From: Cyclina sinensis
Taxonomy: Eukaryota; Mollusca; Bivalvia; Venerida; Veneridae
Direction: 5' to 3'
Length of the DNA stretch: 64,000 bases
Assembly (NCBI GenBank): GCA_012932295.1
Contig: JAAONU010000018.1
Coordinates: 4,024,206 to 4,088,205 of the forward strand
Shown here one piece after another: positions 1 through 64,000 of the stretch. The stretch's first letter is position 1. Every line of letters starts with the position of its first letter. The position numbers were made by a program, and so were the translations under genes. Below the pieces are notes generated by a model. The model was not told where the DNA came from, did not search any database, and worked only from the letters and a program-made list of their open reading frames with translations.

Positions 1-176
1 TATCTGTTACACACATTGATATGGGGCATATTCTCTCCTTACCTAATCATTAATAGATACATGTATGTATGAGTTTTGCTGTTACCTTTAAAAATAGGGC
101 AAACAGAGAGTTTTGAATAGTGTAGAATTTTCTGTTTATAAATATAGTCTAAAATTTATAGATATTGTAATTGCAG

Positions 177-3100
177 GACCTTCTGAGGACTCAGAGAATT
201 TCCAGCATGAACTACGAGGTGTTATACCAAGAAGTTTTGAATACTTGTACAATCTTATTGCAAGAGAAAAAGAACTGGTAAATTTTTCTCAGATTTATTA
301 CGACTTAATATTGTCTAAGTTAGTAAAACATGTTTTAGGATGTTTTTACATAGATCTTGCTAATGTTTCAAACATTTCTGTACCAGAAAACAAAATGTTG
401 ATATTGCTGTAAATTTGTTATTCAATAGGATAAGAAATAAGCAATTCCAGTCATATTCTTTTTGTTAAGAAGTAGTCATCGTAATTCATAACATCATACT
501 GTATACACGTATGCTACAAGCAATATTTACATTCGGATATTTCATGGTTTAAAATGATGAGAACATTTCAGCATGGTGACAACAAGCAGTTTCTGTGTAA
601 GTGCTCTTTCCTGGAAATCTACAATGAACAGATATTTGACCTGCTAGAACCATCTAATGTGCCTCTACAACTGAGGGAGAGTTTTAAGACAGGAGTGTAT
701 GTGTCAGGCCTCTCAGAAAGGGTGGTTGCTGATGCCAGTGAAGCTTACGAAGTAGGAAACTATGCACACTTTACTTTTTTGAAAGATTCCTCAGTGTTCT
801 CATATGCCTTTAAAGTTGGGAATGAAAAGCTGTGCAGGGGTTTCATTAAGAGGTGGGAGGTGGGGATTTCCTCCCGCTATTTTGAAGACCCCCCTCCTTT
901 ACTTTTCTTAAAATCATGTTTATTTTATAACAAACTGGCAGCAAATCCCACGCCTACTTTTTTGTACTCAAAAACTTAATGAAACCCCTGGCTGTGTGTT
1001 GCAGGCATTACAAATAACCTCTCAAAAATGTTCTCTGTTAAGTGTCATTTACAAATGTATCTCACAATGCTCCTCAAAACTTACTGTTTCAAGGACTGTT
1101 TCAGAGGTTAATATCCGAACATATCAATTTTTCATGCTGTCCTGTATCTTAACATCATCTTTATACATCCATATGTAAAGTCAGTTTTTATTGGTACCGA
1201 GTTCACAGGTAAACCAGTATATAGATTGTACTTTGATTGTTTTAACTGGTGGTTCAATATATCTACCGCAGGTGTTGAGTTCGAGCTGGATGAACCGTAA
1301 AGTGGCATCAACAGCCATGAACAGAGAGAGTTCACGCAGTCATGCCGTATTTTCACTTCAGATAGAGTCAAAGGTAAGGCAGCATTTTGTAGCTTTACTT
1401 TAAGAATTGGTTCATCACTACATTTGTTGTAATATGGAGTGTAAACATTATATGGTGTAATAATAATAGCCTTAAAATGATTCAAGGTTATGGGTATTAG
1501 CAAGGTTACCAACCTTACTGTTACCATGAGAATGTAGTGTATGTAAACAAAGCTAAAAAAACATCAAAGAATTTTATAAGGATAGTTAGCTGTCAAAATT
1601 CCATATGAGTTCACCTGTTATGCCTCAGTAACCTCCTTCACTGTCTGAATTCATAATATTTATTTATTAGACTGCTGTATACCTCATAACCTGTATTAAT
1701 TTACAGGAGTTGAAAGGTGGCCTTGATAATATCAAAACCTCATGCCTAAATCTGGTTGACTTAGCAGGCAGTGAAAGACAGAAGGATACAGGAGCAAGTG
1801 GCCTAAGACTGAAGGTAGGTTTAGATTTATTAGTAACACGTATGAGTATATTTTCCAGAAGCAAATCTAGGAATAGGATCACCATTTCTCTATAATTAGC
1901 AAGCACCTGTCTTTGTGGCCTTGTGTTTACCACATCTGTGAACCAATCAGGAGATTGCAGTTTGATATCCTGTACTGATATGACAAAATGTTGAGGGAGA
2001 TATTACAACTGGGACCTCTGAGCTCACTCATGTAACAAACAAAACAGATTTTGAATGTGTCAGTGTGCATTTCTTTTTCAGACACAGTATTCCTTTTCAA
2101 ACTATCTTATTCATATAATTCTTATGAAGTGATTGTTTTGGGTAGTTTTCTGCCAGAAACTGCATATTTAGCAGTTTTACTTTCCCAGGACATTCTCACA
2201 GTTTATGAGTCACAGGCTTCAGAGATAAACCTAACAGTAACATGAAAATGTGTAATTTCTTATACAAGTCATTTCATCAAGTATTGATCATTAGAATTGA
2301 TTTTATTTACCTTCTTTTTGATTTCAGGAGGCAGGCTCAATCAACAAGTCCTTGTCAAATTTGGGTAATGTAATCATGGCCTTGGTAAGTGTATCCAGGG
2401 ATGGGAAGACAAGATTCATACCCTACAGGGATTCCAAGCTGACCTTTTTATTGAGGGTATGTGCACACTGTATTTATAGTGTTTATGTTTGATTTCGTAT
2501 TGTTGAAGAAATATCTACTTTAAGAAGTTGTTAACATTTTCTTTGAAATACAGTCTTAAGGCAGCCTGCCAAGGTCTTTCATGATATGAAAAAATGAAAT
2601 GTACATTATGCTCTGTGAAATGTGTTTTTAAAATATTGCAGCATTCACTAGGAGGGAATTCCAAGACGAGTCTTATTGCATGTGTACATCCAGGGCACAA
2701 GTATGTACTGTTCTGTTTCAATTTTTTCTCTAATATAAAGATTTCATAGCCTTGTAATTCTAGTTGCAACCAAAAACCATATATCATATTTACCTTATTG
2801 AATTCACGTGCATCAGTTGATCTGACTGTTTGGCCTTTTGTAGACAAAATTTGTCCAGACTGTTTCTTAGCAACTATTATTCAGATTTTGATAATACTTG
2901 GCAAGAATCATAAGCTTAGTTGTGCATACCTTTGTCACTTTACCAGAACTTTCATTAAGGTGGGTATTTCTCCCTTCTAATTTGAGATCTTCACGCGCCT
3001 ACTTTTCTTAAAATCAGGCTTATTTTATAACAGACTGGCAGCAAATCACCCGCCTACTTTACCTGACTCCCTCCAACTCAAAAACTAAATGAAAACCCTG

Positions 3101-5388
3101 CTTTGCACTCCCGTGATTTTTCACTGAATAATGGCCGGTTGATTTTTTTTACTCATCAATTTGTTTGGACTGTTCCACATCAACTTTTATTCAGAATTTA
3201 ATAGTACTTTGAAAGAACCATAAGCTAATTAGATAAACTGACCAGCTGTCTGTTATATTATATATTACGAGCTGGAAATGTACTTAAAGCCCTAAGCAAA
3301 CATATTTGATTATCCATTTACCAAACAAATTCCAATGATTTATATCTCAGCTTGTTAACAAAGAACCAAATCACGGTTTGTTATATGTTTAAAAGGTTGC
3401 AAATGTATTCTGTTATGGTCTCGTGCTCCAAGTTTTCACTGCATTATTGTTTCAAACTGAATGCTTCTACCTTAAATTGATCAGATTACTGTATCAAGTC
3501 AGTATCAGAGGGGATTCATCATGCTTAGTGATAGTTCTGGTTCTCAGAGAAAAGATTCATAAATTTGCAGACTACATTGTGATAGGAATTTTTTTAATGA
3601 AATATCAGAATCTTAGATTTTAAGGTGACTTTTTTACTGTACAGAAAACATGATACTGTATCTGTAACTTTCATCTGAGTGTTTCAGATAATGTAACAGG
3701 ATGTCAGCATGAATAATTATGCCCCCATTTGAAGAACAGTAGGTATACTACTTTGCGCTTGTCCGTTGGTTGGTCGGTCAGTCGGCCCATCTGGCCATAG
3801 ACAAGACAACTCAAGTATCATTTGACCAACAGCTGTCAAACTTCATAGGATAGTTGCTCTTATTGAGTAGAAGACCCCTATCGTTTTTGAGGTTAGTAGG
3901 TGATAAGTCTAGGTCACTGTCACCTTGAATTGAAAGCCATGTCTGCTCATTAACTCGAGTACCATTTAGCCCACAGCCTTCAAACTTCATTGGGTGGTTG
4001 CTCTTAGAAGAAGACCCCCACTCTTCAAACTTCATAGGATGTTTGCCCTTATTGAGTAGAAGACCCATATTGTTTTGGGGTGAGTTGGTCAAAGGTCAAG
4101 GTCTTGATCATCTTCAGTCAGTAACTAGAGAATGCTTTGGCCTCAAGTCCTCAGATTTGTAGGGAGGTTGGTCATGACTGGTAGATGACCCCTATTGATT
4201 TTGAGGTCAGTAGGTCAGGGGTCAAGGCCACTGTGATCTTGACCAAGTAAAGCTTGCCCAACCAATTACTAGAGAACGCTTTGGCTTATGGTCCTCAGAT
4301 TTGGTAGGGAAGTTGGTCATGTCCTGTAAATGACCCCTATAGATTTTGAGATCACTAGGTCAAAGGTAAAGGTCACTGAGACCATGACCGCAAGAAGCTT
4401 GTCTGATCAATAACTCGAAAACACTTTGGCATACAGTCATCAGATTTGTTTGTGGTTTGGTCATGAGCAGTAGATGATCCCTCTTGATTTGGAGGTCAGT
4501 TGGTCCAAAGTTAATGTTACAGTGACTTTCACCACAAAAGCTGCTCTACATTCTTCAGATTTGGTAGTGTGATTGTTCTTGACCTGCAGATGGCCCATAT
4601 TGATTTGAGGTCAGTAGGTAAAGGTCAAGTATAGAAGTCCATGTAACATGACTAATTGGTTGCCATTGTTGGGGCATATATGTTTCACAAACATATCTTA
4701 CAGTTTCTAGTTTTGTATTGCATATTAATAGCTAGAGTTCCTTTAGGTGTCACACTGCCCCTTGACTTTGTTGAAAAGTTTGCCAGACTGATGTTACATG
4801 TTATAAGTTATTGAGTGTGTATTAATGATAATTCCTATGTTTCAGATGCTTTGGTGAGACACTTTCAACATTGTCGTTTGCTAAGAGGGCAAAGATGATA
4901 AAGAATAGGGTATGTAAAAAGTTTGACGGTAGCTTTTTGTTTTCTAGTAACCAACACTTTGATAGTAGATTTTGTAGCATTTATTTATTGCTACTCTTCT
5001 TCAGTTTGGCTTAGTCTAAGGCATGTAAAGCAACAAAGTATAAAAAACCATGGTAACAACTTAAGCCAGTTGGATTGAAAGCGTGTCTTACTGCATTATA
5101 GTGCTAATTCCATGTTGTTTTATGTGGTCCTGTGATGCAGACTTACATAATTTATAAAGTTTAAATACTAAGTTTAAGTTATATGAGTATGAAAAGGACG
5201 TCTTGTTGTCCAGCTAAATTGTTCTTCCTTCTCAGTACTCTGTGTAATTGGTGACAGTTTCATTAAATGTCTGTCCTAGGCGGTGCTGAATGAAAATGCA
5301 ACAGGGAATGTGAACCAACTGCTGGCAGTTATAAAGGTTTTGAGAGAAGAGATACAACAGTTGAAGATGGGAGTTGTGCCATCATCAG
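177..5388 (+). CDS. KIF15: KIF15 motor-domain exons 1-8 (C-terminal two thirds of motor and neck)
   Basis: The first visible exon opens at the GPSE segment that follows the P-loop exon in KIF15, then reads through [14 protein letters not shown]. Exon 2 carries [19 protein letters not shown]. Exon 3 holds the switch I motif ([12 protein letters not shown]), exon 4 switch II ([15 protein letters not shown]), exon 5 the [11 protein letters not shown] microtubule-binding stretch, exon 6 the GGNSKT and VHPG motifs, and exon 7 the [11 protein letters not shown] segment leading to the neck. No nucleotide-binding residue visible here is altered, so the motor looks functional. Exon 8 (5280-5388) begins the neck/coiled coil. 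Confidence 0.95.
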
Positions 5389-8300
5389 GTAATATCTTTA
5401 TTGTTGTTTCATCGGTAAGTAAAACTCACTCAGTTAAAGGCAGTAAGGAACTGCACTGAACAAAGATCTCGCAATGTATATTTCATATATGGACCAAAGG
5501 TTTAGGATAGTGATTTTAAAAACAGACATCCTGTTTGTTGTCACCATGCTGAAATGTTCTCATCAGGAATTGCAAAGAAAGATGCAAATCTTAATTAAGT
5601 TCATTAATTAATCTTGTTATATGCTGTACACTTTTGAGAATAGTGAGAGTAAAGTGTACTTGAGAATAGATGAGACAATGACTTAGAATGGAGTTTACTT
5701 TTGAGAATAATGTGAAAGCACAGTACGCTTTAAGAATAATGTGAAGTACTGTACACTTTAAGAATAATGTTAAAGTACAGTAAACTTCAAGAATAATGTG
5801 AAAGCACAATACACTTGAGAATAATGTGAGAGTACAGTACACTTTAAGAATACTGTGAGAGTACAGTACACTTGAGAATAATGTGACAGTACAGTACACT
5901 TGAGAACATTGTGACAGTACAGTACAGTTTAAGAATTATGTGACAGTACAGTACACTTGAGAAGAACGTGAGACTACTGTACACTTGAGAAGAATGGGAG
6001 AGTACAGTACATTTGAGAATTATGTGACAGTACAGTACACTTGAGAATAATGTGACAGGACAGTACACTTGAGTTACACTTGAGAATAATGTGAGAGTAC
6101 AGTACATTTGAGAATAACGTGACAGGACAGTACACTTGAGAAGAATGTGAGAGTACAGTACACTTGAGAAGAATGTGAGAGTACAATAATGTGACAGTAC
6201 AGTACACTTGAATAATGTGAGAGTACAGTACACTTGAAAATAATGTTAGAGTACATTATGCCTTCGAACAAGATTAGGGATACTATACTTTTACTGTTAG
6301 TTGCTATCTAGATTTTTTTGAATTCGGCCTGTAACCTACAAGCTTGCAAGAGAAAAAAAGCTAAGTACTGTGAAATCATTTAAATTCGCTGGGATGAAAT
6401 TTCGCGCAAACGGCCAAAAAAGTATGTTCGCGCGGTCCTAAATTCGCGCATTTTCAATTTCAGATTAAATTTTTTTTATCAGCATAAAAGCAGACGACAG
6501 CTGCATGACGCTGGATGTAAACGTGTCAATTACCGCGGTCCGCTTTCGAATATACAAACTGACAGGTCCAACTGTTAATTGACGTTAAATGACACAGATT
6601 AAGTGTACACAGATTAAAAGATCGATACCGACAGGTCTTTCGTAACCGGTCCCTAATCAATTACGCTAAAAAAAAAACATTGCCGCTTGCGAAAATTACC
6701 TTTACTCGTTCGTGTCCTATTTATGTGTTGTTACTTCTAGCTTTTATTCTTACATTCTCAAAGAATAAAATAAGTTTCAATAGCAAAAATAAGTTTGTTT
6801 CTCATTGAAAAGTTAAAGAATTTAACAAATTATCGAAATAGTGGAGACAACAATGTAATAATTATTAGTAAACGCTTCAGACAAGCGTTCAAGAATCTAA
6901 GGAAATACAAATGAAACATACTTAAAAAGAAAACATAATAAGTTTCATTTTAATTTTGCTAGATATTTAGAATTTGCTAAAACATCCGATTATTCAAGTT
7001 ATATTGGCTAAAAACAACAACTAATGGTCAAAAGTGAGTGGAAAAATATATGCAGGTATTTCGGATAGGATCAAGATTTGGATAACGTAAGTGTTTTATT
7101 AGTTTATTAAAAGCGCGGTCTTAAATTCGCGCATTGTTCCTAGCGCGAAATACGCGAAAATTCATCCTACGCGAACAAAAATGATTTCACAGTAGTTGTG
7201 GACAAAGAGTTACATATAAATTAAGTCTTTTCTTGTTGTCACAGAGATTTTATTCAAAATATTCTAGATACTAGTATTAAAACATTACCCAGCTCTTGAA
7301 TTTATACATCTCTTGATATGTAGGTATGATTCCTGCTGAAAACATGCCAGTTCTGAGAGAAATGTTCATCCAGGCTATGCTGCTTAGACAGAGAGCTGAA
7401 TCAGAAAAACAGGTGAGAATTATAAAACAGTTGGGAGTGGAAATGCTGTAACATTGGAGACAAGATTATATGAACATGAACAGAGGGCTTTTTACCTTTC
7501 TTTCTACAGAGGAAAAGCAGATAGATTACCGAGGTTGAAACAAAAACTGTATGGAAAATTTGTCAGTTGCAACTTTTTCTTCTATGAGAAACGTTATTGC
7601 AATCTGCTTAGCAACACCTCTGACAGATCTGTTAAACTGACTTGAGACCGGTCTCCATGATCAAGTAGTTAAAGTACTGATTTGACCTCTCATCTCATAG
7701 ATGGTTATTGGTTTGAGCCCAGCCACCAACCATTACCATTTATGTGAGAAAGTTAACAGTTGTTTACAGAAAATGGAAATTCAGTACTGCTGCTTCCCAG
7801 GAATGATCGCCAGGTTAACAGTTTGCTCTATATCACTCTGACTGTTGGAAGGTTTTACATTCAGTTACACCAATGTTCAGACATGACATTTTCTCAAGTT
7901 TTCATAATTTTGTCAGCTGTATGTCACCTTATTAAAAAAATATATAATTATTCAACATTTGAAATGATATGTCTAATTAATTTACTTGTAACAGGAATTG
8001 TTTGCTGCAATGGAAATGTTACAGGAAGTGTGTAACAAGAAGGACAAGGCTATACAGACCAACAAAATGATTATAAAGTTTAGGGACAACACTATCAAAC
8101 GACTGGAAGAAAAATTGAAAGGAATTGATGTACAAGTGTCACATCAGGTAGTGAAGAAAGGCAGTGTTTTAACACAGTTTTAGCTTTGTATATACAAGGC
8201 AAAGACAATTCACAGTGTTGTTATAATTATTTTACAGTAATTTACCTTGAATAGCCTGAATAGCTAAGTTTGAAAACTTCACTTCATGGAAAATTCCTTG

Positions 8301-11300
8301 ACTATATATTTCATCAACAATTTAAATGTGTGTTTCAGCTTCTTGCAAAGGAAACAGATTTTTGGTGGTTAAGTTACTAGATGTATTGAAAATCCTGTCA
8401 GAGTGGAAGTGGGAGTTTGAATGGTCATGTACATTGTTAAAACCTGATGGTTAAAGCACCACTATGAAAATATATAGAAGTAAAATCAGTTCTTTACTGT
8501 TAAGGTTGGAAATGCTTTTTTTCATAATCAGCCAATACCTCTGCTCATAAATCTTAAATGTAAACAGTTTTGGTTTTTTATGTTATGCACATATTGTTAA
8601 ATTCAGGAGGACTTGCTGAAGGAGATTGATGCATTAAGATCCCAAGTAGAACACCATCCTCTGGTAGCCAAACATGCTTTAGATGTACAGAGGCTGAAGG
8701 CAACAATCAAGTCATTGAGAGAAGACACAGGAATACTGTCTGGTGTGCGGAAAGATGCCGACAAGTTGAAGGCATTAGAAGAAGAGTTCAACAAACTAAT
8801 GGCAGAACAGAAGGGGGATAAAGATGGTAGGTTTATATGTAGTACATGTATCGATTGGAATCCGTTTACAAAAATTTGTTATTTAAAGAGGCATACCCGA
8901 AAATTTGGAGTATAACATTACATGAAACTGAAAGATGTGGAACAAGTCATGCCCCATGTCAAGATATCATTGAAAATTTTAAAGCACAAGAGGTATACTG
9001 AATCTATGAAAACTAGTATTTATGTAGAGATTTGTTATACATATTTTAGGTGGATAACCATTACTTGTATATGAACCCTTTCTCGGCTTCTATATGCCCT
9101 AAGAAGACATTTTTGAACATCTGTTCTTCTTCACTTTACCAATTATGTTTTCATTTTATAGAGGATGAACCAGTCAAATACATATACAGTACATGTGTAA
9201 CTTTTTGAGTGTGTCCTTTTAAGGTGGTCAATATGTGTAGGAGTTGCTCTTGAGTTAGTTAAAAGGTAGACTTATATCCGTGTGAAGTATACTTTGCTTT
9301 AGGCTGATTTTAAGGACATTTAAATGAATTTGTTTGTGCCTAGTCACAAGTCAGTGATTGTTTTGTTAATTGAGGGTATAAGATTTTATATTTATAAGCT
9401 CTTCTGTCTTCCAAAAGCTAATACTGATTCTACTTTTGGTTTTCAGAAACTAACATTACACCACAAAGGTCTGACAGTGTATCAACAGCAACTGTAGAGA
9501 AATTAAGGTCACAGATTGCAAACTTAGAGGGTCAGATTGAACAGGTACTGTGTTTCAGATGTTTTTTATTAATTATTATCTCTAATGTAGGCATGCAAAA
9601 GTGCTTCATATTCCTGCAGTATTTCTTTCAAGAAAACATACAGGTCAGCTCGAGTTCTTGAGCAGCAAACCATAAAACTACCTTTGTTGTCCATCAGGCA
9701 GTGTACTTCCATTAATCTGCTTTGTTGCAGTGTTTATTTTCTTGAGTTCATGTATATGTTAAATTAACAGATAAAGGTTATTTTTTTAACATTTTAGCAT
9801 TTCTGTAAGCTTTTCTGTTTTAGTCTTGGAATAACAATTTGGGTTTTGGCCTACACATTTTTGAAAGTTAAGGATTATAATCTTGTGTTGCATGTATATT
9901 ACTTATATGTAGATTTGTTATTTCTAGTTAACGTCAGAATTGTCAGAGAGTAGACAGAATGCCGAGAAGAATGAGCTATACAAGAATGCAGAAATAGAGT
10001 CATACAAGAAGACAGTGGAAGAACTGGAGAATGTGATAGCTGCCAACAAGATGAGGTCCAAACTGGAGAAAGCTGCTCTAAACGAACAACATCTACATAC
10101 TGTCATGGTAAATAGTCTACATACTGTCATGGTAAATAGTCTACATACTGTCATGGTAAATAGTCTACATACTGTCATGGTAAATAGTCTACATACTGTC
10201 ATGGTAAATAGTCTACATACTGTCATGGTAAATAGTCTAAGTACTGTCATGGTAAATAGTCTACATACTGTCATGGTAAATAGTCTACATACTGTCATGG
10301 TAAATAGTCTACATACTGTCATGGTAAATAGTCTACATACTGTCATGGTAAATAGTCTACATACTGTCATGGTAAATAGTCTAAGTACTGTCATGGTAAA
10401 TAGTCTACGTACTGTCATGGTAAATAGTCTAAGTACTGTCATGGTAAATAGTCTACATACTGTCATGGTAAATAGTCTGCATATTGTCATGGTAAATAGT
10501 CTACATACTGTCATGGTAAATAGTCTAAGTACTGTCATGGTAAATAGTCTACATACTGTCATGGTAAATAGTCTAAGTACTGTCATGGTAAATAGTCTAA
10601 GTACTGTCATGGTAAATAGTCTACATACTGTCATGGTAAATAGTCTACATACTGTCATGGTAAATAGTCTACATACTGTCATGGTAAATAGCCTACATAC
10701 TGTCATGGTAAATAGTCTTCAGATTACAGAACACTAACCCAAACTAGCTTCTGTGGTGGTGGTCAGGTAGACAAACAGAAAGAGAACTCATATTCCAGCT
10801 TCTCATTTGTACTACATGTTATGTCTGTTTTGCAGCAATTAGCCAAAGTTAGATGTGTAAGTACATAATTGAGCAAGAACTAATCAAATAGTATTTGTGC
10901 TTGTTGGGATATTAAGATCTAACACCTGAATTCCTGTATAAAATATGAATAAGAAAGGTATTAGTTCAACAAAATTTGATCTGTACATATGTGTTTCAGA
11001 CCATAACCACACCAAAGAAAGAATGCTACAAATTGAGAAATAGAACAGTTATAACAAAGTCAGGTACACCTGACCTTGACAGTACAATACCATTTGAATA
11101 TGAGAAGTCCCCTGAGGGTGAAGCCCTGCCTGAGGAAGAGGGTATACTGCAGGAAGACGTTCCCGAGAGCATGGCACAGCAAGCACATGAGGCCCTGCTG
11201 GATCAAATCAAACAACTGCAGGTAGTGCTTATATTAAAAATTAATATTAAAGATTGCTTAGAATTGTGAAAGTTCATATTTGCTTAATTAATTAAGAAGT

Positions 11301-14300
11301 TTGGTAACATTACAATCTGGAACTTATTGTGTCTAGCTTATAAGATTATTTCAAGGGAAATGCACTTGCAAATTGGACCCAAAACCTCTTGAAATGTGAA
11401 AAATTATTTGGAAACACTTGAGTATGTGCTGTTAAGAACTTGTGTAGTAGACTAGTGTGTATATAACATAGCAAACGTGGAATTTACAGGAGAAAAATGC
11501 TGATCTGGAAGCACGTTTGGCAGAGTACGAGACCGACAGAGTTAAACAGATTCATCATCAGTCTGTGTTAGAGTCACAGCTCAAGAGTGTAGAAGAGGTA
11601 CTGCCTGCTTTATGTAATAATTCCAATTTTTATGTTATATAAGAAATAACGGAATTATATCAGATATTTAGCCTTAACAGAAATAAGTTATCTTTATCAT
11701 GAATTCTTAAACTTTTGGCATTTCTTTCTTGATTGATTGGAATTGAAGAAAATGCACTTACCAACTCACCAATGCATCTGTACTTTCTGCCCTTCCCTCT
11801 TAAAATTTCAGTTGCTTGAGAAAGAGCGACAAGTTTTGAGCAGTTTAAGAGAACAACATGGCCAGGTGGAACCTCGACTGAAAGCTGCCATTGAGGAAAA
11901 AGAAAGTAAGAATATCAAAGTATTCATTTACTTACTGGTAGTCAGCTCTAAAGTTTGTATTGTGAAAATATAGATAAGTAAGTGTTTTGTCAGGTTTCTA
12001 TAAAACGTACCTGTACTTCAATATGACTTTGATGCCTCAGTGCAGAAAAGATGTAGCTGCTTCTTGAAAGTATTACAGTAACAACTTGTCTGCACTGGGT
12101 CATAAAATGTCACATAATAGCAAGCAAATGGACAGGAGCACTGCTTCAGTTCTTTGTCTTTCTGATGAGACGTTAAACTGAGGTCCCATATATCAATGCT
12201 GTACACTGAGCATGCAAAAGAACCAGGGGTGTCTCCGGAACGGGATGCTTTCTGTATCTTGCATTATCCCCCACAACATAAATACTAATCTCTTCAGGTG
12301 TGCGTCAACCGGTAGTGACGATAAATAAACTGAAATAGATAGGTAGACTTCCATGCTACAGAATTTACAGTGACATTAATCAGTCAACCATGAAGGAGAT
12401 AGTTTCAATTTATCCTTAGCTATTGCATTAAGTAAGGCAGTTGGACTAAGAATAAGGATTATAGACATATATGTATATTTTAGAAAACTAATTAATTATT
12501 ATTGTTGTATTGCAGATGCTGTAGGAGAGACAAGAGATTTACGATTGTTACTTTCCCAGGCTGACAGAGAGATAAAAGAATATAAAGATAAACTGAAAGC
12601 TTTGGAAATTGAGAAAAGTGAAACAGTTGAACTGGTTGAGTCTAAGGTTAGTGTTTGCTCTAGCTTGTTCTGAGCAATTAACAATATTACAATGTTTTAA
12701 ATATAAATGCCTCACTACAGAATGATTGTAAATGTTTCTTCGAAGAATCATACAAATTTTCTGCACTTCGGCATCAGTATAACAAACTGAATCCCTATTT
12801 TTGATACTTGTTTATCTGTTTGCAATTCCCTGGTATGATTTTCAACAAGATTTCTGTTTTTTTATTCACACATACTGGTAGCCATGTTATTTGTTTTCAC
12901 TTCCCAACATTTCTACATCAAACACCACTGTATTCTTCTGTCATTAGTTTCTTAGGGAAGATGCATCTTAAAATGTTCAGCATCTTCAGGAGTTTGTTGG
13001 ATAGCAGGGTAACACTCACCAAATCACTAATGGCAAGGAAACTTCAAGCTGGGCAAATTTATTCCAAGAGATCACCCAGCTGGAGAGATGGGTTTTTTTA
13101 GATACCTTTTAATTGCCCTGCTTATTTTAAAATTGCCTAAACTAAACAACAAACATTCCTACAGTAACATAATCAAATAATGCTATGATAAATAATTTTG
13201 CACCATCACCTTGAAAATGTTTGTGAAATAAAGCTGACAGAGGTCTAAATTTTCATATTCATCTGATACAATGAACAGTTAACACTTGTCATCAAGCTGA
13301 TCTACAGGTTAAATGCTCTTGTTAAAATGACATCTATTCAGATAAAGATTTTTTTTCTCAAGTTTTTTTTAGCAGTTGTGTTTCTTCAACATGCATTGTA
13401 AACAGGTACATAGGTCATAATGGATCCTGCTGCTTTAATACCCAGTAGTTCATTTTAACTTGATTCTCACCTGGAGTTTGCACCAAATAGAAGGCTTTTA
13501 TGAAGAAATCACAAAAGCAAAGTCAAGATATAGTTACAGGAAGAAGTACTCAATTATTACAGTGTTAATTATTTCAAACAGAACCATCAAACAACAGAAC
13601 TACATGTAGCTGTAAAGAAATTAATTAATGAATCAGGTGTGTTTGTATTCTTGAAATTTTGTTTGGCTTGTTTGATTTTTGCTGGGCTTGTTCAGTTCTC
13701 TAGTTCCCAGCCAAACTTGCTACTTTATAATTTTCTTTCCCTGGGTAATACTAAGGTCAGCCTCATTCTGTGTTGAATAATGGTATCAGATACAGGTCTG
13801 ATACCAAACTAATAACATGTAGAAAATTCAACTTTTTATTTCCAACTTGTACTCCCTGGAATTTTAACAGACTGAAATTAATGTATAAAAGTCTCATTTT
13901 ATAAACAGTTGTCTAAAGTAAAAGATTGGCGGTAAATCAGGTTTTTTGGTCTCTGACATTGGCAACCTTGTCATTGAGCTCAGGCAAAGCATTGAAACTA
14001 GCTGTGTGCAAACATTTGTTATTACAGATGGCAGGCCTAGCTTTGACACTGGAACAAGTTGCAAAAGAGCATGAAAAGTTGCTGGAGGAGAAAGATGTAT
14101 TAGAGGTAAGATATTTAAGTGTGTGACAGTGTTCTATGCCACAGTAAATTACACTGTAAAGGGCTCTGTTTGATTCATGTTACACTGACTGATAATGTAA
14201 CAACAATATGGCATTTATCCTCACTATAATGTAAAGGTTGACTAATACTATCTCAGTTTTACAAATGGCTTCATTCAGACAGGTTAACAGTGTTATACCT

Positions 14301-17300
14301 GCATAATATTAAATACCTAAAAAAATACTTAAGCAGCGTAAAACTTGGAAAGAGTTAATCCTGTTTTGAATAAATTAACTTGAAGTGCAGGAACTTTTGA
14401 GTCTGATTACTGTATGTTTATATTCCTAAAAGCTTCTGTCTGTAACAGAAACAGGAAATGCATAAAAAAGTAATGTTCCCTATTCATTCAGATCCACACC
14501 TAGTTGGTCATAAAGAAGTTTGTTAAATTTACACTCTAGAATACTGAGCCTAGGGAATCAGTTCCCTTACACAGGTGTCAAAGGTTGAATTTATATGAGT
14601 CAAGGAAAGAGATCACTGAACCGTAACAGTATGAATGATGTTCCACTAGAAGATGTTGTCCAAAAAATACCCCATTGTCTTTCAAATAGAAAACGAAGTG
14701 TATTGCAGTAAATCAAATTGTGACTAAGGTGTTGTGATATGTACATGAATTACATTATGTGATAGCCATATTACTACACATGTAAGTTACATTGGAGTTA
14801 ACTGGCTTTAAAAGAAGGACTCCACACAACACTAGTGCGTAATTTTAGTAATTTTAAAAATGATCATGACATGAATATTTTAAGTTAAGATGTTGCACAA
14901 AGTTGTTTCTCCATTTATCTGCCAGTGATACAGGTTTGTTACATACAAATGTACAGACTGTGGAAAGTTTTTTTATTAAGACTATTCACAATTATAATTA
15001 ATCATGTATTTTAGCTTTCTCTGGAAACAGAAGTGGCTACACGACAGTTCCAGGAAAATCAGGCTCAGAAATTTGAAGAGAAAGTCCTGGAACAACAAGA
15101 GACAATTAAGAAATTAGAACAAGATTTGCTGGTAGGATATTTGATATGGAATACAAACTTGTTCAAGAGCTTCTAATTTCAGGCGCCTTTGAAATCTGAC
15201 ACTTCCTACATGTCGTGGCAAAAAATCTTTCCTGTATAGCCTGTCATCGTCAAACAGGAAGACCTTTCAGCTGTACATCATATTATTATATTAATATTTG
15301 TTAAAAGATCATTAACTTTTTCTGAAACAATTTCATGAAATGGTGTTTGTAGTAGAAAGGAGATTTTCTGACCGTTTGTAACAGAAAAATGATGGAAGCA
15401 TGTATTTGCACTGAAGCTGGTCCAATCAGAACAGCATGTTAAGATGGGTGTAGAAGAAATACTTCTTGACAGTTTTATTTTTGTTTTCAGAATGCTGAGA
15501 AGACTATTTTAGATGAGAAGGAACACAGGGAGTGTTTGGTAGAGCAACTGAACTGTGAAAGTACAGAAAAAGTAAGATTTCTTTTTTATCTTTTTAGCTC
15601 ATCTGTGCACTTTAGTTCTCATCTGTTGTCTGTCTACATTAACTTTGTGAACACTCAAGAGGTTTCATTTCCCATCCTTGTTATGGTGACACTTTGTCAG
15701 AATGTTAAGCTTAATGACTTCTAGGCATTTTCGTATATAGGTCATGTTGGGTAAAAAACTAGGTCACCAGGACAAATCCTAGAAAAACCTTGTGAACACT
15801 CTAGAGGCCACATCTTCCATCAAAACATCATGAAATTTTTTTTGAATGTTTGGCTTGATGACTTTAAGTTCTTTTTTATATGGGTCTTGTTGGGTCAAAA
15901 ACTAGGTCACAAGGTAAAATCCAAGAAAAACCGTTTTAACACTCTTTCCATCCAATCATCTGAAACCTTGTCAAAGTTTTTCTTGATGATTGGGTAATGT
16001 TGGGTCAAACACTAGGCCATCAGGTATAATTCTAGAAATACTATCTTAACTATCTTGAGGCCACATTTTCTAACCAATCGTTATGAAACATTGATGATCA
16101 GTTGAGTGACATAGGGCCTCTTTGGCCGTCTTGTTTTGTACATTAGTTTATTATACACTCATAAATGAAATATTGATGAAATAAAATGCTTATTTTCATT
16201 TTCCTTATTTTCACTGTAAAAATTTATTTTTCACTGCAGTGAAACATATTTTCCATATTTTCACTTGTGTCTTGCCGAACTACTTTCTTCTAAATTCAGC
16301 CAATACACAAAATTAAAGGGGAATTCTTTCAAATCGTAAGGTCAAAAAAGAGAGAAAGTATATAATAAACAGAAAATTCAAGTTTTTTCTATAACTTATT
16401 TTCATCTTCTGGTATGAAAATTATCATATTTCACTCGTGCCTATCACCACTCGTGAAATATTTATTTACATACCACTCAATGAAAATAAATCCCATATTT
16501 ATAGAAAAAACTTGAATATCCTCTATATAGTTGATACTGATAGAGTTAAGTGAAGAATGAGATTTTTTTTTATTTAAACAGACTTATATCAGCTCTTTTC
16601 AATGAAGACTATAAATCACTGTCCAGACTACCACCCCCTCCCCAGGTGGCTTGATTACCAGTGCCCATTCACATCTGAGTGAAATGAAGCATGTATGGTT
16701 TAGGTATCTGCCCAAAGACACACCTCATGCCCTCGCTAGTCCCTGTAACTACTAGGCTGTCATGACATTTGTGTTCTTATAGGCTTTCAGACTTTCACTT
16801 TTGACCTTTTCTGACACTGATTTCGACAGTTTCTTGTTTTTTTTAAGCTAACCCCTTTCTAATTTTCAAGGTACTTGTTAGCTCACTGTATTCCTACAAG
16901 TAAAATACTTATATGAAAATTCATCTTAATTTTGTGAACTAGGTGAAAAAATCAATTTTATTATAATAACTGATAATATTTAGGACAAGGAGATTTTGAA
17001 GCAGTTCGAAGAGACACAGAATTTGATGGCTGAGTACAATTTGCTTAAAAATATGTTGGATGCTCATGAAGATTCAGCCAACACCCTAAGGAAGGTGATT
17101 GAAGAGAAGGAAGCTAAAGTCTTGTACCTGGAGAAGTCCTTGAAAGGAACAGAAGTAAGTAGCAAATAAACAAGGTAAAGGTGCCTGAAAGTTTTACAGA
17201 ATCTCAGTCTGTACTTTTTATTGTGTATTCATTAACCCTTAACCTGCTGGAACCAAAAGTGATTAGCCTTTGCAACCAGTATAGAGGCAGGCCAGCCTGC

Positions 17301-20300
17301 ACATCCGTGGAGTCTGACCAGGCTCTATAATGTTGGTAGCTCCATTTTTGTATTTTGATATTGAAATCCCTTAAACTTTGAATGAACTGTTCCAAATTCA
17401 AAGCTGGGCAAATCCATTACAAAATTTCAGCATGTTCAGGGTTAAGTTGTACCATTATCTGCTGAACATTAAATGACTGAGAAATTTTGCTGTCATGGGG
17501 GTTTTAAGACTTTTCACTGGCGTCTTATTAGAACATTAGGATTTTTTACAAATGAAAATATTGTTTGGAAGTATCTACACTGTCAACCTTGTTTGATTGA
17601 TGTGAAAAAAAAGAGTAAAATTGCATTTTGATATAAGTGGTCACTGAAAGAAGTTTTATCTATTCAGTGGCTTCACTTGATAATCATTCCAAACAAAATC
17701 AAGGATTTTTCACAAAATGCCAACTCTGTATTGTAATTCAGGAGAAAGTTGTACAATATTACAACAAGATGGAGGAACAAAGTGAGATCATTACAGAACT
17801 CAAACTGAAGTTAGACACAGCCACAGAACATATCACCTTCTACAAAGAGAAAGAGGAGACTTTAGGAAAATCTGTGGAAGAATTGAATTCAAACTTAGCA
17901 AGCAAAGTTGAGGAATTGGAGACAATTAAAAGCAAGCATGCTGTTGAAGTAAGATCAGAAATATACCTTAGCTAGATATTTGTTATTTAGCATCATCTAA
18001 TAGACCTTTACTAAGGTTGTTCAAATTATGCCACATGGGTCACTTGTTTATACATTGTTTTGGATAGGAAAAACTTTAAAAATCTTGTCTGAAACCATAA
18101 GCCCTAGAGCCAAGATATTTGGTTTGTAGAATTGTATAGTGCATGTATGAAGTTGACCCTGACTTAGGGTCCTATTAATGTAAAATATAAAATCATGTAA
18201 TTGCTTGTAATTGTGTACTCTAGAGCTTTGATAATTGTAATGTAACATTTTTTTTCTGGACTTCTACCAGGATTGTTAAAATATGCTCTGGAATCAGAAT
18301 TGACTCTAGCACAACTTGCTTGTAACAAAGATATATAGAAGAAACACTTAAATTACCATCTTTAAAACTGCAGGGCCTGGAGTCTGTTGTAGCATTGTTT
18401 AATATCTACCAAGATTGTTCAAATGATGTACCATAGACTTAAATAAGAAAAAAAATATAACTTTCTTGTCAGAAAATACATGGCCTAAAGCTTAAATATG
18501 TAATTTGTTTCTTTATTCAGGCATATTGTAAAATAAATGTAGATGTAGGACCAGGATTTGTATTGCTTACCTGAATTTCAAATAGGTGTTGGTCAGGTCT
18601 CCTGAACCAGTCTCTGAGATTAATAAAATGTAACTTGAAATAACTTGATTTCTCAGCAGGTCAGTTAAGGCATTTTTATGTGTGTTTCTTCAGCTTGATA
18701 TGTTAAATGAAGATGTGAAATCATATCAAGAAAGCCTAGAAGAGTTAAATCAGGAGATTACTAGTGGACAGGAGCAGTTACAGAAGAGTGAAGAACGTTG
18801 TCAGACACTCTCTAAAGAAGTCAGTACTCTTAAAGCCACAGTGAGTATTTAGTTAATTCTTGTATAAGCAAAATTATGCCAGACACAGACTTTTAAGTCA
18901 TTCATTTGTTTTTAGTTCTAAGTTAAATAGAGAAGGTGTATTTCTTTTGAAATATTCATAGGAAAATGTTTAAAGTAAATTTTAGGTAAAAAGTGACACT
19001 TTCAATAAATTATTTAAAAGTATTTGTAAAAAAAATTTCCTTTAAAGATTTTCTTTTTAAGCTCCCGCCATTCAAAGAATGGTGAAAGAGCATTATGTGT
19101 TGCTCCTGTCCATCTAACCACATTTTATTTCCGTGCATTTAAAAGAAAACGCTTGTGCATATTTCAATCAAGTTTTGAATTTATATGTGTCTTATAAAAC
19201 TACAGGTTCCTTTCGAAATCGGGCATGACACCTCCAGTTTTGTCTAAGTTATGGCCCTTTTTTGACTCCACATTTTTTTCCGCACATTTAAAGGAAACTC
19301 ACACACCGATTTCATTCATATTTTGCATGTTTATGTGTCTCATGAATTTACAGGTTGCATTCAAAATTTGGTATGTCCCCTCTTGGCTCTTCTTTGACTT
19401 GTTTCAGTTAAAATGAAGTTTTCACACATTTTAAGGAAACTGCTTTAACAGATTTTATTAATATTTTGCATGTGTAAGTATCTTAAGAAACTACAGGTTC
19501 TTTTCAAAATTGGGCATGATACCTCCAATGTTATTAGAATTATTAGCCGTTTTTGACTTATTTTCTGATAAAAGCCATATTTCTTCCATGTTTTGCAGTA
19601 ATTTGTTCATTAATTACCTACAACAGTTACACTGCTTTCTACATTCCCCCTGCCTCTTCTTACAGTTTCCTTATGATCTTCTGGTGACATTTGATCATGG
19701 CGGAGGCATTTTTGACCCATGGATAGATATCTAGTCTTTACAATGTACAGTTGTTTTAATGTACATATTTGTTGCTGTAATGTTTAAGAAGGCTACTTGA
19801 ACAACATAATTGTGAAATAAGAATTGTTTTCTTCACAGTTGAAGGAGAAGGAAGAAGCGATACATGACCAAAGCAGCATAGAACTCGCTGCATTGACTGA
19901 GACACTGAAAGATCTTGAGAGGTCAAGGTCAGAAAGAATAAAGGAAAACACACAACTCAAGGTAAGTAAGTTATGTGTGATTTCAGTGTAGTTTTATTTA
20001 CTCTGAATGTACTGTACAGAAATGATACTTACTAGAAGGTAAACAATCGGCTTATTTAAATGAAGTTTATTACTAGTTAAAGGAAACTCGGAAAACAAAA
20101 ACCAACTTTGTTTAAAGATGAGCAGGTCAAGATTGATTGTTAGAATTCTTAACAAACTTTCGTTTGTTCTCAGTTTCATTTCTAAATTAATTGTTGACAG
20201 TTGCATTGTATGCTTTTGTGAAATGTAAAATGCTATGGCAAGGTGAAGGTTCAGCTTTGAGGAAGTAGAAAGGAAGCGTTGAAGTACATTAGTTTTGTGG

Positions 20301-23300
20301 TTGTTAATTGTAAAAAAAAACTAAAAAAAACAAATGAGTTGTTTCTCTGAAGTCATTACAATAATATTTAAATATTTAAAACATGACATGGATGTTTCTG
20401 TTTGTACATATAGAGTAGAATAGAAGATGTGCAGGAGAAATATCAGAATACAATGATGGAACTGGATTCTCTGCAATCTGAGTTCAAGTTTGCTACTGAA
20501 AAGTAAGTACTTGTTGTGTGTGTGTGATGAAACTGAAATCTGAGTACCAGTTTGCTACTGAAAAGTAAGTACTTGTTGTGTGTGTGATGGAACTGAAATC
20601 TGAGTGCCAGTTTGCTACTGAAAAGTAAGTACTTTTTGTGTGTGTGATGAAACTGGAATCTCTGAGAACTGAGTACCAGTTTAATACTGAAACTTCTGAA
20701 AGTAAGTTCTTGTTGAATGTAATGAAACTAGAATCTCTGAGATCAGAATACCAGTTTGCTACATAAAAGAAGTACTTGTGTATGTGATGGAACCGGGATC
20801 TCCGAGATCTGAGTACCAGTTTGCTACTGAACAAAGTCTAGTGGACCTCTGCCAAGTTTGTTCAAAACATGGGCCCTGGGTCAAAAAAGGCACCACCCCA
20901 GGGGTCACATGTTTTACATAGAGTTATTTAGGAAAAAAATAAAAAATCTTCTTGTCAGAAACCGCAGGGCCTAGAGCTTAGATATTTTGTATGTAGCATT
21001 GTCAAGAAGACCTCTACCAAGTTTGTTCAAATCATGACCCTGGGGTCAAAATGGCCCCACCCTGAGTGGTCATTTGATTTTACATTAAGACTTACATAGG
21101 GAAAACTTTAAAAATCTGCTGCTCTGAAATACCAAGAGCTAGACCTTCAATTGTTTGTTGTTATGTCTCACCCCATACCCCCGCCCTTCTGATGGAGACC
21201 TATTGCTGCTGCCCTGTTCATGGGTGTCTGTCTGTCTGTCACACTTCATTTCCGTTCAATAACTTGAGTACCAGTTGATCAAGAGCCTTCAGACTTCACA
21301 GGGTTATTGCCCTTATTGAGTAGGGAAAAAAAAAACCTTTTGTTTTTTGGGTCAGTAGATCAAAGGTCAAGGTCAGGGGGACGTCTAGAGTGAAAACAGT
21401 TTCCACTCAATATCAGGAGTACCATTTCATCCAGAGCCTTCAAACTTCATAGGATGATTGCTTTTACTAAAAAGAAGAACCATATTTTTGGGGTTAGTAG
21501 GTCAGAGGTCAAGGTCACAGGGACCTGTAAAGAGAAAAGTATTTCTGCTGAGTAACTGTAGTAGCATTACACCCAGAGCCTTCAAACTTTATAGGGTAAT
21601 TGTATTAGAAGAACCCTATTGTTTTTAGGGTCCATAGTTCCAAAGGTGAAGTTCACACGCACTTCTAGAGCCAAAACTGTTTCTGCTTAGTAACTGGAGT
21701 ACCATTTTACCCAGAGCTTTCAAACTTCATAGGATGATTGCCCTTACTCAGTAAAAAAACCCTATTGTTTTGGGGTCAGTAGGTCAAAAGTCAAGGTCAC
21801 AGGGGCCTGTAGAGTGAAAATTATTTCTGCTCAGTTACTGAAGTACCATTACATCCAGAACCTTCAAACTTCATAGGGCAATTATATTAGAAGAACCCTA
21901 TTGTTTTTGGGGTCTGTAGGTCAGAGGTCAAGTTCACAGGGACCTGTAGTGTGAAATTATTTCTGCTCTAAAATTTGAGTAACATTACACCCAGAGTCTT
22001 CAAACTTATTGCAAACTTATTCAAACTTGTGAACAACAAACACCAATAACAACCAATTACCATACTTGTAACATGAGCAATGAGACTCAGATGAACGATT
22101 TAGGGCCATCATGACCCTCTTGTTTATCAAAGTCAGTGGTCTTGTTTCTGTGTGTCTGAAGCTGTATTCAAAAGTCAAAAAACCTTTTATTCTCTCATGC
22201 CAATTATGACAAAATGAGAATCTTCACAAATGATGTTATCGAGGCTTACAAACTAATATATGAACATTTACAGAAACTTTCATGAGATTGTTAGATATAC
22301 ACACATATATATATATATACGGAGAGTCGAATACTAATAGCAGGTAATAGACAAACACAATATAGATATAAGCGCAATATTTCACATCTTGGTTACATAA
22401 TTTAGTTTTAAATCTTAACATTGAGCAAAATGTTATTAAGAAACTGGCATTTTCAGTATAAAGTGAAATAGATTTAAAAGCGATAATTCATGATGATTTT
22501 TACAAACTTGCACAGTTTGTTGTATTCCTTTTGGTTATTTGTGTTAAATAATTGGTCAAATTTGAAAATATTTGGTCTTCTATAGTAATAAGGCTTAAGG
22601 TACATTTTTCTATCTTGTTCGAAAAGTCGACATTGGAATAAATAATGGAATTCGTCTCCTAATTGACCTTCACATATTGTACAAAAACGTTGGTTTACTG
22701 GTACTCTTGCCCAACTGCCAGTTTCTACTGGAAATCTATGATTTCGCGTTCGAAATTTCAACATATGATAAATGTATTGTTTTGGTGTATTAGTTAAATA
22801 TCGTTCAATTTGGAAGTTATGCTTAAAGATTCTGTATGTTTGACCTTTACTTGATGTTTCTACATTGGAAAACCATTCATTTATAAATAAATCCTTCAAT
22901 TTTTGTTTGACTGTTAGTTTTAACCACTTTGGATTCGGAAATATGTGCGTTTCCCATATGTTAATCAGACCAGTTTTCAGCAATATATTTTTGATACAAT
23001 AAACCCACGGAAATCGTCTCTGAATTAAATTGTCATGGAGATTACGTGTAATTACCCGAAGATGTTGATAAATAATGCAAGATAATTTACACTGTGTTAA
23101 GTCATTTGTGGTACAAATACTTGACCAAAAGTTAACTATGCGTTCCTCAATATCAACCCATAACGGGTGATAACCAGATTCGCCGTATACCATATAATTT
23201 GGTGTAGAATTTTTCATTTTTAAAACGTGTTTCAAAAATCGTAGTTGGACTCTTTCTAGTAATTGTATGTTGCCAAATCCCCAAACTTCCACTCCAAATA

Positions 23301-26300
23301 AAAGAATTGGTTTAATAGTTTTATTAAATAAGTCTATCTGAAGGTCGATTGGGAGATCTAATCTATTTGCGTTTTTAATTAAGCTAAACATTGCTCTAGT
23401 TGCCTGTGAAGCGAAATGTTTCTTAGTTTTCAGAAAGGAACCGTTTCTTGAGAAAAGGACCCCTAAATATTTAAATTCTTCAACAATTTCAATATGTTGA
23501 TTATTTAAAGTGAACGACGCATTTGGTTGTCTTCTCTTCGAGAATATAACCACTTTTGTTTTAGATAGATTAATTGTTAATTTCCAAATTTCACAATAGT
23601 TTTGGTATTTATCTAAAGCATTTTGGAAGTCTGTTTCATTTTCTGCTAATATAACCGTGTCATCGGCATACAGTAATATATAAATCTTAAGAAAAACATG
23701 AATTTCATTGGGTACGGGTTCATCAGTTACGGTAATGCCGTTCACGTTTAAACTGTCAGTAAAATATTGATGTAAATCGTTCAAAAATATAGAAAAAAGA
23801 AGAGGCGAAAGATTTTCGCCTTGTCTCACTCCGATATTACTCGGGAAAAAATTTGAGCAAGTCGAGTTAAGTCTAACACACGATTTAATATTTTGGTACA
23901 TATTTTTTATTAATGTTAAACATTTTCCATTAATATTAGTATTAAAAAGTTTTTCCCACAATCCCTCGTGCCACACAGTATCAAAAGCTTGTTTAAGGTC
24001 AACAAACCCACAGATGAGTGTTTTCTTAGAATTATGCAAAATATTTATAATGCTATTCAATACAAAAATATGGTCTGCGGTTGACTGATTTTTTCTAAAT
24101 CCGGCTTGGCATCTGTTAAGTAAATTATTGTTTTCAACATAACTGGTAATACGATTGTTAATGACAGATGTAAACAGCTTCCCCAGGCAGCTAAGTAAGG
24201 TTATAGGACGATAGTTTTCTGGATTGGTGGCATCTCCTTTCTTTTTATAAATTGGATGTATAATACCTATAGTCCAAGCTTCAGGTACAATTCCGCTATC
24301 AAAAATTACATTAAACAATTTGACATAAACATGTTTTAGTAAAGTGAAAGTTGATTTAATATGTTCGTTTAATATTTTGTCGTATCCGCAGGCTTTATTA
24401 TTCTTAAGGTTCTTGACGGCAAACTCTATTTCTGCCTCCGTTATAGTACCATTTATTTCATTGTTAATAATTTCTTCATTTATTAAGTCATTGTTTTGAT
24501 TAATTTGTGCATTATTAATATTTTCTTGGTAATTAGTATTTTTAAAAAAAATATGTAATTCATTAAGATTTGCCGCAGATTCGGTTGGTCTTTTACCATA
24601 TAGTATTTTCCAATATTTTTTTGGATCACTTTTTCGAAGTTTACGCAGTTTATTGATGTTATTGTTTTTATATTCGTTATGATACTTTTTCATAGTGTTT
24701 TTATATGCTCTGTATGTATTCTTTTAATTAATTTTATTCACGTCATTTCTAAAGATTTTGTATAGATATTTCGCCCTGTGAAAATTTCTCCTAGCTTTTT
24801 CACACTTAAACCCGAACCAACTAGAAGTTTTAACCTCGTTAGAAAAAGAGCTATAACCTATATTTTGTTCAAATGTTTGTTTCGCTGATATCAGAAAAGT
24901 ATCGGCAATGTCTCCGACTATTTGATTTAGAGACGTTTGATTAATTTCTTGTGAAATCTCGATATTACACAAATCAGTATAAATCTGGTCAATTCTATTT
25001 GAATCAATACTATCGACAAACGCATTTTGTTTAGTTTTATCCCATAATTTTTCGTGAGTTTGAGGATATTGCTTTGCTTCGCTGACATTTGGATGTAAAA
25101 AAGTTAGCGACAAACATAGAGCACTGTGAACATCAGAATACAAAGAACAAAAATCAACTATTTCAAAACAATTAATGTAGTCGAACAAATATGATGAACA
25201 TGTAAAATAATCCACACAACTGGCACCTCTACATGTTGGTTTACCAGAGTAGTCACCCTTAGTTCTACCGTTTAAAATATACAAAAAGTTCATTTGTAAA
25301 AAGTCAATAAATCTATACCCATAGTTATTAACTGAAATATCAGTGTTACACCTATTTCGTGAGACGTTTTTACAGTTGTCAAAATGCAACATGATTAAAA
25401 AAAAAAAAATAGAATGAAACATACATAGAAAATTATCATAGCTCTATAATAAGCATGCAAAAAGATAAGTGAATGATGAGTTTATATTTTTTCAGAGTAG
25501 AGAGTCAGAAAGAACACATATCCCAGCTGTTAACAAAATGCTCTGTGGCTGAAACAAGGGCTTCGACTGTGGCAAGTGACAGAAATCAAGCGCAGTCTAG
25601 GTTTGTCTTGCCATTTCCTGTGCTTATATTCTTGGTGATTAGCTGTAATTAAACAAAGAAATTTATATAAAAAGATTAAAATTAAGATAAATCCTTCATG
25701 ATTTGTGTTGTTTTAAAAAAATGTAGTTTTAAGGCTTGTTATTTTATCCTGGTTTGAAATTAAATTAACAGCACTTAGATAAACTCACACAGTGAATTCA
25801 AGCTTTGCAATTTTTAAAAGTTGAATAAATATGGATATTACATTGAAATGTATGGTTTTACAGACTTAAGGAACTTGAAACACTGCTGTCAGAATCTACA
25901 GCAAATGTTGATGAGCTGAAAAGAGAAAATGAGAGTCTTAGGGAAATGGAAAAAAGGTACTGGTATAAGTATGGAATGGGGGGAAAAATGTATTTTAAGT
26001 ATTTAAGATTTTTAAAAAAAAGGGTAAAATTAGGTATAGGTGATAAGATAATTCTAGGAAAATTTGGAGAAAAAAAATATGATTATATAAGGAAAATGGA
26101 GAAAAAAATCTATTTGAGAAAACCCGGGAAATCGTTAAATGGGAATGAAACCCCAGATACAACTTAAAAAATATGAAGCAATATGGAACAATGGAAATGG
26201 ATAAAGTTAGTTAGATTTTCATAGTTGTATAAAGTTTGATTTAAATTGTTCACACAGTTCTGTTTATACTCAAAAGAATTTTCATACTGCTGTTGTAAAG

Positions 26301-29300
26301 GTGATCTTTATTATAGAATGATACATGTACTGTCTCCACATGCTGGATGTCTTTAGTGTAAACATTCTTTGTGAAAGATACATGATCAAATCTACGGTGC
26401 AAGACATTGAAAAATTTTCTTTAGAATTAAGAATGCGATACAAATTTTTTTCCATGGAATCCTGTTGCCTATAAATGATTTTAGTCATGATTGTAGTATT
26501 CTAGTGGTCATCTATGATAAGGCCATCCTTGTTACATAGGAATACCTGGAAACTCTGAAGTCAGGAAGTTACTCTATTACACTTGTAAAGATTAAAAGCT
26601 AGAAACAATTCTTCTGATCTGTGTTAATTTGACAGTCCTGTTCTCAACATTTCAATGTGCGGAATCAAGTTTGACAGAAGCTCCTCTGTTTGTTCTTTTA
26701 TGGGTTATGGTGATATACCAATAACATTTAGATGAAAAATTACTTAATTGAAATTGGCCATGCACTTTTAGTCAGGAGTAAGGTGATAATATATCTCCAC
26801 ATTCCAGCCTTTTGCTTTTTTCAGTTTAACTGGGCATCTGGTTTGAAATATTGAAACATACACATGTATGCAGGATTTCTGCTGTATTGAACTTAAAAAG
26901 TCATGCAGAAGTTTGAAGAATTTTGAAGTGCTAGAATGTAGACGGTGATATCTTTAGATAGGCTTTTCATTTGTGTTAATATGCTGGTAAAGATTATAAC
27001 TACAGATGTATATATACTTGCCTTTTAGATTAATGGCAATTGCAGAGAAAGACAACAACATCAAAACCAAACAGAAGAATGAGCTTGATTCAGTGAAATC
27101 TGTGAGTTATTTAGGAATACCATTGCCTTTGATCACATTCCATTATCTGACTTACAGAGTAAAGTATTAGTTTGTTAATACAGATTTCAGTAATATTGCT
27201 GTGACCTCCATGCACTCTCCTTTCTTTACAAGTACTTTGCAGCTAAATTTTTTTTAATAAGAATAGATGGCATTTTAAAATAATTTACCAGATCCTGTGA
27301 AAATATATGTCATTTTTAAATTATTTCTGAAATTTTAGTAGCTGTTGGCTCTTTCAGTTATTGATAATGCTAATATAGAAATTTCATCATGTCTGGAAGT
27401 CTTCATGAAAGAAACGAGAGGAATGAAAGAGTTGAAAACCATAGGTAGTGTTCATATTGAAAATAAATGTATTGATAATTAGGACATGCAGACTACAGAA
27501 GGTTGATGAAGGCTAGTTTATTGAAAAGGACTGAAAATCTCCTAAAACTGTAGAAGTCCATCTGTGAGTTTCAAACAAGTTTTGTAAATTGAATTTTTAT
27601 ATGTATCTTCAGAAACTGAAAGGGTTGTGTCATGTGTTTGGAGTTGAATTAGACGAAGACATATTTGATTTTGAAGATTTAATACATGTAAGTAACCATC
27701 TACATGTAAGGAATACATAAATTTACCTGTAATGAATCTATTCTTTTACTCATTGCCCAAAAGACATTGCTTTATTTAACAAGACCTGTCCATGGACAGC
27801 ACACTCCACTTTTATAAGCTAAGTCAAACAAGAGGCCCAAGTGAAAAAAACAAATCATGTAAAAAAAATTGGTAGGAGCGAGTGGAGTAGTCATGCAAGA
27901 ATTTTTTTTGTGGGGGAGGGAAGGGTTACTCATGCAGGGGGGGGGTGGGGGGATGGCGAGTACCTACCCATCCCATGTAAGTAAATAGTTTAGTTCTAGG
28001 CTTTGTGCTTTGCCATAAGAAGTTTTTTCCTATATAAGTCTAGGCCGAATCAAGTGACCCTTTGGGTGAGGCTAATTTTGACCCCAGGGACATGGGTGCC
28101 AACAGTCTTGGTATGGTTCTTGATGGTGATCAAGTTTGAAGGGAATATCTTTGACACTTTTTAAAAATAGACCTTAACAAAAAAGGTTAAGCAAGATATT
28201 CTAAGTCGAAAAAAGGTCATAACTTTGCAAAAATAAATTTGAGGGTTATCTGCCCATTAGAAATGATGTCACATTTTGATGGTGAACAAGTATTCCAAAT
28301 TTGAAGTGGATTGTTTCTGAAATATGGACCTTAACAAAAAGGTTAACTGAAGCCGATGAGAGGGTCATGACAATTGCTCCACATTTTTCTATGAAAAGTG
28401 GAGGTAAAAATTATCTATTGCCCTACAGGCATTGGTTGAATCCTGTCAGAATTGTTACTCATTACCAATGCATTGCAGGTTCATAAGATACTTAATAATA
28501 GAATGTTTCCTTACTTGGTTAAAAGCACTAAAAGATGTTTTTCCCATATTTACAGAAATGTAAACATTTCATGTTGGATGTTTATTCAGTCAATTCTGGC
28601 TTTGTTTTGCTCTTTTGTTGCCAAACATACAAAAATTACAAAGCACGGTGTTTTTTTTGCACCATGAAAACAGGTAGGATGTTCTTCCATTTTCTGAAAG
28701 AAACTACTGTAATATCAACATATTTTATTATCCCCTGTGAAGTGGTGATGGATATTGTTTTGGCATTGTCCATCTGTCCTTCATTGTTTGTCCAACCAGA
28801 GCCATAACTTGCATGGATTTAGTTGTGGAATTATAAATTAAAATAGGGGAACAATGGATGTTGATTGCTGTCATAATTAACAATGAGGGAATAAAGCATG
28901 TCAGTTGCTGGCACAATTAACACTATCATAGCTGAGTTATAGCCTTTGATGTTTTATAAATGTAAGCAATAGGTCTTTCTACAGTCATTACACTGTGGTG
29001 CTTTGCTACAGTTGACAGAAACATTGTACGCTTCTCTATAACAATAAGACACAAGGACTCCCAAATATAACCATGATCAGTAAAGTACATATTCCTTAAT
29101 TTCTTCCAAGTTACCTCAAGTAATATGTTTTTTCTTACATAACAAAATATTTTGCAACTTCCCAATGCATCTTACCTTCTGGTGGGAGATATAAATTTTC
29201 CCAGTCCTAACAAAGAATAACTGCATCAATATGGACTGAACATTTATTCTATTTATTCTTTTTTGAACAGAGTATTGAGACAATGAGAAAAGAGAATAAA

Positions 29301-30011
29301 GAATTGCTGGTGCAGAACAATGAACTGATTGGACACAACAATCATAAACAGAAGATCAAGTTTCATGAGAAAGTGAAAGAGGAAAATATTAACTTGAAAA
29401 AGGTAAGACACTGAAATGATAATTGATCATGGATGTAGCATGATGGTATCAAGTTCTAGGGCATGGTAATACATAGAAGTAATATTATTCATCAGTTGTT
29501 ATCATGCTTGTTGGTACAGTCCTTGATTTGAAGTCCTTAGCAACAGGTATGCAGAATAGCTTAAATGAGAGACTTTCTAGAACTGTTCAACAAAGTGCTG
29601 TTCAAATGAGACTCTGCATAGTTAAGCTAGTATACTTACATTTATTCTTTCGCATACCAGTCGATTTTTTTTTTCGTAAATGTTGAAGCTGTTTGTCAAA
29701 GGTCATTGCAATGCCCTCCTTTAGGGAACACAAGACATTCATTCAACATCTTTGAAGTTCATGGTTTTTAACAAATACTGTTATATGTAAACTGCTTATC
29801 CTGTTTATAGTTCCTTCAGTGTTTTGATTTATACTATTAGGAACAGGTAGTTCTTCAGGATAGAAATAGACACTTGCAAGAACAAGTCAAAGAGCTGAAG
29901 CAGCTTCTAAAGATGTCAGAAGTTCAGCGAACAGACAAGAGTGCTAGTGTTCTTAAAGAGAATAAAATTCCTCAACATAAGACTTTCCTTTCTGGAAATT
30001 TTTCACAGTGA
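177..30011 (+). CDS. KIF15: KIF15 (kinesin-12) gene, 5'-partial, 31 exons
   Basis: Plus-end-directed mitotic kinesin that crosslinks spindle microtubules and backs up kinesin-5 in keeping the spindle bipolar (family knowledge). Coding exons I assembled: 177-277, 572-751, 1272-1373, 1707-1814, 2328-2456, 2642-2700, 4846-4909, 5280-5388, 7324-7412, 7995-8147, 8607-8826, 9447-9544, 9928-10107, 11000-11221, 11490-11597, 11812-11905, 12516-12646, 14028-14105, 15015-15131, 15491-15571, 16984-17154, 17742-17948, 18694-18840, 19839-19961, 20414-20502, 25496-25600, 25864-25956, 27029-27101, 27613-27687, 29271-29402, 29841-30011. All have AG/GT borders and phases agree at every junction. They give about 1268 residues ending at TGA 30009-30011. 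With roughly 110 missing N-terminal residues the length matches human KIF15 (1388 aa). The P-loop exon is outside the window. Exon borders are by eye, without transcripts. Confidence 0.95.
829..996. mobile_element. 156-bp MITE with 16-bp perfect inverted termini
   Basis: In KIF15 intron 2, an element at 835-990 begins CAGGGGTTTCATTAAG and ends with its exact reverse complement. The flanks carry a perfect 6-bp duplication, gctgtg, at 829-834 and 991-996. The CAGGG terminus resembles hAT ends, although hAT normally gives 8-bp duplications. There is no coding capacity. A diverged second copy lies at 2944-3100. Confidence 0.8.
2944..3100. mobile_element. Second, diverged copy of the 156-bp MITE
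   Basis: In KIF15 intron 6. It shares the interior of the 835-990 element (the cttttcttaaaatca, ttattttataaca and actggcagcaaatc blocks, in the same order) and its ends still read ttcattaag and ctaaatgaaaaccctg. The left terminus has lost its G run. Confidence 0.7.
3720..4660. repeat. Degenerate tandem repeats in KIF15 intron 6
   Basis: About seven degenerate units of 110-150 bp, each with a block like aggtcaaaggtcaaggtcac and a block like cttcatagg followed by an agaagaccc motif. They begin after an interrupted ggt/cggtc run at about 3765. The same family recurs at 21240-22000. I see no gene here. The rest of intron 6 (3101-3719) shows nothing recognisable. Confidence 0.7.
5620..6255. repeat. 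28-bp minisatellite in KIF15 intron 8
   Basis: More than 20 degenerate copies of a ~28-bp unit built from gagaataatg, a tga(c/g)agtacagta block and cactt. Several units are truncated or expanded. The long open frames on the reverse strand here are read out of the repeat and are not genes. Confidence 0.85.
6366..7194. mobile_element. 825-bp non-autonomous DNA transposon with TA duplication
   Basis: In KIF15 intron 8. The ends are CTGTGAAATCATTT at 6368 and its reverse complement ending at 7192, flanked by TA at 6366-6367 and 7193-7194. Imperfect inverted similarity extends about 40 bp inward, with several cgcg motifs. A subterminal block, gcgcggtc.taaattcgcgc, appears in direct orientation near both ends (about 6430 and 7112). 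There is no transposase frame. A TA duplication suggests a Tc1/mariner-like origin, which is an inference. Confidence 0.75.
7324..30011 (+). CDS. KIF15: KIF15 stalk and C-terminal exons 9-31 (coiled coil)
   Basis: Exons 9-31 encode long heptad-rich coiled coil with few prolines. Landmarks shared with vertebrate KIF15 are [20 protein letters not shown] (exon 10), the [12 protein letters not shown] segment (exon 11), ITTPKK in exon 14, [19 protein letters not shown] (exon 17) and, near the C-terminus, [20 protein letters not shown] (exon 30), the leucine-zipper region that in vertebrates helps target TPX2 and microtubules. The last exon ends with a short basic/polar tail after KQLLKMSE. Exon 13 has an unusual amplified donor region (see the separate entry), and intron 25 contains a LINE. 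Confidence 0.92.
7413..7994. other. KIF15 intron 9, possible tRNA-like SINE scrap
   Basis: At about 7645-7735 there is a stretch with a weak B-box-like ggtttgagccc preceded by an A-box-like gtagttaaagtac. It could be a decayed SINE head. The rest of the intron shows nothing recognisable. Confidence 0.3.
10093..10716 (+). repeat. 26-copy 24-bp minisatellite spanning the exon 13 donor
   Basis: Twenty-six head-to-tail copies of a 24-bp unit. Each contains the exon end ctacatactgtcatg followed by the intron start gtaaatagt. The first copy's donor (GT at 10108-10109) ends exon 13 in phase 0 and joins exon 14 (ITTPKK), giving the spacing expected from vertebrate KIF15. Because 24 is a multiple of three and the unit has no stop in this frame, each copy also reads as the octapeptide LHTVMVNS (variants LS, LR and HI). 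Every copy keeps atg|gtaaat, a moderate donor with A instead of G at +5. Past the array the frame stops at 10735-10737. Confidence 0.95.
12020..12335 (+). mobile_element. SINE copy in KIF15 intron 16
   Basis: The body from about 12157 (gatgagacgttaaactgag, then caatgctgtacactgagc, gaaccaggggtgtc and cttgcattatcccccacaac) matches the reverse complement of the element at 40975-41245 block by block. Its tRNA-like head is replaced or decayed. The 3' end is A-rich (gataaataaac). Confidence 0.65.
12647..15014. other. KIF15 introns 17 and 18, no recognisable feature besides exon 18
   Basis: Apart from exon 18 (14028-14105), about 2.2 kb of AT-rich intron in which I see no coding frame, tandem repeat or terminal inverted repeat. 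Confidence 0.6.
15596..16135 (+). mobile_element. Short hairpin-ended (Helentron-like) element
   Basis: In KIF15 intron 20. It starts with tttttagctcatctgtgc, a variant of the agctcacctgagca start seen at 46957, and ends with agggcctctttggccgtctt, a variant of the agggccatcatggccct hairpin plus cttgttt. Inside are three or four decayed copies of a ~110-bp repeat containing aaaaactaggtca. The same repeat appears at 53990-54240. Confidence 0.55.
16376..16517. mobile_element. 142-bp full-length hairpin (MITE-like)
   Basis: The outer arms attcaagttttttctata and tatagaaaaaacttgaat are perfect complements. Inside, ttattttcat pairs with atgaaaataa, ggtatg with catacc, and atttcactcgtg with cactcgtgaaat. 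The whole segment folds on itself, as short hairpin MITEs do. It lies in KIF15 intron 20. Confidence 0.7.
17232..17445. mobile_element. piggyBac-type MITE (TTAA, CCC...GGG)
   Basis: In KIF15 intron 21. TTAA at 17232-17235 is followed by CCCTTAACCTGCTG, and the right end reads cagcatgttcaGGG followed by TTAA at 17442-17445. A TTAA duplication with CCC termini is the piggyBac signature. It is ~206 bp between duplications and non-coding. Confidence 0.7.
17990..18640. repeat. Decayed ~160-bp repeats in KIF15 intron 22
   Basis: Three or four weak units with blocks such as gttcaaat.atg, aggaaaaactttaaaaatc and gcctagagc..agatattt. This is the repeat family found in clear form at 47220-48720. Confidence 0.6.
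19060..19735. repeat. Interspersed repeat with three tandem units, KIF15 intron 23
   Basis: It starts near gctcccgccattc, which includes the small palindrome ccattcaaagaatgg. Three ~130-bp units follow with blocks like acaggttc.tttc.aaat.gggcatgacacctcc and tttaa.gaaac. It ends near catggcggaggc, a near reverse complement of the start. Reads as a non-autonomous element. The open frames here are incidental. Confidence 0.55.
20455..20835 (+). repeat. Six-copy duplication of the exon 25 end and its donor
   Basis: The last ~45 bases of exon 25 plus the first ~20 of the intron are repeated in tandem with a 60-77 bp period. The block tttgctactgaaaa|gtaagt recurs with donors at 20503, 20565 and 20625, and a diverged donor gaaa|gtaagt sits at 20702. 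Copies five and six have lost the GT-AAG. Read through in frame, any downstream donor would include a TAA directly after the Lys codon, so only the first donor gives an open product. Confidence 0.88.
20836..22125 (+). repeat. Tandem-repeat blocks ending in a terminal hairpin, KIF15 intron 25
   Basis: 20836-21170 holds two ~160-bp units of the family seen at 47220-48720. 21240-22010 holds about five ~150-bp units with cagagccttcaaacttcatagg and aggtcaaaggtcaaggtcac type blocks. The end, agggccatcatgaccct then cttgttt at 22099-22122, is a variant of the terminal hairpin of the 46957-49116 element. I take the second block to be a non-autonomous, hairpin-ended element. Its exact start is unclear. 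Confidence 0.6.
22474..24693 (-). CDS. LINE reverse transcriptase ORF (739 aa)
   Basis: Reverse transcriptase motifs run in order: [12 protein letters not shown] near residue 160, GFRKNQST near 198, [12 protein letters not shown] (first catalytic Asp) near 230, [13 protein letters not shown] near 288, and YADD (catalytic pair) at about 342-345, then [13 protein letters not shown] INLSKTKVV. The C-terminus has [18 protein letters not shown], a Cys/His finger typical of many invertebrate LINEs. It copies element RNA at a nicked genomic target. The Met at 24693 is only the first Met after an in-frame stop; the frame continues upstream into the endonuclease remnant. I cannot fix the clade (CR1/L2/jockey-like). 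Confidence 0.9.
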   Translation of the reverse strand: MKKYHNEYKNNNINKLRKLRKSDPKKYWKILYGKRPTESAANLNELHIFFKNTNYQENINNAQINQNNDLINEEIINNEINGTITEAEIEFAVKNLKNNKACGYDKILNEHIKSTFTLLKHVYVKLFNVIFDSGIVPEAWTIGIIHPIYKKKGDATNPENYRPITLLSCLGKLFTSVINNRITSYVENNNLLNRCQAGFRKNQSTADHIFVLNSIINILHNSKKTLICGFVDLKQAFDTVWHEGLWEKLFNTNINGKCLTLIKNMYQNIKSCVRLNSTCSNFFPSNIGVRQGENLSPLLFSIFLNDLHQYFTDSLNVNGITVTDEPVPNEIHVFLKIYILLYADDTVILAENETDFQNALDKYQNYCEIWKLTINLSKTKVVIFSKRRQPNASFTLNNQHIEIVEEFKYLGVLFSRNGSFLKTKKHFASQATRAMFSLIKNANRLDLPIDLQIDLFNKTIKPILLFGVEVWGFGNIQLLERVQLRFLKHVLKMKNSTPNYMVYGESGYHPLWVDIEERIVNFWSSICTTNDLTQCKLSCIIYQHLRVITRNLHDNLIQRRFPWVYCIKNILLKTGLINIWETHIFPNPKWLKLTVKQKLKDLFINEWFSNVETSSKGQTYRIFKHNFQIERYLTNTPKQYIYHMLKFRTRNHRFPVETGSWARVPVNQRFCTICEGQLGDEFHYLFQCRLFEQDRKMYLKPYYYRRPNIFKFDQLFNTNNQKEYNKLCKFVKIIMNYRF
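24724..25422 (-). pseudogene. LINE endonuclease C-terminal fragment
   Basis: In the same frame as the reverse transcriptase ORF and separated from it by a single TAA (24724-24726). From about residue 22 it matches the second half of an APE-like endonuclease: [37 protein letters not shown] and SDVHSALCL. The last stands where many families have SDH. The N-terminal catalytic half is absent. The first ~15 residues come from a poly-A/T stretch and are probably not element sequence. Non-functional as it stands. Confidence 0.82.
25957..29270. other. KIF15 introns 27-29, mostly unremarkable, one repeat block
   Basis: Besides exons 28 and 29, the only structure is at about 27825-28480. It opens with aaacaagaggcccaagtg, the reverse complement of the cttgttt end of the hairpin-ended elements, followed by a G-run and two or three ~140-bp degenerate repeats with gaccttaacaaaaaggtt blocks. 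This suggests a reverse-strand copy. The remainder shows no coding signal. Confidence 0.5.
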
Positions 30012-30600
30012 TCTCCCAGTCTTCATGCAACTCATCACATAACTGAACCAGTGAAATTGATTGTATACTATAGGGGAAGGGTAAAGCACTGAACCAGTGG
30101 AATTTATCTGATAAAAACTTTATAAACTGTATTGCATATACACCATGTAATCAGATAAACAAGTGAAACTTTGTGCTAGGCTTGCACAGTGTAATAGGAA
30201 CAGTGCTTTCATACCATGTGAGGCATGATGATCAATGAAACATTACATGAAATATAACATGTATAATTATAGAAAGTGCTATAAAAGGACAAAAACCTTT
30301 AAGATTTTGGGGATGGCACCTGCACAGTTATAAAAGGGACAACATTAATGCAATGGACAGTTGAACTATCTTTATTTGAATGGTGTGAAATCAAGTAAAA
30401 ATTTGCATTTATATCCCATTTTCTAGAAAGATGAATTCATATGTTCAAATACAATTCGTTAATGTTTAGGTGTTTGTCTGTTAAATCATGTGACTGTATT
30501 TATTCAAGAGATGTCAGTTGTTGTATTTTAATTTTTAAGTGGTTTTTGTATTGTGCATGTTAAGGCTATTCCAATAAAGCATACATGTATATCCAATCTC
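30012..30600 (+). other. KIF15: KIF15 3' untranslated region
   Basis: Follows the TGA at 30009-30011. A canonical AATAAA at 30573-30578 sets a likely cleavage site near 30595-30600. No other coding frame overlaps it. Confidence 0.65.
30573..30578 (+). promoter_or_regulatory. KIF15: Polyadenylation signal AATAAA for KIF15
   Basis: First canonical AATAAA on the + strand downstream of the KIF15 stop codon, about 560 bases after it. Confidence 0.6.
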
Positions 30601-32080
30601 AGGAAGGCAAAATTAATTCTGTCTTTGTGGTCTTTTTCCTTTTTTGTGTGATCTTTTCTTGTTAAGTGAACTACTAAAAGGGGTTGGTCCATTTTCAAAA
30701 AGTCTACCTAAGATGAAATTTTTGTTCCTGGAATTGGCTTTACTTAAAATGTATTTTTTTTTAAATAAAAATTTGTTTTTTGAAATCTTGTGCAACAAAA
30801 TATTCAAGAAGTTTGTTTTTCTGCTGATGAACTTAAGATGAAAATGATCTTAGGATACATTCAGCTGCAAGATAAATTGATATTCTTGAGTTGGCCTCAC
30901 TCCGAGCCATTTGTAATCCTGTAGGTCAAATGCTAGATTATAAGTGGATTTGGGTCATTTATTTAAATCAAAATCCCAAATCAGAGTTAATGCCCTGATT
31001 TTTCTCAACTGTTTATTAAAGGGCTGCTAAAATGGTACATGTATTGTTAAGGTATGGCTGTTAAGTTTTCAGTGTCAGACACCATCTAATTAAATTCTTG
31101 TTCATTGTAAATATACATATAGTTCTTCCTCGGACACATTTATTTGGTCTTCCTGAAGCTCTTGGAGCAATACTAGTTACATGTACATTCTATATTTCAG
31201 AGAAAATTTAACATGTAATTAAGCTGTACATTGTAAATCAACATAAATATATAGTTAAAAATGCTGCCTTGCTTTGTTGTTTATTTCTCAGAAATAAATG
31301 AACTTTCTGTTAAATAAAAGCAGCCTGAAGACTGAGAGAAGTAAAGAGAAGTACTGGAGTTGTATTAAAGAGACATTAAGAACTGTATGTTGAAAGTGCT
31401 GTCACCTTTTCCATGTAAAAAAAACCCTTGCCCAGACAAAAGTACTATCAAGGATGAAACAAACCTTATGAATGTTTAAATAAGGAGTGATGGGATTTCT
31501 TCAGTATGTACACATTTATCTACTTTGAAGCTAAATAACTGAGGCTTCATTGAGAAAGTTTATAAGATAATGCAGCAGCCTGTAATGTAAGCAATAGTGA
31601 AGACCCTGTAACCAGTACGATGACTGAATCTAAGAATTACTTTTCAAATCAGTGATTCAAGATGAACAGTCTAGTAGAGTACAGTAAAGTTTATTAAGAC
31701 CAATTTTCAAAATCACATGAAAAAGAACCAGTGTAAACTTTAAAAGAAACAATATTTCTCAGTTGATAGTCTACATCTTTGAATCTTTTTACAGTGACTG
31801 GAGACTTAAGAAAATTGGAGTGGGCCAACAGCACAGTAAAAGGAGACTTGTTCAGTGTCCTTAAGTTTACTGTTACTAGTGGTGAAATTACTGTCTCAAA
31901 CATGATATACAAAAGCAAGGCCAAATGTATCAGTTTAAATTTTTCATACTCCAAGAGGCACTGTCGCACATTTATTGGAAATATAATGCATTAGAATATG
32001 TTCCATCATACAACTATGGTAACAGATAATTATGCAACACACCCGGCATCTTTCAAATCAGCCTTAATGATTTACCAGGT
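30601..32080. other. Intergenic, no gene seen
   Basis: AT-rich sequence between KIF15 and the hAT-like element. The open frames of 60-90 codons on both strands have no recognisable domains and overlap each other. Further AATAAA-like motifs occur (about 31293), so a longer KIF15 3'UTR is possible. Confidence 0.5.
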
Positions 32081-33093
32081 TTGTCTATCAGAAGTGGGGC
32101 GAATTAAATTTTAATGATAATGCATTAATTATTCATTATTTTTTTCAAGTAATGTAAGGTAATGATTAATGCTACAGATCTTGCATTATTTCAATGCTAA
32201 TTTAATGCATTACCTATGCCAAAATGCTTTTAATGCATAGCATTATTTGGCATTATTTGGATTTTGTTCACTATAATTGATTCATTATGAAAATATATAC
32301 CGATAGTAACTTGCTGAGATGCTCTGAAGAATAAATATGTTATTAGTATATTACATATCTAATTTATAACAAGAGAAAAACAAAATTATTAACTAGTTTG
32401 GTATGTGTACACTATTAGTTACAGCAAGGTGAAGACTACAGAGTAAAGCTTGAATCCTTTCATGATTATCTTATCTGAATCAATGTTGTAAAGTTTGAAC
32501 AATTTTTATGGTTAACCCATGTGTTCTAAAGGCGAGTTGTCTTAAGAAAATGTTCAATTTACAACAGATCAATAACCAGTAATCTATATAGCTCTGTCAA
32601 CTATTACATTTCATTTCACTGTACACAGCCGTTGGATGAAGATGAATTTCCACCAATTTTTAATACGCATCAATATTTCTGAAAATGTTACTGATAGAAA
32701 ATTGAAGTTCAGTGCAAAATGCAAACGTTGTGTTTGAACAATTGATGTTATCAGGTGCTAATAGCAGATTACTACTTTGTACTGTAAACTTGTGTTTTTG
32801 GTGGGAAGTGATTACTTTTATATATTTATTAACTTTTGTATTTACTGGCAGTCAACATGTGAATAATATAATGCTTAATTTAATGCATTGCTTTTTGAAA
32901 TAATGCTAATTTAATGCATTACTTTTTGAAATAATGCTAATTTAATGCATTGCTTTTTGAAATAATGCTAATTTAATGCATTACTTTTTCAAAATACAGT
33001 AAAGCTAATGCTAATTAAATGCATAAATTTGGCAAATAATGCCCATTTCATGCATTACTTTTAAAAGTAATTCACCCCATATCTGGTGCCTAT
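32081..33093. mobile_element. ~1-kb non-autonomous hAT-like element
   Basis: Left end at 32089 cagaagtggggcgaatta. The right end at 33085, read in reverse complement, is cagatatggggtgaatta, and similarity continues about 35 bp inward to an atgcat motif. The flanks ttgtctat (32081-32088) and gtgcctat (33086-33093) agree at 6 of 8 positions. CAG termini and an ~8-bp duplication fit hAT. The interior is AT-rich, with a 31-bp tandem repeat near the right end and no transposase. Confidence 0.65.
32870..33062. repeat. 31-bp tandem repeat, about six copies
   Basis: Units of the form aatgctaatttaatgcatt followed by (g/a)ctttttgaaat. The first four copies are nearly identical and the last two are diverged. 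It lies just inside the right end of the hAT-like element. Similar aatgcatta motifs occur near its left end at 32115-32240. Confidence 0.8.
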
Positions 33094-34695
33094 AGAAATC
33101 TGAAGCTTGCATTTTAGTTGCATAACTCTTCTAATTCTAGACCAACAACATCTTCTGGATAGGTCATTTGTTGATATAGGAACTAGTACTGTCCAGAATT
33201 CAGTGGAAAAGCAGAGGAAAACATGAAAACCCAAACTGAAATCATCTGTTTATTTTCATAATATTAATAAAGATATATGTATGTAATTAAAACTGTATAT
33301 AACAGGGCAATTTCAGTGATTTCAAGTACATGTACAACAAAAAAAGGTGATGAGCTAGGTTCAAAGAGCCGCTGACCCTAAACAACAAAAAATAAAAAAA
33401 CATTGAAAAAATTATACATGAAAAGATGATCAAACTACCCTTGAGTTGCTCACCTCTGATATTAAATTTAAGTCAATAAAGAGCTCTTCTATGAATGATA
33501 ATGTCTGAACAAAAATATGCCCACTTTCTTCACAAACAAAACGTAACTTAACATTTCTACAAGTAACTTTATCTTTGCTATGAAAAGTTGGTGACAAATA
33601 TGAATTAGCCGATGGCAGGTGACACTACAACTTAAAGACAAGCTTGTGTTTACTTGAGTACAGGTAAAATGATTAAGTTTTTGTTTTAGAATAAAGCAAT
33701 ACTGAACACAATCTGAGATTACAGAGTAATTGGTACATGATCCTATTCTAAGCAAGAATGAAACAATATCAAGTTTACTGACAAATTTTTCTACTTCAAG
33801 ACTTTGCATGGCAAAAGAAAATCATAGAATCAATGCTACATATACAGTTATTTATATCATACAGTTATATCATACCATGTACCATTGAAAAAAAAAATGA
33901 CAAGCTACTATTAAGTGTAGACTCAACAGAAGTTAGTTAAATCCTGACTGCATATGAAAGGTGTTTAACGGCATAATAATCCTTCAGGATTTTCAAAAAC
34001 CACTGATGAAATGTTGTATACAAACTGTAATCAGTAATTCACCCAACTGAAATATTTCAACAGATACGGTATCCTTTTCATTCTGGCAAATTTGGTTACC
34101 ACTGGGATCACTAAAATCAAAACAGTCCAGGAAATCCATTAATTTTTCAATACACAGTCTTCCACAAGTGTGTGAATTTCTACTGTTAACTATCTGTTAA
34201 ATAAAAACTTATAATTTTCAATAATTCACTGACTTCGTTTTTAAATATTTTGAAAGATAAATGATTACTCTTTCGAACCAATAATGTTTTTTTTTTTTAA
34301 AAGTTTTACTCACCAACTGTGAAATAACAATCAAGTAAACATGATGACAGAAATCCTGTACTAGTAACAATCCTCGATTATTTTGGTCTCTGGAATGTTT
34401 GACTCAAGAGGAGATACTTCCAACACAAAATTAGCTAAAGACGACTATTTCAATTCAGTTTCACTAATGTTCACCTATTTTATGTGTATCTAGTTATAAA
34501 CATGTATACTGCTAGATCTGACAATGGATCTAAAAGAACTGGACAGAAGCATTTGACAAACTAATTTGTAAAGTAAGCTTTCAAAAAACAGATAAAATGC
34601 AACAGGACAATGATTGAACTTCTAAATGACATTATATAAAACAAGTAAAATGCCTAGGCAAAATACTGCAGCTTTTCTAATTATTAAACAGTTTG
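33094..34695. other. Intergenic, no gene seen
   Basis: AT-rich DNA between KIF15 and EMC8/9. I see no repeat array, inverted termini or recognisable protein. It may include distal EMC8/9 3'UTR on the - strand. Confidence 0.45.
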
Positions 34696-34697
34696 TG

Positions 34698-35312
34698 ATA
34701 GTTAGACTTAATGCCCATTAAGAACACTTCAATACATTGGTTGTTTCTATCAAGACTTAATGCCCATTAAGAACACTTCAATGCATTGGTTTTTACTAAG
34801 ACTTATGCCGAATAAGAACACTTAATATATAGGTTGTTTCTGTGAAGACTTATGCCCAATTAGAACACTTCAATACACTGGTTGTTTCTATTTAGAGTTA
34901 ATGCCCATTAAGAACACTTCAATACATTGGTTTTTATTAAGACTTATGCCAAACAAGAACACTTAATATATAGGTTGTTTCTATGAAGACTTATGCCCAA
35001 TAAGAACACTTCAGTACACTGGCTGTTTCTGTCAAGACTTATGTCCAATACGAACACTTAATACATTGGTTGTTTCTATCAAGACTTACGCCCATTAAGA
35101 ACACTTCAATACTTTGACTGTTTCTATCAAGACTAATGCCCATTAAGAACACTTCAATACAAATGTTGTTTCTGTCAAGACTTAAGCCCAAAAAGAACAC
35201 TTGATACCTAGGTTATTTTTGTCCACAATTATACCCATTAAGTACATTTCAATACATTGGTTGTTTCTATCAAGACTTATGCCCAATAAGAACACTTAAT
35301 ACATTGGTTGTT
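34698..35312. repeat. 48-bp satellite-like array, 13 copies
   Basis: Thirteen units averaging 48 bp, each with gactta.gcccattaagaac, acttcaatacattgg and ttgtttctatcaa blocks. Alternate units carry the variant acttaatatataggtt, which hints at a higher-order two-unit repeat in the left half. Confidence 0.85.
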
Positions 35313-35484
35313 TCTGTAAAAGACAAAACACAGCTTCTATTTCTGGTCCACCATCAGTTGGCCACCAGCCAATCAGCTGTGCTATGTAATCATGTAAATA
35401 AAGGCAGTTCACACACAATCAAGAGCTTCCTATCTAGTTTCGTAAAATATAATATTATACACTGTGCTGTTATTAACAGAATGA

Positions 35485-35700
35485 GTGGTGGCGTGGCCGA
35501 GTGGTTAACGCGTCGGACTAGTAGTCAAAGGATTGCTAGCCGCACGGGTTCAAACCCAGTCAGGGGCAAGCCGTTGTTTCCTTGAGCAAGAAACTTTACA
35601 CTCATTGCTTAGTACTGGTTAGTTCCAGGAACAGATTCGAGAGTGTGTCTATAAGCTGAAAGCTTCCTACACAATCGAACTAAAATAAATTTGGTATAAA
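35485..35700 (+). mobile_element. tRNA-derived SINE
   Basis: Starts with a tRNA-Ser-like head: A box tggccgagtggttaacgcg and B box ggttcaaacccag. A conserved-looking body follows (ccttgagcaagaaactttac, then actcattgct) and an A-rich end. The anticodon arm does not pair well (gga.ctagtag.tca), so it is not a functional tRNA gene. Confidence 0.7.
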
Positions 35701-37062
35701 CTAACTATAAACTAACAGAATATAAACATAGCAACTGACACATTTTTAGACAAATAAGATATAGTAAGCACTTAAATTTTACTAATAACTAAACACAATG
35801 GACACTTATAATAAATAATGAACACAGAAGACTCAAGAAATATTGATCAGTGAACACTGAATTGAAGAACTGGTCAATAAAATATACAGTATACACCATT
35901 CAGGGAAATTTCGTTAAGCAACTACTAATGAATGCATTACAGTAAAATGATGACTCCCATTCACAAACAAAATAGTTTCACTCACACTATACATGTAATC
36001 CAGGAAGGGAAAAGTCTGGTAGTTTACCAAGATTACTAGTACTTTTGCTGAAGCATTACTACAGCACCCTATATGGAATGACAAGATGATGACAAGGGTA
36101 CTACAGAAGATTTCTCTCATAACAAAATGATCTTGCTGTGTTTAGATGTAAAGCTTATTAAGCATGTATTTATAAATGTACACAATTAGAAAAAAATATG
36201 TAACAATTATCAATGGCAGTGCAATAACCTGTGAGAAAATTTTTGTCACTGTTAATAAAAAGCTCCAAGATTGTACCTTCCACAAACAAAGGGTTCTTTT
36301 GATTCTATGAATATATACAAGGCTTGCCTAGTGAAATCAATACAGTTCTGTATGTAAACCAGTCATCCAGTCTACATTTTTAAGAGATGGTCTATAGAAG
36401 TGAAACATAAAGAAGCACTCAGAGGTCTTTTGCTGTCAAACCCCTAGCAACATTCCACTGTATGGCACCTTTTTGATCGCAACAATATATATACAAACAT
36501 TTGGTAAACTGTTACAATATATCTATGATCTTTCTCTAAATTTCTAGAAACAGCTAGTATATTCCTTTATAAATTCTGAGAACTGCTAACATTTTCCCTT
36601 CATGAACCATTTTACTAGAAACCATTCTCTACTGTCAACTCCTAACAGGTGTTGTTATTTTTTTTATTTTTTTTTTCAAATCAAGACTTGAAAGGTATCA
36701 ATATTTTACTTATTTTCATCCAGCAAGGTTACTGACTGCCAAACTAAATGCATCCTACCATTCTGTGTACAGCCTGTTCAAACAGTTATGTCCCCTTGCC
36801 TATAGTAAACAGAAGGCAGGAGACTAACAGGTAACACTAGATCAGATAGCACTTTCTAACTCATAGTGTTCTGTGAATTTTCAACACAAGCTGACTTAAA
36901 AAATGAGTAATCTCGTTTTCTGCACTAAAAAAATTCTCCCTGTACTAATACAAGTATTTGTGTTCCAATTTCTGAACCATTCCTTTCTATTTACAGGTAA
37001 CAATGCCTTTCTTATATATCCTGCATTATCTAGTCATATATTACACAGTCTAGAAGCTACCA
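35701..37062. other. Probable EMC8/9 3'UTR and flanking DNA
   Basis: Directly downstream of the EMC8/9 stop on the - strand. Several TTTATT motifs (AATAAA on the reverse strand) and a T/A-rich run near 36658 are present, but I cannot choose a cleavage site. No coding frame is credible. Confidence 0.4.
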
Positions 37063-40000
37063 CTATAGACATTTTTCTATAATCCCATTGAGTTTTGTAT
37101 TTCTCCAGTCATTTGCCACATCATCAAGATGATTGTCAAAGTCTACTAAATGTCTGTATTGTTCCTGTTCTAACAAAACAGCCGCAGTTTGTAAAGTATC
37201 TTCATCCGCTGTTTGTCTGAGAATAGATAAGAACATGTATAAACAAAAGTTATCACTATATGTGATGAATACCCCCTAATACCGCCTTGATACTGATCAT
37301 TTTGAGGTAGGAGCATTTGCTCCAAAAGTTATAAAACAATAATGCAGTCAAAATTAACGTGTTTCAGAAGATAATTACATAATATATTTACAAACTTTTA
37401 AACATATAACAAAACAGTGATGTGGTTCTTTAACAATAAGCTGAGATATAAATCATTGGAACTTGTTTAGTAAATGGACATTCAAATATGTTTGCTTGTT
37501 TGTTTGCTTGGGATTTTAAGCCCATTTCCAGCTCTTAATATATAGGCTATGTAGTCAGTTTATCTAACTAGCATTTCTGGGTTACTTCCTGGTTACTCGA
37601 TAAGAAATCTACAACTTTCCTACATGTTCCAGAGGTGTGAAGGGAATTGCATTCAAATGCTATTTCCACAAATCAACACTGACAAATTCTGCCTTACTAG
37701 TGACTTGAACACATAATTTCCATCTCTCACCACTTTGTTAAGTCAGACACTCAAGCAACTGAACTATCCCTGACATTCAAATACTGATACAACCATTACA
37801 TTTAACCATTTTAATCTTTTGAACTTGGAACACAACAATAACATGCACAACCAGGTTTGGTATTTATTATTCTTCCGAAGAATTTTTAAAATCTGACAAA
37901 CAGTTGCTGAGAAATAATCAGAGCAAACCAGTATGTTAAAACAAATCAAAGGGCCATAATTCAGTGAAAAATCAAGACAGTGGAACCTGGCATAGATATG
38001 AACAACTATGCTTGGTACTTATGATTCTTGCAAAGTATTATTAAAATCTGAGAAATAGTTGCTGAGAAACAGTCCTGACAAATTTTGTCTACGGCCAGCA
38101 GGACCAACAAACCGTCTGACCAACCAACGCATGTGAATCGAATATAGCCCCGAGATATTCAATCGGAGGGTTTAATAAATAGAAGCTATTTATATTCCAA
38201 AGTAGAAACTACAATGGAAATAGATTAAAACTGAAACAAGAGCTGTAATGGGGGGGGGTGCATTAAAACACCAAAAGGAGTGAGTGTAAGTGACCAATGT
38301 GCCTTTCAAATTTATATTATCTCCTTTTATGCTTAACTGTTGGGGCTCTAAGAACCTAAGAAGAAACATGTATCCATTAAATGTATCCATTGAATCAAGG
38401 AGATAACAACAATGGAGAATCAGAAAGATTTATACAGGAAGCATTGATGACTATGGCCCAAATCATTCAAGAACTGAAAAAAACTGAAGAAAACAACATA
38501 ATGTGTTACTATTATCAGTGTACTTGATGTGTTGGTGTTGCTGACATTTGTTGTTACATGGAATAAAATTAATGATACTTTATATATGCTTCTGTTATAA
38601 TTTAACCATCAGAGTGTCTGCAGATAGCATGAAATTGTAATAAATAAAGGTAAAACTATCAAAAATTTTCGCTGCAGGCGCGCGGTTTTTTATCCGTGCA
38701 TCATGAGTGCCCATTTTTCAGACCAGTTGAATGCTTTTTGTACTATATTTTCAGCCTTTATAACAGAAACTAATAAGTAATGTCAGAGGCCCAAATGAAA
38801 GATGGTATTGACCTTAAATAAAGCGTTTCCTTATTTTACTTAATAATAACTATATCATATTATTAAGGAAATAACTAATACTTCAGCAAGTTAAACTGCC
38901 TATCAGTAAAGACTTATAATTCTGTAATTATTATAATATAGCTTCCCATACTAGGCTAACTAAATTGCATCTTAAATGCCAGTCATAAACTTTAAATACA
39001 TGTAAACTTTAACATACCGTTTATCAGATTCCTTCCACCCACTTTCTTTCATTGTATAAACTCTGTATACTTCTGAGACACTTTGAGGATTGAGTCTGTT
39101 GTTATCAATCTAAATAATATATAGACAATAAGAAAAACTTGTTAAAATGAATAATTAATATTTATCAGAAACATTACTTTTAGAAACTGCACATAGATGA
39201 AACACTTCCTCACTGTCTATCATATAGAAAGCTTCAGAATAAAACATCTGTGAAAAAAATAACTATTTTTGAACAGATTTCAGTACAAAGGGCAATAACT
39301 GTGCAAATAATGAAGATAGAGTTATAGCTCTTATACACTGCACTTTTTGTCAATGTGCTTGACCATTGTATGAAGTTGCATTGAATTCCAACTATCTATA
39401 AGTTTTCAAGTTATGCTCCAGACAAGGTAAAACCAACAAAGGGCAATAACTCTGCAAATAGTGAAAAAGGAGTTATGATTCTTGAACACTGCACTTCCTG
39501 TTATTGTGTTTGACCATTGTATGAAGTTGCATTGAATTCCAACCAGTAGTTTGAAAGTTATGCTCTGGACAAGGAAAACAAACAAAGGGCATTAACTCTG
39601 CAAATAGTGAAGATAGAGTTATAGCTCTTGTACACTGAACTTCCTCTCATTGTGCATGACCACTGTATCAAGTTGCCCTGAATTCAAACAATCAGTTTTC
39701 AAGTTATGCTCCGGACAAGGAAATTGCAACAGACCGACCAACCGCATGCCATACCAACCAACCAACCACATGGTGACTCCTATATACCCCCCAAACTTAG
39801 TTTCAGGGTTATAATTAAGCATACTCACCATAAAAACACAAGCCTCTGGGTAATATTCATGTATTTTCCTACCAATATGCTTTGCAATATTGTTTAACCT
39901 GGAAAAAAATTGTTTGAATAATTAGCAGCAGTGAATTCACAACACTACAATACTACATATACACTACATACAAACAAGGGCGATCAGTGATAACATGTGT

Positions 40001-43000
40001 CGCTTGATGATAGCCAATTAAACAGTAGTATTGAGAGGTGATTGGACAGTTTGGTGGCTAAAACGTATTTTTTTATTCGAAGGCCATAACTCAGCCAAAA
40101 ATCATTCAACCGAAAAACCTGTAAGACATGCTCTAGTACTTGAGGTACAGAACAATCCTGATCCATTTCATTTAAATTGCTTAAGTAGTATAAGTGAAGT
40201 AGTCTGGACAAACTTTAAAAATAAAAATCATTAAAGGGCCATAACTCTGACAAAAATCATTGAACTGGAAAATGCTGACGATATGCACAACTAGACTTGG
40301 TACTGATCATTCCTGTAAAGTTTGGATGAAATTGCACCAGTAGTTTCTGAGGAGTAGTCCGGACAAGTTTTGTGATGGACAGACAGACGGACGGACGAAC
40401 AGACAGACAGATGATCAGGAAGTGACCTCTATATGCCATGGCTACATTTTAGCATGTCGCAGCTACTGTGAAGCCTGCAACACAAAATTCATTATTTGGC
40501 CAAAATGCCTTTTTCATTCAAGGGCCATAACTCAGCCAAAAATCATTCAAACAAAAAACCCTTTAGATATGCACAAGTACTTGAGGTACTGATCAATCCT
40601 GTAAAATTTCATTCAAATTGCATAATTAGTATAAGAGAAGTAGTCCGGACAAACTTTAAAAATCAAAATCAAAAAAGGGCCATAACTCTAACAAAAATCA
40701 TTGGACTGGAAAATGCCGACAACATGCACAACTAGACTTGAAACTGATCATTCCTGTAAAGTTTGGATGAAATAGCATCAGTAGTTTCTGAGGAGTAGTC
40801 CAGACAAGTTTTGTGACGGACGGACGGATAGACGATGGAGAAGTGATCCCTATATGTCGTCGCTACTTCGTAGCAGGCAAATATTTTTTTCATTTTATAA
40901 AGAATGAACTAATAAATACATAAACTGTAAGTAAACTGGTAATTTTTAGGTATCTATATATATATAATTATTTACTGCTGATGCAGGTTGCCCCTATGAC
41001 AGACTCTGTCCCCTGCAGAGTTTTAGTTATGTTAAGTTGTGGGGGTAATGCAAGATAAAGAAAGAATGCCATTCTTGACACACCCCTAGTTCTTTTCCAA
41101 GCTTAGTGTATAGCATTGATACAAGGGGTCTCAGTTTACGTCTCAATGGAAAGACAATGTTATTGAGGAGCAGGGGGTTGAACTGGTGTCCCTTGGATTA
41201 CCAGACCTGTGTGTTACTACTGGACCACTGAGCCCACCCCACTCCCAATTTTAGGGTATGTTCCTTCTAAACACTTGAATTACCCATTATCTTCAAGATG
41301 TTCATTAGCTTGATAGTATCCTCCAATCACATAACCTTTCCTCTTGCAGTACGAGTCTATCTGCAAACAAACAAAATAATATCTTAACATCTAACACAAG
41401 AATTGTTCACAAAGGATGTTTAACATGTCAGCTTTCATTACAGTTCTTCTTTTTTTTTACATATAATAAATTTAAAACTTTTGAAAACTTTTGTCATTTA
41501 AAACACAGAACTGTATACAGAGAATACAATGCAGTGGTGAATAATTCTGGTTAATGCATTCCCAATTAGTCAATCATATCTATTTCAAGTATGGCAGCAT
41601 CTGCACCTGTGTCATGCATATGAAACTGTTGCTGTAAGATTTTTTGCTGTATCTGGATTTACCGACAAATTGGTATCACGACAAATCGGTAACATGATTT
41701 TATATAGTAAAAAAGAAGCGCCGCAATGCGACGAAAACCAGGTTTTCAATGATCAAGTATTGATGTGACAGGAATTAGGAAGAAATATGGCAGTGAAGTA
41801 AAAATAGTGCTGTTATTTTGGTACCAACACAGAAAGTTGGTTTCAATAGTTCAAAATAAAAATAAATCAGATACCTGAGTAGCAATGCCAGGCTGTATTT
41901 TCATGTAAGCTACACACATGCCAAGTTGAGTATCAATAGGTCAAAGTGTGCTGAAGTTATTGAGTAGAAGCTGAAAATTCTATTGTAAGCAAGTGACCTT
42001 GATCACAGACACCTGGGTAGCAATCCCAAGCTGCCTCTTAATATAAGCTACCCATATACCAAGTTTAGCATCAAAGCAAACTAAAGTTATTGATCAGAAA
42101 CTGAATTTCTATTTTTAGCAACAGTGAAATTGACCTTGATCATGGACACCTGGGTAGCAATCTTAAGCTGCCCCTTGATATAAGGTACCCATATACCAAG
42201 TTTGGGGTCAATAGGTCAAAGCAAACTCAAGTTATTGAGCAGAAACTGAATTTCTATTTTTAGCAACAGTGACCTTGACCTTGAAAACAGACACCTGGGT
42301 AGCAATCCCAAGCTGCCTCTTAAAATAAACTACCCATAAACCAAGTTTAGCATCAATAGACCAAAGCAAACTAAAGTTATTAAGCAGAAACTGAATTTCT
42401 ATTTTTAGCTATAGTGACCTTGACCTTGATCACAGACACCTGGGTAGCAATCCCAAGCTGCCCCTTGATATAAGCTACCCATACACCAAGTTTGGGGTCA
42501 ATAGGTCATAGCAAACTCAAGTTATTGAGCGGAAACTAAATTTCTATTTTTAGCAACAGTGACCTTGACCTTGATCACAGACACCTGGGTAGCAATCCCA
42601 AGCTGCCTCTTGATATAAGCTACCCATACACCAGGTTTGGGGTCAATAGGTCAAAGCAAACTCAAGTAATTGAGCGGAAACTGAATTTCTATTTTTAGCA
42701 ACAGTGACCTTGACCTTGATCACAGGCGCCTTGGTAGCAATCCCAAGCTGCCTCTTGATATGAGCTACTCATATACCAGGTTTGGGGTCAATAGGTCAAA
42801 GCAAACTCAAGTTATTGAGCAGAAACTGAATTTCTATTTTTAGCAACAGTGACCTTGACCTTGATCACAGACATCTGGGTAGCAATCCCAAGCTGCCTCT
42901 TGATATAAGCTACACATACACCAAGTTAGGCGTCAATAGGCCAAAGTTAACTCAAGATATTGAGCGGAAACAAAAGCTGACGCCCGCCCGCCCGCCGACT

Positions 43001-44052
43001 TCAGCATTTAAATAACCAGTTTTCGTTGAAAGCCTGGTTAAAAAAAGGAGAAATCGGTAACAATAGAAATATTGCATCTACCAAGAAAGGTGATTAAGTT
43101 AGCGTGAAAAGGCATATTGGGGTACACTGCTCGTTGTAGAAAAGTGCTAACATCACGTGTCGGTCATTAAAGAAGTTAGGCCTATTAGTTTGTCTCAGCA
43201 GGTAATTATATAATTTGTGTTTGTCATGCAATGATCATTATTTGAATTATTAAAGTTGATTCTATGATATTCTAATCATAGTTACTTTTAGGATGAAAAG
43301 AAAAAACTTTGTGATAGCGCTTTTATGTTTTATATTAAAGAAGTATGTTTTTCACTTGTTTTCATCAGACAGATTTTTAAATAAAAACTGTCTGAACAAT
43401 GTCCTCCATCAGTCTTTTGACTAACCATGGCAGAACACCAATTAAAGTAATCTCGGTCATAAAAGGTGCTATTCACACCTACTCGATCACTTTCTCTGAC
43501 AAGCAGTGTACACCAGCATGCCTTTTCACACCTAGTGCCTACATAAAAACCTTTCTTGGTACATACAATATTTCTATTGTTACTGATTTCTCCATTTATT
43601 TACTATATAAAATCATGTTACCGATTTGTTGTGTTACCAATTTGTTGGGTAACGTGTAATTGTATTTAAATGCTAAAATAAGTATCATATTTAAAAATAT
43701 TTTCAAAAACTGGAATGGACAACTATGCAACAATCTTTCCATTAATGGAAAAAAATCAAGTGTTTATAGAAATCTAAAAAACTGAATGAAATATATGTAC
43801 TACGTTTGATATGGTTGTAAACCACATGTTTTACCCTGGGTGTACCTGTAAAAGAGCAGCTTCAAGCATAGGGGCTAAACTGAGTGAAAGGTGAAATAAT
43901 GGAATGCAATCAACGAATCGTATTTGTTTCTTTTCTTTGCTAGCTTTTGAGTCTTCCGCTAGAAGAACACCATTTACAGCACAATGTGGATATTTTGCCG
44001 CGTGAAGTAAAAGTTTGGCATACGCCTTCATGCTGACAACAATTTCAGCCAT
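37063..44052 (-). CDS. EMC8: ER membrane protein complex subunit 8/9, complete, 5 exons
   Basis: Cytosolic subunit of the ER membrane protein complex, the insertase for tail-anchored and multipass proteins (family knowledge). Exons in transcript order: 44052-43846, 41360-41284, 39898-39829, 39109-39018, 37216-37063. All have GT/AG borders in matching phase and total 600 nt, giving 199 residues, against 210 in human EMC8 and 208 in EMC9. Landmarks: KYPHCAVNGVLLAED, FVDCIPLFHLSLSLAPMLE, YVIGGYYQANE, NIAKHIGRKIHEYYPEA and LVDFDNHLDDVANDW; it ends EKCL then a stop. Start chosen at ATG 44052, where the family N-terminus falls. Invertebrates usually have one gene for both vertebrate paralogs, so EMC8 stands for EMC8/9. 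It is convergent with KIF15, and its introns are full of repeats. Confidence 0.94.
37490..38165. repeat. Degenerate ~150-bp repeats in EMC8/9 intron 4
   Basis: Two units with aaagggccataattcagtga, acttggtactta.gattctt and ctgagaaa.agtcctgac blocks, ending in a gacc-rich tail and cgaatatagccccgag. This is the same family as 40050-40880. The rest of intron 4 shows nothing clear. Confidence 0.55.
39270..39800. repeat. Tandem ~148-bp repeats in EMC8/9 intron 3
   Basis: Three units with aaagggcaataactctgcaa, agatagagttatagctcttg and aagttatgctc.ggacaagg blocks, ending in a gaccgaccaacc-type tail. Related by motif style to 55970-56760. Confidence 0.7.
40040..40880. repeat. Two direct copies of a ~400-bp repeat in EMC8/9 intron 2
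   Basis: Copy one is about 40050-40450 and copy two about 40490-40880. Each has gccataactcagccaaaaat, a gaggtactgatcaatcctg block and aaactttaaaaat, and each ends with a ggacggacg-like run then a gatc/gacctctatatg tail. The reading frames over them are repeat-derived. Confidence 0.7.
40975..41245 (-). mobile_element. tRNA-derived SINE in EMC8/9 intron 2
   Basis: Read on the - strand it has a tRNA-like head (ggctcagtggtccagtagta, B box agttcaaccccctg), then a body shared with 12157-12335: attgagacgtaaactgag, caatgctatacactaagc, gaactaggggtgtgtc and cttgcattacccccacaac. It ends near a tatata stretch. It lies in the sense orientation of the host gene. Confidence 0.72.
41659..43652. mobile_element. 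2-kb DNA element with ~55-bp inverted ends, EMC8/9 intron 1
   Basis: The left end at 41659 reads ttaccgacaaattggtatca, continuing through caaatcggtaacatgatttt. The right end, in reverse complement from 43652, reads ttacccaacaaattggtaac and continues with the same block. The arms match for about 55 bp with a few changes. No transposase is seen. A tandem-repeat element (41736-43039) sits inside and makes up most of its length. Confidence 0.72.
41736..43039. mobile_element. Tandem-repeat element (pearl/HINE-like), nested
   Basis: Short inverted ends aaccaggttttcaa (41736) and, in reverse complement at 43039, aaccaggctttcaa. The core at 41878-42980 is about 7.5 copies of a 145-bp unit with acctgggtagcaatcccaag, aagctacccatataccaag, gggtcaataggtcaaagc and gaatttctatttttagcaac blocks. 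It ends with a cgcccgcccgcc run. Short inverted ends around a ~150-bp tandem core match the architecture described for bivalve pearl/Helentron-associated elements; the assignment is an inference. Confidence 0.7.
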
Positions 44053-44301
44053 TTTTATTTTGCCGCATGAGTTTCTGCGGACCCACTTTTACTAAAATAT
44101 CATAATAATTAAATGTAATTGTAGTATGACACGGTCAATATTTTCAGAAATTTATGAAATTATTTCATTGAAATCTACCTTTAATAGATTTATAAAACAG
44201 TAAATAAACTGTGTATATTTTTCTGCGTGATTAAAATTATGGCTGCGCCCATGTCATTACATGAGATATTGAGATATTAGACGCTACGTCAATAGTTAAA
44301 A

Positions 44302-44663
44302 GTTGGCTTCCTTTAAAAAGTAAGCCAAAGAGAGGTCAGCAGCTGTCGTCACTGAAAGAATGAATCTTCTTGTTTCCAAGATCTTTTTGAATTTTTTAAA
44401 CGTTTTGTGACTTAAATAATTATTAAAACTAGTAACCGAACTAGATTAATAGTTAATACATTAGGCAAAGTGACCGAAACTGACTATAATTTAATTATTT
44501 CAAATGTAATCATCATCAACAACAAGATATGTACAATACTTCTACTATGATATTAAACATTTAATGACTAACTGTACAGACAACTAAAATTTGATACGCA
44601 AAAATAGATGCCGCCAGCAATTAAAGCCAACACTGTGGAGAAGTCTGATGACCTCTCCAACAA
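44302..44663 (+). mobile_element. 362-bp hairpin-ended repeat, copy A
   Basis: The start gttggcttcctttaaaaag then taagcc can pair (ggctt/aagcc). The end tggagaagtctgatgacctctcc forms a hairpin with one mismatch. It is followed with no gap by the start of copy B at 44664. It lies upstream of the EMC8/9 start codon, in the divergent intergenic region. Confidence 0.65.
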
Positions 44664-44814
44664 GTTGGCTTCCTTTAAAAAGTAAGCCAAAGAGAGGTCA
44701 GCAGCTGTCGTCACTGAAAGAATGAATCTACTTGTTTCCAAGATCATTTTGAATCTTTTAAACGTTCTGTGACTTAGATAATTATAAAAACTAGTAACCT
44801 AACTATTATTAATA

Positions 44815-46400
44815 GTTAATACCGGGTTACACTGAACACCGAAATCTACTTTGGACCGAAATCTACCGAATTCTACTTTGCAGGACCGAAATCTACTCAG
44901 TACAGCCAAGATATGGCATTATTTATTAATGTTTAAGTATTTTATGATAGATTACATTATAAACAACTTATATTTCAAATTTCAGTTGAAAAGTTTACTT
45001 AGTAAAAACGTCATGTTAATAAATGTAAAAATTATTGAAATCGGTGAGCGTGAAAATATTGCATCGTGACAATAACTACAAAAAGGTAGTTTTGAAGTAC
45101 ACAATGCACAACGAAGTTTTAGTAAAATGAAAAAGTGAGAGCGTTCAGTTATTTCTACTTTAAATGAACTACTAACAATTTCACTTCACTTAAAAGATCT
45201 TCGTAATGCAATAACTACACATTATAATACAGCATATATATTTTATTACTTAATATCGGTCCTTACTGAAAACACATCAGAAGTGACTTTCGCGTGCACT
45301 GTTGTCACGTGACTTAGACTGTATACCAGTAGGATACTTAGATAGCTTTTGTGTAATCATTAATTAAAATCATATTCAGCGAAAAATGTTTTTTTTATAC
45401 ATTTTAATATGTATTAACATATCAAATACTTTTTTTGAAAATATTTTTCTGCTTCAGCAGTATGAATTACAACGAGGTCAGACACTTTAACAGAAACCTT
45501 TAATAACACCATACTTAGCGATTTGTGAAAATTATTAATATACAATTATTTGGTTTAGAAGAATATGTTTCAACTATACCAGTATATATGAATGATAAGA
45601 AATAATATTTATAAATAAAAAGATTACGTAGACAATCTATTCTTATGAACTATTTTCTTTGAAAGGATTGCGCCTGCATAAAAATGAATCTATCTGAAAA
45701 GAGGATATGTGTTTTCAAAAAAAAAAAAAAACTCATTTAGACATTCTTTAACACAAACAACACAAGGAAACTCCATGATTGCAATGTACTTATGCATATT
45801 GAGGGTTAGAAGATCGAATTTAAATATTGCGATTTACGAGTAAATTTAAAAAAAAGGTTTGCATCACGTCTTAATGCATCAAAACAACTTTGAAAAGTTT
45901 GAAAAGAAGAAACTGTATGATAAAAGAAAACTAAACTGAAACACCTGCAGGTAATCATGCACATGCAAAACGCGGGACATAGTGCATGGTGGCTTCATGT
46001 TTGAATTTATACATTTATAAATATCTTCATTAAAGACAAAATAAGAAAAACAACAAGCTCCTTTTCCATAAAATTTTATTTTCAAAGTCAAACTTTATAA
46101 CTAGATCTATGTAGTCGCCAGAATAAGTCGTTGAGATTTCCATACATTCATTGTTCTCACCCTTACTTAGACACTGCCTGTAACATAATAGTATAAAATT
46201 GGTTCAAACTCTAAAAATACAAAACTTACAATATTGAAATTTTGAGTGTATATTCATATATATAAACTAATTAATATATAAAAAAGGAATAAATAATGCC
46301 ATATCTTGGCTGTACTGAGTAGATTTTGGTCCTGCAAAGTAGAATTCGGTAGATTTCGGTCCTAAGTAGATTTCGGTGTTCAGTGTAACCGGTTAATACC
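44815..46400. mobile_element. 1.57-kb element with ~105-bp terminal inverted repeats and 9-bp duplication
   Basis: Element 44824-46391 with a left end gggttacactgaacaccg and a right end that is its complement bar the first base. The arms stay nearly identical for about 105 bp, to ggcattatttatt. Flanks gttaatacc at 44815-44823 and 46392-46400 are identical, and the uninterrupted site can be seen in copy A nearby. The arms hold three copies of accgaaatctac, possible transposase sites. No long ORF. Long arms with a 9-bp duplication suggest Mutator-like, with Merlin as the alternative. Confidence 0.85.
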
Positions 46401-46956
46401 TTATTAGGCAAAATGACCGAAACTGACTATAATTTAGTTATTTCAAATGTTTTTATAGTGGCGTATCTACCATTTAAATAAATGAAACAGATTAAGATAA
46501 CCCCATGTATTTCATACCATTTAGAATCTTGGGGATCTTCTTATAAGCCCCTAAGGCTTTACTCCCCCCTCTTTTACAACAATGCATGTAGTTGTTGAAG
46601 CCAGAACTCCTGTGTTAAGCTGCTGCTTTTTTAGGCTAATCAAGTTTTGTTTTCCCTTTCAAGCTTTTATTACACCTTTCTTAGTCCAAATGTTTTACAA
46701 AATAATCAGCGATAGTATCTGTTAAGCTGAACTAAAAATTAAAAGGGCGTAAATTTGATCCAAATCGAGGAAATGGACTTGTCAAAAAGGCTCTGAAATT
46801 CGTAAAAAATATTTACCATTTTTTCATGACCATGGCTAAATATTAATTTGTTCAACAGGCTGATGAGTTTCTCAGAAAAAAAAATGCATTTTAGAATTTG
46901 TAGTTTTTAAAAAGTAGCATGCATTATAAGAAATGCATCTCTATAATTGTATTTTT

Positions 46957-49116
46957 AGCTCACCTGAGCACAAAGTGCTCAAGGTGAGCTTTTGTGATCG
47001 CCTGATGTCCGGCGTCCGTCGTCCGTCCGTCCGTGCGTGCGACGTCAACTTTTTCTTCAAACAACTTCTTCTCCTGAACTGCTGGGCCAATCTTCCTGAA
47101 ACTTGGCAGGAATGTTACTTGCATGAAGCTTTACCAAAATTGTTCAAATGGTTCAGGTCCATTGCATTTCTAGGCCACAGGAGCTAAAAATAGATTTTCA
47201 AAGTTGCAACTTTAAAAATCTTCTTCTCCAGAACTACAAAGCCTGGAGCTTAGATATTTGGTATGAAGCATCATCAGGTGGACCTTTACCAAGTTTGTTC
47301 AAATCATGACCCCTGGGTCAAAAATGGCCCTGCCCCAGGGGTCACTAGTTTTACATAGAATTATATAGGAAAAACTTTAAAAATCTTCTTGTCTGAAACC
47401 ACAAGGCCTAGAGTTTAGATATTTGGTGTGCAGCATTGTCCAGTGTACCTCTACCAAGTTTGTTCAAATCATGGCTCCTGGGTAAAAAATGGCCCAGCCC
47501 CGGGGGTCACATGTTTAACATAGAGTTATATAGGAAAAACTTTAAAAAATCTTCTTATCAGAAACTGCAAGGCCTAGAGTTTAGATATTTGGTGTGCAGC
47601 GTTGTCTAGTAGACCTCTACCAAGTTTGTTCAAATCATGGCTCCTGGGTCAAAAATGGCCCCGCCCCAGGGGTCACTTGTTTTATATAGAGTTATATAGG
47701 AAAAACTTTAAAAAATCTTCTTGTCAGAAACAGCAAGGCCTAGAGTTTAGATATTTGGTGTGCAGCATTGTCCAGTGGACCTCTACTAAGTTTCTTCAAA
47801 TCAAAGCCACTGGTTCAAAATAGGCCCCACCCTGGGGGTCAATTGATTTTACATAGGCTTATAAAGGAAATCTTTAAAAGTCTTCTTCTCAGAAACCACA
47901 ATGCCTACAGCTTAGATATTTGGTATGTAGCATTGTCTAGTAGACCTCTATCAAGTTTGTTCAAATTATGTCCCCTGGGTCAAATTGGCCACGCCCCAGG
48001 GTTCTCTTGGTTTACATATAATTATATAGGAAAAACATGAAACATCATTTTTCTCCGAAACTAATAGGACTAGACCTTTGATATTTGGTGTGGAGTATTG
48101 TGTTGAGAACTTTTACCAGTATTGTTTATATGTTGGCAGTGGGGTCAAAATTGGCCCCACCCCGGGGGCCCTTAATATGTAAAAAAGGCAATAATTAAAA
48201 ATCTTCTTACTGGAAACCTCAATGCCTACAGCTTAGATATTTGGTATGCAGCATTGTCTAGTGGATGTCTACCAAGTTTGTTCAAATTATGTCCCCTGGG
48301 TCAGAATTAGCCACGCCCCAGGGTTCTCTTGGTTTACCTATAGTTAAAGAGGAAAAACATGAAAAATCATTTTTCTTCCAAACTAATAGGACTAGACCTT
48401 AGATATTTAGTCTGGAGTATTGTGTTGAGAACCTTTACCAGTATTGTTTATATGTTGGCCCCGGGGTCAAAATTGGCCCTGCCCCGGGGGCCCTTAATAT
48501 GTAAAAAAGGCAATCTTTAAAAATCTTCTTACTGGAAACCTCAATGCCTACAGCTTAGATATTTGGTATGCAGCATTGTCTAGTGAACCTCTACCTAGTT
48601 TGTTTGAAAAATGTCCCCGGGGTCACTATTGGCCCTGCCCGAGGGGTCACAAGTTTTAAATAGCAGTATAGAAGAAAATCTTTAAAAATCTTATTGTCTA
48701 AAACCACAAGGCCTAGAATTTTATAATTTGGCATGATTTATCAAGCTTTTTGAAATTAGTAGATTAGGTTAAAGATCACGGAGGCTAAAAATAGATTTAT
48801 CTACTGTACCTCATAGAGCCTTCATTTATAGACCAATATCTCTGATATTTAGTATATATGTTCCTTGCATGGACGTCTACCTATGGGTAGGGTTTGAGGT
48901 CACTGGGTCAAGGTCAAGGTCACCATAGCGTATGATAGATATTTCTACTTTCTGTCATAGAGCCTTTACATGTATTTATTGACTGATATTTTACATATTT
49001 GGTTTGTAGGCACTTACATAATTATTTTCAATTAAAAAATGAAATACTGCTTAACAGCAAACCTACAGCCAAAGTACTCAGGTGAGCGATCCAGGGCCAT
49101 CATGGCCCTCTTGTTT
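46957..49116 (+). mobile_element. 2.2-kb hairpin-ended Helentron-like element with ~160-bp repeats
   Basis: The start forms a near-perfect hairpin: agctcacctgagca, caaag, tgctcaaggtgagct. It is followed by a cgtccgtccgtcc run. About nine ~160-bp units fill 47220-48720 with blocks like agatatttggtatgcagcat, ctctaccaagtttgttcaaa and aggaaaaactttaaaaatc. The 3' end is agggccatcatggccct, a perfect hairpin, then cttgttt. Just before it ctcaggtgagc is complementary to the 5' start, an internal inverted repeat. This pattern matches non-autonomous Helentrons (HINE); no Rep/helicase is present. Similar ends appear at 15596-16135, 22122, 54240 and 55549-58012. Confidence 0.72.
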
Positions 49117-49388
49117 GTGTTTAGTTAAGCGAATAAAAAATTATTCGTTATGTTCTGTCCATAATGGGCCGTTTTAACCAAGGGCCGTTTTGACCCGATG
49201 TTAAATTTTGGTTTCGTTTAAATAAATTCGTATTTTTATTCGGTGCATGCGCATAACTATCTTTGTAGACTGGTTTTCATGATTTTAGGCTTAATATGAG
49301 ATCATTAACTAAAATTTGATACGCAAAAATGGATGCCGCCAGCAATTAAAGCCAACACTGTGGAGAGGTCTGATGACCTCTCCAATAA

Positions 49389-50366
49389 AATTAGGTGGCT
49401 CAGTATCTTGAATCTATTTGAATTAACGTGTCAAGAGAAAATTTTTTAAAATATTGTAGTCTTCTTTCATACAAATATACAACAGAAGCGTCTGAGTTAC
49501 TTGTATATGGAAATGAAGATGGACAGGTCTCCTTGAGGAGTGCAATGCACAAGAATGATAACTCTTCCCTTCAAAATTTTTAGTTGTTGCCCTTTGTTAT
49601 TTCCCATGCTTATTTTGTCCGAAGCATAATTGAAAAGTATTTTGTGCTTTATAGTTGGATAGATTTTGTTGAGGAGGACTGCACTGCCCAAGAATGATAA
49701 CTCTACCCTTCATAATTTTGGAGTTATTGTTCTTTGTTATTTTTTATGCTTAATTTTTGTCCAGAGTGTAATGGGAAAAGTGTATGATTTTTCAAATTTG
49801 ATCTTCATGGGTGGATATATCTTATTGAGAAGGAATGCATAGCACAAGAATGATAACTCTACCTTTCATAATTTTTGAGTTATTGCCCTTTGTTATTGTT
49901 CATGTTTAATTTTTGTTTGGACAGTAACTTAAAAAGTGTTTGAGATATCAACTTAAAACTTCATAGGTTAATAGATCTCTCTGGGGAGGATTGCTGTGAA
50001 CAAGAATGATAACTAAGCAATCACATTTGGTGGGGGATGGCCATGTCAACATGGCTCTTGTTAGACTTTATATGCGCACCTGTAATTGAGATTTCTTCTT
50101 AAATACAAATACATAGAATTCATTCAACAGCCATAAACTTTTGTAAAACAGCTAAACTAAAGAAATAAATCTGTAACCAGCAGATTTCTTAAATTATGTT
50201 CCTTTTCATATTAAAATATTACAGCTAAATTAACCACTAGAACCTAGGATTGACATAGGTTTTCCATCTTTCAGGGGTAATTATAATATTGAAACCCAGC
50301 CTGCTACAACACATTGATTTTGACTTTATTTGCAGCATTTTCTGTTGGAAACCTAACCACATAAAA
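49389..50366. repeat. TMEM42: Degenerate tandem repeats upstream of TMEM42
   Basis: About 49500-50010 holds four ~130-bp units with aagaatgataactctaccctt, ttgagttattgccctttgtt and gaggaatgcat-like blocks. From 50010 to the TMEM42 start no repeat is seen. A possible splice acceptor, ttatttgcag at 50326-50335, suggests an upstream non-coding TMEM42 exon. Confidence 0.6.
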
Positions 50367-53300
50367 ATGTTAGGTGATCATAATTGGGGACTGTGTTTAG
50401 CAGTTGTTGCTGGAGTGATGGCTGCCATGGCTTCAGTATCTGCCAAACTAGCTGTAACAGCAGAGATTGTTCCTGAACTGTGTTTGTCATTTGTTCAAAA
50501 CTTTGATGGCACAGAAATGGGTTTCATTTGTGATTCAGTAAGTATTCTTTTACATTAGTTTTATATGTTTTGATTTATATGTTTTTAAGGGGTTCAGGTG
50601 TTGTACCTTGCTTGTTCTGTTCTTATAAACTGTCATCCTCTGTAACCCAGGGGTACTCTCTACGTATACACTTCATTCGCACTTTGTGTGATTTTTGGGG
50701 AATCAGCACCCGTGGGTTTTGACGATGATAAACGGTTAACTTAGAACACTTACTCTGTTAAGACTACTCTTATAAGTAAACAAGTAACATTTTCACAGTC
50801 TTGGATTTTGTTATACTAGTTTCGTGTCTAATTCGGAATAGAAACAGTTTATCTCTTGATATACAAATTTGTTTTTTTGGCTAAATGAAGTATGCACAAA
50901 TCTAGCAGAGACAAATTTATGGAATGCTGTTTAAGTAAAAATTACACAATGCCTACTTACTGTTACAATTTACTCATTGACACTGCTTTTGTGCTCACGG
51001 GTATAGCCATTATGCATGCTGACACCTTCACCACACTTGTTGACAATGATACCATGCTTGCAGGAAGTTACTACTTGTATGCTATTTAGACCCTGATGTC
51101 TGTACCATAATTTCTTTTGGCTGAATGGCAGTGCAATGTTGCGTAATGATATATTTCAACATGCCTGGACAGTATATCATCACTGTTATTTCAACATTCC
51201 TCTGTTTACACAATGTGACCACGCATTATGAAAGATGTAATCAGCCCCTAAGCAAGTTGAAAGTAAGCATAATGTCAGTTGCAAAATTGCACGTCACATT
51301 TTGATACCAGGGGACGCATGTTCGTAGTTTTCACGAAAGGTAACGGAAGTCTCCGGCCTATGTCAGAACTTAATTAGCTGTTGCCTAAACCAGATCTCTT
51401 TATTCATATTCAAATATCCTCGATATCCTTCCCACAAATAATTATTCAGATTACGGAAAAACACGACTACTTGAACATAGTGCCCCCTGTTGTCAAAATG
51501 TGACTTACAAGTTTGAATTGACATAATGCTTACTTCTGTTTTGCTTAGTGCCTGATAACATTTTCTATATTAGTTGATCACTTCATGTATTTTGTTCTTA
51601 GATGCATTACAAAGATAGCCACGGCATAAAGAAATATACCATTATGCTACATTGAACTTAGTGACTATGAACTGTCATTCAGTCAAATGAAAAATATGAT
51701 ATAGGTCTCATGGACTAAACAGCATACAAGTTGTAACTTCCAGCAAGCATGGTATCATTTTCAACAAGTGTGATGATTGTGCCAGCATGCATAATGACTG
51801 TACCCATAAGGACTATAGCAGTGTCAGTGAATAAATTGTAGGAGTAATCAGGCATTGTGTTATTGTTACCTAAATAACATTCCATAAAAATCTGTATGCA
51901 CCATTTAAACAGCTGTGCTCATAGTGATGCTGTGTAAGTAAATTTTATTAAAACACCATCTTAAAGAAAAGGTTTAGGTCTATAGTGTAGGTGGGCATTG
52001 GACAAAATATCCTGTGCCATTTTTCAGACAGGACAATCAGACTCACCTCACTTTATTGGGACCACTGACACACTTTTTTGCATTTATTACAAAGCTTAGA
52101 TAAAGCTTACTATCTATACAAGGAGTTAAAAATGTCTTGTTAGTTTATGTATGAAATTTTGTCTGACAGGATGAAAAAATATTTATATTATTGCAAACTG
52201 TTGTTTCTGTACTTTTACAGTTGTCATATATACTAAGGGGTATGTGTGTCGGGGGAATTTTTCTCTTCAATGCTTTGATGTGGACATTTTATACCAAGTC
52301 CTTGCAGTTCTGTCCATCAACAGTGGAAGCTACAGTGACTAATACGGGCTCAAACTTTCTTGTTTCGGTAATTTTTTTTTTTTTTTTGAGTAAAGTAAAA
52401 ACTTGATGGCTTCTTATTTCTTATTTGTACAGTCTTCCTAAAATTTGTGAAATATTAATGCTTGTTTTCATAAAAGTCAGCAGTCTGAAAATGGCCTAAA
52501 CTTGCTTATTTAAAATGTAACACAAGCTAATGTAAGGAAAATAATGAACATTTCTAAAATAGTTAATGGTGTAAGCATGCCATCATGAAAACCTTTCGTC
52601 CGTAAGAACCAATGTAAGGAATGACCATACTAAGTATTGTTAATATAGTTAATGAATCAATTGTTTCATGCTTGTTTGGTGAAAAACTAATTTGACTTCA
52701 TTTCAAGTGCAACTACTACACTAGACTAAATATGATAATATTTTCCAGGCTGTCACTGGGTTCATCTTGTTTGGAGAGAGTTTCTCTTTATTATGGTGGT
52801 TGGGGTCCTGCTTAATATTAGCGGGTTTAGTCTTTATTCACCAAGGTAAGAAGTGATGCTCCATGTAAATTTTACATTTGAGTTTCCCATATGACCCTTT
52901 ATTCTACGTCATTCTGTAAATTTCTGTGTAAATTGAAATTACATGAAAATTTGCGCTGTGCTGTAATTTTGCAATTTATTTTGAGATAATGAGATTTAAA
53001 GCATTCCATATCTTAAGCAGCAGTCAAAAATATTTTTATAAATAAAGCTTACTTTTTTACTGGACCATGAATAGTGCATTATATGCTCTTCTTCAAGTCT
53101 CACATGTACATAGTGTTGTTATTAAAACAACATTGTCAGATACCCATAGTCGGTCCATTACATGACACTTCATTCATTGACTGTTTATACTGTAGTGTAA
53201 ATGGAATATATACTGTGGGTATCTGACAATGTTAAAACAGTAGTAAATTGACTGCTTGAACCTCATCATTAACTCAATTGATATGGACTAGGTGGTGAAA

Positions 53301-53477
53301 GAGACCGGAACTTTAAATTCATAAAATATCTCCACCAGTATAAGTCACAGCTTTGTTGTCAAGGAAAAATTGCTTAATTATGCAGAAAACAGTTGAAAAA
53401 CAGGGTGCTTTTATATTCTCATTACAGGAAGTGAAGATTCAAAAGAAAAGTATGATGATTCCAAGAAGGTGAAATGA
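50367..53477 (+). CDS. TMEM42: TMEM42, complete, 4 exons
   Basis: Small multi-pass membrane protein related to the EamA/drug-metabolite transporter fold; its function is not established. Exons 50367-50537, 52221-52367, 52749-52845, 53428-53477, GT/AG borders, phases 0, 0, 1, total 465 nt = 154 residues (human 159). Hydrophobic segments: GLCLAVVAGVMAAMASVSA with AKLA, GMCVGGIFLFNALMWTFY, NFLVSAVTGFILFGESFS, and LLWWLGSCLILAGLVFIHQ. Shared family points are A(A/S)(A/V)SAKLA, NxLMWTF, the (G)ES/LLWW turn and the final IH. The tail is charged (EDSKEKYDDSKKVK). Start at ATG 50367 chosen for length; the frame stays open upstream into a possible acceptor at 50335, so a longer N-terminus is possible. 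Same strand order as KIF15. Confidence 0.92.
50880..51915. repeat. ~1-kb imperfect inverted repeat in TMEM42 intron 1
   Basis: The left arm ~50880-51335 and right arm ~51470-51915 are reverse complements over nearly their whole length, at an estimated 75-80% identity. Clear paired blocks include tgataccatgcttgc (51048) with gcaagcatggtatca (51743), cattatgcatgctg (51009) with cagcatgcataatg (51784), and, near the centre, gtcacattttga with tcaaaatgtgac. The spacer is about 140 bp. A transcript of the intron could fold into one long hairpin. Neither arm encodes a recognisable protein; the open frame in the left arm is not conserved as a domain. Confidence 0.82.
53124..53238. mobile_element. 105-bp hairpin MITE in TMEM42 intron 3
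   Basis: The arms aacattgtcagatacccata and tgtgggtatctgacaatgtt pair with one mismatch, with further pairing inside (tccattacatgacact / agtgtaaatgga). It is flanked by identical 5-bp aaaac at 53124-53128 and 53234-53238. No coding potential. Confidence 0.75.
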
Positions 53478-53756
53478 AAATGCAAAGAAACTGGAGAATA
53501 CAACATAAACAGCTTTGTTAATGAAAGAAAAGTCTAAGAAAATGAATGGAAACACAAACAGGGCTTACATAAAAGAGCATATATATCTGTTTGTGTGACC
53601 TACAAACAACAACAGTTGAGTGAAGGCATCATTGTTCTCATAGCACAACCTAGTGTTCAGTTTTGATCCTATCTGATTTGTACTCTGGAGGTGGATATAG
53701 ACCATTCAAAAAATTAGCACAATATTCAACTTTTCGAGGACAATTGTATTTGGACT

Positions 53757-53762
53757 AATAAA
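53757..53762 (+). promoter_or_regulatory. TMEM42: Polyadenylation signal AATAAA for TMEM42
   Basis: First canonical AATAAA after the TMEM42 stop, 280 bases downstream. Confidence 0.6.
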
Positions 53763-53879
53763 GCGTGCTTTATGTTATCATCTAAATTGGTAGCATGGAT
53801 TTAAGTTCTCTTGTAAAACTTCAGTTTTCAGCAGTTTTTTTTTTCCAGATTTTGAAACTGTTGTGCACATTGGTCTTTT

Positions 53880-54243
53880 GTGTTTTTGACTAGCATTTGA
53901 GATTTAAGACCTGGAAAATTGAATTTACCTTTCCAAATGTCATGAAAATTTATCAGAATGTATGTCTTTGTGATATCTATGTCAGGTTTGAATATATATC
54001 ATCAGGGGTAAAAAAACTAGGTCATCAGGTCAAAACAGATTTATCTTGTTAACACTCTATAGGCTGGTTTTTGTCCAAATGGCATGAAAATTTGTCAGAA
54101 TGTTTGTCTTGATGATCTCTAGGTTGAATTTGAATATGGGTCATCTCTTTTCTTAACCAACCTCATCACATCATGGGTTCCAGAGTTATGGCCCCTTAGC
54201 ATGCAGGTGAGTGATTAAGTGCCATCATGGCCCTCTTGTTTTC
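53880..54243 (+). repeat. Decayed hairpin-ended element downstream of TMEM42
   Basis: Two copies of the ~110-bp aaaaactaggtca / catgaaaattt.tcagaatgt repeat also seen at 15596-16135. It ends with gtgccatcatggccct then cttgttt at about 54222-54241. Confidence 0.55.
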
Positions 54244-55548
54244 AAAATACATACTTAGGTCCAGATCCAAATTGTTTCTTAGTTTTTACCGACTGAAGAT
54301 ATATGTATGTATTTGAAATATTAATATATTTATAAGGATAATAATCTCTGTCTTATCACAGTTTGAATTAAAGTTTTTACAGTGAATGTTGCATTTTCAG
54401 TTATGCCAGTCTGTTAGGCAGGTGAAAAATGTGAAAAAGGAGATTTTCAGCCATAAACATATTCTGAAATCATATTTTCATGATATAGTTTTGAGCCTTG
54501 CTATTACAAAACGCTGAGGTATAGTACATGTTCTCAGTAAAGGCAACAAAGCAATGTGAACTGAGCATTTTGGCAGCAACTGCTGTTCTGCTGCAGAGAA
54601 AATGCAGCCTAAAATTATTTTTTTCTGTATTCTTTGTGTATTTGAATTGTTCATTTGGTTGGTATCTTTAAATTTATTTTATAAAGTGACATTATTTTGA
54701 AAAATAAAAACCATAACATGCAAAAGTCTGACTTCCATTGTTTTATTTGTTCCTTGATTATATGCCAGATACAAGTAATCGGTGGTTGAGTTGGTTTTTA
54801 TTCTCCCTATCTCAAGTTTTGGGAGAACATATAGCTGCTGCTACATCTGTCTGTCTGTATGTCTGCTCATCACACTTTCTTGTCCAGGGCACTGGTGGCA
54901 ACATTAAAGGAAGCTCAGTACCAAGAGGATATTGGAATATTGCCAACATGAATGTGAACCAAACTGATTATCTTTAATAGAATCCACAGTGTCCAGGCTA
55001 TTTCTCAATGACCACTGGCTGGAATAAAATTTAACTATGGAAGCTTCAGAACTGGGAGATGCAGTTACTACAATCACATTTGGAATTGTTTATTTTTCAC
55101 AGAGTTACAGGCCTTCTGATTCTCTACCTGTTTGTGATCAGGCTATCAGCAACCACTTGCTAGAATTAAATGAAGCTTTAACAGAATCTAGGAGGAGATG
55201 TGCATATTGCCAGCATGGTAAGGACTGATTATTTTACACAGCTATATGCTCTCTGATTTTGCTACAGACATTGTTTCTAAGTCATAAGATGCTGGAATTC
55301 CATGAAAATTCAAGGGTAGCTTCAGTACCAGGAGACGTACATTGCCAGTATGAATTGAAGTCAAGGTGATGTGAAGGGTATCCCATGAATCTATGAATGC
55401 AGGTTTATCACATTAAAAAAAAACTTTAAAAGGCAGACACACGTTTTCTTTCATGCCTCATAGTGTTCAAAATTTGCTTCTTGGGTCATTATTATCTTTA
55501 CCTTTGAGATCAGATGTTAAACATAGACTTGTGTAGATAGAGATGTTT
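54244..55548. other. Intergenic, no gene seen
   Basis: Open frames at 54738-54977 and 55037-55228 carry a faint ~250-bp repeat (atattgccaacatgaatgtg / acattgccagtatgaattga, three copies to about 55380) and no protein domain I recognise. Confidence 0.45.
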
Positions 55549-58012
55549 TAGCTCAGCTAAGCACAACATGCTCATGATGAGCTTTTGTTTTTGGCCCTTC
55601 CATCATCTATCATGGCCCTGCCATTGGGGTTACATTTGAATGAAGATGAATGGAAGTGGTTCATGGACGGTGCCTTTAAACCAAATAGCATATTGGTCAA
55701 TAAATAAATGCTCTATGACAGAAAGTAGAAAAATCTATTATAAGCCTCAGTAATCATGACCTTGTAACCTCAAACCCGACCTAAGGGTAGAGGTCCTTGA
55801 AAGAAACCAACATATCAATTATCTAAGTTATTGGTCTATAAATGAAGGGTCTATATAAGGTAAAGTAGAATTAGAACTGCCACTGTCCCGACACCAAAAC
55901 CCTTCGCATGTCGCTTTGTCAGTAGGGTATTGATATACGGGAGCATGTTACTTATGCCTCGGACAAAAGTATGAAAAATTAAAAAGGGCAATAACTCCAG
56001 AATTGTGCAAAAGAAAGTCATAGTTCTTGGTCACTGCACTTCTCTTAAATGAGATCTATGAAGTTTCAAGTTGATATGTTCAGTACTTTTTGAGATATGT
56101 CCGGAACAAAAATTATGTATAAGAAATACAAAGGGCAATAACTCTAAGTTTATGCAAAAGAGAGTTATGGTTCTTGGGCACTGCACTTCTCCTCATTGAG
56201 ATCTATCCATCTGTGAAGTTTCAAGTTACCACCCCTTATAGTTTTTGAGTTATGCCCCGGACAAAAATTAAGTCAGAAAAAATTACAAAGGACAATAACT
56301 CCAAAATTATGCAGAAGAGAGTTATGTTTTCAGCGATGCGATTTTCATCAAAGAGATCTATTTATCTGTGAAGTTTCAAATTCACACCTCCAAAAGTTTT
56401 TGAGTTATGCCCTGGACATAAATTAAGTATGAAAAATTACAAAGGGCAATAACTCCAAAATTATGCAAAAGAGAGTTATGGTTCTTTTGCACTGCACTTT
56501 TCCTTATGAGATCTATACATTTATGAAGTTTCAAGTTTATACCTCTAATACTTTTTGAGTTATGCCCCAGACAAAAATTATGTATGAAAAAATACAAAGG
56601 GCATTAACTCCAATTTTATGCAAAAGAGAGTTATAGTTCTTGGGTACTGCACTTTTCCTCAATGGGATCTATCAATCTATATTTTTTCAAGTTGATACCT
56701 CCAATAGTTTTGGTTATGCCCTGGACAAGAAACCCGACGGCCTAACGGACGGACAAGCTGATACCAGTGTACCCCCTTACAACTTCGTCGTGCGTTAAAA
56801 AAATTTTTTCTTAGCCTTGGTGACCTTGAGCCTTCTAATATTGTAGAGGTTCATGCAAGGGTTCTATAAACAAAATATCTTAAATATCAGTCAATAGATA
56901 AAGGCTCTATGACAAGTAGAACAAAACTCTGTCACAGACAGTATATCCTCCGCCAATCGGTGTTGTTTGAAGTCAGAATTCGCATATAAAGAAAAAATCA
57001 ATAATAGGGTTTTCAAAGAATAACTTTGTGAATATCATCTTGATCAAAGAGCAATAACTCCTTCAAAAGTAATGTCATTACAAAATCCTGACAATATGCG
57101 CTGCAGCAAATGATGTAATCATTATGTGAAAGTGTGGTGAAAATTGCATGCAAAATGTAGGAAGAGTTGCGAACAGAAGCATTTGTAGTTAAAACGAGCT
57201 TTCGAATTCTTTATGCAAGAAATTTCTGCAATTCTTAGGAAATCATGCAACAACTTTTAGAAACAGCTCTTTTTATATTTAAATCTTTAACTTTTGTCAA
57301 GACTGTTAATTTTTGATACAGCAATGGCAAAAAGAACTCAACATCCAAGTTTCATCAAACATTCCATTTTGATAATAACCCTCTCGATGATGAATATACA
57401 CTCTTGTTTCTTACTTTTCAAATTTTGGTCAAACTACGTATACTGATCAGGGGTGATAATGCCATTCTTGGTCTTTCATTTTAAAATATACACTAAATTT
57501 TTAGTTTCAAGAAAAATGTTATTCTTTATACATAGTGAATAACTATTCAGGGGCCATAACTCTGTGTTATATGGTCTGAACAGGACATTCCAATGATATG
57601 CGCATCTCCTTTTGGTATTGATGATTCTCATAAAGTTTCGTTGAAATCCAGTGAGAAGTTGCCGAGAAATAGCGCGGAAACGAAAGTTACTCTGTATATA
57701 TACTGCATAGCTAATCAAGGGCCATAAATCTGAGTGGCAGGGTCAAACCGGAACATGCCGAGGATATGCACATCTCCTTTTTGTATTGAAAGTTCCCATA
57801 AGGACTCGTTAAAATCCAGTCATTAATTGTCAAGAAATAGCGCGGAAACGAAATTCGGACTTATATCTTAGATATTTGGTATGCAGGTTTCTTGCATTAA
57901 CCTCTAGCCTTAGGTGGGTTGAGTCACTGGGTCAGGGTCACCACAGCTAATAATAAGTTTGCTTAGTACTCAAGTGGGCGATCCAGGGCCATCATGAGAC
58001 TCTTCGGGCAAT
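55549..58012 (+). mobile_element. Hairpin-ended element with a second tandem-repeat block inside
   Basis: The start agctcagctaagcacaac..gctcatgatgagct is a decayed form of the 46957 hairpin, and the end ggcgatccagggccatcatg at ~57965 matches its 3' terminus. Inside, 55970-56760 has five ~155-bp units (aaagggcaataactccaaaa, agagagttatggttcttggg, ttgagttatgcccc.gacaa) followed by a gacggacggac-like run, as if a second element is nested. 57540-57870 has two ~180-bp units with gccataa.tctg and cgcggaaacgaaa blocks. Confidence 0.55.
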
Positions 58013-58439
58013 CGATATGCTAAAATCTAATTCACTTTACAAGATACAAGAAACTTTATTTTCTGAGGCTGTTAAAATAATATAGCCTTAGCTTTTAAAC
58101 TATTTTTGACAAATATATAAATATATATAATAACGTTATTATGATGTCGCTGAAAGATCTGGTTTTGTGCTTGTGACAATATCACGTTTGACTGCTCGAT
58201 TGTGGCATATTTGGCATATGTTATCACAGGTATCTGGAACATGCTGTCTGAGGCTTAAATTTTATGGAAGGCTTAAAACTCAGACGTTAATCCCCACTCA
58301 TCATCCCAATAATGTTCCAGGCCCCTTGTGTATTGAATGGAGCTTCCCTACTCTCTAAGTTTAATGATTGAAATAACTCCGCGCTCTTAAAAAGTTCTTC
58401 ACTTATTCTGTTTGCATCGATTGTAGAGGGTTGCATTGA

Positions 58440-58600
58440 CTTCACATGCTGAGTTATATATGGAGTTTTGACCAGTCCTCGCGCCGGAAGACATGATCAA
58501 ATTCTGCTAACGTGTTTCGAACCTGCTACCTCCGAATACGGAGTCCGGTACCACAGCCTGAGTGTTAAATATAAGCTGTGTGAATACAGACTGTAACTTA
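58440..58600 (-). mobile_element. tRNA-derived SINE head
   Basis: On the - strand the stretch contains ctgtggtaccggactccg, tattcggagg and a B box agcaggttcgaaacacg, a tRNA-like order. The anticodon loop is only four bases if ctccg pairs with cggag, so it is not an active tRNA. It is followed by a body with no clear match. Confidence 0.5.
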
Positions 58601-59454
58601 CTTCATACTCGTCTTCAGTTTCACTTGTTAAGAAAAAATCCTCTCATTATATACGATCAACTGACATATTTTATGGACAGAGTTGGTTTTCTGTGGGAAT
58701 GTAACAGGTTGTTAGCCATGGAGAGATAGGTTTGTACACACTTTTTGTTGACTTATTTTTGTGTAATAATTCTATATTCGTGCATGTTTATACGTTTATG
58801 ATACGTCGTGAAGATTACACTCAATACAGTATTATACAGTTGTTTGTGTTTTAAGCATAACGGTCGATTTAATTCCTTCATCAACTGTAGAATACGCTAT
58901 GTCATACACAGTTCATATATAGTATTTCTGACGATTGGAGTGTAAAATGTGCAGTTTTTGCAAATCATGTAAAATAATAAAGATTTAAGGAGACAAATGA
59001 AATTTAAAAAAAAGTTCTATAATTTTTATGTTATCCCTAAGGGACAATATATATAGTCGGCGCTCTGCTCATCCGCCCATTTGTCTCGCTTTCTTGTTAG
59101 TTACTGACCTCCATATCGTTCGTCGATGCATAAAAATAAAAATGTTTATACATTCAGAAATTCTAGCTGTACTCACGAAAAAACGCATCAAACTTAAGTT
59201 GCTGACTTGTTTCACGGAAATACATCAGAATAAATAGTTTTTCATATTTTTTATCGGATAATAATTATAGAACCGGCATAACTCTTCATTTATAGTTTGG
59301 GGTTATTGTCCTTTGTAAAACTTCGTTGAAAATAGTGTAATTTTAAAATCAACTAACGGGGAGAATCAATTGTTTCTTGCGATATCCTTGTTTTTTTATA
59401 GTTAACGAGTAATATATTTTTTTCAAACGCTAAATGGAGTTTATGAAAATGTCT

Positions 59455-59642
59455 TTTCTTAGTTCGTTTTTTTTTCTTTCTCTTGTCTTCATTCATTCTT
59501 TCTTTCTTTTTTTTCTCTCTTTCTTTCTTTCTTTCTCCCTTTCTTTCTTTCTTTCACAACACAGCATGGCACAAGTAATTGTTATCAAAGTTTCTTTCTT
59601 TCTTTCACAACACAACATGGCACAAGTAATTGTTATCAGAAA
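59455..59642. repeat. TTTC microsatellite with a captured ~50-bp duplication
   Basis: A (tttc)n run at 59460-59560 is followed by two direct copies of a segment made of tttctttcacaacaca, catggcacaagtaattg and ttatca, with one or two differences. Confidence 0.75.
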
Positions 59643-60139
59643 TTAATTCGATCAGACTTCTTAATTTGTTAAAGTTACTAAACACACATTCCTCAGATAA
59701 TTCTATTGTGTCGTGATGATATTATATTTTCACGGGCATTCAATTCGTCATTGGTTGTCTTATATTTGAGGGATATAGCTGTTCCACTACTAGAGTTGAA
59801 CATAACAAAGCAGCAATAAAACATGTACGCTGAATTGTCTTCATTCCTTTTAGTGGAATAACTGTAACCCCAAAATATATGACATGTTGTTAGAATATAA
59901 GGGGACTATATTATAGATGTGAAATCACCTATAACTCTTTTTTTAAAATACATTCCTCAGACTAGTAAGACAGAACTAATATTATACATGTACATTAAAT
60001 TCATAACCATGGATTTTACTGGGGTTTCCAACTCTGGACTGGAGACAAAAAATCAGACATTTGAAGTCAGTATTAGATATAAAATAAATTTTATTGCTGT
60101 GGATAGGAGAGTTTGGTCGTGAAATTTACAATTCATTAC

Positions 60140-60665
60140 AGTTGACAGAAGAAGAATAAAAATGAAAAGAACGTTTCAGACTCCATTTTCAACCCAAATC
60201 AAAACGAGTCTTCAAAAATGACAAATAAGGAGACAGGATCGTTGAGCAATTCATCAAAAGTTTCAATACATTGGCTGTTGATTGTGCATTTGGAGACAAT
60301 TGTAAAGATAGTATGATAAGAGACCAAACTGTTTTTGGGATAAAATCTGAGAAAATCACAGAAAAGTTTAATATTATGGAGGGAGATCAACTGACACTTG
60401 TGAAAGCAGAAATAATGTGCCAGTCTAATGAATACGTTCAAATGCAACTACAGACAATGAAAAGCCTCACAAAACAATTCAACCAACCACATCAAGCCAC
60501 AGCCAGAAAACTACCGTCACGAAGTTCTCAACATCTAAAATCAATGTGAAATTCGAACTGTCGTGTGCATGTGTGGAGAAATGCATGCCAGGAAAATTTG
60601 TCACGCATAAGGAAAACATTGTCACTTTTGTACAAAGTTAAATTATTCTGCAGACAAAGTAGCTC
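60140..60665 (+). pseudogene. Decayed Ty3/gypsy gag relic
   Basis: From about 60238 one frame reads like the gag core of gypsy-type retroelements, with the familiar LA..C.FGD and IRDQTVFGIKS segments followed by LTL.KAE. It ends at a stop at 60547-60549. After a frame change, remnants of a CCHC zinc knuckle (CGEMHARKICHA) follow with an internal stop. Upstream similarity is broken by another stop near 60226. No protease, reverse transcriptase, integrase or LTRs were seen nearby. It is a dead fragment and is described only as such. Confidence 0.7.
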
Positions 60666-61967
60666 AGTGTCTTTCAGGTGAAATCTCAGTATACCAGTGA
60701 TCTGTACTAAGCATGGAAGAGAAATTGATATACTACAAAAAAGTAACGTGTCAATGAAGCTTCACGAAAAATCATCATAGTCCGCTTTGATTCCGATCAG
60801 ACCATTAGTCGTTCGTTTCGGTATACCCTTACGCCTGTTTGGTCTGACCACAAGTCCAGCGTCGCATAGACGAGTGACTTGATAGATTAAATTGTTGTTC
60901 GGCAGTAGTTGGTGATAAGGTATTATGGAGGTCAACATATGTAGAACATGACGAAAACCTCGGAAAAGTTCTCAACAAGTGTCAACAGATGATGATCGTT
61001 GTAAAAATAGATTTAAAAAATCTGACAGTACAGCATTATTCAACACTGATGTAAAGTTATCAATTTAAATGTTCAGTTTTTCCGTCTTCGTAATGTTCAC
61101 TTTATTTCAATTTTATACCAGCTGGATGATGCTTAGTTACTATTATTACTTCGACGATTTGACAGGCATGTGATGAAAACAATAAATTAATCCGTTTACA
61201 CGTAAGTGTTTTAGACAAAATGTCAGCGCCCTTAGTGTGGAGTCAAAACAAAACAGAATTTTCTGGAATAGAAATTTTGAATCGTAAAGAGGCGTCCACT
61301 TTTGCTCAAGAATACTTTACTTATCCTTAAACAAACACGTTGAAACAATAGAAGCATTTGCATATGTGCTTTGCGCAAGCTGATGCAATACTGACGATGA
61401 AGTCAGATTCTAATTTAGCTGAAAGTTAATTTTGATGTAGAAATTTAAGCACTTTATTTAGGATATATGTCTTTATAGACGGAATGCATTATATGGCACT
61501 GCAAGGTGAATAGATTAGTAGTTTTACAAAAAGTAGTAAAAATCAAATTGAAAATAAGGACATTGGTTCAGAATACTTAGCATCGGGGCTAGCATTCCCG
61601 TCAAGACTTTGGTTGTCTTCCTTTTTATCGAACTTTTGTTGATAATTGTTGTTGTTGATCCATGTTTTTGAGAAGTGTATATGTGATAAACCTACACCCT
61701 TGGCAGGTAGATTTTGCCCATTTTGTCAAGTAGATTTGAGCTTTTTCAGTAGAATTTTGCACATGTGTCAATTTGACTTTATTTTTCTTTTTTGACGAAA
61801 TACACACCCTTACATGTTTTCAAATGAGGATAAATGACAAAAAATAAATTCAAAACTCCATAATCGTTATAAATACAGAAAACAGTTAAACTAAAAGACC
61901 TACCATTTGTTATTTGCATGGGAAGAGTCAATAATGAAGGAAACATTTTATTACTGTTTTTTTTCAG
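60666..61967. other. EIF2AK1: Upstream region of EIF2AK1
   Basis: No coding frame or clear repeat. It probably holds the EIF2AK1 promoter and a non-coding first exon, because a good splice acceptor (tttttttcag ending at 61967) directly precedes the first coding exon. Confidence 0.4.
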
Positions 61968-62043
61968 AATGTGGTAATGATGTTTGGTGGTGGTAGAGAT
62001 GTTGGAAATTGCATATATGTGAATGGTTGGAACTCAGTGAGAT

Positions 62044-64000
62044 ATGGCAGCAAGTTTCAAGCTCAAGTTGAAGAAGCCAGGCAGAATTCATAAGTTTGAT
62101 GGTACATTTGAATTTTTTTGATTTTGCGAAAGGAAGTCATTAAAATAAGACTTAATCATTCTGTGCAACTTGTTAATTCTTGATGACTGATCTTTTGTTG
62201 AAACAAATCCACTTACCTTTCTGCTGCTGTAAGGTCATTCATAAAAGTTGAATGTTTGAAAGTGTAAATTGAAATTTTAGCATTATAGCATGAAAGCATA
62301 AGTTGCACAAGAAGGGGCTATGCAAATGTCAGTTGTTTAAATGGAGGGGGATAATTATTTCCTGGATAGCACTAACAACAGGCCAACCAAAATCACACCT
62401 GGGATCACAAGCAGTCAAAAGTTCCCAGTATGAAAACATTGATATATGTACAAAAAGAAACTGTAGTTAAAGCATATATTATCAAGACTGCTAGGTACCT
62501 CATAGCATATTTTGTCAAGACTGCTAGGTTGTTAAAGTGAGTTGAATGAGTGCTCTAGCTCACATTGAATTCCTGTATTACTTAATTTATATAACTTCTA
62601 TTTCCAGATTCTGACTTGTCAGAATGTCAGAGTGCAACAGATATATCAAGCCAGGCTCCAGCTGTACCAGCTGTGAACTCAAAGGTGATCCTGCCAAGAT
62701 CTGTGCCTAACCACTTACTTCTTGTCTCCATATTGGAGCAGTTGTGCCACTTGTATAGCAGAGACACCCGGCAGGGAGATGACATTTTCAGATGTAAGCA
62801 GTTTCAAATTAACTGTTAATATCGAATGTTTATTGAAAAGTGTCTAAAGGTAATATCAATACAGGGTAGGCCAGATTGCTTAATTTTGTTTATTTCAGTC
62901 TGAAATTCAAGTTTTTGTTTGGTGTAAAACAGAAATGTAGAGGGAAATTCCTTCAGATAATTACAAGTTACATCTACATACAGATTATTTAAAATGAAAC
63001 AGTTATTGTTGATAACTCAATTGCTAGATAAAGACCAAATTGTATAACATCCAGAAAATGTCTGTTGTAAGAAACATAATCTTTTACTTTTTATGTCTGC
63101 AGCTATATGTGAGCAACTAACCAAACTCAGTGTTGTGTCACCTTTGTTGATGCTGGATGAAATGAGCAGCCTTAGAGAACAGTACAGGCAAAGTGTGCAC
63201 AGGATGTTGATAGCTGCTGTCCACAAGTCAAACAAGGTTAATAAAACATTTTAATTTCATGATGTGTTTTTTCTCACCTAAGAAATAAATTAGTTCATTG
63301 AATACAAACTAAGTAGGTGCCATTAATGTATAAGTAAGATGTTAAATAAATCACAGTCACTTGTAATGCAATGTTATGCAAGAAAAGATAAAATACGATG
63401 TTATTTCTCTTCTGTCTCTTTAGATCAGGTGATTAATGTAGTAGAGGTATGTATATATAATTATTATTTTCATGTTTAATTTTTGTCAGAAATAGTAGCA
63501 ATGCCAACCCTGTTTCAATACTGTCATCACAATTAACTATTTCTAAAATTGAATCATTTTCCTTACAGGGTCTTTTGGGTAAGCTGTCTCTGCCTGCACC
63601 AAATGGCTTCCATGATGCAAAACTTCCTGCTATACTAAATAAGTAAGTAAATAGTTTGTTAATATTTATGTAAAAGTACATGTAATGGGATTAAAAAATA
63701 TGTTTTATAGATACCAAATATTGTATGTCATATATGACAGAGTTGTGATAAGGGACTGCTCAACCAGCCTACAATCTTCTGTTATATATCAATCCAGACA
63801 GACATTTAAATATATCCTGCAGATTATTTTATGAGACACCGTTGTTGAGTGCCCCCTTTTTTTTTGGGGGGGGGTGGAGGGGTGCAATTAATATGTTGAT
63901 ATTATATATAAATCATACAAAAAATATTGATAAAATTCTATATGCTGCATATGATATATAAAATGCTATTGCAGGCTACTTTTGTTGATATATTTGAAGC
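62044..64000 (+). CDS. EIF2AK1: EIF2AK1 (HRI, heme-regulated eIF2-alpha kinase), 3'-partial
   Basis: Stress kinase that phosphorylates eIF2-alpha to lower translation under heme loss or mitochondrial stress (family knowledge). Exons: 62044-62101, 62608-62793, 63103-63236, 63429-63446, 63569-63642, 63975 to the window edge; phases agree throughout. Start at ATG 62044 has an in-frame TGA two codons upstream. The N-terminal region matches HRI at NHLLLVSILEQLCHLYS (human NQLLLVSLLEHLSHVH) and at SPLLMLDEMSSLREQYRQSV. The kinase domain lies beyond the right edge. The 18-nt exon 4 (VINVVE) and the last exon are less certain. It is on the same strand as TMEM42, 8.5 kb downstream. Confidence 0.85.

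Follow-up and report, generated by a model that had tools for sequence, protein, structure and literature searches.

The window analysed here, a stretch of 64,000 nucleotides from the bivalve Cyclina sinensis, carries on its plus strand a gene model (177..30011) of 31 visible exons, placed by eye, that together encode 1240 amino acids, the 5' end of the gene lying outside the window. By its motor domain matches this gene is KIF15 (kinesin-12), as the preliminary description had proposed: residues 1-364 of the model matched 156 PDB sequences, of which the top four all come from KIF15 (350.3-359.8 bits), whereas the best kinesin of another type in PDB reaches 223.6 bits with the same residues, and the Pfam Kinesin family spans the motor (7.3e-80). 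Four more Pfam matches of the model, to coiled-coil families, all stay below their own cut-offs, and in the stalk and near the C-terminus there are matches, in the same order, to a provisional human KIF15 sequence. Since the first visible exon begins inside the motor, the 5' end must lie ahead of the window, and exons are numbered here in relation to those visible; the exon that was earlier called exon 13 is the 13th visible one.

The end of this exon lies in a 24-bp minisatellite of 26 copies at 10093..10716 on the plus strand (TRF period 24, 26.1 copies, 96% matches, 0% indels). The consensus unit, CTACATACTGTCATGGTAAATAGT, consists of 15 nt of exon end and 9 nt of intron start, and the donor ATG|GTAAAT is kept in all 26 units, from the most upstream GTAAAT at 10108..10113, which we take as the probable main donor, to the 26th and last at 10708..10713. 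The spacing of the units is 24 nt in each of the 25 intervals, without indels. The motif ATGGTAAAT is present in every copy and absent elsewhere on the plus strand of the window, and a search on both strands with the 24-mer, allowing up to three mismatches, returned 26 matches, all inside the array, while the same search in 100 dinucleotide shuffles returned none; a 22-mer of the unit had no match in IMG/VR. Seventeen units are identical to the consensus and the remaining nine represent four variant types, with variation confined to positions 3, 4, 5, 8 and 24 of the unit, which probably stems from few events; the variant CTAAGT is found in units 7, 13, 15, 19, 21 and 22.

Read in the frame of the exon, the consensus unit encodes LHTVMVNS. 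Whichever array donor is joined to the exon at 11000, the frame is preserved and the product gains 0-25 times 8 residues; when the exons of 9447-11221 are joined and translated with anything from 0 to 25 extra units, none of the 26 cases contains a stop (this test took in the 21-nt candidate microexon described below, which leaves the frame unchanged). Intron retention past the array meets its first in-frame stop, TAA, at 10735..10737. The array of 26 in-frame donors, the non-optimal A at +5, found in all copies, and the stop beyond the array had all been claimed before on inspection of the letters, and each of these claims is borne out.

The exon in question (9928..10107, plus strand, acceptor tttctag|TTAACG) comprises 180 nt in phase 0-0 and ends at the first array donor, where the alignment score with human KIF15 peaks. 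The following exon on the same strand, placed by the model and the alignment at 11000..11221 behind the acceptor tttcag|ACCATAACC, has 222 nt in phase 0-0 and codes for the ITTP region. The human KIF15 reference used for aligning the exon end is a provisional sequence, which makes the result a lead rather than a proof. When donor 1 is joined to the exon at 11000, 93 residues of the window align with 92 residues of this human reference with one single-residue gap; this gap falls beyond the exon junction, which itself is gap-free, and LN, H, T and ITTP around the junction are identical to the reference. Against the same provisional reference the score is 133 with donor 1, 119 with donor 2, 111 with donor 3 and 103-105 with the others, and when the exon end is slid from -12 to +12 codons, the maximum is found at 0, with 126 at both -1 and +1. 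To judge from the maximal score at the first donor, the exon probably ended ancestrally at the first copy, and the array grew from there into the intron. The earlier statement that the first donor gives the spacing of vertebrate KIF15 is thus in agreement with the score maximum at 10107, as judged by the provisional human sequence and provided that 10107 is joined to 11000 without the microexon. This candidate, 21 nt at 10836..10856 on the plus strand, is in frame and well formed, with good-looking splice sites, and is probably not constitutive: its inclusion adds seven residues that the provisional human protein lacks and lowers the score against that protein from 133 to 116. The microexon may have no use at all, be spliced in alternatively or be specific to the lineage.

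A second array that spans a donor is found further downstream in the same gene. A later KIF15 exon on the plus strand (20414..20502) ends inside a tandem repeat at 20471..20827, reported by TRF as period 60 with 3.1 copies and period 65 with 2.0 copies, which when cut by hand gives about six units, the later ones decayed. GTAAGT occurs at 20503, 20565, 20625 and 20702; among the hand-cut units copy 4 is altered and copies 5 and 6 are without a donor site. The first donor, AAA|GTAAGT, is strong (seventh of 30 by matrix), and when it is skipped an in-frame stop, TAA, follows immediately at 20504, so that use of the downstream donors would be predicted to truncate KIF15. That the gene carries this array in spite of the stop argues indirectly that splicing settles on the first donor. 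The array also illustrates that arrays over donors exist without frame-neutrality, and the frame-neutrality of the 24-bp array may therefore be luck, one unit length in three being a multiple of three. The intron that also holds the second array contains on its minus strand an open reading frame of 749 amino acids for a reverse transcriptase (22474-25443; RVT_1, 1.9e-41), with upstream of it an open reading frame of 239 amino acids that has no Pfam match at E 0.01; together they represent a probable retroelement within the KIF15 intron.

Structures of this kind are known, and the human examples in CBS, F7 and ABCA7 came first. The CBS VNTR is located at exon 13-intron 13 (PMC1395315) and is described as a 31-bp repeat, c.1444_1467+7(16_21), whose copies may carry substitutions (PMC2630376). 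Like the KIF15 array, it joins an exon end (24 nt) to an intron start (7 nt) and repeats the donor, in 16-21 copies (PMC2630376), but 31 bp is not a multiple of three, whereas the 26 copies in KIF15 have 24 nt (15 + 9) and are in frame. In intron 7 of F7, repeats of 37 bp, again not a multiple of three, duplicate the donor, and it is reported that only the most upstream one is normally used (PMC6627357), which for KIF15 we can only infer; when the first F7 copy carries a +5G>A change, the exon is skipped and cryptic donors further downstream come into use (PMC6627357, citing Borensztajn 2006). The 25-bp VNTR in intron 18 of ABCA7 has 23.7 copies in the reference, the first of which opens with the GT of the exon 18 donor (PMC5954066). 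Retention of one unit amounts to 2 +/- 1%, independent of VNTR length, and the resulting form is a target of nonsense-mediated decay (NMD) that is increased by cycloheximide (PMC5954066), so that the 2% may understate donor use; skipping of the next exon, exon 19, grows with VNTR length (PMC5954066). The total length of this array is similar to that in KIF15 (592 bp, PMC5954066, versus 624), but it is intronic from the GT on and a retained unit shifts the frame, instead of adding eight residues.

Two further comparisons are less close. In human UBC, tandem units in frame with splice sites give a ladder of isoforms, and site choice alters repeat number without a frameshift (PMC10809524); the UBC sites act both as donor and as acceptor, however, and the units are ubiquitin monomers, whereas the KIF15 sites are donors only and the repeat forms no protein domain. 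The dual-specific AGGT motif of the UBC kind is absent from CTACATACTGTCATGGTAAATAGT, from its variants and across the unit joins. Minisatellites at boundaries in human segmental duplications are often in frame and change an exon or an intron, and of the intron modifications in coding sequence nine are in frame and one is out of frame (PMC2812944, Table 2); these differ in belonging to recent primate paralogues, with units of 30 bp on average in four copies and up to 39 copies in the morpheus genes (PMC2812944). The KIF15 array belongs with CBS, F7 and ABCA7, since each of its 26 units repeats the authentic 5' splice site, and the first copy sits where the authentic exon ends, to judge from the score maximum at 10107 against provisional human KIF15. 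What is distinctive is the frame-neutral, stop-free unit of 24 bp and the presence of a second array over a donor in the same gene. Judged by titles and the beginnings of abstracts, none of the papers listed in searches on donor VNTRs and on bivalves describes a comparable in-frame donor array, though its absence is thereby unproven.

The explanation that we consider likely is that of a duplication array of which the first donor, at 10108, is mainly used and joined to the exon at 11000, the other 25 copies being tolerated in the intron and leakage to them being cheap. A tandem duplication across the 3' end of the KIF15 exon (15 nt) and the 5' end of the intron (9 nt) would have been followed by growth to 26 copies through slippage or unequal exchange, the first copy remaining as the ancestral exon end, a position that is supported by the comparison with the provisional human sequence. 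Splicing would then proceed mainly from 10108 to 11000, leaving 25 copies in the intron, and we propose that these are tolerated because the most upstream of identical donors wins. As the unit has 24 nt and no stops, a slip to a later donor would add eight residues per copy without breaking the frame, which would make leakage cheap, and the added residues would fall at the end of a coiled-coil segment. First-donor use, minor leakage and neutrality are what we infer from this; by analogy with the human arrays, dominance of the donor at 10108 is to be expected, together with low levels of forms with 8 or 16 extra residues and perhaps in-frame skipping of a neighbouring exon. Exclusive use of the most upstream donor in F7 and the 2 +/- 1% retention in ABCA7 (PMC6627357, PMC5954066) speak in favour of this, although both are human cases and the rule may not transfer.

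The strength of the donor also bears on the matter. Scored with a human-type matrix of approximate frequencies, the array donor takes 18th place among the model's 30 donors; by U1 duplex energy it is 24th, its -5.3 kcal/mol being equal to that of CTG|GTAAAT, with which the first visible exon ends. Outside the array the gene strand has 1851 GT sites, counting real donors, and 62 of them have a matrix score at least as high. The array donor is weak but ordinary for the KIF15 gene. A weak donor is a point against strict first-donor use: the A at +5, the same base that in the F7 mutant goes with use of downstream donors, weakens every copy alike, and later copies could draw more leakage than those of F7. 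By the same token the first donor has no advantage of strength and position alone would decide, which makes the array a cleaner test than the F7 mutant, yet with a less certain outcome.

The most serious alternative is that the identical weak donors compete, so that each allele produces a ladder of KIF15 forms with n x 8 added residues while array length differs between individuals. A coiled coil of variable length through donor competition, as put forward in the preliminary description, is possible, and over the exons examined all 26 products are in frame and free of stops, the donors are identical and weak, human UBC offers a precedent for a ladder from an in-frame splice-site array (PMC10809524), and in-frame leaked products should escape NMD, unlike those of ABCA7. 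On balance we regard it as unlikely, and less likely than dominance of the first donor. The F7 and ABCA7 observations cited above (PMC6627357, PMC5954066) argue against it, as do the stops that use of downstream donors would meet in the second array of the same gene and the occurrence of only five unit types in the 24-bp array. Nor do the open copies help the case: none of the 72 single changes to the consensus unit gives a stop, and the probability that eight random sense codons are equally far from one is 0.061, so that 26 open copies say little about selection. The open frame as a sign of selection was dropped for this reason, and because variation is limited to the five positions. A fuller version, in which splicing makes a protein VNTR, with a measurable ladder of stalk lengths in each animal, arrays of different length between animals, and splicing noise that samples a repeat grown in the intron, is in our opinion improbable.

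It is much less probable that the last, intron-proximal donors are used, with many U1 particles bound and the site nearest to the 3' splice site winning, which would give a mature exon of about 780 nt and up to 200 extra residues. Several U1 can bind early complexes, and which of them is committed to splicing depends on where it lies with respect to U2 (PMC8283771); this could favour later donors over the first. Folding of 9901-10840 is predicted to leave the last donor (accessibility 0.31), like the first (0.32), slightly more accessible than the others (0.24-0.30). Against this stand the drop in score from 133 to 105 with provisional human KIF15, the displacement of the heptad by one residue with every unit (8 = 7+1), and the main use of the first donor that PMC6627357 and PMC5954066 describe for F7 and ABCA7.

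An effect on neighbouring exons, long alleles raising in-frame skipping of the 222-nt exon at 11000 or of the 180-nt array exon, has very little in its favour as the main consequence of the array. Skipping of ABCA7 exon 19 does rise with VNTR length (PMC5954066), and both KIF15 exons are frame-symmetric, but such symmetry is shared by 19 of the 29 internal exons of the model, and 624 bp falls within the range of the small ABCA7 alleles named there, 315-837 bp (PMC5954066). Least probable of all is an artefact of assembly with a wrong copy number or fabricated copies, since, error-prone as tandem arrays are, the five unit types are mixed in irregular order as in real minisatellites.

How far the position of the array calls for a special cause can be judged from the gene as a whole. 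Six arrays, merged by hand from TRF output, occupy 2566 of the 29835 bases of the KIF15 gene (8.6%) and cover two of the 30 donors and none of the 30 acceptors of the model. This is no excess at donors, as random placement, in a null that ignores the resistance of exons to insertion, puts 2.4 of the six arrays over a donor; with minisatellites making up 8.6% of the gene, arrays on boundaries need no special cause. A mild tendency of arrays to start shortly before an exon end counts, however, among the points against our preferred explanation of first-donor use with tolerated copies: two of the six arrays start at most 40 nt upstream of a donor, slightly more than expected from random placement (P 0.024, with a post hoc cut-off chosen after viewing the data).

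Compared with 20 dinucleotide shuffles, the RNA of 10060-10760 has a better predicted fold (z -3.45), in which copy pairs with copy. A special hairpin was nevertheless dropped as a candidate: when 60 arrays were assembled from shuffled units, 14 folded no worse than 26 consensus copies, which makes the folding of the array an ordinary by-product of tandem repetition, and the folding predictions were given no weight. With increasing copy number the predicted accessibility of the first donor lay between 0.41 and 0.57 and showed no clear trend. At the protein level, the exon read through the array (269 aa) is predicted from the single sequence as one long helix (five models, mean pLDDT 80.2 to 40.9, pTM 0.29), to which no weight was given. 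Read through, 9928-10734 also matches the Pfam family of the T4 gp5 C-terminal trimerisation domain below threshold (28.4 bits against a cut-off of 30.9); no single stretch passes alone, and the match probably reflects the 8-residue period. An antisense open frame of 264 amino acids (9924-10718, minus strand) over the exon and the array is probably a by-product of the repeat.

The interest of the locus lies in the choice of splice sites. The KIF15 array is a natural contest of 26 identical donors in one transcript, and since no outcome within it breaks the frame or should trigger NMD, donor choice can be read directly. Site choice is thereby separable from RNA decay, which is a confounder in human arrays with out-of-frame units, and the second array, with its strong donors and immediate stop, provides a contrast within the same gene. 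Exclusive use of the first donor would extend the oriented 5' to 3' choice of donors to another gene, and to donors of equal strength; use of others as well would show a protein repeat made by splicing.

The whole window was without Rfam or tRNA matches, and 30000-64000 without an open reading frame of at least 130 amino acids. Longer tandem arrays, with periods of about 48 to 322 bp, lie 3' of KIF15 at 34704-35317, 41994-42971, 47208-48717 and 55967-56728.
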